Origin: Melastoma dodecandrum | Lineage: Eukaryota; Streptophyta; Magnoliopsida; Myrtales; Melastomataceae | Assembly (NCBI GenBank): GCA_029817715.1 | Contig: JARUPY010000190.1 | Coordinates: 372,001-436,000, forward strand | Direction: 5' to 3' | DNA: 64,000 bases | In this document: piece after piece, positions 1-64,000 of the stretch | How positions within the stretch are numbered: position 1 is the stretch's first letter | Layout: each line of letters begins with the position of its first letter | Position numbers and translations under genes: made by a program | The notes under the pieces: generated by a model | The model's input: only the letters and a program-made list of their open reading frames with translations | The model's database searches: none | What the model was told of the DNA's origin: nothing

Positions 1-1556
1 TCCTGATTGAAGGCCAGCGTGGGTTTCGTTTTTTTTTTTGGGAAGAGAAGTCGTCCTCCCCCCAGGTAAGTCTCTGATCCCTCTGTTTGTTTGTCGTTTT
101 GTTTTATTATTTATTATTATTATAATAATAAATAATTATAAATAATAAAATAATAAACAAATAGTAGAAAAAGGGGAAGGACGACGTTTTGAACTTATTT
201 CAATTGGATGTTTTGCATCTTCATTTTACACGTTAACAATGTATCTTCATTTTTTACACGTTAATAATGCATTTTTTCATTGTCTTTCATAAAAACACGG
301 CGGAATTTTTGGCAAACAATTCTCGAGCAATCTCGAAGTCAGTACACAAGAGTATGATCCTGGGAGACCGACAGCGGATTTCAAAATCTCCCATTCAATT
401 CAACCACTTCGTAAGTCATGCCTTACTTTTCAGTACGATCAAATACATGTCGATTTAATCGTTACTCATGCAAGGCTTTGCACATTTCTTTCCTTTCCCT
501 GTTTTGCATGTTAAACAACGAGGAAATCATTACCAAGGAACGTCATCTTTCGACATCACGAAGGATCAACATCAACGGGCCACACAACGCCCGGTGAGTA
601 ATCATTCTTACTCACCAGTTAATTCCAGATATTCTATATATTTTTTGGAATTTTCTTATATATCTCGTTTTCCTGTGGTGTTTTGATTTTGCATGAAAAA
701 TCAACCGAGCTTCATGGAATCCCGACAAAAGCGGCATTTTGAAGACAGAAAGCTCGAAGGCACTAGCTTCGAAGTAAAGCGGCATCAACCGTCATCTCAG
801 GTACATGAGGGAAGTGCGGGCTTCCCGTCTTTTCTTTATTTCCACATGTAACGGGTCGTGAGCCCAAGTGCATAGGCTCATGATCACCGCCCTTCCCCGC
901 TCCCTTTGATCTCAATAATTGGTTGTGATTGTTCGCATGCCTTAGGCCCGTAGGTTTATCGTCGCATGCTGTTTGCTAAGTACACATGAGTTCGAGCCCA
1001 AAAGGCTCGAATCGGGTCCAACGCCCGTAAAACAATGACATGAGTCCGGAGTCATGCCCGGATCGGGTCCAACGCCCGTTAATCAAAAGCCAAACACTTT
1101 TGGAGCAAACGCCACATCTTCGCATGTTTAGAGTGTAAAGATTTAGTAAGTAGAAATCCCCGAACCAGCTGTTTTTCCGACTTTAACAGTTTTAAAAAGA
1201 TAAAAAGTCGGTGGCGACTCCGTAATAGTTTACCTAGGTTAAACAACAACACTTTTTACAAAACGGAGCCATTTTGGATGGGTAACGGCGACACGAGCCG
1301 CTTCCTGGATCCTCCCGGAATTTCCCAAGCGAGGTCTTAACGCAGCCTTTCGCCCCTCGCCTTCAAGGACTGGAGACGGTCGGCGAAACGCCCCGCAGAT
1401 CCGCTCGGGAAACAAGGGAGGATTCAACCCGGTGCCCTTCCGCAGCGTCCGACGCTCGAGTCGCGATGTCGACCGAATTGGGCCTCGGGGAGCGGGCCTG
1501 GATCCTCGTGTCGCCAGAGTCGCAGCGCGCGTGCTAGGCCGGAGGGCGCGCGTACA
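1..1556 (+). repeat. 5' LTR of the LARD (3' part only)
   Basis: This stretch matches 9637-11190 almost base for base. It ends CGCGCGTACA, directly before the primer-binding site. It contains short inverted repeats, such as TCGAGCC...GGCTCGA near 1002-1022, and two copies of GTCCAACGCCCGT at about 1017-1077. These may shape the RNA 3' end region. The short open frames in it recur identically in the other LTR and look non-coding. Confidence 0.92.
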
Positions 1557-1563
1557 TCCCGGA

Positions 1564-1581
1564 TGGCGACTCCGCTGGGGA
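1564..1581 (+). other. Primer-binding site of the LARD
   Basis: TGGCGACTCCGCTGGGGA lies 7 bases after the 5' LTR end. This sequence class is the usual minus-strand priming site of Tat/Ogre Ty3/gypsy elements. The tRNA assignment (Arg) is from memory. Confidence 0.8.
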
Positions 1582-2280
1582 GTCTGCATGTGGATTTTTA
1601 TCGAAACGTCTTTACACTCGTCCACATGCGGAGGGGAGTTCTTGTTTGCGCATGTACTTATTTGGCTCGGTGCCTTTTGTCTGCGCTCATGTCTGTATCT
1701 GTTTACCGCTTTCTTAGGCATACTTAGGTAAGTCCCTATACCCGGGACTAGGATTTTTAGGGGGTCACCGAAAGGCACGGCCTTGCTGCTTCCTGCGGCT
1801 TGTAGGCTATGGACCGGGACCCGCCTCCCTTAGTCCGAGGGAGGTTTTAGAAGCCTTCATCCGTGAGTCTAGTATTGATTGCTCACTACAGGTACCAGAC
1901 GCCGCACGTGCATTTGTCTGTTACTGAGTGACTGTTACATATGCAGGGACAGGTGTCAGATACGCTTTGTCTGCTATAACTGTAAAACTAATGCTACTCA
2001 TTTTGCAGTTGATGGAGTTTATTACAATGGGCTTCAACAACCTTCATTTCTCCTATCCCTACCTTTTTTACTGCTTACAGCATTCATACATTCGCATGAC
2101 CACATGAGTGCCTGTTTAATTGCAGTAGTTACATTATCATGTCATTCACAGTAACTGCTCCATTGCAACACCGCATATGCATACTTTTCTGCATATACGA
2201 ATGTAATTAAGTATTACCACAAATTTATCATGCATCTATTACATTGTTGCCTGATACTAATCCAATCTTTCTCTCTACTT

Positions 2281-2700
2281 TCTTTTCGAGGATTAATGCT
2301 CCAACATGGCTCCTCGAACGGGACTTAAGGCGAGGCATGACATTACAAATCTACAAGCCCAATAATACCAAGGATTCATCGACGGCAACCAAGGCCCAAG
2401 CCGAACATCTAACAACATGAAGACCAAAGTTTCCATTACGGCTACCAAGGTCCAAAGCCGGTATCCAACGACATGAGCCCAAAGTGATATCACCAGCTAC
2501 CAAAGCACGAAGGCAAGCACGAACACCAAAGATCACCCAACGACTACCAAGGTTCAACGCCGAATCTAAAGCAACCTAAAAACCTCCAAGGAGGCTACAT
2601 TTCAAAAGGCCAATCTCCATCAACATCAAAACTAACGACAAACCAAAGAGCCATTCATAGACATGCAAAGACCGGACACGTCAGAACATCGTGCCTCTAC
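2281..2700 (+). repeat. Degenerate short repeats in the LARD interior
   Basis: Imperfect units of roughly 45-70 bp share a core like CTACCAAGGTCCAAAGCCG, followed by variants of 'ccaacgacatgagcccaaag'. At least four are visible between about 2380 and 2570. No coding sense is apparent. The rest of the interior from 1582 to 3500 has no feature I can name apart from possible splice acceptors (for example CACTACAG ending at 1891). Confidence 0.45.
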
Positions 2701-3499
2701 TGATCCGACAATCGCTCCAAGGAAATAAAAGCGATCACACTACATCATCAGTCAGCACAATCCAGCACAAGGACTCGTCGACCCTCTTCATGGTGCCAAC
2801 GGTACATTCTAGCACAAGGAGCAAACCCCGCCTTCACAACGACCTCGCGAGATCGGGACACCTGCAAGCAATCGACCTCACCGTCTCTCAGATAACAGGA
2901 ACTCGACGAACACCGGATCCAAAGCATCCCCACGACCAAAACATGGACATGGACCAGTTTTTCCAAGAGAGGGAAATACATAGCGCAACTGGCATTAGAA
3001 GCTCCTATTCGTTCTACTCGCCTTTCAATAGTTCAAAACATACATGATGAACTTACCGATATTTAAACTGCTAACACCTAGGCATCTATTTTACCTCGCA
3101 GGTACAAGACGACTCATCTGGGGCTAATACAACAGCACACCAATACCAAAGAATATGATGTCTACCAAACGACGACGCATACTTCGACTGGGGCAATTCC
3201 CGTTGATTTCCCTACGGCACCCAAGCGGTCATCCCGACAATAGTCAACCATCAACTCTCACCAAAGAAAGGAGGAAAAGGTCAGTCACCCCCTCACTCAT
3301 TGACGAGAAACAAGCATCTCGGCCCACCACAGGAACGGTCAATTCCCTAGCCCGCCCACCACAGTACCGGTCATCGCCCACGCGTACCACAAAGTGCTAC
3401 AACAACGCACATCCCGTGCAATTGCGCCTTTCAAAAGGGCACCTGTCGTAACAAAGAGGAACTGCCACAAAGAATCAACGCAGAAGATCCTCGACGTTA

Positions 3500-6400
3500 C
3501 AATCACGTAAAAGGGAGTATTCGTTCTTTAATCAATACTTCCTTATTTGCAAAAATGAGTTACATGAGCTCACTCATTTTAGCCCTTGTCGCATGTTGAC
3601 GAAGGCGTGGGTGGCAGGGTGGTAAAGTTTCGAGCCAAAGCCTTGAAACAATTTTGAGCCAAAGCTTCGAAATATTCTTCATTGTCAGCACGTAACAACA
3701 TGAAAGGAAGTATTCGTTGCCAAGTATATACTTTCTTTGCAGAAAAAACATGTTACATGAGCTTACATGTTTCTTGCCCTATGTTCGTCTCATAGGCACA
3801 TGAACATCCTAAGCAGACAACAACAGGCGCGGCGGTAGGGTGGTAAAGCTCCGAGCAATATCGGAGCAAAAATTCAAGCAATCTTGGATAAATCTTCGTT
3901 TCCGAGACAACGAATCACGTAAAAGGGAGTATTCGTTCTTTAATCAATACTTCCTTATTTGCAAAAATGAGTTACATGAGCTCACTCATTTTAGCCCTTG
4001 TCGCATGTTGACGAAGGCGTGGGTGGCAGGGTGGAAAAGTTTCGAGCCAAAGCATTGAAACGGTTTTGAGCCAAAGCTTCGAAATATTCTTTCGTTGTCA
4101 ACAAAACAACCGAACAACATGAGAGTACAAGAGCACCTTAAGCAGACAAGCAATATTGGGGCAAAACTCCAAGCAATCCTGGAGAAGTCTTCTTTTCCAA
4201 AATGACGATTTACATTAAAGGGAGTATTCGTTCCTCAACTAATACTTTCTCTGCAAAACAGGTTACACGAGCTTACTTGTTTTGCCCTTCGGCTTGTCTC
4301 ATAGGTACGTGAGCATCCTAGGCAGGCGACGAAGGCGAGGGTGGTAGGGTGGAAACGTTTCGAGCCAAAGTTTCGAAACAGCCTTCGTTGGTAAAACAAT
4401 GATGACGACAACACGAGAACAATCCTACGACAAATCTCCGAGCGATCCTGAGGCAAATCCTCGACCGATCCTGGGGCAAATCTCCGAGTGATCATGGACA
4501 TATCTCCGAGCAACTCTAGGGCATATCTCCAAGCAATCCTAGGACCAGACTGAGCAATCTTGGATAACTCTCAGTTGACAAAATGGCAAATAACATTAAA
4601 GGGAGTATATGTTCCTTAACAAATGCTTTTCTTACAAAACAAGTTACACGAACTTACTTGTTTTGCCCTTCGGCTTGTCTCATAGGCACATAAACAACCT
4701 AGGCAGACGTGAAGATACAACAACATCCTATCATGCCAATCAAGACAACTTTCGAATCAAAGCTTCGAAACAACACTCATGATCAACAAGACAACAAGAC
4801 AACAAATTACACGAAAATACATGAGCGTCTTAAGCAGACAACAAAGACAAACGATGAAGTTTTAAACCAACGCTTCAGAACAATCTTCGTCAGCAAACTT
4901 CTTTATATCCCCAGGGAGTCAACTGGGGCAAAGAACACTGACGATACACATGAAAAGGGAGAATCATACAAATATTACTCTCTTCATCAAGCTAAGTGAA
5001 ACTACATGAGCTCATTTCGCTTACGTCCTTTGTCTCGTGGGCAGGTACAAGAGCTCCTCACACGTATGGTGCAAAACTCCTATGACAAAGGCGAGGGTGG
5101 TAGGGTGGCAAAGCTTCAAGTTAAAATCTTGTAGCAATTTCGTCAGACCTTCAATTCCATCGGACGAAGATGTATTGATGAAATCACACGAAAAGGGAAG
5201 TGTCAAAACTCTACTTCACTTTTCTTACAAATGAAGTTACACGAGCAAACTTCATTCTTACTCTAACAGAAACAAGTTACAAGAATTTCCTTGTTTCTAG
5301 CCATCTGTTTGGTAGGCACATGAACATCCTTACACAACAGACATCAAGCAAGAGTAGCAATTTCGTCAAGTCCTTCGATTCCATCAGACGAAGACACAAT
5401 GACGAAACCTTACAAAAGGGAAGTACCAAAATCCTACACTACTTCACCTTTCTTATAAATGAAATTACATGAGCAAATTTCATTTCTACTCTAAAAGAAT
5501 CAAGTTGTACGAAGACGCTTGTTTTCTTGTCATTTGTTTGATAGGTACATGAGAAACCTTATACAACGCATACAAAACCAAAGTAGCCATTTCGTCAAAC
5601 CTTCGGTTCCATCGGACGAAGACACAATGACGAAACTATGTAAAAGGGAAGTACCAAAACTCTACTTCACTTTTCATATAAATGAAGTTACACGAGCAAA
5701 CTTCATTCTTACTCTAACAGAAACAAGTTACAAGAATTTCCTTGTTTCTAACAATCTGTTTGATAGGTACATGAGCATCCTTACACAACAGACACCAAAG
5801 TCTTGTAGCAATTTCGTCAAACCTTCGATTCCATCGGACGAAGATGCATTGATGAAATCACACAAAAAGGGAAGTACCAAAATTCTACTTCACTTTTCTT
5901 ACGAATGAAGTTACATGAGCAAACTTTAAGAATTTTCTTGTTTCTAGCCATCTGTTTGATAGGTACATGAACATCCTTACACAACAGACATCAAGCAAGA
6001 GTAACAATTTCGTCAGACCTTCGGTTCCATCGGACGAAGATGTATTGATGAAATCACACAAAAAGGGAAGTATCAAAACTCTACTTCGCCTTTCATACAA
6101 ATGAAATTACGTGAACAAATTTCATTCTTAGTTTGAAGGAAAACAAGTTACATGAGCTCACTTGTTGTCTGTCCTTTGCTTAACATAGGTACATGAACAC
6201 CCTATCTTATAGACAAAGGCGCGGGCGGTTGGGTGGAAAATTTCGGACCAAAGCTTCGAGATTGCCTTTGTCGTTATCATGAATAACCATGCCAAAAGGG
6301 AGTATCATTTACATTGCTCTCTAACAAAATTTTTAGAATCAGAACAACCATTGAAGTGGACATATCCATCTCACCTCCCCAGTGGATGTTTTACCTCATC

Positions 6401-6540
6401 TCCCCAAGCGAGAGTCAAAGTACATGAACTAACTTCGTTTCCGTCCGTTGTCAACTGTGCAGGCACATGGACATCCGTACAGTATGGTACAAATTCCTAG
6501 GCAACGGCGTGGGTGGTCGGGTGGAAGCCGTTTCCGAGTT
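3500..6540 (+). repeat. Array of diverged repeats carrying paired hairpins, LARD interior
   Basis: About a dozen diverged units, spaced roughly 190-380 bp apart, each carry a short hairpin whose stem sequence differs between units while both arms stay complementary. Many units have a second hairpin just upstream (AAGGGAGTATT...AATACTTCCTT type). Hairpin positions: 3552-3580, 3746-3772, 3964-3992, 4255-4283, 4636-4664, 4993-5023, 5230-5256, 5268-5298, 5457-5485, 5681-5707, 5719-5749, 6100-6126, 6142-6166. The usual loop is 11 nt, TACATGAGCTC or close. Downstream of several hairpins is a G-rich block, GAAGGCGTGGGTGGCAGGG and variants. No long ORF is conserved across units, so the array looks like structured RNA rather than protein. 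Two units (about 3505-3640 and 3915-4040) are almost identical, pointing to recent internal duplication. Confidence 0.75.
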
Positions 6541-7805
6541 CAATCTAAAAGAACATAGAACACGAAAGTGCACCACAGCACCACGGAGGTTTGAGTATCT
6601 AAACCTGTTCATTTCTTAAACATTCGTGTACCCATTTGCATATAATTTAAAATTATTTTTTATTTCTGAGTGAGAGTGGAGAAGGCAAACCTATTCCTAA
6701 ACACTTACCCAGAGTGATGAGCGCAAACACTGTAAGGACTCATACACGAGCATTCAGGCGGATAACGAATCCTTTGACAAAAGATGCTCTAAACCGGGAT
6801 GAGATCGAGCATTTCTTCTCTATCCCAAACACGAAACATCAACCATTGCTAGCCCCTTTCGAGCCAAAGTTGAGGTTTTGTACACACACTACACCTAACG
6901 AGTCCAAGGACCGCCTCACATCGAGGTTAAAATGGAGATCTTGTAGCTAGAAACCGGAAGCAACGGATCGTAGAGGCTACACTTCCTTAAGATTCAAGTG
7001 AAAAGGCATCATCAACAGTTAAGCTTACCAGTTGAGTCGTTCCTAAGGACCGAGCTTCTTAAAGAGCTTCTCAAGAATACAAATTCCAAAGGAGATTATC
7101 AGAAAATAAAACGGGGCAAATCCCTGTAATTTAGCAAGGAAAAGAAAGAATCAGCGCAAAGAACAAAGTCTTTAAAAGAAAGCGCAAAATGAAAATCAAA
7201 AGAGCAAAATAAAGCACCAGGGCCGACATTGCTGGTCGCAAAAGCAAAGGTGCTACTCTTTCAAACAGGTCAAAGACAAAACATTCCCCAAAGTGGATCG
7301 TCCATAACTACCAGTAAACCAATTATTCATCCCCCAACAAAACATGTCAACTGGTGAGCTGTCTAAAGGGTGAAGAATTTGCTTGAATGGTGAAACCTGT
7401 ACGATGCAATAGCTTCCGATGAGGTCCTTAAACACTTTCTTTCAAACAACTGATTCAAACTTCCAATTTAAAGGCCTTATGCCAAAGCCACATTATAACC
7501 CGAGTAAAGTCTCCTTCGACCGGTACATGAGCATCCAAGTCAAAGGAATTCCGAAATCCAACTCGAATGGTTTCAGAAAGGAGAGTGAAACACGAGAGAA
7601 ATTAACAAACCTTCTCTGCTCTCACTTGGAAACGTAATCTTAAAGAGAAAACAGAACGAAGCATAATGTGCATGTACATTTAGCTATTTTTTGTTTTCAT
7701 GACGACTAATGATCTCCTTTATTAGTTTCTATGGCGCATGTCAGCCAAGAATAATTTGAGGTATTAACGATATCCTTGTGAGAGAATCTTCCCAGAATCC
7801 CTCCC
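6541..7805 (+). other. LARD interior, 3' part, no feature recognised
   Basis: Non-coding A-rich sequence between the hairpin array and the polypurine tract. Open frames are short and match nothing I recognise. Confidence 0.5.
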
Positions 7806-7814
7806 AAGGAGGGG
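7806..7814 (+). other. Polypurine tract of the LARD
   Basis: AAGGAGGGG, then CAAAC and the LTR start TGTAATACCTC. This is the usual plus-strand priming position just upstream of a 3' LTR. Confidence 0.75.
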
Positions 7815-7819
7815 CAAAC

Positions 7820-10800
7820 TGTAATACCTCAAATTTTAAGGGGGGATTTGCGATTATTAGATTCAGGACCAATTTGAAAAAAATACGAAAGAATCTGTGC
7901 ACTCAATCTGAATCTTACAAGAAAAACGAAAACAAATAAAGAAAATAATAATAAAAGTGACAGAGAGCCAATCGTTCCTCCGTCGCCAAAAGGGAAGAGT
8001 CGTCGACAGCAACAAAGGGACATCCCCACCAGCTACAGTTAAAGAAGGCCTCACCTCAAGTTGCACAGCCCAGCCCACGTTTGGGCCTGCTGGGTTAGTT
8101 CGGCCAACAGGAGGCCCGTCCACCAAGCCCCACGCCTGACAGATGCGGCCCGACCTCTGGTCTAGGCTGATGGCCCGCCACCCCCTGTTGCACCGCCCAG
8201 AAGACCCACTCCCGGCAAGACTTCCCTGCATACAGCAACGGCGATGCGACGGCGCCTTGGGGCACACCCCAGCTAGCCCCCCCTATACCCCATCTTCCTG
8301 ACGACACCCCAGAAGAAGAAGGAGAAGCAGAAACCGATCTTCCTCCCGCCTCTCCTGGTAACCTCCTCAGACGGTGACGTCCCCTCTGCCTTGATGCGAG
8401 TGCCGGCTCGGATAATGGCTTAAAAAAAAGAGAGAGAGATCCCTCTGTAAAGGGACAGAGGGACGGAAGACAGAAGGGAGCTGAACATTTTCCCTCGCCC
8501 CCGTCTGAAAGAAAGAAAGGAAGACTTACCTGTAACTCCCGCGTGCCGTCTCGATTGTTCCCCTTTTTCCCTCCAGCCGACTCTGCCCAAGGTAAGCAAT
8601 GATAGGTGTTAGGAGGACGCCCCCTGGTGATCAACCCAAGAAGGACACTCAGCGGCCGCAGCGGACAGATCAACGGGCTCCCAGCTGCAGCGATCCCCGA
8701 CCCTTCTAGACACGGTAACAACGGCTTCACCGACCGCGACCTCTGGTGGATGGCGCCTTTCCGCTGCAAGGATAGGATGAACCCCTGTGGGCTACCCAAC
8801 AAGGACCACTGTCCCGATCCGGGAAAACTGTGTCTAAGCTCCCCGTGCGCACGGGGAGCTCTATCTCGTGTGCTGATCCCTTTCCTTTCAATGCGCAGGC
8901 GAATGCCACGAACCAGGCAACTCCCTCTTTGACGATCCATTCTGTCAGCCCGCCATCGGGGTCTCAACATTAGCGGCAGCCACTGAACCAGAGGTTTCAA
9001 GCTCCACGGTTTCGACAACGAGTAATCTGACGCCTCCCAAGCACGAGTCCCGCCCCGACCAGTCTGGAACCAAGGCGCCCGTCCGCATCAACTCTCCCCG
9101 CCGCCTCCTCCCTTTCATGCGGCGGGGCCTCCTTCCCCTTTTTTGGTTCTCGGCCAAACCCCCTCCTCGCGCCCAGATCCGCACCCAATCGTCATGGTCG
9201 TCTCCTCCTTCCTCGTCGCCGACGTCCGGCCTCCCCAGATCTGACCGCGGCGAAGCTCCCCTCCCTGACGAGCCCCAGACGGCAACCCACCTCCAGCCAC
9301 CACGTGACTAGCCGCCCTGCCCAAATCCGGCGAGAAGACGACAGTGGCGGCAGCGGCAAAACCCTCCCCTCCTGTGGCCGTCTTCTCCAGACTCAAGCTG
9401 CAACAGACCCCCCCGGGAGCCCGCCTCCCTGGATCCGACCACAGCGGAGGCCCATCCAGCGACCCCGGTCCCGGATCCTCCATGGCGAACCCCCGACATG
9501 CCCGCATCTTCCCGCCGTCCGACTTCAGATTTCCCCGACGCTGACCCAGATCCGAAGTGCCGGCCTCCCCCTTTCCTTCCATGCGGCGGGGTCTTCCTTT
9601 TCTTCCCCGGTCCGGTCACCCGCTGCCCATCGCCTCTCCTGATTGAAGGCCAGCGTGGGTTTCGTTTTTTTTTTGGGAAGAGAAGTCGTCCTCCCCCCAG
9701 GTAAGTCTCTGATCCCTCTGTTTGTTTGTCGTTTTGTTTTATTATTTATTATTATATAATAATAAATAATTATAAATAATAAAATAATAAACAAATAGTA
9801 GAAAAAGGGGAAGGACGACGTTTTGAACTTATTTCAATTGGATGTTTTGCATCTTCATTTTACACGTTAACAATGTATCTTCATTTTTTACACGTTAATA
9901 ATGCATTTTTTCATTGTCTTTCATAAAAACACGGCGGAATTTTTGGCAAACAATTCTCGAGCAATCTCGAAGTCAGTACACAAGAGTATGATCCTGGGAG
10001 ACCGACAGCGGATTTCAAAATCTCCCATTCAATTCAACCACTTCGTAAGTCATGCCTTACTTTTCAGTACGATCAAATACATGTCGATTTAATCGTTACT
10101 CATGCAAGGCTTTGCACATTTCTTTCCTTTCCCTGTTTTGCATGTTAAACAACGAGGAAATCATTACCAAGGAACGTCATCTTTCGACATCACGAAGGAT
10201 CAACATCAACGGGCCACACAACGCCCGGTGAGTAATCATTCTTACTCACCAGTTAATTCCAGATATTCTATATATTTTTTGGAATTTTCTTATATATCTC
10301 GTTTTCCTGTGGTGTTTTGATTTTGCATGAAAAATCAACCGAGCTTCATGGAATCCCGACAAAAGCGGCATTTTGAAGACAGAAAGCTCGAAGGCACTAG
10401 CTTCGAAGTAAAGCGGCATCAACCGTCATCTCAGGTACATGAGGGAAGTGCGGGCTTCCCGTCTTTTCTTTATTTCCACATGTAACGGGTCGTGAGCCCA
10501 AGTGCATAGGCTCATGATCACCGCCCTTCCCCGCTCCCTTTGATCTCAATAATTGGTTGTGATTGTTCGCATGCCTTAGGCCCGTAGGTTTATCGTCGCA
10601 TGCTGTTTGCTAAGTACACATGAGTTCGAGCCCAAAAGGCTCGAATCGGGTCCAACGCCCGTAAAACAATGACATGAGTCCGGAGTCATGCCCGGATCGG
10701 GTCCAACGCCCGTTAATCAAAAGCCAAACACTTTTGGAGCAAACGCCACATCTTCGCATGTTTAGAGTGTAAAGATTTAGTAAGTAGAAATCCCCGAACC

Positions 10801-11190
10801 AGCTGTTTTTCCGACTTTAACAGTTTTAAAAAGATAAAAAGTCGGTGGCGACTCCGTAATAGTTTACCTAGGTTAAACAACAACACTTTTTACAAAACGG
10901 AGCCATTTTGGATGGGTAACGGCGACACGAGCCGCTTCCTGGATCCTCCCGGAATTTCCCAAGCGAGGTCTTAACGCAGCCTTTCGCCCCTCGCCTTCAA
11001 GGACTGGAGACGGTCGGCGAAACGCCCCGCAGATCCGCTCGGGAAACAAGGGAGGATTCAACCCGGTGCCCTTCCGCAGCGTCCGACGCTCGAGTCGCGA
11101 TGTCGACCGAATTGGGCCTCGGGGAGCGGGCCTGGATCCTCGTGTCGCCAGAGTCACAGCGCGCGTGCTAGGCCGGAGGGCGCGCGTACA
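7820..11190 (+). repeat. 3' LTR of the LARD (3,371 bp)
   Basis: It starts TGTAATACCTCAAATTTT after the polypurine tract and ends GCGCGCGTACA. About 8000-9640 is strikingly GC-rich and open on both strands, then the sequence turns abruptly AT-rich at a perfect splice-donor consensus, CAG|GTAAGT, at 9700/9701 (repeated at 65/66 in the 5' LTR). The GC-rich frames have low-complexity composition and no family match, so I do not call them genes. Confidence 0.9.
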
Positions 11191-11479
11191 CAGGGAGTGC
11201 CCAGGAATTGTTGTGGTCTTCCTGGGAATGATTAATGTTGTCCCTTTTCCTTTATCTTTTGCTGTCAGGAGAGAGCTGCCGAGACATTCGTAGGATCAGC
11301 CACACGTTCTGTTGCTCTCTCCATTTATAAAGCAAACCTCAACTTTCTTTGGCTTAACACGTGATAAAATTTCAGCGTATCGAAAAGGACGATTATTGTT
11401 GTACACTCATGTAATGAAAAAGATACGATTCACTCTTCCAGTGGAAGTTTCTATGATCATACTAAGTCACAACAAGCTC

Positions 11480-11700
11480 GACGACGGAAGGATCTTCCAG
11501 TTCTTGGAAGTGATTGGTCCGGCCGTAGTGAGCCAAAAGGAGCCACACGAGTCAACAGCTCCCCACCCATCCTCAACTGCTGGCAATGGTACTTCGAGTT
11601 GCTCTCTTTGGCAGCGAAGACGAGTTTCTCGATCCAGACGTTGCAGATGAACTCTTCCTTGGTGGCCATGTCGTACTTGTCGATTTCGGTCTTTATGTAA
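11480..11700 (-). pseudogene. DUF594 (DUF4220-family) C-terminal fragment
   Basis: On the minus strand the frame reads KTEIDKYDMATKEEF, then ICNVWIEKLVFAAKE, then YHCQQLRMGGELLT. This matches the C-terminal DUF594 signature of plant DUF4220/DUF594 membrane proteins (VWVEML.YAA...HA..LS.GGELLT, from memory). After GGELLT the expected VWLLM.HLG is lost and the frame becomes unrelated, so it is a truncated remnant. The N-terminal half of a gene of this family lies at 49004-50042. The function of the family is not established. The LARD ends only about 290 bp away. Confidence 0.7.
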
Positions 11701-11719
11701 ACTTTATGATAACATTACA

Positions 11720-12631
11720 ATCAGATAAACATTGAACTGTTCAGTGGGTGTCCTTAGGTCTTAGTTTTAGTTAACAGTCTTAGTGACAATGGCGTTGACG
11801 AACGGGGGCCAGTCTCACATCTTGCCTTTTATTCCATTATCGCTTTATTGCCTCCGTTTCAGACCCATACGCCTTCCAAACCATTCTTGCTCCCGCCGTT
11901 GGTACTAGACGGGTATATTTGTCTATGAATAAGCAAACTTTTCTGCAGAGTATATTCGGAATCGATAATACAACAACATACTAAATTGATCGACCGACTA
12001 AGTCTAAACTCAAAGGAAAAGAAGAAAAACTAATAAAGTGCTGCTTAGTGTGTTTTCCGGAAGATTAATATTCATTCTCTATTTCCTTCCTATTATGTTC
12101 TTTACCCTCTCTCTCTCTCTCTCTCTGTCCAATATAAAGCTAGGTATTACGTCGTCGTCTAATTCTTGTACATTGTCATCTAACAGGCGGCCTCTCCTTG
12201 CGACCCATACAGATTTCTGGTTGAGCCTATGTTATGTCCTTCAAGGTCCGATAAATACTGATACAGTTCAAAACTCAATTATTTCCTCTGCAAGCTATCT
12301 TGAACCGTGAATGTAGTTACTAAATAAAATTAAAGGCGGTGAGTCATGTCGAGCAAAAAGGTGGCACCGGACCTGATGATGGGCTTAGGGAGCGCCCAAC
12401 TGGAAGATGGAAAGGGAAAGGTGCCCTTAGGATGAGATTCGGAAGCCAGCCATCGCCCAGGGTTTGAAAGAGACAGACTTCGTTACAAGGGACTTCTGCG
12501 AGAATATTTGAGGGAAATGCTACGGAAGAGAGAGGATGGAGACTCCTATTACTACTTCTTGACTTCAGAAGGAAGAACTACTGGGAGAGGAGACCATAAT
12601 GTCTCGTAACTATCTTACTTCTACTTTGGGT
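11720..12631. other. Intergenic, no gene recognised; contains a (CT)n run
   Basis: No convincing ORF or RNA gene. A CT dinucleotide run lies near 12107-12127. The stretch 12350-12620 is purine-rich and is not shared with the related block at 61880, so the homology between the two TNL-C blocks begins sharply at 12632. Confidence 0.4.
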
Positions 12632-12800
12632 GAATTGATCTACAATGGGAAGCATTACACCTATTTATGGTTCTTTTACCACCGAGTCCCATTTTTAACC
12701 ACATAAAATTTCTACCTACCTCCCTCTCGATGCTTCTTGACTATGCTATAACTTTCCTGGTCTTAGTTTTGATTTTCGCGAGGGATCTTAGAAGGGTTCA
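12632..12800. repeat. Duplicated block, left end of TNL-C1 (partner 61880-62046)
   Basis: The sequence from GAATTGATCTACAAT to AGAAGGGTTC is nearly identical to 61880-62046. In this copy about 0.6 kb more TNL 3' sequence (to about 13417) separates it from the shared TGGAGGGATTTTTTTTCAG. In the other copy the two are joined directly, so one copy has a deletion or the other an insertion. Confidence 0.7.
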
Positions 12801-13229
12801 TGAGGCTTCTAGAGAATATGGTTTTGGGTTAATTTTAACAGGGTTGAGTTGGGAAGTGCCCGATCCAATGACCAGCTGGGAAAAGATGGATCTGGAAACG
12901 AAGTCAGGGAAATGACGAGGGAAGCAACGCACAATTTGGTTGAATAATTATAAATTTTGCGGGAGTCTTTTTACCACCAAACAGGACATTATTTTTAATG
13001 AAAGTTTGATTAGGGACATAAATTATATTACATCGTTTTTTATGTTTACTTGTTAAATGTGTATTAAAATAGAAAGCAAGGGTATCCAATTTTTCATGAT
13101 CAAAGCAAGTAGGGAATGCATCACGAAGGAGGAGGTCGACCTTTAATATGTTAAATCCATTGATCAAGTTGCAAGTTGTGGATATTTTTATCAAACCCCT
13201 CAGTATTTCTTTAGGGACAACCTCACAGT

Positions 13230-14700
13230 TGGGATCGTACATCAGTTCTGGCTCCATATGCACACGACCTTCAAGGGAAGTTGTGGTGGTTGCTCGAGCT
13301 TGTCACAATGACTGATGTCCAGAATCTCAAGTTTGTCCAAATTACTCTCCTCCAGTGGCAGAGCAGAAATACTCGCGTGTCGCAGCTCCAAAATTCGTAG
13401 ATTTTTCAGTTTGCCGTTCTGTGGAGGGATTTTTTTTCAGATTCCTACAGCGGGAGACTTGCAATTCTTCAAGAGAGGTCAAGTGTTCGATGTTGCTGGG
13501 TAGCTCGCTTATGAAGCAAGAATCCATCCTCAGCACCTTCAAAGGTTGCTATTTTGAAATCGTTTTTTTGAGTTCTGCAATCCCTGTCCCGGATATATCC
13601 AACTCAACTAGGGAACTGTCTTCACTTCCCCGATGGACTCCGGCAGTTGCTGTACTTTCTGGCAGTCCCTTATGGACAGCTTCTGAAGTCTTTCCAGCTT
13701 CCCAATGGAGTCCGGGAGGCACCTTAGCTGTATGCAACCCAGACTGCTCAGAATTTCAAGGTTTATCAGTTTCCCTATATCAGGAATCTTCTCAACACCC
13801 GTACCATCAATCAGAAGCTCTCTCAAATGGACCAACTCGCCCAGTTCTAGGGGCAATATGTTCAACTCTTGGCAGGATTTTAGGTTCAGATACACCAACT
13901 GCTTCAAAGTGCCAATGGAAGGATCGATGAGCATCAAGCGTGCGCATCTTTCCAGGATCAGCCTTTCCAACTCGGGTGATTTTGTGAAGTTAGGAATGAG
14001 GAGTAAATCCGTGCAACCTGAAAGGTTCAGGACTTTAACATTTATCAAGGTGATATTTAATTCTCGACAGGTCGAGAATTAGCAAGTCCTTTGTATCAAC
14101 ATCAGTTGCTTCAAAGTCTCTGCGGCACCTTCGCCATTGCAGCCACCTTAATTTTTGGAAAATACCTCTGAAATCTCCAGGGATAACAACAGAATCTAAT
14201 ATGAGAAATCTGAGCTCTGACATTTTGTGGAAGTTCTTCTCCGTAAACTCTTCGGACGTTTTATCATCAAAGCCTAGACAAAGAGCTTCAATTTTCTCTG
14301 TCCCCTGTGTAGGCGTGAAATAACACAGAATCAGATTAACAAACAAAGTTATGCGTCCACCAAATAACTTTTTTATCGCAAAGTAAAATAACATTAAAAA
14401 CTAAGGGATATCTTTACTCATTCGTTCTTAAGTATGTCCATGGCCGATTGGTGGTCGTATACGTGACTTGATATTCCTGATTTTTTTTCTCATCCATAAG
14501 TTCCCGTCCAAAACGTCTTTATGCATCCACAATCGATCATCTGCACCCACTTTTGTAAAGGGCATCAAGGTTTTACCCGAGTACCGACTAAGCGACTCAT
14601 GCCACATATATTTTGCAGTCTGAACATCTTCATTTGAAGCAAAGCATGCAACATCTAGCTCTCCGTGAAGTAAGTTGCAACTTGGACAACTGTACAAAGG
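13230..14700 (-). pseudogene. TNL-C1: broken TNL remnant (end of NB-ARC plus LRRs)
   Basis: Read right to left. 14697-14428 encodes the last part of an NB-ARC domain with a degenerate MHD region (DRLWMHKD). A plausible acceptor (CCTACACAG) opens the next exon at 14304 with GTEKIEALCLGFDDKTSEEF, the typical pre-LRR exon of TNLs. LRRs follow in 14048-13608 (VLNLSGCTDL, LPDSIGKLERLQKLSIRDC) and resume in another frame at 13542 (ISELPSNIEHLTSLEEL), then LDISHCDKLEQPPQLP near 13280. TIR, P-loop and most of NB-ARC are absent. There is a stop between the pre-LRR exon and the LRRs at about 14045, plus later frame changes, so it cannot encode a receptor. A near-identical copy lies at 62047-63290. Confidence 0.82.
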
Positions 14701-14749
14701 CTTTTACATCTTCACCGTGTAGAAGTGAACCTACAAATTCAATAAGGAG

Positions 14750-15250
14750 TGGGCATCCCAGCAATTTACTGACTATTCCCCATTTGGGTGTGTGTGTTGG
14801 GTGCGAGACTACAGCGATGGAGTCCCCCCCCCCCTTGTTTTCTTATAAATTCCTGTACAAATTGACTTTAAATTTCCTCCTCGATAATAAAAAAAAGTAA
14901 GTAGATTCCAACCAAAAGGAAGAATATATTTATTTATTGGATGCAATATTATTTGAGATCCAATCTTAAAAAAAAAGATTAAAAATATATTTGTATGCAC
15001 ACAACGACAAAAACTTGGCAGGTTGGGCTTATACTAAAAATTACTAAATTAATTTAAAAGATTAACTAAAATCATAGGGGAAGTATTGTTGTGGGTTTTT
15101 AGGAGGATTTTTAATTTTTCATGTATGTATTTTTACTAATTGATTGATTAAGTTTAACTTGAGTCAAATTATTTTAATCACTTCATAATAATATATGTTG
15201 ATCCCTTGTCTTTGGCCTTTTTAATGAATTCCCGAGCTGAGAGACACAAT
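14750..15250. other. AT-rich spacer between TNL-C1 and TNL-A
   Basis: No gene. From about 14906 to 15250 it matches 54560-54935 downstream of TNL-B, marking one edge of the segmental duplication. CCATTTGGGTGTGTGTGTTG at 14779 recurs at 63438, and close variants occur at 20160. Confidence 0.55.
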
Positions 15251-15295
15251 GATTGAATACAAGGTTAATCATCCAGTTGAGACAGAGTACATCAT

Positions 15296-18200
15296 TCAAC
15301 TTCCAGTTCTCCTCCACATTCGTTTGTTAGGGTATAGTCGATACGGGCCATCAAATGACACGAGTTCCCAGCAGTTTTCAATTATCAAGCGGCAGTCTCC
15401 CCCCATACAGGGCACGCTTATCAGAGAGTTGCACCAACTAAACTTCACCCTCTTCAATCTTCTCAAGTTTGAGAGGTCTGCGATTTCATCCGCGAAACCA
15501 CACCAGGAGACCTCTAATTCCTCCAAGAGCTCCATCCTCTCGATCCCAGAAAAGTTAATGCATTCACAATCCTCCAGAAGTAAGTAGCAAAGCCTCCTCA
15601 ACGATCCTAAATTGGACAACCTGATAGGATAAATGATATTCCCCATATAATCTCGTCTATCCAGCGAAGTCCCATTCTGCATTGACTGCCAACAACGCCA
15701 GAGTGACAATCTACGCAAGGACGAAGGATGCAGCGATGCGGATGAAACATCGCAACCACACAGAGAGAGATCCTGCAGCCAGGACAAGGAACCCAAGGAC
15801 AAGGAACCCAAATTAGTAGAAAGAATACAACCGACATCCAAACTTAATTACGCAAGGACGAAGGATGCAGCGATGCGGATGAAACATCGCAACCACACAG
15901 AGAGAGATCCTGCAGCCAGGATAAGGAACCCAAGGACAAGGAACCCAAATTAGTAGAAAGAATACAACCGACATCCAAACTTAATTTCTGCAACCCATAT
16001 ACCTTTTCTATCCCCTCTACATCCACAGCGAGACGACCTAAAAGATTGCATCTTGCAAGGTTAGGCACCTCTGACATTGGAATTCTAAAAGAAGAAAATA
16101 ACTGGGAAATTTCCAACACCTCAAGGCTCTTTAGATTGCCGACCGAGGAAGGTAGCTTCCATATGCATGACACAGACACATGGAGTATTCTCAAGTCCCC
16201 TAGCCTCCCAATAGACTCTGGCAACTCAAAATATTCGGAACACTCGGACAAACGGAGCTCTTGTAGAACTTTTGCATATCCAAGCTCTTCTGGTAACCTT
16301 TTCAAGCTGTCACATTTGAATATATACAGGCGTTTAAGATACCCTAATACACCGATAGAACTGGGGATTTCTTCCAAATTCCTGCATCTGAAGAGAGTAA
16401 TTATCTCTAGCTTTGGGAAACAAGAGAGGTCGGGCAGTCTTGTAATCTCCGCTTTCGAGATAACAAGTACTCTCAAATTACCCATTCTCTATTAAAACAA
16501 AAAAAACGAGTATCATCCCACGATTAGTTAATGTTGATTTTCTGCTTCATGAGAGATGGATACAAGGGAAAGGAAATTAATACCAGGTCTTCCATTAAAT
16601 TGTCCGTAATTCCACACCCCCAAAGCTCGAGAATGACGAGGCTGTCCATCTTGAAGAAATTGGGATTAGGTCTGTGATAGATCTCCACATACCAACGTAG
16701 CCACAATAGATTCATCCGGAAATTCCTAAACTTCCCACTTAATTTTGCTCCATGTACTAGGTTGAGAAACCTGATATTGGACATGCCCTTGAATTCCTTC
16801 CCGGTTAAAACTTCGCAAGTATCTTCCAGGTTAATGGCTAAAACTTGATCGGTGCCCTGGTAGGAAAACATAAAGGAAATGAGGAAGCCAAAGAGAGAGA
16901 TTGAGTCCAATCCAATAAATCAGGAAAACATTATTAATTATTATTATCATATCACTTGCTCTTGGCGTATGACATTAAGGGCCAATTTAGGATCCCACAG
17001 TCTGCTGCGCTTGCCCGGGCTCTCTGAATTAACAATCTCCCTTCCCATCTCTCTAATTAAGTCATGCATCCAATACTTTTCCCTGACATTCCATACCTTT
17101 ATCAAAGATCTGTTCTGGAGGACATCCAATGCACTTTTAGGAAAAAAACCACAGGCTTCCCACATGTAACTCGCATAACCCTTGTCCATCACATAATCGT
17201 CGAAACATGCAATGTCCAGAAAAATCTGCTTCTCACTCTCGTCTAAGTCATCGTAGCTGATCCGCAGCTTACTCAAGACGTCTTTGTGAGGCACTCGCTC
17301 CAGCTTTTCCAATGTATGTTCCCATTTATTCTTTTCCTTTCCGAATAATTGCCCTCCGATCACCTCTAAAGCTAAGGGAAGATTTCTGGACATACGAATA
17401 ACCCGCTTCGATAAATCAACAAAGTCATCAGCAGGTACGTCTCCACCAAATGCGTGCCGACTGAAGAGTTGCAGAGCATGATCAAAGCTCATACCCTTCA
17501 CTTCATAAGCACTATCACTAGGTCTCATAAGGCCCTCACAAACGCTCTTATCCCTCGTCGTGACGAAAATTATCGTTCCCGGACCGAAGAAACCGAAATT
17601 TCCAACCAACTTTTTGAGCTGACTACTCTCGCTGACATCATCAAAAATGATAAGGACCCTTCTGTTGTGGAGCCTTCTTTGGATCTCATTCATTCCATCA
17701 CTAGAGTCACCAATTTCTCCATCCGATTTGCCGAAGATATCCCTCAATACCTTCTTTTGCAACCTTTCAACACCCCCCACACCAGTCGACAAGGAATCTC
17801 GCACATCGGCAAGGAAGCAGCATCCATCGAATCGGGAACAGATTCGGTTGAAGATGACACTCGCCAACGTTGTCTTCCCAATACCCCCCATGTCGTGCAC
17901 CACCACAACATGTCGTTCAACGCGAGAACTCAAATTCAACATGTCGATTACATCCTCCACGCGATCATCCATCCCTACGAGATGATCCGGCAAACTCCTA
18001 TCTTTGATGTTCAGCTTGTTTAGGATATCCGCAACCACAGCACTAACAAACTCGCCCATCCTGTCCAAAATCAAATGGAGATCAAGTTACTCAAAAAACT
18101 GCCGACTAACAACATGGAAAAGCATAAAGGAAACAACAGCCGTTGAACTATCCGAAATGACATAAATAATTATATAAGAAAGAGAAAGAAAAAGATTATG

Positions 18201-18722
18201 AGTTATATACCCCATATCTCCTTTGTATTCCAGACCACTGAAACCTCCAACCTCCTTCAGAGCTTTCTTCCGCTCTCTCACAACCTTTTTATTGTATTTT
18301 TCTTTGTGCTTCTTGAGGGCGTCCCGGTACCAATCGGTTTTCAGCTTCACGTCGCTGGGGCTTACATCGTAGAAGATGGGCAAGATGACTTTCCTAGAGG
18401 CTGGGACCCTGCGGCAGTCCACCATGATGGCGAGTTCTCGGAGGCACCACGCGCTTGATGCGTAGCCTTTGGAGAAGACAACAACGTAGATCCTAGAGTC
18501 CGGGACAGCGCGACGGAGCTCGTCCCCGATCGCTTCGCCGTTACGGACCTCCTCCGAGTCCCTGAACACGCGTATCCCCTTTTCCGTCATGGACACATAA
18601 AGGACGTCGGTGATGTTTTTCCGGGTGTCGGGTCCCCTGAAGCTAACGAACACATCATAAGCTGATCCGTCGGGGGTGTTCACAGTGCCGCGGCTAGTCC
18701 CTGCTTCCGATGTCCCCGCCAT
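15296..18722 (-). pseudogene. TNL-A: TIR-NB-ARC-LRR resistance gene, LRR exon frameshifted
   Basis: Four exons read right to left. Exon 1 (18722-18211) is the TIR domain: DVFVSFRGPDT, and SSAWCLREL with the conserved NADase glutamate at about residue 96; donor GGG|GTATAT. Exon 2 (18060-16956) is NB-ARC: GGIGKTTLA, kinase-2 VLIIFDDV, TTRDKS, NLPLALEV, WMHDLI. Exon 3 (16856-16584) is the pre-LRR segment starting GTDQVLAINLEDT. Exon 4 from 16490 holds LRRs (RLPDLSCFPKLE, LPESIGRLGDLRIL) and ends at 15296. The start MAGTSEAGTS is chosen because the same start is forced in TNL-B, where the upstream ATG is out of frame, and a TATA-like CTATATCTAAAT lies at 18804-18791 between the two. A 137-bp tandem duplication in exon 4 shifts the frame and stops it at 15844. 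The first Walker A glycine is aspartate (HDMGGIGK). The predicted product is a TIR-NB-ARC protein with part of its LRRs. Confidence 0.88.
15712..15985. repeat. 137-bp tandem duplication in the TNL-A LRR exon
   Basis: Copy 1 is 15712-15848 and copy 2 is 15849-15985. They differ at one site that I see (CAGGACAAGG against CAGGATAAGG). The unit is 137 bp, not a multiple of three, and the stop falls at the junction. TNL-B has a single copy of the equivalent stretch. Confidence 0.92.
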
Positions 18723-18782
18723 CCAGAGAGCGGTTGATGATGATGATGATGATGGATGGGAAAATGGTGTTTGGGTGAGGCA

Positions 18783-19280
18783 TGGGATGGGATTTAGATA
18801 TAGTGGGCGTTCAAATGCAGAGGGAGGGTTCGAGGGAGAAGCACGCGAGAGGAGATAATGATGAGACTTTCGGCCACGTGAACACGTCATTGATTGATTC
18901 CAATCAACAGATTAAACGATTATAATTTTCCTCAAAACGATGAAAATATTTTTGTATCAAGTAGCAGACAATCTACGGCTAATCCATGAGATCTGAAATC
19001 GTTAATTAATATTTCTTTTCGTTCCTTTCGTATTCACCTAATTTATTAAATATTATAATTTTGTTAAAATAATTGAAGGGGAAGTGAAGTTGAAAATTAC
19101 GGAGAAGTTTCATTTGGGAAAACATGAAACTGACGATGACAAACAAACGACGACTTCATAAAAAAGGACTAAAAATTCATCTTTGGCCTTATCTTAACAT
19201 TATCTTTATATTCCTTGTCCCCACCACAATCACGGACGAGTGATTACTTTTTCTTAAATGAAATTATCTCCCTCCCACTA
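18783..19280. promoter_or_regulatory. TNL-A upstream region, almost identical to that of TNL-B
   Basis: About 490 bp matches 58307-58804 with one substitution that I can find (19242) and no indel. It contains the TATA-like element at 18791-18804 and an in-frame upstream ATG at 18890 that is probably not transcribed. A W-box-like TTTGACC lies further up at about 19478. The protein-coding exons of the two genes are clearly diverged, so this tract is unusually similar. Confidence 0.75.
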
Positions 19281-21120
19281 CTAAATCCGTGAATTTAATA
19301 TTAACGTATTATTTAATAAATTATGTCGTATTTTTTAAGGTTATATTTTTCTTCAAAACCATGAAAAATATTTTGTTTTTTTTGAATGATTCAGCTCTCG
19401 CGCAAACATTCAATGAACCATGTCAAAAAAAACATCCCGGACACAATTTATCTTGAAACAATGGGACCCAGACCACCTTTGACCGACCAGCTTTGCTCTC
19501 CCCCACTAAACTTCAACGTGTTCCTCCCTGTCACTCTTCTCCTCCCCCCCCCCCCCCCCCCCCCCCCACCAATTAAAATTTCCCCCACAATCTTATATGT
19601 TAAATACATTAATTATTATTTTTAATTCGTTCGTTTAGTATTCACGTAATTTATTAAATATTAAATATTAAATTTGTCTAGCATATATCGACCAGCGCCT
19701 TTTGTCTGACACACGAGCGCATACATTTAATGAACCATGTCTATAAACATCCCATCTAAACGAAAAGATTACAATTTTTCTTAAATTCAAATAAAAATCT
19801 CTTAACGTCTAAACTAACACCAAAATATTAATAAATGAGAGACCTTTTCCTTTTTCTTTGAATTTTAATATATATAAAAAAAGGAAGAAGAAAGGAAACA
19901 GAAAGAAAGGACAGGTCTTTTGTTGTTTGTGGTGGGAAATCGGAAGGAGGATGGGAAACAACAGCGATGAATATATTGACTTCCGATGTCCCAGCCATCC
20001 GAGGCAGCCGACAAAGAAGTTGCAGGGGAGGAGAAGTTAGAAATTACGAACAAGTTTCGTTTGGGAAAACACGGTGAAGTTTCGTCCGCCAAACCGACGA
20101 CGACTTCATAGAAAAAGACTAAAAAGTCATCAAGAAACAAAAACAATAATATATCCCCCCCATTTGGGTGTGTGTATGTTGGGTGTTTGAATATTTGCCT
20201 AACTGTTGGGCATGAGACAACAGCGATGGAGTTCCCCCTGTTTTTTTTATAAACTCCTGCACAAATTAACTTCATCTCCCATGAGAGAGAGGGTTTGAGG
20301 GAAGAGCACGCGAGTGGACATAATGATGAGGAATGATGGATGGGTTTTGGAGAGGAGAGAAAGGGGAAGGGAGACATCATGATTGCCATCAGTTAATACC
20401 ATAAATTGAGGGGAGGGGGAATAAATACATCATGCTTTTACTTTACTTTCCTTGGAATTCGTTATTCATCTGTAGTTTTCGGAAAATTTCCTTTTCCTTT
20501 TAATTTTAATATATAATAAAAAGAAAAAAGTAAGGAATCAGTGAAGCTCTGTTTCTTTAACTCCCCCCACCTTCCCCGTTTAAATTTGAAAATGCCATAA
20601 CATAAGAAAATGAAAAGGGAAGAGGGTGTGACCGCCGACCACGCCAAGACGGAGACCCAGACGACCTCTGACCGACCAGATTATATTTTTCCTCAAAAAC
20701 GATGAAAAATATTTTTGCATCAAGTAGCAGACAATCTACAGCTAATTCATGTGATCTGAAATCGATAACTAATAATTTTTTTTCGTTCGTTTCGTATTCA
20801 CCTAATCTATTAAATATTACAATTTTATTAAAATAATTGAAGAGGAGGTGAAGTTGGAAATTTGGGAAAACATGAAACTGACGATGACAAACCAACGACG
20901 ACATCATAAAAAAGGACTAAAAAATCATCTTTGGTCTTATCTTTAACCTTATCTCTATATTCCTTGTCCCCACCACAGTCTCGGACAAGTGATTACTTTT
21001 TTTTAAATGAAATTATCTCCCTCCCTCCCGCTTCACAAAATAATGTATATTTCACGAAATTCGTTAAATAATATTTATAATTCAATATTTCTGAATATGT
21101 AATTTCTTAAATGAATTTAA
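19281..21120. repeat. Non-coding upstream repeats of the TNL segment, with poly-C tract
   Basis: 19380-19890 matches 58907-59400 apart from a run of 24 C at 19544-19567 (short and interrupted in the partner). 20510-20650 matches 59400-59500. Diverged copies of the TNL upstream unit lie at 20672-21120 and, in part, at 20031-20130. I see no gene; the ORFs here are AT-rich and unsupported. Confidence 0.6.
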
Positions 21121-21703
21121 TGTGATTTCGATACGAAATGTGATTTCTCTCTAGAGGTGGGACCAAAAACTTTAAAAGAAAGAGAGAGAGATGCCCTCCC
21201 TCCCACTACCCCCGGTTAGTGTTGTGTCGTGTTGTTAGGGCAGACCTGACTGAGGTAGAGAACTGGATGGACCCGATACAAGATTTTTCCTCAAATATTA
21301 GGCTTGAAAAGTAACTGGATGCCCATTGAGGTTCAACCAGTCAAGCCCGTTAAAGAAAAGAAGGAGCCCATACGTCGTCCTGGTATCAGAACCATGGGAG
21401 GAGCGGATCTCATCAAGAGTGGAGGAATGTTTTCGTTGGGATTGCCCTCTCGAGGACGCTAAGAAGCCCAATGAGTCCTCTGTTCACACCTCCAAGTCAA
21501 GGGCGAGGTCCCTTTCCTTCCTTTTTTTTGAGTCTTGGGTTTTGAAGTTTTTTTTTTAATCATTCGTAACTTCGGTCTTGATCGTGGTGGGTATTTGATA
21601 ATAATCTCAGTCTTTTTTGGCTCAATCGATACCTCGTAGGGGTTTAGGGTTTTATAGTTCTATTGCATGGCTAAATTATTGGCCAAGATAATGGGAGTCT
21701 AGG
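21121..21703 (+). other. Intergenic, with a copia-like primer-site motif
   Basis: TGGTATCAGAACC at 21381-21393 resembles the initiator-Met primer-binding site (TGGTATCAGAGC) of copia elements. No LTR or coding region can be recognised beside it, so it is at most a relic. Otherwise nothing identified. Confidence 0.3.
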
Positions 21704-22950
21704 TGTTCACGTTGAAACAGATCACGTCGGAAATATTTGGCAATAATACTCACGGGGTTTTAGATGTGGTTGCCAGTAAGTAAAAGAAAAAGTTGAGTTG
21801 ATCAAATGAAGACTTACAAAAAGAGTAAAATGCTTACATCAATGAAAAAATAAAATAAGGACGATGGTGCGACGTTGTAGACTTGCTGCTGGACGCTGTA
21901 TTACAGTTAAACATTCAGATTTCCTACCGTTAAAACCACTCACGGCAACATCGATTTTAACAAAATCGTGAGGTTTGTATCCAAGCATTCTAAACCTGGA
22001 CAGCGGAAGCATGTTTATCGTTGCTCCATTGTCTACTAGGACCCGACTCACCACGGTACCATCAAAGGTAGCGGTGATGTACAAAGAATGCATGTGTTGC
22101 TTCATGCTATCAGATGGTTTCTTCAACCAATGAAGTGGAAAACCTGTCAGATAAACAGGTGAACAAGAAAGAGGTACCTTACCTCTTACAGTTTCCACTT
22201 TCCGATTATAGGCGAAGTCTACCGGCAAGGTGAGAGTGTTACAGCTCACAATTGGTCACTTTTCGCCATCAGCATCACTTGGGATTTCACTCCGAAGAGG
22301 GATGTAATAAAAACTCGAGCCAGGGCCTTCCGAATGGTCCGTAGACTCGACATGCTCTGCCTCAGTGTTCGATTCCTTCATATACACTTTGGCAGGCAGG
22401 CGGCCCCTGGGTAGGTCTGGGCCTCTTAGCGACATGACTTAGACGTTTGTCCCTTCTCTTACGAGCCCTTGGTGGCAAAAATGTTTTGCCAATAGCTCTC
22501 TGCCAATGTTTCGAGGGGTTAACCGCTTTGATTACCCTTGATTTCTTATAACCAGGGAAAGATTGACATACCTCGACAAAGTCTCCAGCAAACGGATCAT
22601 ATCCCGCTACTGTCCGCGTTGGTACCTGCTGCGTTTTTTTATAATTGTTAGTCTCAAAAGTACCCAGAGTGAGCGGGTTTGATCACGATCTCCCAATTTG
22701 ACGACAGGTCTACAAGCTTGAGGAAACAGATGACGCAGCACAGGGTGCAGAGTTAAGTAATCAAGATCATGTTCTGACCTATTAGCTTGCATTTCTGACA
22801 CAACATCCTCTCAACTAAGAACTGAGCTATTGGTGGTCCCGTCCGAAGTGCCTGGATGTCTACCTTAGGCGTTCCATGTCTTGGCTTGACCCCCTTCTCC
22901 TGTGATCTTTCGACCTGTTGATTTCTGTCGGAAACGTTCCCTTCGGTAGC
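21704..22950 (-). mobile_element. Ty3/gypsy relic: protease domain plus LTR end
   Basis: The minus-strand frame 22249-21839 holds a retropepsin-like domain: MHSLYITATFDG, VLVDNGATINMLP, then FRMLGY. The active-site triplet is DNG rather than D-S/T-G. Upstream, to about 22940, is broken gag-pol spacer sequence. At the left edge, 21704-21790 starts TGTTCACG and shares ATCACGTCGGAAATATTTGG with the LTR ends of the miniature element at 46910-49003. RT and integrase are missing. I infer a deleted member of the family related to that miniature element. Confidence 0.6.
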
Positions 22951-23430
22951 TGCAGGGCGCGTTTCGCCAGTGTGACCGGTTTTCTCTTGTTCTCTTGTTC
23001 TAACTTTGCCAATTTAATTCCATGTATTCATTAAATAGGCATATCATTACAGTAATACCGTAATGTCAAATAGCAACATACTGCTCACGTTAGTTGTGGC
23101 TCAGCAACACTTTGTCAAGCAAATTACTAAAGATAAGCTTTCCTCTTATGAATGAAATTAATCAAAAGGATTTTGATTAACTTCCATAATTAGAGGCTTT
23201 ATAACCATAATTATGGTAAAATATATTCTAAATTAAATTAGAATATTTAGAATATCCAGATAATGATTAAACATTGAATTAGTCTGGACAATTCAAAATG
23301 CCAATTAATTTCAGTTGTTTATTCTGAAAAATTAATTATTCTACCTTTACAAAAGGAGAGACGCAATATTACAGTGACACCTTACTATAACCAACAGCCA
23401 AACTCATACACATGATGATGGGTCTTTTCC
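22951..23430. other. AT-rich spacer, nothing recognised
   Basis: Low-complexity AT-rich sequence between the gypsy relic and the 3' end of the thaumatin-like pseudogene. No supported ORF, repeat family or RNA gene seen. Confidence 0.4.
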
Positions 23431-24066
23431 TCAAGGGCAGAAGACGACCTTGTAGTTCGTCCCGCCTGGGCATGTGAACACACTCGTGGCGTCATCCTTG
23501 GGGTAGCTATATGCATCGGGCACTGCGCCTTGAAGAACTCCGAGTAGTTCTTGGGGCCACATGGTCCAATGTTGTAACAGTACTCATTTGTGTTGAACAG
23601 CATCCCCCGGGACATGAAGAGCTGCCGGGCAGGTAGCCGAGATGTTCCCCTTGCAATAAATCACCCAGTTGCAACTGCCCGAAGTCGAGGCAAACTCCAT
23701 CAGTACTTTAAACCGCTCGATCACCGAAATGTCGATGAAGTACAGGTCATTGAACTGGTTGAGGGAGTACTCAGCGAGGGTGTTGGGGGAGACACTCGAA
23801 GCCCTGGCACTGGAGGATGCCCCACAGTCACCCGCCTAGCAGTGGCCATGTCCGGTCGAGTTGAACTGGCGGTTGGTTCGTGCACATATGCGGCCGCTGG
23901 AAGCTCCAGGTCTGGCCACTGTTGAGCTGAGCTCCTCCCCAAGGGGAGGCAGCACCCCAGACGGTATAAGGGCAGTTATTGGGTGACGTCAAAGTGGGCG
24001 GCACGGGAAAGGGCGAGGGCTAAGCAGCTAAGACGAAGAAGGAAACGAGGGTGAACTTTTGGGAAG
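23431..24066 (-). pseudogene. Thaumatin-like protein pseudogene
   Basis: It aligns along its length with the intact gene at 34223-34900. Read right to left it keeps part of the signal peptide ([11 protein letters not shown]), then shifts frame at the NNCPFTVW region, keeps VIYCKGNISATCPA and [19 protein letters not shown], and ends with shifted KDDATS-type and YKVVFCP-type codons. There are several small indels, so no complete product. The Athila-type element starting at 24072 is inserted within the first few codons; the start-codon side continues at about 33045. It is a paralogue of the intact gene about 10 kb away, formerly close by before the 9-kb insertion. Confidence 0.85.
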
Positions 24067-24071
24067 GAAGA

Positions 24072-25217
24072 TGATAACTATATGAAAGTAGAGTTATTTA
24101 TGTCCATTTCATACCTAGGATTTGTTAGATTTGTAAAATATTGCGCTTATTTTATAATATTTCTCGTTATTTTACATTATTCTCGAGAATTGGGATACTG
24201 CCGAATTTTGGGTTTATTTTAGATAAAAATGGAAACAAGAAGATTTCGGCATATCTACAAAGATTCTGGCAAAGGGAAAGACTTGAAGGTTACACGTGGG
24301 AGGAGGACTAATTGAAGAAAAATATTTTATCCAGATTTTCAGATATTCTCTAGGTTTTATTTTTAGGACAATAAAAGGACTTTGTTCCTTAAGGCTAGAG
24401 AAGACGATTCGACATAGGACAGGGATTCGACGAAGAGACTTCGACGAAGGAGAAGAAGGGAGTTAGATTATTGTTTTAGGATGCTTTTCTTTTCTTTGAA
24501 TTGTATCTCGAAAACAATGTCCGGCTAAACTTTCTTTGCTAGGATTATGTTGAACCGAATTGCGTAGTTGAATTTCCTGAACTCGTTTTAGAACAAATTT
24601 GTGCTTTGAATGTTTATTTATTTCGTTTGATCTTAATACATGCAATTTGTCTGATCACCAAATTGTATTGATTTGTTATCCTAATTTAAACTCGGGAGAG
24701 GAATTTTAGGAGAGAACGGGAACGAAATAGCCTTGGCTCCGCAATATTAGCTAGTAAGTAGTATCGGGAGATATACTTCTAGGTAACCGATAAAGGATTG
24801 AATCTTAATGTGTTCTGGCCTTCGTAATTCACTATAGGGATATAGGTTTACGGTGGTTTAGAATAATCCTTTGTAAACTCGGGAGATGCACTTAGGGACA
24901 TAAGAATCCGGTTAGTAAACAGAATTAGTATAAATTTGGGATAAACGAGTGAAGAGGTTTAACGAAACAAGGAGGGGATACTTGATCCTAGGCTTTTCCA
25001 TCTATTGAATTCTGATTCTTTATTTTGATAGTTATTTCTTACTAGTTTAGTTTTTTGCTTTAAAAACTCAATTTTTCCTATTTGCTTGGCTACATAAAAA
25101 TTGCAATTGTGTATGCTAAAGGATTTTAATTGATATTCTCGTGGGAACGATAACTCTACTCATATCTATATTACTTGTTGCGATATGTATACTTGCGGTG
25201 TGCGAAATTAGCTATCA
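24072..25217 (+). repeat. 5' LTR of the Athila-type element
   Basis: 1,146 bp, TGATAACTATATGAAAG to GCTATCA, paired with 31889-33044. Short open frames in it are also present in the other LTR and are not genes. Confidence 0.92.
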
Positions 25218-25222
25218 AGTTT

Positions 25223-25240
25223 TGGCGCCGCTGCCGGGGA
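25223..25240 (+). other. Primer-binding site of the Athila-type element (tRNA-Asp type)
   Basis: TGGCGCCGCTGCCGGGGA begins 5 bases after the LTR end. This is the usual site in Athila-lineage elements. Confidence 0.85.
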
Positions 25241-25325
25241 TAGATTTTAGAATCTTTTACCTGCAACAAAAGCAATTTGTGTTGACCAAGTAGTTTAATT
25301 TTTTCTCTCTCTCTTTTTCAGGTGT

Positions 25326-27356
25326 ATGCGCCGCTCGCCCAGCGAGGATTTATTTGCGTTTGATCCTGAGATTGAGAGGACATTTCAAGCACTCAGAAGG
25401 AGTCAACGGAGCACGATGGCAGAGCTAAATCCGAACAATGGAAATAACAACCAGATTCAACAAGTTGATCCGTCAGCCCCGAGAAGGACGATGCGAGACT
25501 TCGCTCAACCTACTCCCCATGAGCCCACCAGATTTCTTCGTCCAGCAATTCAGGCTCAGAATTTTGAGATCAAGCCGTCCATACTCCACATGATTGAGAA
25601 CTCTAGTTTTGGAGGCTTGACAAACGAAGACCCTCACTGGCACCACACTCGCTTCGAGGATTTATGTGACACGTTTAGATGCAATGGAGTGTCAGCCGAG
25701 GCAGTCCGAATGAGATTGTTTCCGTTTTCGTTACGGGACAAGGCTCAGTCATGGCTTTATTCCTTGCCAGAAGAGGCAGTCCGATCATGGCAGCCAAGGC
25801 ATCCACGGAACAACCCGTTTTCCAGCACCTACAATCCTGGATGGAGAAATCACCCAAACGTCTCATGGAGAAACAATGCAGGGCCACAAGAACCAAGTCA
25901 ACCGAGGATGAATTAGCCTCCAGGTTTTATGACCACAAAACAGCCACCTGCAGGTGAGAATAGGCCTAATGTTGATGAATTACTAACCCGGTTGCTTGCC
26001 AGTCAGGAGGAAACCCGGAAACAACAAGAGGAGGTTCAAAAGCGTCAAGAGATGATCCTGAAGGATCATGCTACGTCCATTAAACAATTGAAAGTGCAAA
26101 TAGGGCAAATTGCAAGTTCTATTACCAGCAGACCTTACGGAACTTTACCAAGTAACACCGAGGTAAATCCCAAAAGAGAACATTGCAACGCCATCACCCT
26201 TCGCAATGGTTGTGATTTCGAAGAAGCCTTCGAGAAGATGGAGGTGGAGAAGGAACAAGCTAGAGAGAAACGCCACAAACAGAAAACAAGCGAAGGAGGA
26301 GGCGAGACAAATGATAAGGGGTCGACTGATGTCGCAACCACAAAGGTACACACCTCAAAACCACCATTTGTACCCAAAATTCCTTTTTCGCAAAGGCTTA
26401 AAAAATCTACTGACGAGCATCAATTCAGAAAGTTTCTAGATGTCTTTAAGCAATTGCAGATTAATATTCCATTTGCGGAAGCTTTGGAGTAAATGCCCAA
26501 ATATACCAAATTCATGAAGGATGTGTTGTCAAGGAAGAGAAGAATCGGTGAGCATGAGACAATTGCACTTACTGAAGAGTGCAGTGCCATTTTGAAAAAG
26601 AAGCTACCACCGAAATTAAAGGACCTAGGTAAGTTCACTGAAGAGTGCAGTGCCATTTTGAAAAAGAAGCTACCACCGAAATTAAAGGACCTAGGTAAGT
26701 TCACTATCCCCTGTAGCATTGGAACTCAATTTTCATGTTATGCCCTCTGTGATTTAGGTGCAAGCATCAATTTGATGTCATTTTCCATCTTTGATAAGTT
26801 GAACATCGGGGAGGTAAAATCGACATCTTTAACTTTGCAATTAGCTGATCGGTCTTACACTTATCCAAAGGGCGTAATTGAAAACATGCTGGTAAAGGTC
26901 GATAAATTTATTTTCCCAGCTGACTTTGTCATTTTAGATTATGAAGAAGATCGAGAAATTCCAATCATATTGGGAAGACCTTTCTTAGCCACAGGACGAA
27001 CTTTGATTGACGTACAAAAAGGCGAACTTACCATGCGTGTCCATGATCAAGAGGTAACTTTTAACATATGTAATGCCATGAGTATTCCTAACGAGATTGA
27101 TGAATGCAGCTTCGTGGATGTGAATGATGAAATCTGGTATGAAGACTTGTTTGAAAAATACGTTGTTGCACTAATCGAAGAGTGGCCACAAGAGGATGAA
27201 TCAGAATATGTTGTAACAAAGAGTGATGAAACTGAGATAGAGCAGGCTGCGTATATGCGTCATGTGCCACGGGCTGAACCATTGGAACGCCCCATCTCTG
27301 CAGCAAAACCGTCAATAGAAGAGCCGCCTGAGGTATTCATTTTTAGGTTCAGGTAG
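25326..27356 (+). pseudogene. Athila-type gag-protease, broken
   Basis: A single frame runs from 25326 with stops at 25914 and 26490. The gag N-terminal part is seen (MRRSPSEDLFAFDPEIE, RLFPFSLRDKAQSWLYSLP), but after the capsid start it jumps to a late-gag segment (NPFSSTYNPGWRNHPN), so most of the capsid core appears deleted. A coiled, glutamine-rich stretch follows (EETRKQQEEVQKRQE). The protease region 26700-27080 has ALCDLGASINLMSFSIFDKL and the IILGRPFLATGRTLID motif; the CDLGAS active-site form is usual for this lineage. A 66-bp in-frame tandem duplication lies at 26571-26702. The frame is lost at about 27350 before RT. Confidence 0.85.
26571..26702 (+). repeat. 66-bp in-frame tandem duplication between gag and protease
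   Basis: Two copies (26571-26636 and 26637-26702) each encode a 22-residue unit beginning EECSAILKKKLPPKL. The copies look identical, so this is a recent change relative to the age of the element. It is absent from the Athila proteins I know. Confidence 0.9.
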
Positions 27357-27411
27357 TACTCTTCCAGTTATTATTTCGGCTGCATTATCTAACAAACAGG
27401 AAGAGGAACTA

Positions 27412-30195
27412 TTGCGAGTGCTTCGAGAACACAAAACAGCTCTTGGATGGAGCATTGCAGACACTAAGGGAATTAGTCCTGCGCTATGCATGCACAAGAT
27501 CAGGCTTGAAGACAACAAGAAAGTTTCGATCCAGCAACAGAGGAGGCTCAACCCGAATATGAAAGAGGTGGTAAGAAAAGAAATAATAAAGTGGTTAGAT
27601 CCATGAATCATATACCCCATCTCAGACAGTTCGTGGGTGAGTCCAGTTCAGTGCGTTCCAAAGAAAGGTGGCATGACCGTGGTGGAAAACGAAAAGAACG
27701 AGCTCATCCCAATGCGAACAGTCACCGGTTGGAGAGTTTGCATGGATTATCGGAAACTAAATGCAGCCACCTGCAAAGATCATTTTCCTTTACCTTTTAT
27801 TGATCAAATGCTTGATCGTTTGGCTGGAAAAAGTTTTTATTGTTTTCTTGATGGATATTCAGGTTACAATCAAATCGCAATCGCACCGGAAGACCAGGAA
27901 AAGACAACATTCACCTGCCCTTATGGAACGTTCGCCTTCCGTCGGATGCCTTTCGGATTGTGTAACGCACCTGCTACTTTTCAAAGGTGCATGACTGCAA
28001 TTTTTTCTGATATGATCGAACAAAGTATTGAGGTATTTATGGACGATTTCTCTGTTTTTGGATTATCTTTCGAGAATTGCCTTGATAATTTATCTGCGGT
28101 GCTTACTCGATGCCAAGAAACTAATCTTGTTCTCAATTGGGAGAAATGTCACTTTATGGTGCGTGAAGGAATTGTTTTAGGCCACCGAATTTTAGAAAGC
28201 GGAATTGAAGTCGACAAAGCTAAGGTGGAAACAATTGAACGCTTACCACCACCTTCATCTGTGAAGGGAGTGCGTAGTTTTCTTGGCCATGCAGGTTTTT
28301 ATAGAAGATTTATCAATGATTTCTCCAAGATAACGAAACCACTTTGCAATCTGTTGGAGAAGGATATGGCTTTTGTATTTGACGGCAAATGCATGGAGGC
28401 ATTCATGGAGCTTAAAAAGAGGTTAGTTTCTGCACCAATTATTGTTGCACCGGATTGGTCAATGCCTTTTGAGCTAATGTGTGATGCCAGTGACTTTGCG
28501 GTGGGAGTTGTGCATGGCCAGAAGAAAGATAAGGTATTCCATGCAATTTATTATTCTAGTAAAACCTTGGATAGTACACAGGTAAATTACACAACCACGG
28601 AGAAAGAAATGTTAGCCATAGTTCATGCTTTTGATAAATTCAGATCTTATCTTATTGGATCGAAAGTTATTGTACACACTGACCATGCAGCAATAAGATA
28701 TTTAATTTCAAAGGCAAATGCAAAACCGCGACTAATCCGATGGGTGTTATTGCTTCAAGAATTCAATCTTGAGATTGTGGACAAGAAAGGAGCGGACAAT
28801 CAGGTGGCAGACCATTTATCAAGGCTAGAAAACGACAACAGGATCCCAGACGGAACACTTATAAATGATGTGTTTCCTGACGAACAACTGTTTGGGGTTG
28901 ATGTGGCTACACCATGGTATGCTGATTACGTGAACTACATTGTAGCTGATATTCTACCACCGGATCAGTCATACCAACAAAGAAAAAGGTTTTTACATGA
29001 TGTTATATATTACTTTTGGGATGAACCGCTTTTATTCAAAAAGTGTGCAGATCAAGTCATTCGAAGATGTGTACCGGAGGAGGAAATGCAGAAGATATTG
29101 TAACAGTGTCACGCGTCGCCTTATGGTGGGCACCACGGTGGCCACAAAACCGCGGCAAAGGTTCTTCAATCTGGTTTTTTCTGGCCTTCACTATTTAAGG
29201 ATGCACACCAATTTGTTGCTCATTGTGATTGCTGTCAACGTGTTGGTAATATATCTTGCCGCGATGAAATGCCTTTGAAAAATATTTTAGAGGTTGAAAT
29301 TTTTGACGTATGGGAGATTGATTTCATGGGACCATTCGTTGAATCATTTAGAAATCGATATATTCTTGTAGCTGTGGATTACGTGTCTAAATGGGTAGAA
29401 GCTATTGCTTTGCCGATTAACGATGCTAGTGGAGTTTTGAAGTTTCTAAAGCAGATATTCATACGATTTGGGACACCGCGTGCAATAATAAGTGACGGAG
29501 GTTCACACTTCTGCAATGTCAAATTCAATGCCCTCATGAAGAAATATGGCGTGAATTACGAGGTAGCATTGGCTTATCATCCTCAGATGAGTGGCCAAGT
29601 TGAGGTATCCAACAGAGAAATCAAAAGAATCTTGGAAAAGACGGTTAGCCCAAATCGGAAGGATTGGTCGCGCAAATTGGATGATGCTTTATGGGCTTAT
29701 AGGACAGCTTACAAGACACCAATTGGGACCTCACCGTACAAATTGGTTTACGAGAAAGCTTGTCACTTACCCGTTGAGCTAGAGCACAAAGCATTTTGGG
29801 CAATCCAGAAGCTTAATCTTGATCTTGAAATTGCAGGTAAACAACGATTACTTCAACTCGATGAACTTGAAGAATTTCGGCTGGAGGCATATGAGAATTC
29901 CAGGATCTATAAAGATAAAACGAAGAAATGGCATGACCAACGCATCAAAGATCGACAGTTCAAACCAGGCCAGCTCGTTTTACTTTTTAACTCACGTTTA
30001 AAATTGTTTCCTGGCAAATTGAAATCTCGTTGGTCAGGGCCGTTCAAGATTACCCAAGTGTTTCAGTATGGAGCTCTTGAATTGGAGAGGTTGAATGACC
30101 AAGGTAGGTTCAAAGTAAATGCAAGTAAAGTGAAGCACTATTTGGGAGGAAGTGTCGATCAAGGACAATCAACATTGTTGATGAGCGAAGCATGA
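27412..30195 (+). pseudogene. Athila-type pol: RT, RNase H, integrase, two in-frame stops
   Basis: One reading frame spans the region, with stops at 27604 and 29101. The RT region begins near 27637 with [13 protein letters not shown]; motifs are [28 protein letters not shown] and the catalytic FMDDFSVF. RNase H shows [25 protein letters not shown] and [10 protein letters not shown]. The integrase zinc finger (H..H..C..C) lies at about 29104-29250. The catalytic core follows: [18 protein letters not shown], and [16 protein letters not shown] with the conserved glutamate. The C-terminal part has [20 protein letters not shown], the GPF/Y-type module. The stops rule out an intact polyprotein. Confidence 0.92.
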
Positions 30196-30237
30196 TTACT
30201 TGGGAACGTCAAGCCGAGGACGTAAAATCAAGCGCTT

Positions 30238-30255
30238 CTTGGGAGGCAACCCAAG
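30238..30255 (+). other. Perfect short hairpin after pol
   Basis: CTTGGG-AGGCAA-CCCAAG, a 6-bp stem with a 6-nt loop, 40 bases after the integrase stop. I recall GGGAGGCAACCCA as a recurring motif in this position of Athila-like elements. Its role is unknown. Confidence 0.65.
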
Positions 30256-30394
30256 TTCTTTCTTATTTTTTTCTTTTTTCGTAGGTCTAATTACTTTCAT
30301 TTTGATTGCTATTTCAATTTAATGTCTTCTATTGTCATGTTTAGTGGTGAAAAGCAGAAAAGTCAGCCAGCTGCATCGCAGACGGATGGGAAGC

Positions 30395-30630
30395 CACATA
30401 AACTTTGTGCTGCTGCATGGAAATTTCGTGCAGTTGCACCGTCGAGAGCACAGAACCACAGAAACTATGTGCAGTGGCATCAAAATTTCGTGCAGCTGCA
30501 CCGCTGAGAGCACAAAGCCACAGAAACTTCGTGCAGCTGCACGGAAATCTCGCTCAGCTGCACCATGATGACCTCAAATCCACAGAAACTTCGTGTAGCT
30601 GCATCAGATATCTTGTGCAGCTGCACCAAA
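30395..30630 (+). repeat. Diverged tandem repeats with GTGCAGCTGCAC palindromes
   Basis: Units of roughly 55-75 bp contain variants of TCGTGCAGCTGCACCG and AGAGCACAGAACCACAGAAAC. At least four GTGCAGCTGCAC-like palindromes are seen. Short frames across the repeats (rich in Cys, Ser and Gln) follow from the repeat itself. They lie between integrase and the 3' LTR. Confidence 0.75.
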
Positions 30631-30639
30631 AAAATAAAA

Positions 30640-31888
30640 AATCAAAATCAAAATAAAATAATAAATAAAATAAAATAATAATAATTATTAAAAAAAACCT
30701 CGGTCAATTATTCCTTCTTACCCTAATCCATTTATTTCTCTTTTCCAGGGAAGTGCTCACGCATCCAAAATCATGAGGCAACCAACTCCACCGTCGATAT
30801 TTGATGAGGACGATGAAGATAGCGACTCGGATGTTATAGCGGAGTGAGTACACATACCCTCTCTCTCTCTTTTTGAGTATATCTCACTTATTCACTTTCG
30901 CACCGAGGACGTTGCTTTGTTTAGGCTTGGGGGTGTCGTGTGAAATTGAGTGGTGTTAATTTTGGAAGTGATATTTACTAAGGGTGAGTCATGTTTAGGT
31001 ACTCCTCAGCGTAGCATTAGAAACTTGAACCAGGAACGTCTTTATTCAATGATGCGCTTAAGGTTTGCATTCGTAAGTGTGAAAATATGAAATTCTTTGC
31101 TTAGTGTGCCAAATTTTTCGAACTTAAAAAAAAAAAAGAGATCTCCCAGTAGGAAGCGTGCTTAGTAGGGGTAGGATACATCTCCTTAGAATGCATGGTG
31201 ACTAGTGACGAGTGGAGTAGCCTGAATTATCTCTTGAAACGAAGTCTTTGGTAATTGTGATAGAAAAAAAAGGAAAAAGAAGAAAAGACAACAAGGTTGC
31301 CAAGGCTCTGAGTACCAATGTTCAGGTAAAAATTGAAAAAAAAAAGAAAAAAATAGAGAAATGATGTTGCCTGAATATGTATTTGTGGTGTGAGTCTTCC
31401 GTGCTAGCTTGAGTGATTGATCCAATGGGTGCCTTATCACCTAATGCCTTGGTTCAACTGAACTGGGAGTAATTGATTGAGAGCTCGCTACATGAGCTTT
31501 TGCCGGAATTAGATGATACATTTGAAGTCGTGCAACCATAAAAAGAAAAACAAAGAGAAATGATCGTAAAAAAAAAAGAAGAAAAACCTTTGATAAGTGG
31601 AGAGGGATGTTTGTGATGATCTTTGCAAGTTCCTGGTTGACATGAGCTATTGGGAGTATATGCTTGTTAATGTTGAGTGTGCAACCTGCTGGGATGAAGA
31701 TATTGTATTTTAAATCTTTTAATTGAGCATGCTAGGTACTGAATGGAATCGATATGCATGAGAAGAATGCGACCATGTCTGAGAATGTTATGAGAGGTGT
31801 TTCCACGTTTGAGTGACTTAAGTTTGCTGAGGAGAGTCGTTTAGTTTTTACCTTTGCTCGGGACTAGCAAAATTTAGGTTTGGGGGTA
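30640..31888 (+). other. Non-coding 3' region of the Athila-type element with two purine tracts
   Basis: No ORF of note. An internal tract at about 30922-30938 (TAGGCTTGGGGGTGT) resembles the terminal polypurine tract at 31873-31887 (TTTAGGTTTGGGGGT). Both are preceded by related sequence, so the inner one may be a second plus-strand priming site. Confidence 0.6.
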
Positions 31889-33044
31889 TAATAATTCTAT
31901 GAAAGTAGAATTATTTATGTCAATTTCATACCTAGGATTTGTTAGATTTGTAAAATATTGCGCTTATTTTATATTATTTCTTGTTATTTTACATTATTCT
32001 CGAGAATTTGGATACTGTCGAATTTTGGGTTTATTTCAGATAAAAAATGGAAACAAGAAGATTTCGGCATATCTACAAAGATTCTAGCAAAGGGAAAGAC
32101 TTGAAGGTTACACGTGGGAGGAGGACTAATTGAAGAAAAATATTTTATCCAGATTTTCAGATATTCTCTAGGTTTTATTTTTAGGACAATAAAGGGACTT
32201 TGTTCCTTAAGGCTAGAGAAGAGGATTCGACATAGGAGAGGGATTCGACGAGAGACTTCGACGAAGGAGAAGAAGGGAGTTAGATTATTGTTTTAGGATG
32301 CTTTTCCTTTCTTTGAATTGTATCTCGAAAACAATGTCCGGCTAAACTTTCTTTGCTAGGATTATGTTGAACCGAATTGGGTAGTTGAATTTCCTGAACT
32401 CGTTTTAGAACAAATTTGTGCTTTGGATGTTTATTTATTTCGTTTGATCTTAATGCATGTAATTTGTCTAATCACCAAATTGTATTGATTTGTTATCCTA
32501 ATTTAAACTCGAAAGAGGAATTTTAGGAGAGAACGGGAACGAAACAGCCTTGGTTAATATCGCGGGGAGCGAATTAGGTAGTAAGTAGTATCAGGAGATA
32601 TACTTCTAGGTAACCGATAAATGATTGAATCTTAATGTGTTCTGGCCTTCGTAATTCACTATAGAGATATAGGTTTACGATGGTTTAGAATAATCCTTTG
32701 TAAACTCGGGAGAGGTACTTAGGGACATAAGAATCCGGTTAGTAAACAGAATTAGTATAAATTTGGGATAAACAAATTAAGGGATTTAACGAAACAAGGA
32801 GGGGATACTTGATCCTAGGCTTTTCCATCTATTGAATTCCGATTCTTTATTTTGATAGTTATTTCTTACTAGTTTAGTTTTCTGATTTAAAAACTCAATT
32901 TTTCTTATTTGCTTGGCTACATAAAAATTGCAATTGAGTATGCTAAAGGATTTTAATTGCTATCCTCGTGAGAACGATAACTCTACTCATATCTATATTA
33001 TTTGTTGCGATCCGTATACTTGCGGTGTGCGAATTTAGCGATCA
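31889..33044 (+). repeat. 3' LTR of the Athila-type element
   Basis: 1,156 bp, pairs with 24072-25217, ends GCGATCA before the target duplication GAAGA. The first bases are TA rather than TG, a probable point change. Confidence 0.92.
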
Positions 33045-34150
33045 GAAGACGAGATGGTTGGTATATGTTGTTAGTAGTACGAGGTAGTCTTGGTTACGCG
33101 AGCTTTCGTGATTTATGAAGGCATCGATTGTTGTGCGTGCTTTATATAAAGTGAGTTTGAAGAACACGTCGCAATTTCTCTTGTCGTACATGGTTTTCGT
33201 TCATGAAATCCCCGTCCGTTGACAAATAACAATTCCCACCCTCCGATGGTGAAGCCGTGTACAACTTGGGTTAGTGTCTTGCTTCTAAGGACAAATGATT
33301 TCTCTTTTTCATTAAGTTATTTATCGAGAGGAGATTGGCGAGATCGTAGCAGCCATTGTTTCGTCTCTATGTGTGCCCCTATTGATGCTCCACGGATATA
33401 CTCGGAGATTATCCTTTCATCGGTCGGAAACCGTCGTATTCATAACACATTCAAAAGCAATTTTGATACGACGGTTCTCTCTTTTGTTCTTTCATTTGAA
33501 GAAATTTACATGGCGAGATAGATATAGTAGTTTGGAGGTGACGACGACAACGACAAGAGAAAAATAATAATAAGAAGAAGAAGAAGAAGAAGAAATTCGA
33601 ACAGAAGACTCCAACCCACCCGTGTTAGGCGAGGGTTGGAATACGAGGTTTTAGTAGCTACTTACGACCCTTCACAAGAAAATACGACTATTCAATTCGT
33701 CCTAGATTGGCAACTCGTTTCCTTCGTCAAGGAAATCCCACGAAGCGAAAGACCAAGTAAAAGAGGAATTCCGGGTCGTTCTCGGTGTCTTGCCAAATAG
33801 GGTTTCAAGTCTGTGGCAATCTTTATTGTTTATGTACGTGGTGGCATCCTTATTCTCAATCCTATCACTTGGACAAATTTGGCACGAATAATGAATGAAT
33901 CTTTTTCTTTAGCTACTAAAACATTATGGTGGTGATTATGTTAACTTCCTCAATAATAATAAATTGTGTCTTCTAATTAGAGAATTATCACTGTGTCAAG
34001 GTTTTTATAATGCAAGCTCATGATCAAATCGCCAAGAAACGATCCATTAATATCGACACTATTCGAGACACATGATACATACGGTTACATCACGTAATAC
34101 AAAGTACACAACCTAAGGTTGCATCACATTTCGGAGAAACTCACAGTTTT
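33045..34150. other. Upstream flank of the thaumatin-like pseudogene; (GAA)n
   Basis: This is the displaced 5' side of the pseudogene at 23431-24066. CTTTATATAAAG at about 33140 could have been its TATA box on the minus strand. A GAA-type microsatellite lies near 33571-33594. No other gene recognised. Confidence 0.45.
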
Positions 34151-34222
34151 ATTTAGTATCTTCTCAAGTATCGAATCGATCCATGTATATCATTCGTGAT
34201 GATATATAGTTCCTTTATTTCT

Positions 34223-34900
34223 TCATGGGCAGAAGACAACCTTGTAGTTTGTACCCCCAGGGCAAGTGAACGTGCTCGTTGCGTCGTCCTTAGGGTAACT
34301 ATACGCCTGCGGGCAACGGTCCTTGAAGAACTTCGAGTAGTTTGTGGGGCCACAGCTCCCCGAGTTGCAGCAGTACTCGTCCGTCTTAAACACAGGGCAC
34401 GCCCCGTTGCACCCTCCGGGGACCCTGAGCTCGGGGGGGCAATCTGCCAAGATGCTACCTGTGCACCCGATGTTAAGATTGCAGCTGCCGGACGTCGAGG
34501 TGAACCCAACCGCAACGTTGAACCCGTCGATCACCGATATGTCAAGGAAGTCCAGGTTGTTGAACTGGTTGAGGGCGTACTCGACGAGCGTGTTGGGCGA
34601 GGCTCCGTAACCCTGGCAAGCGAGCAGACCACCGCAGTCGCCAGTCTCACAGTGTCCGCGGCCGGACCCGTCGAACTGGCAGTTGGTGCGAGGCCACACA
34701 CGGGCAGCGGTCGTTCCTGCCGGGACATCGAATCCCCAGGTTTGGCCACTGTTGAGCTGCGCACCTCCGCCAGGGGAGGCCCCGGCCCAGACGGTGAAGG
34801 GGCAGTTGTTGAGAACGTCGAAGTGGGCAGCACGGGAGAGGACGAGGGAAGCGGACAGGACAAAGAAGAAGGCGAGGTTGGTGTTTGCTAGGGAGGCCAT
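34223..34900 (-). CDS. Thaumatin-like protein (PR-5/osmotin family), intact
   Basis: A 225-residue single-exon protein. The first ~24 residues are a hydrophobic signal peptide ([14 protein letters not shown]), so the product is secreted, probably to the apoplast. The mature part begins near [17 protein letters not shown]. It carries the family signature [16 protein letters not shown] and all 16 cysteines, which in this family form eight disulfides. The acidic cleft residues expected for the fold are plausible (R, E and D around [11 protein letters not shown] in [11 protein letters not shown]). It ends YKVVFCP without a C-terminal vacuolar extension. PR-5 proteins act in defence, some with antifungal or glucan-binding activity; which applies here cannot be read from sequence. 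The length is normal. A minus-strand TATA box lies about 40 bp upstream. Confidence 0.95.
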
Positions 34901-34938
34901 GGTTGTGTTTGTGAGGAGTGTAGGCGTCCAGCGGAAGG

Positions 34939-34947
34939 TTTATATAG
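34939..34947 (-). promoter_or_regulatory. TATA box of the thaumatin-like gene
   Basis: CTATATAAA on the minus strand, about 40 bp upstream of the ATG at 34900, so the 5' leader would be very short. Confidence 0.65.
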
Positions 34948-34949
34948 GG

Positions 34950-35960
34950 CTTGTTTGTGGAACTGCGATGCTCCCATACAAAATTAGACTAAGCCCCCCG
35001 ACCTGGAATACTGTTCTGACATGAATGCAGTATTACGTGGTCCAAAAAAAAAACAATAAAATGTCTCTCCATCCGGTTCTTCTCGTGTAACTGCGGTCAA
35101 GTCTGGTCGGCTTACACATCATATCCACCCTCATCCAGCCAAACTTACCCTAAGATTTAGAGGTGAAGACATCAATTTAAAATATAAATACCATTATTAT
35201 CCCACACCATAATAATTATACTCCGTGGACAAAAGCGTGACGTGTTCGTTTTCGTGGTATTAAAGCATTTGCGTAACCACAACGCTTGCTCATCCTGTCT
35301 TCCAAGACTATTCAGGCCAACCTCTTTAAAAGCCAAAACCTTAGTACATAACATTTATGTCGTCGACCTTTTGAGGCCTCTCGTGTCTTCTTCCATGGGG
35401 GAGTCAAGGGCTTTCGAGGGTCCGCACATCACTGAGACAACAAGAACAAAATAGGGGTAATTATTTGATTTTGAAATTCTTATTAATGTTTCTAATAATC
35501 TTGATATCTAATGCATTAAAATATTCACTTTTTTAAAAATATTTACTAATGAATATTCCAGCATAACCCACCTCTCTTCAAGTCGTTCGACGTAGCAAAG
35601 AATAGTTAAACACACGGCAGCAATTCACTAGATGTCATATATATTATTATTCCATTTCTTTAATATTCCCAATTAAAATCTAAAATAATTTGAATAATTA
35701 TGCATTAATTATTTTAAAAAAGTGACCCGATGGCTACACAAAAAATGTTATTTATAATTCATGCACGATGAATATTTCTATGCAAATTATAAGATTATAG
35801 AGTGATCAAATGTTTCATCCACCGACAACGAAGATAAATGCTTGGTTTGGAGGAGGGACTTGACCATGTCAAAGTCTTCCAATGTTTGGTTTTATTTCTC
35901 TCGTGCCCGTTTCGTGGAAAGTCGAAAATGTTCCCGATGTCGATCATGACAATGACTTCC
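34950..35960. other. Intergenic, AT-rich, nothing recognised
   Basis: Upstream region of the thaumatin-like gene, then AT-rich sequence up to the LTR at 35961. No supported ORF. Confidence 0.4.
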
Positions 35961-38216
35961 TGTAACGACCCGGAAATTCGATATTATTTATATATAAACG
36001 TGTATATGGCTTAGTGGAATAATAATTGTAGGCCAGTCAAAATTGGACTTAGTCAAACCCGACGTGGATACGAGAATTTAACATTCTCGTAGTCTACTGA
36101 TATTATTTAGCGAAACAATATCGAGATTTTGGGTTCGATTACGTGTGATTACGTCACGCGGGAAAGGGGACGCCCTGACTCAAACGTAATCGAATTCGGG
36201 TAACGATATTGTTCGCACACTACGTCGAGTGTTTCGACATGCGTACTAAATAATTAATTTTATAATAACATATTTATAAGATAAAACACGTAATATAAAA
36301 TAGATGAAAGTTTGACTTTTGACCCCAAATCATCACACTTTAATTATAGGTTGAATACTTGACTTGATAAGAGTCTTGACCCTTGGAATTAAAGAAGCTT
36401 CCCAAGCAAGCTTCGAGGAAACAGATATTAGATTGAGGGACACGCATTGGCATCATCTTCTTCACCTTTTCTCCTCAGGTGAGACATGACTCCCACCGTC
36501 TCCCGTGGGGAAAGGGGGATGAAAAGGAGTTCACCGAAAGAAACCCATCTTCCTCAGATAGACAAACTCAGACGATGTCGGGGGTTCATCGGACATCGAG
36601 AGTCAGGCCAAGATTAGACACCCGGAAGAGAGGCTTAGAAGAAATGGGAGAGCGCCGATGAGAAGAGCAGAACCCTTAGTTCAAGGGGCTCGAAACTGCT
36701 GTACGTTCTCACCCCCCTCCCCTCTCTGTTGTTGGTTGCTTCGTTCCCTTCGATGAATGCATGGGATAGAGTCGTCAGGGGAGGGATCGGGTAGGTCGGG
36801 TGATCGTTGGTCCAGTTCCATGGGTCTGAGGTAGAGTCGCCGTTGTTTCCGTCGGTCGGACTGCGTCGAACTGTGGGTCTCGCCATTGTCCGCGATGGGG
36901 TGTAGTTGTTCAGCGAGTTGCTTGGTCCGTGTGTGGAGTCGTCCGTGGGTCGACGCCGTGCTGAGTTCAAAACCTGTGTCTTCGTGAATGCTCAATTTGT
37001 GTCTCGTGAGGGTGATTTTGAATGCTCCTCTGTTGTCTGATGTATGTTGGCGATGACCACAGGGGCTGATTGTTGGTTTGTGATACTTGAAATTTTGGTT
37101 GCCGTCTTCCCCCGTGCCCTGAGAGTTGAATTTGGTAAATTGAAATTAGAATGTCTTTTGGGGGCTGGCAACAAATTGGAAATTGAATTATGGGATCCTT
37201 CTGAGGGTATGGTCAGACGAGTTGTCTCCTTACGTTTGTTCGTTGGTGTTCCGTGTCACCATGCTGGACTGATGACGGTTTTGCGAATCCATTGGGAATT
37301 AATTCGCGACTACAAGTCTTACTGCTGGTATGAATGGAGATTGCGTGAACGGTGAGTTGAGTTCCCCTCTTATATGTTATTGACACTGAGTATGAGGGAG
37401 TTATGCTATCACTTGTTTACAGATCAGTGAGGTAATGAACTCTTGGAAAGTTAGTATCACCGAGTGACCTGAAAATGTGTTGCACTGAAAATGTGTTGCA
37501 GTATGGTCGGATTGACCTGGGATGTTGGATGTCGTCATTGATGACAACCCATCCCGCTGGGTCTCCCTGACATACGGAAAGTTGTGGCTATATGAGCGAT
37601 GTGATACTGGATTTGTTCCGTACGAGTTTGATATGTGAGTTCCCGACGATGAGGTCGGAGGAGAACGGGGAGGTGACGACCACGCGCGGTCGTGCCTGCT
37701 GGCCGTTTCCCGGGCGCTCCCGGAGGAGGGGGTGGGGACGCACTGCGGTGGTCCTGGCACCGAACGAAGTGTTGATATGAGATGATGGTGTTTGATTCAT
37801 GGGAGTCGCATATATTTATTTACCGTTACTTACGATCGTGATGAATTACTTATATCTTATCGTCGTGATTTGATATTATCTACTTATTGGAGACTCAAGC
37901 CTCTTTCTGTTTAAGTCGTATGTTGCATAAAGGGGTTTTCAGAAAGATTGCACGTTAGGAAAAAGTTAGGGGTCTCATGTTTCGTATGTGCATAGGGTGA
38001 GGCGTACTCGGCGATTTATCGCTGACCCCAATTTGGGGAAATTATTTTAGTCTTGCAGATAGAGAGAATTGGAAGGGGACACGTGGCGACGGACAGTGGA
38101 TATTGCTCAGCAAACGGATGCCACGGTAGGATTATGAGAGCTGCCTTCCGCTGTTGACCAGTCAAATACGACCGTGTTGACTAACGAAAATGTTTAAAAA
38201 TTTTCAGGTTGTTACA
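35961..38216 (+). repeat. LTR of a further retrotransposon (probably Ty3/gypsy), unpaired
   Basis: It begins TGTAACGACCCGGAAATTCG and ends TTTTCAGGTTGTTACA, so the ends form TGTAAC...GTTACA. Immediately after is TGGTAGCAGAGC (38219-38230), close to the initiator-Met primer site TGGTATCAGAGC. The length is 2,256 bp. No second LTR is found in the window, so the element is truncated on its 3' side. TGTAACGACCC starts are common in Del/Tekay-like gypsy elements (from memory). The ORFs inside it look non-coding. Confidence 0.75.
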
Positions 38217-40670
38217 GTTGGTAGCAGAGCGCAGTTAGTTGGAGTAATAAGGAGGAATAGGATGCGCGTTAGGTTTGATTGACGGAATAGTACGCCCACC
38301 CATAACATGGAATGACTAATTAAGAGTCATTAAATTATTAAGAAAATTAGGGCAATAAATACACCAATAAATTACTAAATCAGTTATTTGTAAGTTGCCC
38401 TGAGGCAACAGCTATAGCCGCGAGACATCTAGCAAGTTCACTGAATCAGTGTCAAGAGGGGGGAGAGAGTTTATACCAGATATAGTCGTTGTCTGTTTTA
38501 CTAGTATAAGTTGATACTCAAAACCAAGTAATTTTATTTAATTTTTGGGTTAGGATGTGGTAATACGGACAATGATCCTATTGCCGAATGTCTATATACC
38601 TCATGAGAGGAGAAACATGAAAACTAGTGTGGGTGTGCAAAATATTTCCCTGAAAGAGTGGGGGTAGTATAGGGCTTGTTAACTGGGAAATCACTCCTTT
38701 GCTTACTCTAGGGGCTTGAAAATAGGGAAACATCTTCCCTTTCGTGTTTTCTCTGTGCAGCACTTTGCACGCCTTGGATTCCCTTTTTATTAGAAATAGG
38801 TAACTGTAACCGATGAGACTGGATTTACTTAATCTTAGAGGATGACTTACAGTAAGTTGTCAGAGTGGTCACTTACTGAAGCACTTCTACTGCATTAGTA
38901 TGTGCAAGGACAAGGAAAATTCTTCCTCAAATGTTGTTTATTCCATCTCGGAGCCCATATTGTTTGATTGAGAGATGGAAGCATGTTCTTCATTTGGTTT
39001 TCTCTTCAAAGATATTTAATTAGAAGAATCCTCGTTTGGAGAGGAAACGGCAGCTTACGAATCAATCAGGATATAAGGAGCAGTGGATGACTCATTACCC
39101 AAATACATGGTAACTATACTCTAGGCCTGTGACATTTTGGAGGTGATTATTCTCTTAGCTAGGTAATAGTTATCTGATCTAAGACCTTTTCCCCGGCCAT
39201 TGGTTGGGTTTACCCCTCCGTTGCCTTCTTGGTTTTATTAGAACAATGTCAACTGCAAAATTTCTTTAATACTTTCTATGAGCAGATTAATCATGACTGA
39301 TTCATAAATCCTTTCCACTTTTATTGCTTGCCAGTGCAAATTTCAGCCCGATGCCTTATATCTCCTCTATATCTTGATTTGATACATATATCTGGTAAAA
39401 CGCGTTTACCTCTTTATCTCTGTCCTTTCCTTATTCTATTCCAGAATAGAGAAACCCCATTTTTTTGGTATTATTGAGCTATGCTAGTGCTCTTACCAAA
39501 ATTGCCAGACTACTTGGAAACAACAAATTTTACCAGAGCCTTGAATTTCCAGAATTACTGTTTGATGTCTTCTCATAAGACAGTAAATAGAAAATATAAT
39601 AAAGGCAGAAAATATCTTCTCTCTTCACAATTGATCAAATAGTTGTGAGCACATGCAAATTGATGATTTCGCTGAGAACCTTTGGATTCCTCGAGCTTTA
39701 AGCTAATAGACCGTATCAATTACTTGCCTTCTTGTCGCATGGCGAAGACGTTTCCTTATTGACCTGGGATATGGGTACTAGCTCGGGACATCATTTTGAA
39801 ATGTATTTACAATTGTGAGGTTTAGGATCATCCTCTCCTGTTCCTCAAGTAAGCACCGGATTGATAGGTTAATCCCTAATGGACCAGTGTCGAGTAATAA
39901 TTGAACTGATTCCTTTATTGTCAACTTTGTTAAAAAAAAAAGGGGGAGAGAGCCTCGATTGTGTCTGAATGACAAAAAGGACATGTCATGAATTTCCTCA
40001 AGGTATCCTGTTTGGTTACGCGTCTTAGAGACCTACCCCTTGGGGTATTACTTAAAGGAAATAAACTGTTGACAATTATCTCTGTATTCTTTCCTAAAAG
40101 TTGGTGTACTGGAGTGCTACGCTGTAAGCTTCTTCTGCCAAGGGTAACCTGAGAGACTCAGATAAATGAAAACACCCCACACCGGGATCCGAGTTAGGTA
40201 AGGGACATCGGGAGATGGTTGTTGGTGGATTGACAATCATGCTGGTAGTGAATTATTGCTGCATGTGCTCTTCTGAGGAGTGGTTCTTAGTGCCGTGAAT
40301 TCTTCTGATAAGTAGATCTTAGGAGGAGTGAATATGGTGAGTGTGGCCTTTGATCTTTGAATCTGGCTGACGAATGGGGACTTGACTTTTAATCATGCTT
40401 GGGTCGATTAATTCAATATTGCTTCGGGCGTTGGCCTGCGGACGGGTTCGTGCTACTCAAATTATATTAGTATGCTTAATTTCAAACCTTTCTGTCAGTC
40501 CCAATTTGCTTCTCCTCAGTTCACTCGGCCCTTGCTTTTCTGTTGCAACCTCATTGATTTTCCTCAACATCATTATAATTTCTTCTGCGGAATTTCGATG
40601 GTCATCTGTCCATCGTGTAATGAGAATGGGCCTCTGTAGGAAATTACCTGTATAAGCCGAAGAGGAAATG
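38217..40670 (+). other. Truncated interior after the LTR; no coding domains seen
   Basis: It starts with the primer-site motif at 38219. The remaining ~2.4 kb has no gag or pol motif in any frame. A purine run at about 39931-39950 resembles a polypurine tract but is not followed by an LTR start. Where the element ends and host DNA resumes is unclear. Confidence 0.4.
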
Positions 40671-40685
40671 GATCATTCCACCTAC

Positions 40686-40693
40686 TATATAAG
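40686..40693 (+). promoter_or_regulatory. TATA box of the truncated RPL24 gene
   Basis: TATATAAG lies about 90 bp upstream of the ATG at 40780, followed by a GC-rich leader containing GCGCTTCCTAGAG. This is typical spacing for a ribosomal-protein gene. Confidence 0.55.
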
Positions 40694-40779
40694 CCGAGTG
40701 GCTCCCAGAATTAGCGCTTCCTAGAGCTGCGGCGCCGGAAGAAGAAGAGGAAGACCCTCCTCGAGCTAAGCGATCCACC

Positions 40780-41109
40780 ATGGTCCTTAAGTACGTCTCC
40801 CTTCTTCTTCTTCTTTCTCCATCCTCGCGTCCTCCTCCCGACGTTTTGTGTCGTCGTCCTCATTTCGACTGATTCGGTAGTGGTTTTGATATACATCGAT
40901 GTGATTGAGACTGCGCGTGGTAGGGACGGATGTGTAACGAGAAGTAGATGGAATTAGCGTAGTCGCTTTTTGTTGATTCTGTTAGGGTGCAGCTGTGCGT
41001 CTGTTATGAACATTTGGTGACTTTTTTTGGTAGGACGGAGCTTTGCCGCTTCAGCGGTGCCAAGATATATCCCAGCAAGGGGATCAGATTCATACGCGCT
41101 GATTCTCAG
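40780..41109 (+). pseudogene. RPL24: Ribosomal protein L24 (eL24), exons 1-2 only, truncated
   Basis: Exon 1 (40780-40790) reads MVLK up to the donor AA|GTACGT. The intron ends at the acceptor TTTTGGTAG (41033). Exon 2 (41034-41109) reads [13 protein letters not shown], then [12 protein letters not shown]. These are the first 28 or so residues of plant eL24, a large-subunit ribosomal protein; normal eL24 is about 160 residues and continues VFLFxNSKCKRY. Here the sequence changes after DSQ to an unrelated LRR fragment. Promoter, leader, start codon and both splice sites appear intact, so a chimeric transcript is possible, but no functional eL24. I infer capture or rearrangement rather than retroposition, because the intron is kept. 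Confidence 0.88.
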
Positions 41110-41465
41110 CACGTTGGACTTTGACTTCCAACTTATTCAAAGGGTCATTGCCGAGGTCAAGAACAAGTTGTCAGAAGCTGATGTATGTGAATTTCGGGAG
41201 CAATACGATCACGGATGCTTTTCCAAGTTGGTTAGGATCACCGCCTAAGCTGAGGGCGCGCATGCTGCATTCCAACGAACTTCAGGGGGCGATGAAGGCA
41301 CCTCGTAATGACTCATGGTTTTCTAGTCTGAATGTCATTTCGTTGTCTGAGAAGGAATTTGGGGGAAGTTTACCGGCCAACTTCTTCGCTCACTTGCCGG
41401 CTATGAAATATTTTAATTCTTGGCATGACAAGTACCCGCGTTCTTTTTTATTCAGACGGTGAGTT
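41110..41465 (+). pseudogene. LRR receptor-like protein fragment joined to RPL24
   Basis: The frame from 41121 reads SNLFKGSLPRSRTSCQKL, then FGSNTITDAFPSWLGSPPKL, then FGGSLPANFFAHLPAMK. These are LRRs of the extracellular receptor-like protein type (Cf/RLP style: N.F.G.LP, ITD.FPSWLG), ending in the segment that normally precedes the last LRRs and membrane anchor. N-terminal LRRs, transmembrane helix and cytoplasmic tail are missing. The frame just after the junction with RPL24 differs, so a fusion protein would not read through cleanly. Confidence 0.8.
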
Positions 41466-42509
41466 TTATTTTTAGCATTACTACCTCTAATATATTAAAA
41501 AGTTAATAAATTATAGCACAGTAACAAATAAATAAAATATTGCAAAACATATTTTATTATTTTATTTATTTGTTACCATGTTAAAATGAAATAACTTACT
41601 AAGTTCTTAATATATTAGGGTAAATTATAAAAATAAAAATGACCCTACAATTGAAAAGGAATTCATCATGTCATGAAAATGGAGATTTTTCATTTTTTGG
41701 GAGAGCATCATAATTCGTTCTTTTGTTGAGGATGTCGGGATGAGGATCGTGGATAGAGGAATTAATAATGTTCGGTAAAACAATATATGCTTTGTTTACT
41801 CGTACGAATATCAGGTTTGTTTTCTCAGGATTGCTAGAAATACATTATTTCCGATTATATTTCATGAAAATCTAATTTTTGTTTTTGTAATTCTTGGATA
41901 GATTTATAGATACTAATTTACAATCCAGTTATTTATTTGCATAATTTATTTTGACAAATAGAAGATTGTCATAACATAATTAAAATATGGAAAGTATCAA
42001 TTTATAGCATTAATTTTGAGCCAACTTTTTGTTTTGTTATTATTATATTTTTTTTTCACTAACTTTAATTTTTTTGGCCAATTTTGAATTTTATCATGCA
42101 TAAGTCAAACAACCTTACGATGCGAATGAATAAGAGGTTGAAACTCCACTATTATAGGAGAGGGGTCGGACTATATTAAAGCCTTGTTTGACTTTCTCTA
42201 GAAGAAATTCAAGCTTAACCAAAATAAAAAAAAATGGTGACAAAATTATATAATAAAATAAGTTAACAATAAAACAGAAAATTTGCTAAAAATTGATGTC
42301 ATCAATGTATATTTTGCCTTAAAATATTCCAATGTAAAAGTAGAAGACAATATCAGCATATTGAGCGCTATGTGACTAAGAAAATAATCTTCAAAACTAA
42401 AGTTAAAGATTCTATTAAATTACCACGATTATGTATATAACCTTACCAAATGCCCATAAATTTCCAGAGAATAGTGCATCGCAATGGAGTGCAGGGTTTC
42501 ATCGATCCC
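41466..42509. other. AT-rich spacer, nothing recognised
   Basis: Very AT-rich with poly-T and poly-A runs; no supported ORF, RNA gene or repeat family. Confidence 0.4.
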
Positions 42510-43397
42510 ATGGCAAATAGTTGGGAAGTATTGCATGGAGATTTGCTAGAGGCGATTATTCAAGGATTGCGTCACTCTCAGCTCTATTTGTTCCACATGG
42601 AGCTCGGTTACGGTCAGAAAGGGCTAAAATACTAAGAAGACCATTCCTTGGCTGATGCTGCCCTCAAAAGGAGGAACGACAAGTTGTGGATTTTATAACC
42701 TTGCTTCTGGGAAGATACACGACGCTTTCTTGCCCGAGGCAATGGAGAAAAGGTGGGATAATGACGATCGACGAAGACTGGAAAGTGGGTATACTCAATC
42801 CTCTTCGTCATGACAGAGATAAAGTCGAGCTTCCAAGCTTACATGATTTCCCCAATATCATGACGACCGGCATGAGATTTGTGTTCCAGTAGTTTGTGCT
42901 CTCTGCTAGTCCATCATCAAATGATTATAAGGTCATGGTTCTTCGGGATACTTAGTCGGAATTCAGGTTTTTTGAAACCCAGAGACAACCATTGGAGGAA
43001 CACCGAATGGGATGGCGGTGCGCATTTTGATCTAATATTTTACGATGGACAATTCTTAGCAATTGGCTCTCAAGGAGAGATCATAGCATGCGATATAGAG
43101 GGACCGAGTCCTCCACGTGCCTCGGTAGTGTTGGAGATGCCAGATAGTTTGTTAAGGAATGACTTATTCAATAAAAGGCTATGCCTGGTTGAATCCAAAG
43201 GCTCTTTGTTACTCATTTCAAGAGAAGGAAGACAACCACGTGAAGAAGAAGAAGATATGGAGGACGAAGTTGGAGAAGTCGATTCTGGACCGGACGTCAA
43301 TGAATACCACTTGGAAGATTTCGGAACCGGTGATGGATTGTTGGGTATTTTGCGTATGAATATATGGAAACGAAAAAGCTATATTTTTTATTTCTGA
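42510..43397 (+). pseudogene. F-box/DUF295 (KIB1-4 beta-propeller) pseudogene
   Basis: An F-box-like start (SWEVLHGDLLEAIIQGL) near 42516 is followed, in changing frames, by DUF295 blocks: PWLMLPSKGG and FYNLASGKIHDAFLPEA near 42650-42740, VGILNPLRHDRDKVELPSLHDFP at about 42787-42855, and FLKPRDNHW, EWDGGAHFDLIFYDGQFLAI, GEIIACDIEGPSPP at about 42970-43120. The order matches plant F-box/DUF295 proteins, whose F-box recruits SCF ubiquitin ligase. At least two frameshifts and stops separate the blocks, and the C-terminus drifts into an acidic run. Not functional. Confidence 0.78.
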
Positions 43398-43816
43398 AAA
43401 TCGACTTACATCCTTCGAAAGACATATATTTATAAAATAAGAGGATCTGAACTAAATCTTCTAGAAATCCTAAGATATTATTTCTAACCAAAAATCTAAA
43501 TTAAATAATAACAGCAAAATATCATGATCCATTTTACTAATACCAAGATTTTCTCTTATATTCTTGAATCTCGATCTATTCAAACTTTTTTTTCAAAAGA
43601 TCTTCAATGTGATCTTCTGAATATTGATCTTTGGATCCCCTCCGCGAATATTTTAAGATTTCAACATTTTCTTGAAATTTTACTCATTTTTCCTCTTTGA
43701 CATCTTTTGACATTAGTGCCCTTTCTTCTTTCCACACAATAGGAAAGCTTCTCTTTTTCATTTTCACGGACATAAACTCACGACTATTAGGATTCACAAT
43801 GGTGCAAGTCATATCT
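43398..43816. other. AT-rich spacer, nothing recognised
   Basis: Short AT-rich stretch between the F-box pseudogene and the copia relic; no feature seen. Confidence 0.35.
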
Positions 43817-44700
43817 TTAAAATGAAAAGCATATTTTTTCTCTTACATTTGACTCACACTCAGCAAACACTGTCTGATTATATTTAGTACCTGTCATTGT
43901 CTTTACGACAATTGTACCTCTGCCTTTGACATCTAGGAATTCTCCATTCCCAATCATCACTTTCGATTTGCTAGCTTTGTCTAGCCTCACAAAACTGCTC
44001 AAATTTGGCGTCATGTGATTTGTACAACCACTGTCTATCAACCAAGTATGATATCGTACCTTTGTCGAGAAACACGTAGCAACAAACATTTGATTTTCTT
44101 CTTCACTCGTTTGTGCTTGTTCCTCTTGAGAAATTTTATTGTTTGGGCATACTTTCTCCACATGACTAGGTTGTTGGCATGATCTGCATCGTACATTCGG
44201 TCCAAAGAAACAACGGTTTTCAGTTTGATTATCTTTCTTACAGGGAGGGCATGGAGAAAATTTTCTTCTCCTTGGCTTATCTACTTGTCTTTTCTCCCCC
44301 TAGATGTAGATTGTCTAGCAACATAAGCCCCTTGAATGTTCTTTTCTTCTGTTTTATTTTTATGATATGGATCATCTAGAAACTTCTATTCTCTTGAGCT
44401 TGAAATGCAAGGATGAGCTCAGTCAACGAGATTATATCTTCGATACCACCAGCACTTTTTCCACAATTCTGTTATATGGTAATTCCTCTCCAAGAAGCCA
44501 AATTTTGTTAGCGATTGCCAAAATATATCAGCATATTCTTTGACGGTCTCACTTTCTTTCATTTGTAGATACTCGAAGTCTCTTTTTAAATTCAAAATCT
44601 GCATATTGCGCGCTCTGTTGCTGCCCATAAACTTCTCCTGCAACTTGTCTCACAAGCCATAATTCTCGTGAAAATCACATCCGAGATCGCCGAAAAAATA
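43817..44700 (-). mobile_element. Ty1/copia relic: gag, zinc knuckle and protease
   Basis: On the minus strand, 44643-44419 reads LQEKFMGSN and LKRDFEYLQMKESETVKEY (gag, UBN2-like). Near 44220-44165 is a CCHC zinc knuckle (CRSCQQPSHVEKVC). 44161-43817 reads TWLIDSGCTNHMTP, the copia protease active site. Frames are broken between blocks and integrase and RT are absent. No LTRs were identified beside it, so this is an old fragment unrelated to the young copia element at 50094. Confidence 0.82.
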
Positions 44701-46079
44701 TTGTTAACCTTGGTTTTGATTATGAGCTTGAGAAATTATATTATAAATTCATAGCACTGTGTTGCTATAGCACTTCGTTTATCTTTAGTGATGAGCTTGA
44801 GCAATGTCTGCTGAGCCGCAACTGGCCTATGTTATACATTGCAACACTACAGTAAGTCATTGTTGTTTTGCTACGCTTGCTCACTGGAAATTTGTAAATA
44901 TTTTCTTTTGCAATATATTTTGAATTATCTTGGAATATATTTAAGACAAATATTGAAATGTCTAAATACATGAATAAGCTTTGAATTTTCTCGTAGGCTC
45001 GCAACCTCAAATTGAGCACAATCGAAAATAGTACAGGTAGGGAGAAAAGGATTCCGAGGTCCAAAAAATACATGGAAAAATGTCAAAACTAAATCCTCTC
45101 CGGTGAATTTCTCTTCTTTCTACTTGAAATTATAAAGAGCAATCTCTGCATGTACCTTGATGAAAATAAAAAATCGAATTCCCATTTGTTACAATCACAT
45201 CAGTTCAAAGAGCCGGTCAAAAAAATTTGCTCTGAGCTACGGATACACAAATCGAAATCTATTATCAATAAAGGCACAACTTTGTTGAAATAATTTTATT
45301 GATGAGCCTGATGTGAAACATAAGTCAACCCTCTATATTATAGAAACTACTCCTAATAAGAGCTGTCATAATGAAATGTAATAAATAACAAAATTAAAGT
45401 GAATGTTCCATTAGAATTATCAAAATTGATCAAGATAATTATCAAATTAAATCAAATGATTTGGATACTAATGAGAAGATATAAATAATTTATTTTCAAT
45501 ATAGAAGGTTCTACATTATTGATTATATATCTTACAATGTCTCCCATTAGTAGTTTTTCTTTAGATAACAAGACATGTTACTTGTCCATATTCATTGAAA
45601 TAAACTTATGGAAATAAGTTTTTAATTATTTCTATTAATTCTTAATCAGATTTCATTCCCAAAGAATACTAACCACAAATCATTTACATATTATAAGAAT
45701 TAATATCAATAATTTATTCGTTTTTTTATTTATGTTTATAAACTATATAAGTCAATTCTACTTTCTATGCTTAGCTTTCTTGGTTGTTGTAAAATAGGGA
45801 TGTAGACACTTTGTAGAGTGTGTACATAAGATATATTTTGGCAAAGAGAGAATGTGACTGGTCGTGAGTGTTGTTAGACACACACGAGGGACGTGAGCTA
45901 TAGAAGGCTGTAGCGTTGGTGAACCGCAGGACAAGTTGGTGGAGATGTGCGGCTAGAAACGAGCATGCCAACGTATAGTGGACGGGAGAGAAGGACAGAT
46001 ACTCCACGAGCACAAAAGGGAAGAGACTCACTAGCCTCTGTAGAATAACGTTTCGTTTGAGTAAGAAAACCTTGGGCAA
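44701..46079. other. AT-rich non-coding, nothing firm
   Basis: No conserved ORF. Parts of 45000-45300 could be untranslated copia sequence continuing from the relic on the left, but no LTR end is recognisable. Confidence 0.35.
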
Positions 46080-46400
46080 GGGTTTTGTACATGCTTAGTC
46101 ATTGTTCCGACTTGAACCGTTTCTCCAAATAAGTCGGTGGCCACTTCGTACAGTTTTCCTAAGTAAAACAACAACTTATTTTCAATGGAGCCATCAAGGA
46201 GGGGTAAAGATGACACGACCTGCTCTAGATTTCTCCCAAAAGTTTTTTTTTCGGATCATGCTCCGCCTTTCACCCGTCGCCTCCTAGAAAAATGGAGACG
46301 GTTGGTGAGGACCCGAGCAGGCCCAGTTAGGAACCAAGGGAAAGATCAAGGCACCAAGTGCATCGACGTTTTCATATTCTGGGAGTGAGAGGGGGCACGA
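46080..46400 (+). repeat. Diverged Tat/Ogre-type LTR fragment related to the LARD LTR
   Basis: AAGTCGGTGGCCACTTCGTAC at about 46130, then CCTAAGTAAAACAACAAC, GGAGCCAT and GACACGA..., align in order with 1206-1300 of the LARD LTR (GTCGGTGGCGACTCCGTA, CCTAGGTTAAACAACAAC, GGAGCCAT). Similarity is moderate, so this is an old relative, not a copy of the same insertion. Confidence 0.65.
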
Positions 46401-46489
46401 TCAGGGAACAACGAGGGACAAGGGACAGGCTAGCAGTTGTGGATCATTTGTCGATGACACGTAAGTACATGTTTGAGAAATTTTTAATA

Positions 46490-46521
<32 letters not shown>
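46490..46521 (+). repeat. (GAAA)n microsatellite
   Basis: About eight AAAG/GAAA units in a row. Confidence 0.9.
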
Positions 46522-46524
<3 letters not shown>

Positions 46525-46909
46525 TAACATAGATAGAATTATAGGAGATCAACCATACGACAGAAGCCAATTGCGGAACAAGAAGGAAAAGAAACATAAA
46601 GGCTCGATGCTCAAGAACACGAAAACAGGCAGCTTTTATTCAATCCGTGCCCGGATGTGGAAACGATTTTTGGTTAATACATCAGCAAAACCACAAAATT
46701 CTCCAACCGATAAACTCCCCTTGGATCAGAAGTCCCCCAAGGGAATCATGACATCAACATCATCTTCACTTTCGTACATAAATGAAATGATTTAGAAAAT
46801 GCAACGATTTTAATATTTTAAAATATCCGCTACCATCTTAAAGAATACCAAACTTATTACAAGCCAAACATCATCACAACATAGCCCGCTTCATTGTAAA
46901 CATAACCTT
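46522..46909 (-). other. Left flank of the miniature LTR element, possible continuation of the DUF4220 exon
   Basis: Next to the insertion the minus strand is open for about 17 codons in the frame of the DUF4220 exon on the other side (YVYNEAGYVVMMFGL, then stop). No domain is recognised further left. The insertion point lies inside what was one sequence, as shown by the duplicated ACCTT. Confidence 0.4.
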
Positions 46910-47889
46910 TGTTCGCGCACGAAACGGATCACGTCGGAAATATTTGGCAATGGACTCACAGTAATTGTATTGTGGTCGCCAGTAAGAAGATGTACAATTT
47001 TATTGAAATTAAATACAAGTCTTACAATCTTAAGGAGTAAAGGAAACAGGGCTTACAGCCATTGAAAAACGGAAAACAAGTGCAAGTATTGACAACGTCG
47101 TGGAAATCTGTGACGGTGGGGAACTTGTGACGAAGGCCTTGGAAGCTCGCTCCGTCGGTGGTGGTTGCTGGCGGGAGGCTGTGACGAAGGCCCTACGAGC
47201 TCACTCCGTCGGTGGTGTCGCTGGCGGGGGGATGACGGCAAAGGCCCTACGAGCTCACTCTGCTGGTGGAAAGGGGGGTTTGACCGATGAACCGGGTCAA
47301 GGTGTCTAATTTCCTAAGGTTGACGAACAAACTTCAGTGTTTTGGCTGGGTGTATTCGTGCCCTGTTTTGGAAAATCCCTCTGCTATTTATAGAGGATTT
47401 GTACGCGTAACAGATAAATCTTTTATAGATGGTGTTACAGATCGTGATCCCTAATGTCGTGGGAGTGTCTCAACAACCCCCTTGTTATATGGGATCACGT
47501 TCCTGGATATTTAAGATCAGTTACGATCTTTAGCAAACGTGATTAAAAATGAATAAATTTATTCCAACCTCGTCGACTTGACCGACCTGTACGGACTGCG
47601 ATCGACTTGGTCGACTTTATCCAGGATTCCGTCGATTCGACTCTACTAGTAGACCTAACTACTGTTAAGTCATCTTGATTGGCTTTGATCACCATGTTCC
47701 TTCATCGTGAGTCGACTTAGTCGACCCCGTTTATTAGTCGACCTAGTCGACTTTGTCATAAATCGACCTAGTCGATTTCATCGTGAGTCGGCCTAGACGA
47801 TTACGTCTTGGGCCGGCTCGTAGTATTACTTGAGGGAGTACTGGGTTCCTGTTCTAAACCCAGGCCCAAAATTAATTGCCATGTCAACA
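46910..47889 (-). repeat. LTR (left copy, 3' LTR in element orientation) of the miniature element
   Basis: 980 bp. It contains three tandem ~55-bp units around 47112-47275 (GACGAAGGCC...CTCCGTCGGTGGTG) and a cluster of GTCGAC/CCTAGTCGA motifs at 47570-47810. The minus-strand TATA box is at 47384-47393. ORFs here repeat exactly in the other LTR and are not genes. Confidence 0.93.
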
Positions 47890-48023
47890 TAAGCCCCCCT
47901 TTTTATGCTGGGTTGGCTATGCCGACTCAGCAAAAATCATACCCTATATAAAGGAGAATCGTCGTCCTTTTCCCTTAGATGAGTATTCCTCGGCATGTGC
48001 TCCCACTGTGGTCGCCAAAAACG

Positions 48024-49003
48024 TGTTCGCGCACGAAACGGATCACGTCGGAAATATTTGGCAATGGACTCACAGTAATTGTATTGTGGTCGCCAGTAAG
48101 AAGATGCACAATTTTATTGAAATTAAATACAAGTCTTACAATCTTAAGGAGTAAAGGAAACAGGGCTTACAGCCATTGAAAAACGGAAAACAAGTGCAAG
48201 TATTGACAACGTCGTGGAAATCTGTGACGGTGGGGAACTTGTGACGAAGGCCTTGGAAGCTCGCTCCGTCGGTGGTGGTTGCTGGCGGGAGGCTGTGACG
48301 AAGGCCCTACGAGCTCACTCCGTCGGTGGTGTCGCTGGCGGGGGGATGACGGCAAAGGCCCTACGAGCTCACTCTGCTGGTGGAAAGGGGGGTTTGACCG
48401 ATGAACCGGGTCAAGGTGTCTAATTTCCTAAGGTTGACGAACAAACTTCAGTGTTTTGGCTGGGTGTATTCGTGCCCTGTTTTGGAAAATCCCTCTGCTA
48501 TTTATAGAGGATTTGTACGCGTAACAGATAAATCTTTTATAGATGGTGTTACAGATCGTGATCCCTAATGTCGTGGGAGTGTCTCAACAACCCCCTTGTT
48601 ATATGGGATCACGTTCCTGGATATTTAAGATCAGTTACGATCTTTAGCAAACGTGATTAAAAATGAATAAATTTATTCCAACCTCGTCGACTTGACCGAC
48701 CTGTACGGACTGCGATCGACTTGGTCGACTTTATCCAGGATTCCGTCGATTCGACTCTACTAGTAGACCTAACTACTGTTAAGTCATCTTGATTGGCTTT
48801 GATCACCATGTTCCTTCATCGTGAGTCGACTTAGTCGACCCCGTTTATTAGTCGACCTAGTCGACTTTGTCATAAATCGACCTAGTCGATTTCATCGTGA
48901 GTCGGCCTAGACGATTACGTCTTGGGCCGGCTCGAAGTATTACTTGAGGGAGTACTGGGTTCCTGTTCTAAACCCAGGCCCAAAATTAATTGCCATGTCA
49001 ACA
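48024..49003 (-). repeat. LTR (right copy, 5' LTR in element orientation) of the miniature element
   Basis: 980 bp, same internal repeats as the left copy. The differences seen are GATGCACAA against GATGTACAA, and CTCGAAGTA against CTCGTAGTA. Confidence 0.93.
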
Positions 49004-50042
49004 ACCTTCCAAGAAGATTTCCCCTCCGAGCAAAACCAAGGTCGTGCGGAGCTCGGCCGGGGAGTATTGATTAGGATGAGCTTCCACCAAGGAAAAGATA
49101 ACCATGGCAGCTACAGTGATGAGTATGGTGGTGGTACGAGAAAAGGCACCCCATGCAGAGGCTGCCACGTACGCCTTGGTGTAGAGAACATCGAACATGA
49201 GCCCGAGCTCAATCTCGATGATCTTAAAAATGGACCACAAGTTCCTGCCATCTAGCAGGGCTCGGCTTTTATCGCGGTCCAAGGTAAAGAGGCTGAAATC
49301 AACAAAGACAGGCTGAGAAATCTGGAAGAGTTCCTCTGCTGTTGACAGCTCTTCCAGGGTGAGGATTTCATTGGGGATACTGGGTAAATCCGAGTCGATC
49401 TGAAGGATGTCTTCTCGAAGTGGGACCTCATTCACTTGGTGAGGCACGACCCGGAACCCTTCGGCAATCATCAGCTTCTGCTCCTCGACGACCTTGGAGA
49501 AATCCGAGGGGCCAGAGGAAATCGAACTGCGGAACCTCTCAGAGCTAGCCAACCACAGGACGCAAACCCTCTCGCCATACTTGATCAACCCAGCTAGCAG
49601 CATCCCAATCGTCAGCGCCAAGAGGGCCGAATCATTCCACGTAGCCACAAAGACGTAAAGGCTCATCCCGGCCTGGGTACACAAGGATAGCAAGTGCCTC
49701 GACCAGACCTCGTTGTCCTCAAGGGATTAGGCAGTTATCGTTTCAGGACAACCCAGGTGCAGCAACGGAAGGGCGCCCAAAACGCATTCAGCTGGATGCT
49801 GTGGTCCTTCTTAGGGAGGGACGCCCTCGCTACCCTGGTAGTGAGATTGCATAGACCGCCACTGCGTTGGCCGACAGGTAGGCAATCCAGGTGAACAAGG
49901 TGGATAGTATACCACAAGTATATCTGCGGCGTTTGCCCATGATTATCAAAAAGATTTGAATGGTCAGGCTCAAGAGCACCACTCCAGGGGGCTCCCATTC
50001 GTGCCAGAGGCTCTTGAAGAAATCCACAGCCGCCCTTCTATC
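49004..50042 (-). pseudogene. DUF4220-family membrane protein pseudogene (N-terminal half)
   Basis: Read right to left. 50027-49830 is FFKSLWHEWEPPGVVLLSLT, then IQIFLIIMGKRRRYTCG and FTWIAYLSANAVAVYAISL, the typical N-terminus and first membrane helices of plant DUF4220 proteins. A frameshift follows, then LLHLGCPETITA, a stop near 49728, and 49693-49004: LLSLCTQAGMSLYVFVATW and LLAGLIKYGERVCVLWLAS, ending LGGEIFLEG at the miniature-element insertion. No in-frame ATG is certain. The copia element at 50094 sits just upstream, probably in the leader or promoter. The C-terminal DUF594 part is absent here; a DUF594 fragment lies at 11480-11700. Confidence 0.82.
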
Positions 50043-50093
50043 GGAAGTGATGCTGCCCCCGACGCGGTCGCCAAGAGTTAATGACGACTGACT

Positions 50094-50468
50094 TGTTAAA
50101 GATCAACAACTACTTTCCAAGTTTCTCGAAGGTACTAGAAAGTTCTAGAATAATCCGGTAAGTTTCTAGATAAATTTAGAATTCTCTAGAACATATTAGA
50201 AACTTGGAGAAGTCTTTAGAAAATTCTAGAGGATCAATCCTAGCCGTACATGTGGAATAATCCTAGCCGTAGGATGAGGAGGCCAACTAGTATAAATAGA
50301 GGTGAGGAGCCTCATTTGTAACAATCATCCAAGAATCCAAGTATTTGAAGTAGTGGAGTGTTGGCTTCAAGTGATAGTGTTTCACTTCCTCTTCTTCCGA
50401 GCTTAGGAGTTCGAAGTCTGCTCAAAGACTAGCGTTCGCCTTGTTCAACGCTAAGTCGAGATCCAACA
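50094..50468 (+). repeat. 5' LTR of the copia element
   Basis: 375 bp, TGTTAAAGATC to GATCCAACA. TATA box TATAAATAGA at 50291-50300. It contains direct repeats of AATCCTAGCCGTA and a cluster of TTCTAGAA-like motifs. Confidence 0.95.
50138..50150 (+). promoter_or_regulatory. Perfect heat-shock-element-like motif in the copia 5' LTR
   Basis: GAAAGTTCTAGAA fits GAAnnTTCnnGAA exactly, the three-unit heat-shock factor site. A further TTCTCGAA lies at 50123-50130. The site is about 140 bp upstream of the TATA box. Heat-activated copia elements such as ONSEN use such sites; activity here is inferred only. Confidence 0.6.
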
Positions 50469-50678
50469 TTTGGTATCAGAGCCAGGTTGGTCGGGTTGTC
50501 GGGGACGAGCTGCCGAAGTCCAGCGGTGATTCTGCTGAAGTCCAGCAGAGTTTTTTTTTTTTTTTTTTGCCGAAGTCCAGCGGAGGTTCTGCCGAAGTTC
50601 TATCAAGGAAGCTGCAATCCGGGATTGCGTTGGGCATAGGTCGGGGACCAGGCTACGCTTCCAGAAAGTAAATTAGGT

Positions 50679-51485
50679 ATGGCAGAATTTAATACTGTCG
50701 GCATGATGAAGAAATTAAACAACCAGAATTATAGCACGTGGAAGACGTGCATAGAATCTTACTTACAAGGCCAAGATCTCTGGGAGATCATTGGTGGGAG
50801 CGAGACCATTCCACCGGAGGAAGATGCTGTCGCTTTGAGGAAATGGCGAATTAAGGCAGGGAAGGCCATGTTCGCCATAAAGACTACTATAGAGGAGGAA
50901 ATGCTTGAGCATATAAGGTACGCCACTACTCCAAAAGATGCCTGGGATATACTAGCGACTAGGTTCTCTAAGAAGAATGATATGAGACTACAGTTGCTAG
51001 AGAATGACTTGCTGGCAGTTAGACAAGGAGATTTAGGAATTAACCAATTCTTTACAAAAGTAAAGTCTATTTGCCGGGAGATATCAGAGTTAGACCCAGG
51101 ATCCAGGATTAGCGATGATAGGATGAGGAGGATTATTATCCATGGCTTAAGGCCAGAATATAGGGGATTTATTGCGGCGGTGCAAGGATGGCCCACGCCG
51201 CCATCGCTAGAAGACCTGGAAAATTTGCTAGCTAATCAGGAGACGCTAGCAAAACAATTGGCAGGCATAACCTTAAAATATGAAGATGAGGCGTTATATA
51301 GTAATAGGGGAAGAAGCTATACTAAGAATAAAAGGAGTGAGGAGAGAAGATTCCCACAAGGCAGTAGAAGTGAGCGACGTGAGCAGCAACCGAATAGACT
51401 ACAACAACAGAAGAGAGTAGGCAAACCGGCTCAGCGGAAGGATGCAGAATGCTTCAACTGTGGTAAGAAGGGACATTACGCCTGA
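50679..51485 (+). pseudogene. Copia gag, ending at a stop inside the zinc knuckle
   Basis: Starts ATG with MAEFNTVGMMKKLNNQNYSTW (usual copia gag opening), then WDILATRFSKKND and LRPEYRGFIAAVQGWP. The C-terminal zinc knuckle begins CFNCGKKGHYA and is cut by TGA at 51483-51485 before its last cysteine. The same frame then continues without break to 53477, so gag and pol were one polyprotein. With the stop, the product would be a gag lacking a complete nucleic-acid-binding knuckle. Confidence 0.9.
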
Positions 51486-53477
51486 GACTGTTGGTTCAAG
51501 AAGAAAAACGTAGAAGGAAATGCTGCCACATCAAGCAGTCAAGACGGAGACAAATCTGAAGAAGAGTGGAACCTTGAAGCATCTCTTGCCGTGCTAGAAG
51601 AACAGCAATTGTTGGAAGACCAGGCTCTTGCAGTAGTCCACAATAAATCGGTGGACTACGCAGAAAATTGGATATTTGACTCGGGGTGCTCCAACCATAT
51701 GACGGGTGATCAGGAGAAGCTACAGGAACTGTCAGAATACAAAGGACAGCGAGTCGTCGTCACCGCTAACAACTCAAAACTACCCATTGCTCATATTGGG
51801 AAGACTGTCATAGAAGGTGATGACAGTTCCAACAAGGTTCAACTGCAGGGAGTCTACCATGTCCCTGCTATAAAGAAGAATCTTCTGTCAGTAGCCCAAC
51901 TGACAGCCCCTGGCAATTTCGTGGTGTTCGGGCCAGAAGATGTGAAAGTCTACCGTGAGCTAAAGTTCTCTGGGACGCCGTTCATGGAAGGACGGAAGGT
52001 AAACTCCATCTATGTGATGTCAGCAGAATCGGCATACATAGATAAGGTAAAGAGGAATGAGACAGTTGACCTGTGGCATGAGAGGCTTGGACACGTCGGA
52101 TACCACAAGTTAAAGGTGATGATGAGCAAGGAGATGTTGAAGGGTCTCCCGCAACTTGAAGTAAGTGTTGACAACATCTGCTCAGGCTGTCAATACGGAA
52201 AGGCACATCAGTTACCGTATGAAGACTCCAAGTATAGAGCCGAAGAACCATTGCAGTTGATTCACTCAGATGTGTTTGGTCCTGTGAAGCATCCATCAGT
52301 AGGTGGCTACAAATACATGGTGACCTTCATCGACGACTACTCGAGGTATGTGTGGGTAGACTTCATGAAAGAGAAGACAGAGGTCATACAAAAATTCAGA
52401 GAGTTTAAGATCCAGGCAGAAAGCGAATTGCAGAAGAAGATAAGATGTATGCGCACAGATAATGGAGGAGAATACACCTCACAAGAGTTTACACAGTACC
52501 TCAAGGAGTCAAAGATAAGAAGACAACTGACATGCCCTTACACGCCACAACAGAATGGTGTGGCAGAAAGAAAGAATAGGCATCTTGCAGAGGTATGCAG
52601 AAGCATGTTGCACGCAAGGAATGTCCCGGGAAGATACTGGGCAGAGTGCATGAAGACAGCTGCAGATGTTGCAAATAGGCTACCGCAAGCTCGCCTTGAG
52701 TTCAAGACACCATTCGAGCTACTCTGGAAAATGAAGCCTACAGTGAGTCACTTTCGGGTCTTTGGGTGCGTCTGCTATGTCTTCATCCCTAGCCACTTGC
52801 GGAGCAAGTTCGACAAGAAGGCGACCAAGTGTATCTTCGTAGGATACGACACAGAGAGGAAAGGATGGAGATGCTGCGATCCTACGACCAACAAGTGCAC
52901 CGTATCAAGGAACGTTGTTTTCGATGAAGCAACTTCTTGGTGGTCACCCTCAACAATAGAAGAAAACAAGGATCACATTAAGCAGGGGGAGCTAGTAACA
53001 ATAAAACCAACTTTTGAAGAAACTGAAGAAGGGCCTTCTATAATAAGAAATGATGATACAGAAGAAGAGAGACCTTGGCAAACAGGAGTGTACCAAAGGT
53101 CCTCTGAGGAGAATGCAACAGAAGAAGAAACTGGTGACGGGATGACACCGTTGAGAAGATCCACTAGGCAACGGAGACCGCCAACACGATACATAGACGC
53201 ATCACTTGCGGAAGATATAGATCCACATGAGCCATCAACTTATGAAGAAGCATCCAAGCACAAGGTATGGCGAGAAGCGATGAGAGAAGAGATTAGAGCA
53301 TTAGAGGATAATCAAACTTGGGATTTGGTGCCCAAACCTAACAAGGTTATACCGATATCCTGCAAGTCGGTCTATAAGGTGAAAGCTCGCATAGATAGTT
53401 CAGTGGAGAGATACAAGGCTCGTCCCGTCACTCGAGGAATTTCAAGTATAACTCGGCAGGATAAAAAGAGAAAGTAG
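51486..53477 (+). pseudogene. Copia protease-integrase, RT truncated
   Basis: In frame with gag. Protease: [11 protein letters not shown] at about 51675. Integrase zinc finger: [13 protein letters not shown] ... CSGCQYGK. Catalytic core: [28 protein letters not shown], and [14 protein letters not shown] (D, D, E). The post-integrase segment has the copia motif [13 protein letters not shown]. The RT region opens normally ([18 protein letters not shown]) and reaches ERYKAR, then passes into a short tail and a stop at 53475. All RT catalytic motifs and RNase H are missing. The truncation abuts the polypurine tract, so it is an internal deletion. Confidence 0.92.
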
Positions 53478-53491
53478 TCGTTGAGGGGGAG

Positions 53492-53866
53492 TGTTAAAGA
53501 TCAACAACTACTTTCCAAGTTTCTCGAAGGTACTAGAAAGTTCTAGAATAATCCGGTAAGTTTCTAGATAAATTTAGAATTCTCTAGAACATATTAGAAA
53601 CTTGGAGAAGTCTTTAGAAAATTCTAGAGGATCAATCCTAGCCGTACATGTGGAATAATCCTAGCCGTAGGATGAGGAGGCCAACTAGTATAAATAGAGG
53701 TGAGGAGCCTCATTTGTAACAATCATCCAAGAATCCAAGTATTTGAAGTAGTGGAGTGTTGGCTTCAAGTGATAGTGTTTCACTTCCTCTTCTTCCGAGC
53801 TTAGGAGTTCGAAGTCTGCTCAAAGACTAGCGTTCGCCTTGTTCAACGCTAAGTCGAGATCCAACA
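53492..53866 (+). repeat. 3' LTR of the copia element
   Basis: 375 bp, no difference from the 5' LTR found by eye. It has the same heat-shock-like motif at 53536-53548. Confidence 0.95.
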
Positions 53867-53871
53867 TGACT

Positions 53872-54900
53872 ATGTGCAGAGAAACCTATCGTCGTCAAAA
53901 GGAGGAGCATTTTCGGGTGTCGTTTCGATTCTTTCTGGGATTTGATTGATTTAAACTCTGTGTGGGGTTCAAAGAGCTGATTTTGCATCTCAAGATGTTG
54001 CAAGAGTTATATCTGTAAGCGAACACCGTAAACGATTTGGGACACCAAGAACGGGGAAAACGGAGGCGTACCTGATTGCGCCATGATCTCCAATAGAAAG
54101 AACGCGGAAGTGACGATCCTTAGCAGCAATCCTGAAGTGACGAACAGTATAATCTGCAGCAAGAAAAACGGCGCCCTAGGTCTTCCCCTTTTTCTGATAA
54201 AACGGCCGATGGAACAACAATCCTTAGGTTATCAGCGAAAGAGGGGACCTAGCGCTTACATTAGTCGACGGGCCCTTCCATCACGGACTTACGCCGATAC
54301 TTGGCCTACACCGAATTGCTGTCCAGCCCACATCATACAATAACCGAGATGTTGTAAAAGTCCATAACAAAGATCACCGAACCTCAATGACTATCATGCA
54401 TTGTCCCGTAAACAACATACAACCTGGTTTTTCAAGATAGATAAAATATAATTAATTATAGCCCAAAGAAATTTTATAAACAAAACAAAAGAAAGAAAAC
54501 AAAAAGAAGAATATATTAAGAAATGTGGTCGGCCACGTGAACAAGATGGGATTGATTGACTCTAACCAAAAGGAAGAATATATTTATTTATTGGATGTAA
54601 TTATTATTTGAGATCCAATCTTAATAAAAAAAGATTAAAAATATATTGGTATACAAAAACGACAAAAACTTGACAGGCTGGGCTTATAGTAAACATTACT
54701 AAACTAATGTAAAAGATTAGTAATTAAAGTCAGGAAGTATTGTTCCGAGTTTTTAGGTGGATTTTTTATTTTTCATGTATATATTTTTATTAATTAATTG
54801 ATTAAGTTTAACTTGAGTCAAAACATTTTAATCACTTCATAATAATACGTGTTAATCCCTTGTCTTTGGCCAATTTTAATGAATTCCAAGCTGAGAGACA
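53872..54900. other. Intergenic, nothing firm before the TNL-B segment
   Basis: The first part is the former upstream region of the DUF4220 gene. From about 54555 on it matches 14906-15250 downstream of TNL-A. No supported ORF. Confidence 0.45.
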
Positions 54901-54961
54901 CAACGATTGAATATAAGATTAATCATTCAGTTGAGACAGAGTACATCATTCAACCTTCAAT

Positions 54962-57900
54962 TCAATTCTCATCTCTTTTTCGTTTGTTGTGATATAGACG
55001 ATACGGGCCATCAAATGACACGAATTCCCAGTTTTTAATTATCAAGCGGCAGTCTCCCACCATACCGGGCACGCTTAACAGAGAGGGGCATGCTTCAAAC
55101 TTCACCCTCTTCAAACTTCTCAAGTTTGACAGGTCTGGGATTTCACCCGCGAAACCACAGTAGGAGACCAGTAAATCCTCTAAGCGCTCCATTCTCTCTA
55201 CCCCAGAAAAGTCAATGCATTCACACGCATACAGCTGTAAGTAGCAAATCATCGTCAACGATCCTAAATTGGACAACCTGAAGTCCAGCGAAGTCCTACT
55301 TTGCATTGACAACCATAATCTACGCAAGGACGAAGGAAGCTGCGATGGGGATGAAATGTCGCAATCAAACATATAGAGATCCTGCAGCAGCCAGGACAAG
55401 GAACCCAAATTAGTAGAAAGAATACCACCGACATTCAAACTTAATTTCTGCAACCCATATAGCTTCTCTAACCCCTCTACGTCCTCAGCGAGACGACCTA
55501 AATCCAGCGATCGGAGGCTGGTGAGTCTGTAAAGATTGCATCTTGCAAGGTTTGGCACCTCTCACAATGGAATTATAAAAGAAATGAATAATTGGAAAAT
55601 TTTCAATACCTCAAGCTTCTTTAGATTGCCGATCGAGAGCTTACATGACCTTAAACAATACAAACGGAGTCTTCTCAAGTCCTCTAGCCTCCCAATAGAC
55701 TCTGGAAATTCCAAAGCATCGGAACAGGACAAATAGAGCTCTCGCAGAGCTTTTGCAGATCCGAGCTCTTCTGGTAACCTTGTCAAGCCGAAACAGTCTA
55801 CTATAATCAGGCGTTTAAGATACCCTAATATACCGATAGAACTGGGAATTTCTATCAAACTCGTGCAAAATGAGAGTTTAATTGTCTCCAGCTTTGGGAA
55901 ACGAGAGAGGTCGGGCAGTCTTGTAATGTCCGCATTCTCGATATCAAGTACTCTCAAATTACCCATTCTCTATTAAAACAAAAAACACGAGTATCATCCC
56001 ACGATTAGGTAATGTTGATTTTCTGCTTCATGAAAAATGGATACAAGGGAAAGGAAATTAATACCAGGTCTTCCATTAAATTGTCCGTAATTCCATCCCC
56101 CCAAAGCTCGAGAATGACGAGTCTGTCCATCTTGAAGAAATCGGGATTAGGTTTGGGATACCCCAAGATTAGCCACAATAGATTCGTCTGGAAATTCCTA
56201 CACTTTCCATTAAATCCTCTTCCACTAGATATGTTGAGAAACCTGAGATTGGACATGCCCTTGAATTCCTTCCCGGTAAAAGATGCCCGAGTACCTCTCA
56301 GGTTAACGGCTAAAACACGATCGGTGCCCTGGTAGGAAAACGTAAAGGAAATGAGGAAGCCAAAGAGAGAGACCGAGTCCAACCCAATAAATCAGGAAAA
56401 TATTATTAATTAATATTACCATTTGCTTTTGTTTTATGACATTACGGGCCAATTTAGGATCCCACAGCCTGCTGCGCTTGCCGGGGCTCTCTGAATTAAC
56501 AATCCCCCTTCCCATCTCTCTAATTAAGTCATGCATCCAAAACTCATCTTCTTCTTCTTCATCATCTGCCCGCATATCGTAAGTATTGACATTCCGTACC
56601 TTTATCAAAGATTTGTTCTGGAGGACATCCAATCCACTTTTAGGAAAAAAACCACAGGCTTCCCACATGTAACTCACATGCTTCCTTCGCATCACAACAT
56701 TGTCGAAACAAGCAATGTCCAGAAAAATCTGCTTCTCACTTTCGTCTAAGTCATCATAGCTGATACGCAGCTTACTCAAGACGTCTTTGGGAGGCACTCG
56801 CTCCAGCTTCTCCAATGTATGTTCCCATTTAATCTTTTCCTTTCGGAATAAGAGCCCTCCGATCACTTTCAAAGCTAAGGGAAGATTTCCGGACATACGA
56901 ATAATCCGCTTCGATAAATCAACAAAGTCATTTGGAAGCCCCTCACCACGAAATGCGTGCCAACTGAAGAGTTCCAGAGCATGATCATCGTTCAATCCCT
57001 CCACTTCATAAGCAGTAACACTAGGACTCATAAGGCCCTCGCAAACGCTCTTATCCCTTGTCGTGACGATAATTATCGTTCCCGGACCGAAGAAATCGAA
57101 ATTTCCAACCAAATTTTCGAGCTGAATACTCTCGCTGACATCATCAAAAACGATAAGGACCCTTCTGTCGCGGAGCCTTCTTTGGATCTCATTCATTCCA
57201 TCGCTAGAGTCACCAATTTCTCCTTCCGATTTGCCGAAGATATCCCTCAATAGCTTCGTTTGCAACATTTCAACACCCCTCACACCAGTCGACAAGGAGT
57301 CTCGCACATCGGCAAGGAAGCAGCATCCATCGAATCGGGAAGAGATTCTGTTGAAGATGACATTCGCCAGTGTTGTCTTCCCAATGCCCCCCATGCCGTG
57401 CATCATCACAACATGTCGTTCAACATGAGAACTCAAATTCAACGTGCCCATTACATTCTCCACGCGATCATCCATCCCTACGAGATGATCCGGCAAAATC
57501 CTATCTTTGATGTTCAGCATGTTTAGAATAACCGCAACCACAGCACTAACAAATTCGCCCATCCTGCCCGAAATCATAGGGAGATCAAGTTGTTGAAAAG
57601 CAACATGGAAAAGCTCAAAGGAAACAACAGCAGTTGAAATATCTGAAATGACATAAATAATTATATAAAAAAGAGAAAGGTTAAAGATGATGAGTTATAT
57701 ACCCCTTATCTTTTTTGTATTGCTCACCACGGATACCTCCTACCTTCTTCAGAGCTTCCTCCCACAATTTCACATCCTCTTCCTTGTATTTTTCTTTGTG
57801 CGTCTCGAGGGCTTCCCGGTACAGATCGGTTTTCAGCTTCACGTCGCTGGGGCTTACATCGTAGAAGATGGGCAAGATGACTTTCCTAGAGGCTGGGTCC

Positions 57901-58214
57901 CTGCGGCAGTCCACCATCATGGCGAGTTCTCGGAGGCACCACGCACTCGATGCGTAGTCTTTGGAGAAGACAACAACGTAGATCCTAGAGTCCGGGACAG
58001 CTCGCCGGAGCTCGTCCCCGATCTCTTCGCCAAGACGGACCTCCTCCGTGTCCCTGAACACGCGTATCCCCTTTTCCTTCATGAACACGTAAAGGAAGTC
58101 GGTGATGTTGTTCCGGGTGTCGGGTCCCCTGAAGCTAACGAACACATCGTAAGCAGATCCGTCGGGGGTGTTCAGAGTGCCGCGGCTAGTCCCTGCTTCC
58201 GATGTCCCCGCCAT
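54962..58214 (-). pseudogene. TNL-B: TIR-NB-ARC-LRR resistance gene with one in-frame stop in the LRR exon
   Basis: Same four-exon layout as TNL-A. Exon 1 (58214-57703) TIR: DVFVSFRGPDTRNN, SSAWCLREL. Exon 2 (57563-56420) NB-ARC: HGMGGIGKTTLA with normal Walker A, VLIVFDDV, TTRDKS, NLPLALKV, WMHDLI. Exon 3 (56328-56065): GTDRVLAVNLRGT, FKGMSNLRFLN. Exon 4 from 55969: LRRs (RLPDLSRFPKLE, LPEELGSAKALREL). A TGA at 55564-55562 interrupts the frame, where TNL-A has a serine codon; the frame then stays open to 54962 with the last LRRs and a basic tail. The start is fixed at MAGTSEAGTS because the upstream ATG (58414) is in another frame. As written it would give TIR-NB-ARC with about half the LRRs, perhaps still able to signal. 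Confidence 0.9.
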
Positions 58215-58306
58215 CCAATGGAAGGGAGAAAGGAGTAAGAGAGAGAGAGAGAGAGAGCGGTTGATGATGATGAAGGATGGGAAAATGGTGTTTGGGTGAG
58301 GAGGGG

Positions 58307-58804
58307 TGGGATGGGATTTAGATATAGTGGGCGTTCAAATGCAGAGGGAGGGTTCGAGGGAGAAGCACGCGAGAGGAGATAATGATGAGACTTTCGGCCA
58401 CGTGAACACGTCATTGATTGATTCCAATCAACAGATTAAACGATTATAATTTTCCTCAAAACGATGAAAATATTTTTGTATCAAGTAGCAGACAATCTAC
58501 GGCTAATCCATGAGATCTGAAATCGTTAATTAATATTTCTTTTCGTTCCTTTCGTATTCACCTAATTTATTAAATATTATAATTTTGTTAAAATAATTGA
58601 AGGGGAAGTGAAGTTGAAAATTACGGAGAAGTTTCATTTGGGAAAACATGAAACTGACGATGACAAACAAACGACGACTTCATAAAAAAGGACTAAAAAT
58701 TCATCTTTGGCCTTATCTTAACATTATCTTTATATTCCTTGTCCCCACCACAATCACGGACGAGTCATTACTTTTTCTTAAATGAAATTATCTCCCTCCC
58801 ACTT
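58307..58804. promoter_or_regulatory. TNL-B upstream region (twin of 18783-19280)
   Basis: Almost identical to the TNL-A upstream region. The leader just below it differs: a (GA)n run at about 58232-58257 and a shorter ATG-repeat than in TNL-A. Confidence 0.7.
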
Positions 58805-60104
58805 CACAAAACAATGTATATTTTACTAAATCCGTTAAATAATATTTATAATTCAATGTTTCTAAATATGTAATTTTTTAAATGAATTTAATATTGTTTT
58901 TTTGAATGATTCAGCTCTCGCGCAAACATTCAATGAATCATGTCAAAAAAAACATCCCGGACACAATTTATCTTGAAACAATGGGACCCAGACGACCTTT
59001 GACCGACCAGCTTTACTCTCCCCCACTAAACTTCAACGTGTTCCTCCCTGTCACTCTTCTCCTCCCCCACCCCCCACCAATTAAAATTTCCCCCACAATC
59101 TTATATGTAAACTACATTAATTATTATTTTTAATTCGTTCGTTTAGTATTCACGTAATTTATTAAATATTAAATATTAAATTTGTCTAGCATATATCGAC
59201 CAGCGCCTTTTGTCTGACACACGAGCGCATACATTTAATGAACCATGTCTATAAACATCCCATCTAAACGAAAAGATTACAATTTTTCTTAAATTCAAAT
59301 ATAAATTTATTGACGTCTAAATTAACACCAAAATATTAATAAATGGGCGACCTTTTTCTTTTTTTTTTTTAATTTTAATATATATAAAAAAAGGAAGAAG
59401 AAAGGAAACAGTAAGCTCTCTGTCTGTTTAACTCCCCCACCTTCAAATTTAAAAATGCCAGAACATAAGAAAATGAAATGGGGAGAGCGGGCCGACCACG
59501 CCAAAAGTGGGACTCAGACCGACCAGCTTTACTCCCCCCACCACCCCATCACGGGCGAGTGATCTGACACACAGAGACTTTCGGCCACGTGAACACTGCC
59601 AATGGAAAGGACATCTGATAGCCCACAATGGGATGCACTCGTTCAGGTGTCTAATATATTCTACAAATATATAGTTATATATATATATATGTCTGGATCC
59701 CATCAAAACGCGTTATTATCGAACGACTTTAAATTAATATTTTTTCATTAGTTCGTTTGGCATCCACGTAATCTATTAAATGTTAAAATTTATTTAAATA
59801 ATTAAAAGGGAGGAGAAGTTGGAAATTACGAAGAAGTTTCGTCTGGGAAAACATGAAACTAACGATGAAGACCGACGACTTCAATAAAAAAAAGACTAAA
59901 AAGTCGTCTTTGGTCTTACCTTAACGTTATCTCTGTCTTCCTCGTCCCCACCACAATCACGGGCGAGTGATCTTCTGCCCAGTTACTTTTTCTTAAATGA
60001 AATTACAGTTATCATCTCTATAAACCCCCCTCCCTCCCACTTCACAAAATAATGTTATATTTTACGAAACCGGCAAGAACTTTCGGAATATATAACATTT
60101 ATAA
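58805..60104. repeat. Non-coding upstream repeats of the TNL-B segment
   Basis: 58907-59400 matches 19380-19890 and 59400-59500 matches 20510-20650. 59690-60070 is another diverged copy of the TNL upstream unit (TTCGTCTGGGAAAACATGAAAC, CCCCACCACAATCACGG). A short (TA)n run lies near 59674-59690. No gene. Confidence 0.55.
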
Positions 60105-60244
60105 TTGGCCGCTTTATCGAATATATCCTCAAGTTACAAAAATTTCCAAATCTATCCTCAAGTTCGGGAAATATCTCTCCGTGTCCTAAACTTTGACCCT
60201 AGTTTCAAAGATATCCATCAGAGTCTCAAAGTAATATTTTCTGA

Positions 60245-61879
60245 ATGGCTGGAGAAGGAAAATCCTCGGGAAATCCTTCTGGGACTCCATCACGTTTGGA
60301 GTTCGTTCCAGAGGCTAGATTGTCTCCTTTTGGGATTAGCAAGAGTATAAATGATGTTTTAACTCAGCTAACCATTCAGGGGAGTACAGAAAGTCTAGAA
60401 AGCCGAAACCAAATGGCAAGGGAAGTAGGCGCTTATGTTAATAACATACTAGACGCTCTGGAAAGAGAAAGAGGTTTAAAAAGGCCTGAAGCCGAGGCGA
60501 CCTCTGGACTGGAGAGTACAACAGGAAAACCAGTCGAAAGATTGAATCTGGGAGGAAGAAATTCCAAACAGAATCAAGGCAAAAGTGTGGAAGAAATGTA
60601 CAAGGAGTCAGTGGCTCCTTTCATTCTAGACACACAAAAGCGAAGTGCAAACTTGAACTCCCAAAGTGGGGAGTTGGCAAAAGACTTAAGGAAAGCCTTA
60701 GGTCTGGCAGAAGATACTCCGTTCCATTTAGACAACAGAACATTTAATGAACTGGTAACTGCGAAGAGGGAAATTTACAGGCCCGATTGTCCACACAGGA
60801 CTAAACAAGAGTTTGTTCCTAGGGATAATGTTCTGAAGCCTATAATTACCCCGGGTGCTTTTCTGGACATAGATTGTGAAAAGCATGTATCTGAAAAGAT
60901 AGATGAGTGGTTATCACTAATTCGAATGACTGCGTCCGCAGGAATATTATCCCCTGGATCCGTCTACGAATTATGTGTGGCAGCCCTCATGGGAACGGCG
61001 CAGAAATATTGGAAATCTTTGGTGGCTCATACTGACATCAAAGAAAAAATAGATCAGGCGCTGACGGTTGACGGAGTATTGGCAATAATCGCTGATGCCC
61101 TGAAACGTGAGTTCTGTGGTTTCTCATTATCCACTGAGACTGTGGAAAAAGAGCAGTCATTGACCGCTCTGGTTAAACTACAGATCTGCGATATGTGCTT
61201 GTTTGATAGCTACGTATGTGAATTCCAGAAGTATTATTATAATCTGGACGTAGTCTCTCAACAGTTCATATTGGGAACCTTTTTTGCAAAACTTCCAGAA
61301 CCGTGGCCGGAAGTGGCGCAAAAGGCCTATGAATTACTTCTGAGTGAGGAAAAGATTGTCTCTGGACTCGGAGGAAAAATTCAGGCGGTGAAGTACGCAA
61401 TGCGTAAAGCATGTACTGAACTCCAGGTAAAAGAGGCAGCTAAGAAGCTACCTTACCTGAATAAGAGTTGCTGTTCTCAAATTGAATATGTACCTGGAAG
61501 GTATGGATGCGATACTCGCAGTACCTCAGAAGATTCAAGGAGAACGATAAACTTTCCCCGAAAGAGGAAGTTTGTTGGGTACAACAAAAGGAAAGTTTGG
61601 CCCAAGAAGGACATCCAGCGTAAGCAAAGAGGAGGTCCTGCTTACAAACCAAGAAGGTTCGTAAGGAGAAGGGATAACCTGAAGGATAAAGATAGGATCG
61701 ATGCTTTCAAGAGAAAGCATGGCAGAGAGCCTAAATGTCCTAAAGGGAAACCTTTGAGCAGTTGTAATTGCTGCTGGTTTTGTGGTTCAAAAGACCACAA
61801 AGCGAATAGTTGTCCGAAGAAGAACCAAAGGAGAGAAATACTCCGTATGGTCTTCCTAGATGACCGGAGTCATGAGGAA
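60245..61879 (+). CDS. Endogenous pararetrovirus (Caulimoviridae) coat-protein-like ORF
   Basis: One open frame with no stop for about 545 codons. The middle has features I associate with caulimovirid capsid proteins: KIDEWLSLIRM, LQICDMCLFDSYVCEF, KLPEPW, and a CC...PGRYGC stretch near 61470-61510. A very basic region (RKRKFVGYNKRKVWPKK) follows, then a zinc finger CNCCWFCGSKDHKANSC, the C-x-C-x2-C-x4-H-x4-C family spacing with one extra residue. No movement protein, protease, RT or RNase H lies nearby, so this is a fragment. The frame runs on to 61954, but from 61880 the sequence is shared with 12632 beside TNL-C1, so the tail is host sequence. A second frame open from 60105 to 60350 overlaps its start and might be the end of an upstream viral ORF (weak). 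Confidence 0.7.
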
Positions 61880-62046
61880 GAATTGATCTACAATAGGAAG
61901 CATTACACCTATTTATGGTTCTTTTACCACCAAGTCCTATTTTTAACCACATAAAATTTCTACCTACCTCCCTCTCGATGCTTCTTGACTATGATATAAT
62001 TTTCCCGGTCTTAGTTTTGATTTTCGCGACGGATCTTTAGAAGGGT
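61880..62046. repeat. Duplicated block, partner of 12632-12800
   Basis: Nearly identical to 12632-12800, but joined directly to the TNL-C LRR sequence at TGGAGGGATTTTTTTTCAG, lacking about 0.6 kb present in the other copy. Confidence 0.7.
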
Positions 62047-63290
62047 TCAGTGGAGGGATTTTTTTTCAGATTCCTACAGCGGGAGGCATGCAATTCTTCG
62101 AGAGAGGTCAAGTGTTCAATGTTGCTGGGTAGCTCGCTTATGAAGCAAGAATCCATCCTCAGCACCTTCAAAGGTTGCTATTTTGAAATCGTTTTTTTGA
62201 GTTCTGCAATCCCTGTCCCGGATATATCCAACTCAACTAGGGAACTGTCTTCACTTCCCCGATGGACTCCGGCAGTTGCTGTACTTTCTGGCAGTCCCTT
62301 ATGGACAGCTTCTGAAGTCTTTCCAGCTTCCCAATGGAGTCCGGGAGGCACCTTAGCTGTATGCAACCCAGACTGCTCAGAATTTCAAGGTTTATTAGTT
62401 TCCCTATATCAGGAATCTTCTCAACACCCGTACCATCAATCAGAAGCTCTCTCAAATGGACCAACTCGCCCAGTTCTTGGGGCAATATGTTCAACTCTTG
62501 GCAGGATTTTAGGTTCAGATACACCAACTGCTTCAAAGTGCCAATGGAAGGATCGATGTGCATCAAGCGTGCGCATCCTTCCAGGATCAGCCTTTCCAAC
62601 TCGGGTGATTTTGTGAAGTTAGGAATGAGGAGTAAATCCGTGCAACCTGAAAGGTTCAGGACTTAAACATTTATCAAGGTGATATTTAATTCTCGACAGG
62701 TCGAGAATTAGCAAGTCCTTTGTATCAACATCAGTTGCTTCAAAGTCTCTGCGGCACCTTCGCCATTGCAGCCACCTTAATTTTTGGAAAATACCTCTGA
62801 AATCTCCAGGGATAACAACAGAATCTAATATGAGAAATCTGAGCTCTGACATTTTGTGGAAGTTCTTCTCCGTAAACTCTTCGGACGTTTTATCATCAAA
62901 GCCTAGACAAAGAGCTTCAATTTTCTCTGTCCCCTGTGTAGGCGTGAAATAACACAGAATCAGATTAACAAACAAAGTTATGCGTCCACCAAACAACTTT
63001 TTTATCGCAAAGTAAAATAACATTAAAAACTAAGGGATATCTTTACTCATTCGTTCTTAAGTATGTCCATGGCCGATTGGTGGTCGTATACGTGACTTGA
63101 TATTCCTGATTTTTTTTCTCATCCATAAGTTCCCGTCCAAAACGTCTTTATGCATCCACAATCGATCATCCGCACCCACTTTCGCAAAGGGCATCAAGGT
63201 TTTACCAGAGGACCGACTAAGCCACTCATGCCCACATATATTTTGCAGTCTGAACATCTTCACTAGAAGCAAAGCATGCAACGTCTAGAA
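62047..63290 (-). pseudogene. TNL-C2: broken TNL remnant, copy of TNL-C1
   Basis: It aligns closely with 13417-14640. Right to left: a degenerate NB-ARC end (DRLWMHKD) in 63281-63057, a pre-LRR exon starting GTEKIEALCLGFDDKTS at about 62933, then LRRs (LPDSIGKLERLQKLSIRDC) in 62599-62237. It has an extra stop relative to C1 at the NVKVLNLSG position (about 62666). It also keeps sequence right of 63290 that C1 lacks. TIR and P-loop are absent. Non-functional. Confidence 0.82.
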
Positions 63291-63600
63291 ATATTTGCTT
63301 CAGCCTTTCATCTAGCACTTTCCAAAAATCCCAAGTAATTTGCAACTTGGACAACTGTTCAAAGGCTTTTACATCTTCACAAGTGAACCTACAAATTCAA
63401 TAAGGAGTGGTGGCATCCCAGCAATTTACTGTCTATTCCCCATTTGGGTGTGTGTGTTGGTTGCGAGACAACAGCAATGGAGTTCCCCCCCCCCCCCCCC
63501 ACCCCAGCTTGTTTTCCTCCTCGATAATAACAAAAAAATACATGTTGATCCCTTGTCTTTGGCATTTTTAATGAATTCCCGAGTTGAGAGACACAACGAT
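63291..63600. other. Spacer between TNL-C2 and TNL-D, with poly-C tract
   Basis: It contains CCATTTGGGTGTGTGTGTTG and a C run near 63486-63500, both shared with the spacer beside TNL-C1 (14779 on), but lacks about 0.3 kb of it. Confidence 0.5.
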
Positions 63601-63638
63601 TGAATACAAGGTTAATCATCCCGTTGAGGCGGAGTCCA

Positions 63639-64000
63639 TCATTCAACTTCCAATTCTCCTTTTGTACGTTTGTTGGGGTATAGTCGATAGGGGCCTTCAA
63701 ATGGCGCCAATTCCCTGCACCGTGAAACTATCAAGCGGCAGTCTCCCACCATACCGGGCACGCTTAACAGAGAGTCGCACAACATAAACACCACCCTCTT
63801 CAATCTTCTCAAGTTTGACAGGTCTGCGATTTCACCCGCGAAACCACACACGAAGACCTCTAATTCCTCTAAGAGCTCCATTCTCTCGATTCCAGAAAAG
63901 TCAATGCATTCACACGCATCCAGATGTAAGTAGCAAATCCTCCTCAACGATCCTAAATTGGACAACCTGATAGGACAAATCATATTTCCAATATTATCTC
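63639..64000 (-). pseudogene. TNL-D: 3' end of a further TNL LRR exon, runs off the window
   Basis: Minus strand: CPIRLSNLGSLRRICYLHLD, ECIDFSGIERMELLEELEV, EIADLSNLRRLKRVVFMLCD and SLLSVPGMVGDCRLIV, ending in a stop at 63639. It is homologous to the C-terminal LRRs of TNL-A (15296-15640) and TNL-B (54962-55280). The visible part is intact; whether the gene is functional cannot be judged here, so the label is provisional. It lies beside TNL-C2 as TNL-A lies beside TNL-C1. Confidence 0.8.

Follow-up and report, generated by a model that had tools for sequence, protein, structure and literature searches.

Tandem hairpins with nearly one loop and freely varying stems in an LTR retrotransposon of Melastoma dodecandrum without recognisable protein genes

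To our knowledge, little is known about how plant retrotransposon RNAs are chosen for packaging, above all those that encode no protein. The large retrotransposon derivatives (LARDs) include Sukkula of barley, and we know of no LARD carrying a hairpin array of the kind described here. The accessible part of one study ascribes conserved RNA folds to LARDs (PMC7215508); in the present element, by comparison, similar hairpins sharing nearly one loop follow one another in tandem. Like the hypervariable repeats of Tat/Ogre elements, the array lies where an LTR retrotransposon is untranslated and is made of units in tandem; unlike it, those repeats are presented, in the available sections of their source, as sequence repeats and a source of satellites, and the term “secondary structure” is absent from the main text of that article (PMC7004042). 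Several hairpins with one loop (UUYCGU) also make up alphacoronavirus SL5, a proposed packaging signal whose role, according to the portion of the article at hand, has yet to be validated by reverse genetics (PMC7925004). There, however, three hairpins lie in a 5′ UTR, compared with about 25 in a retrotransposon here, and we claim no homology. Finally, the Ty1 and Ty3 packaging and dimerisation structures are likewise LTR retrotransposon RNA folds, with cis-acting roles; in the excerpt available they are described at the 5′ end and not as a repeat array, and the Ty3 packaging sequences are said not to be precisely defined (PMC11381356).

A search of the literature on hairpins, RNA structure and packaging in LTR, LARD and Tat elements, judged by titles and the starts of abstracts, gave no constant-loop array in a plant retrotransposon, a weak negative, subscription journals lying mostly outside its coverage. 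An earlier note on this DNA had stated that its author knew of no described element like this. For the constant-loop array the search agrees, whereas LARD RNA folds and Tat tandem repeats had, from what is available of those sources, already been reported. As far as the literature search shows, what is new is a tandem hairpin array with nearly one loop and two freely varying stem types.

The element lies in 64,000 nt of Melastoma dodecandrum DNA (assembly GCA_029817715.1, contig JARUPY010000190.1, positions 372,001–436,000 of the forward strand), the whole of which was analysed and is called the window. Comparison of the window with itself aligned 1–1556 with 9637–11190 at 99.8% identity over 1,556 bp, revealing an LTR pair. 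The LTRs are about 3.4 kb long and the internal region spans 1557–7819; TG at 7820 opens the 3′ copy, and ACA closes both. A candidate polypurine-like tract was seen by eye at 7806–7819. The boundaries are as follows.

1–1556, + strand: right part of the 5′ LTR, 99.8% identical to 9637–11190, with a ...TACA end at 1556; its start is outside the window
1557–1582, + strand: candidate primer-binding-site-like stretch (PBS-like), by eye, directly 3′ of the LTR
7820–11190, + strand: 3′ LTR, TG...CA, about 3.4 kb, from self-comparison and reading of the sequence

A Pfam scan of all 16 internal stop-to-stop open reading frames of at least 80 aa (those overlapping the internal region) gave no match above the curated cut-off and no reverse transcriptase; three sub-threshold matches (E 0.007–0.046) were taken as chance. 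A coding function of the internal region was rejected, since no Pfam domain exceeded the cut-off in these frames. No protein gene is recognisable in this LTR retrotransposon, which bears the hairpins, and the LTR identity and the scan agree with its earlier description as a non-coding retrotransposon. Long near-identical LTRs and an internal region without gag/pol coding are features of LARDs, and both were found. Tandem repeats in the untranslated internal region, a feature of Tat elements, were found as well, although such repeats may occur elsewhere too and hence are not proof; from these repeats and the PBS-like sequence, the element may be of Tat type. No Rfam family reached its gathering threshold anywhere in the 64-kb window, including the hammerhead ribozyme and 5S RNA that would point to Retrozymes and Cassandra, and a search for tRNA genes found none. 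Because its LTRs are near-identical and no protein domain was found in it, the element probably acts through its own RNA or DNA.

The array comprises twelve units, U1 to U12. A typical unit consists of a hairpin A, one or two hairpins B, a hairpin C and a hairpin D.

3505–3692, + strand: unit U1; A 3511–3544, B 3549–3583 (loop 3561–3571), G-rich box 3609–3623, D hairpins
3697–3905, + strand: unit U2; A 3703–3738, B 3743–3775 (loop 3754), C 3793–3811, G box, D (GCTCCGA/TCGGAGC) 3848–3867
3917–4105, + strand: unit U3, a recent duplicate of U1 (97%); A 3923–3956, B 3961–3995
4212–4385, + strand: unit U4; A, B 4253–4285 (loop 4264), C 4302–4320 within a longer predicted stem, G box, D 4357–4379
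4591–4790, + strand: unit U5; A, B 4635–4665 (loop 4645), C 4683–4701, D 4750–4770; without G box
4951–5150, + strand: unit U6; A, B 4993–5023 (loop 5003), C 5037–5061, G box
5186–5408, + strand: unit U7; A 5190–5224, B1 5230–5256, B2 5268–5298, C 5304–5341, D
5408–5640, + strand: unit U8; A, B1 5454–5488, B2 5494–5528, C 5532–5571, D 5591–5620
5638–5860, + strand: unit U9; A 5642–5674, B1 5681–5707, B2 5719–5749, C loop 5768, D 5813–5842
5858–6056, + strand: unit U10; A 5865–5897, truncated B1 5906–5928, C loop 5964, D
6056–6285, + strand: unit U11; A, B1 6100–6126, B2 6142–6166 (loop 6149), C 6181–6209, G box
6288–6560, + strand: unit U12, decayed; A, B-like loop 6421, C 6454–6483, G box 6511
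7512–7547, + strand: isolated C-like hairpin outside the array, loop TACATGAGC

A list of loop variants drawn up by hand was matched by 30 places in 3400–7800, and these were examined for stems. Fourteen intact B hairpins were found, with loops starting at 3561, 3754, 3973, 4264, 4645, 5003, 5238, 5278, 5466, 5506, 5689, 5729, 6108 and 6149, together with a truncated one at 5912 and a decayed one at 6421. The hairpins listed in the earlier note are all present where it placed them; its total of thirteen has to be revised to this census. Intact B stems have 9 to 14 positions, mismatches included. The B loop is best written TACAYGARC plus two free bases. The near-constant loop of usually 11 nt that had been proposed is exact in this form in 10 of the 14 intact hairpins, whereas the loop at 6108 is off by one base and the B2 loops at 5278, 5506 and 5729 have clearly drifted. 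In addition to what was first described, a second set of hairpins, C, carries nearly the same loop as B. There are 11 of these (3797, 4306, 4687, 5046, 5317, 5546, 5768, 5964, 6190, 6464 and 7524); their loops are at most one base from YACAYGARC (six exact), and in eight the 11-nt loop is directly flanked by AGG and CCT. Three further loop-like places, 4126, 4818 and 6743, showed no clear stem.

TACAYGARC occurs 19 times in the window, all on the + strand and 18 within the element, some without a clear stem; 1.29 occurrences are expected for both strands, and none of 100 shuffles reached the observed count. Stems of nine positions scoring at least 8 around an 11-nt loop were found at 15 places in the 2.7-kb array (12 B, 3 A) compared with 27 in the other 61.3 kb. 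Watson–Crick-rich stems numbered 38 in 3.1 kb; four equally long control stretches had 12, 12, 22 and 16, and two shorter controls had 11 and 6. The array might be no more than the hypervariable tandem repeats usual in a Tat-type element, with incidental hairpins: tandem repeats are common in that part of Tat elements, as the available text of one study has it (PMC7004042), and TRF reports periods of 223 and 196 bp in the array. However, stem density exceeded that of the controls run, as did the B covariation described below, and we regard this explanation as very improbable.

A pattern search of viral contigs (three patterns) and genome contigs (one pattern) returned no matches, as expected for a plant element. 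Two further features of the array were observed. A G-rich box (GGGTGGTAGGGTGG and variants) lies between C and D in 7 of the 12 units (3609, 3831, 4021, 4339, 5095, 6223 and 6511) and is missing from U5 and U7–U10; it could be single-stranded or form a quadruplex. At 4420–4543, a 23-bp tandem array of 5.4 copies, made of small hairpin-like units, is nested within the larger array.

Covariation was assessed in the 14 intact B hairpins, all from this one element, leaving out 5912 and 6421. U1 and U3 were counted once because of their recent duplication (97%), giving 13 distinct rows. In these rows, 92.3% of 117 pair cells were paired, compared with 38–51% when the partner was slid by 1–3 columns. 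The covariation score was 0.501 compared with 0.202 in shuffles (none of 500 as high) and 0.04–0.09 with the partner slid. Seven of nine pairs had changed on both sides (1 of 500 shuffles), and 19 cells had done so compared with 6.5 in shuffles; the number of further pair types was unexceptional (12 against 10.3 shuffled, 55 of 500). The most telling pair, 8–28, is C–G in seven rows, G–C in five and U–A in one, and its neighbour 7–29 is A–U in seven, U–A in four, U–G in one and unpaired in one. We also placed the inferred substitutions at random on a neighbour-joining tree of the 13 rows, in two versions and 3000 simulations, with the limitation that the tree was built from the same 35 columns as were tested. 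Under this null without structure, none of 3000 simulations reached the observed percentage paired or the score in either version, and the two cruder counts were reached in 0–3 of 3000. On the tree we inferred about 6.8 double compensatory events, 4.6 single pair-keeping, 6.1 breaking and 3.3 repairing. Swapping arms among hairpins never did as well in 20,000 trials among 16, 13 or 11 hairpins, and did so twice in 20,000 among 8 hand-picked ones; arms displaced from 11 B hairpins gave no signal (603–2941 of 5000). These data show more conservation of B pairing than a tree-based null produces, and the earlier claim that the two arms of B change together is supported by shuffles and column slides, by tree simulations and by arm swaps.

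We compared the loop with the stems across units. In U1, U2, U4, U5 and U6, 8 of 11 B loop columns were invariant, as against 37 of 141 columns in total (P 0.0011). The B arms, at 3 of 17, were conserved no more than average; the corresponding counts were 7 of 22 for A arms and 3 of 18 for the G box. In U7–U11, none of the loops was significant: invariant columns numbered 8 of 11 for B1 (P 0.14), 7 of 11 for C (P 0.32) and 3 of 9 for B2 (P 0.93), with 5 of 11 in the U7–U9 B2 loops at 5278, 5506 and 5729. The A arms were the most conserved zone in U7–U11 (21 of 24, P 0.00013). All these P values take columns as independent and are uncorrected for the number of zones. Loop constraint is thus shown statistically only for B in U1–U6; in B1 and C it is seen by eye.

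The earlier note took kept pairing under drift as the sign of selection. The pairing is kept, through three controls; compensatory pairs, however, are also obtainable by template switching, according to the accessible portion of a study of RNA genes that describes the mechanism (PMC8794818). During reverse transcription or replication, one arm would be copied from the other, leaving a neutral array and a functionless RNA. This is the main and strongest non-functional rival, and it would account for the neighbouring double changes at pairs 8–28 and 7–29 and for the near lack of G–U intermediates (4 of 117 cells). It nevertheless leaves unexplained both the loop conservation in U1–U6 (P 0.0011) and the presence of nearly one loop on two stem types, and we consider it an unlikely explanation of the array.

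The other hairpins gave more varied results. Tests of A used 11 of 12 units, with U3 dropped as a duplicate: arm swaps did as well in 39 of 20,000 trials ungapped and 91 of 20,000 by energy, and in 540 and 795 of 20,000 among the seven diverged units. The upstream partner had been said to behave in the same way as B; it does covary, but more weakly. In the A hairpin at 5193, the arms GAAAAGGGAAGT/ACTTCACTTTTC have a single mismatch and pair better than those first proposed. D gave 1 and 2 of 20,000 (11 hairpins, two subclasses mixed). C, tested on 9 of 11 hairpins with the near duplicates 5768 and 5964 dropped, was not significant ungapped (5792 of 20,000) and gave 18 of 20,000 by duplex energy, which permits internal loops. 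A pair of mutually exclusive outer stems, in which a strand before C and a strand after D are both complementary to a strand before the G-rich box, appealed by eye in U4, U11 and U12; swap tests in 6 units gave 174 of 720 and 58 of 720, and the candidate was dropped as not significant.

A covariance model built from all 14 B hairpins recovered them along with the truncated one at 5900–5938 (E 0.016), and outside the element it found nothing at E <3.5. When built from seven of the eight intact U7–U11 B hairpins, the model recovered six of seven held-out intact ones at E ≤0.0007, two of the six being the U1/U3 duplicates, while the U6 hairpin scored E 0.18 with the structure model and 0.33 with a sequence-only model. 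The sequence-only model was about equal overall, with four held-out hairpins at ≤0.0004 and two at 0.017; structure aided 3742 and 3550/3962 and harmed 6137 and 4252, a small gain. Folded against shuffles, the units had a mean z of −2.21 on the + strand and −1.54 on the minus strand, compared with −0.66 and −0.21 for 15 other internal stretches; U6, U10, U11 and U12 stayed within z −1.5 on the + strand. Three other internal stretches fell below z −2 (2000–2200, 6600–6800 and 7600–7800); the first, outside the array, reached −3.48 on the + strand with none of 150 shuffles as good. Wobble cells among 323 pairs numbered five G–T, one A–C and eight other, too few to speak for a strand, and the A–C cells in the B register lie at stem ends. 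Strand asymmetry is therefore weak, and we assume the sense RNA on the ground that the element's movement passes through it.

We propose that the array is a multivalent cis-acting structured RNA, most likely a docking or packaging signal for the Gag of a partner element, and we put the probability of this reading, whose function we infer, at roughly 45%. On this view, a non-autonomous LTR retrotransposon would carry in its sense RNA a repeated, structured segment, in which most B hairpins and the C hairpins display nearly one loop, YACAYGARC, on stems whose sequence may be free provided that pairing holds. An RNA-binding protein could dock multivalently at these loops, the likeliest candidate being the Gag of an autonomous partner, so that an RNA without its own Gag might be gathered into foreign virus-like particles. 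The present total of about 25 sites, made up of 14 intact B hairpins and 11 C hairpins, would have been reached by tandem duplication. Retroviral-type packaging signals lie at the 5′ end beside the PBS; the array (3505–6560) is 1.9–5 kb from the PBS-like stretch (1557–1582), which makes a classical leader signal less likely. Packaging of Ty3, according to the excerpt available, needs POL as well as both UTRs (PMC11381356). A short loop on freely varying stems makes a concrete, testable packaging candidate, for which this one element supplies its own set of variants in its 13 distinct B hairpins.

The transport element of a simple retrovirus has repeated loops, which supports a different function for the array, in which it would bind a host protein and control export, stability or translation of the RNA. 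Structured RNA transport elements also occur in LTR retrotransposons, according to the part of the source available (PMC12786077), those of mouse IAP and MusD being comparable to the role considered here, and a long RNA without recognised open reading frames would require export. Against this, the window held no Rfam family at the gathering threshold, and we consider such a role improbable.

The loops might instead act by base pairing, either with one another as kissing dimers or with the following segment of the leader.

1685–1692, + strand: leader segment GCTCATGT, about 130 nt past the LTR, exactly complementary to the loop core ACATGAGC and the only such match on the 64-kb window's + strand; a lead only, which could be chance

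The self-complementarity of CATG and GAGCTC and the exact match at 1685 favour pairing. However, CATG is kept in only 6 and GAGCTC in 4 of the 14 intact B loops, which disfavours loop–loop kissing and with it the dimerisation option raised earlier, and chance alone would give about one exact 8-mer match in 64 kb. Within the element, just two stretches come near to complementing the loop core TACATGAGC (8 of 9 positions), namely 1648–1656 and 1685–1693, both in the leader soon after the PBS-like stretch; here too, about 1.2 are expected by chance. We consider action by base pairing quite improbable.

Returning to docking by a partner's Gag, we speculate, with more doubt than confidence, that a parasitic RNA multiplied a hairpin at which a protein docks, reaching about 25 copies with two types of stem; through multivalent binding it would outcompete the autonomous element's RNA in packaging, and a complementary stretch of its own leader may read the loop as well.

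At the 3′ end of the internal region, a perfect 14-bp inverted repeat on the + strand (7753–7766 with 7822–7835) brackets the polypurine-like tract, its right arm being the start of the 3′ LTR. It was matched by 5 of 614 other 120-nt internal windows, which by their position are those containing it. The stretch 7640–7830, which includes further hairpins, folded with z −4.47 (none of 200 shuffles as good). The inverted repeat could present the polypurine tract in a loop.

Elsewhere in the window, we observed a gypsy-type pol region at 25299–30195 (reverse transcriptase, RNase H and integrase at 27607–30195) and a copia-type gag-pol region at 50640–53477. For one host protein encoded in the window, the closest named sequences come from dicots, with Eucalyptus first at 40%; one of the 13 hits was from wheat. 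An open reading frame at 60245–61954 carries a caulimovirus coat-protein domain (E 1.4e-8) and is presumably a fragment of an endogenous pararetrovirus. Two related pieces of NB-ARC disease-resistance genes, with a Roq1-like winged-helix domain, lie in a repeated block, at 16947–18086 and 56303–57694 (minus strand).
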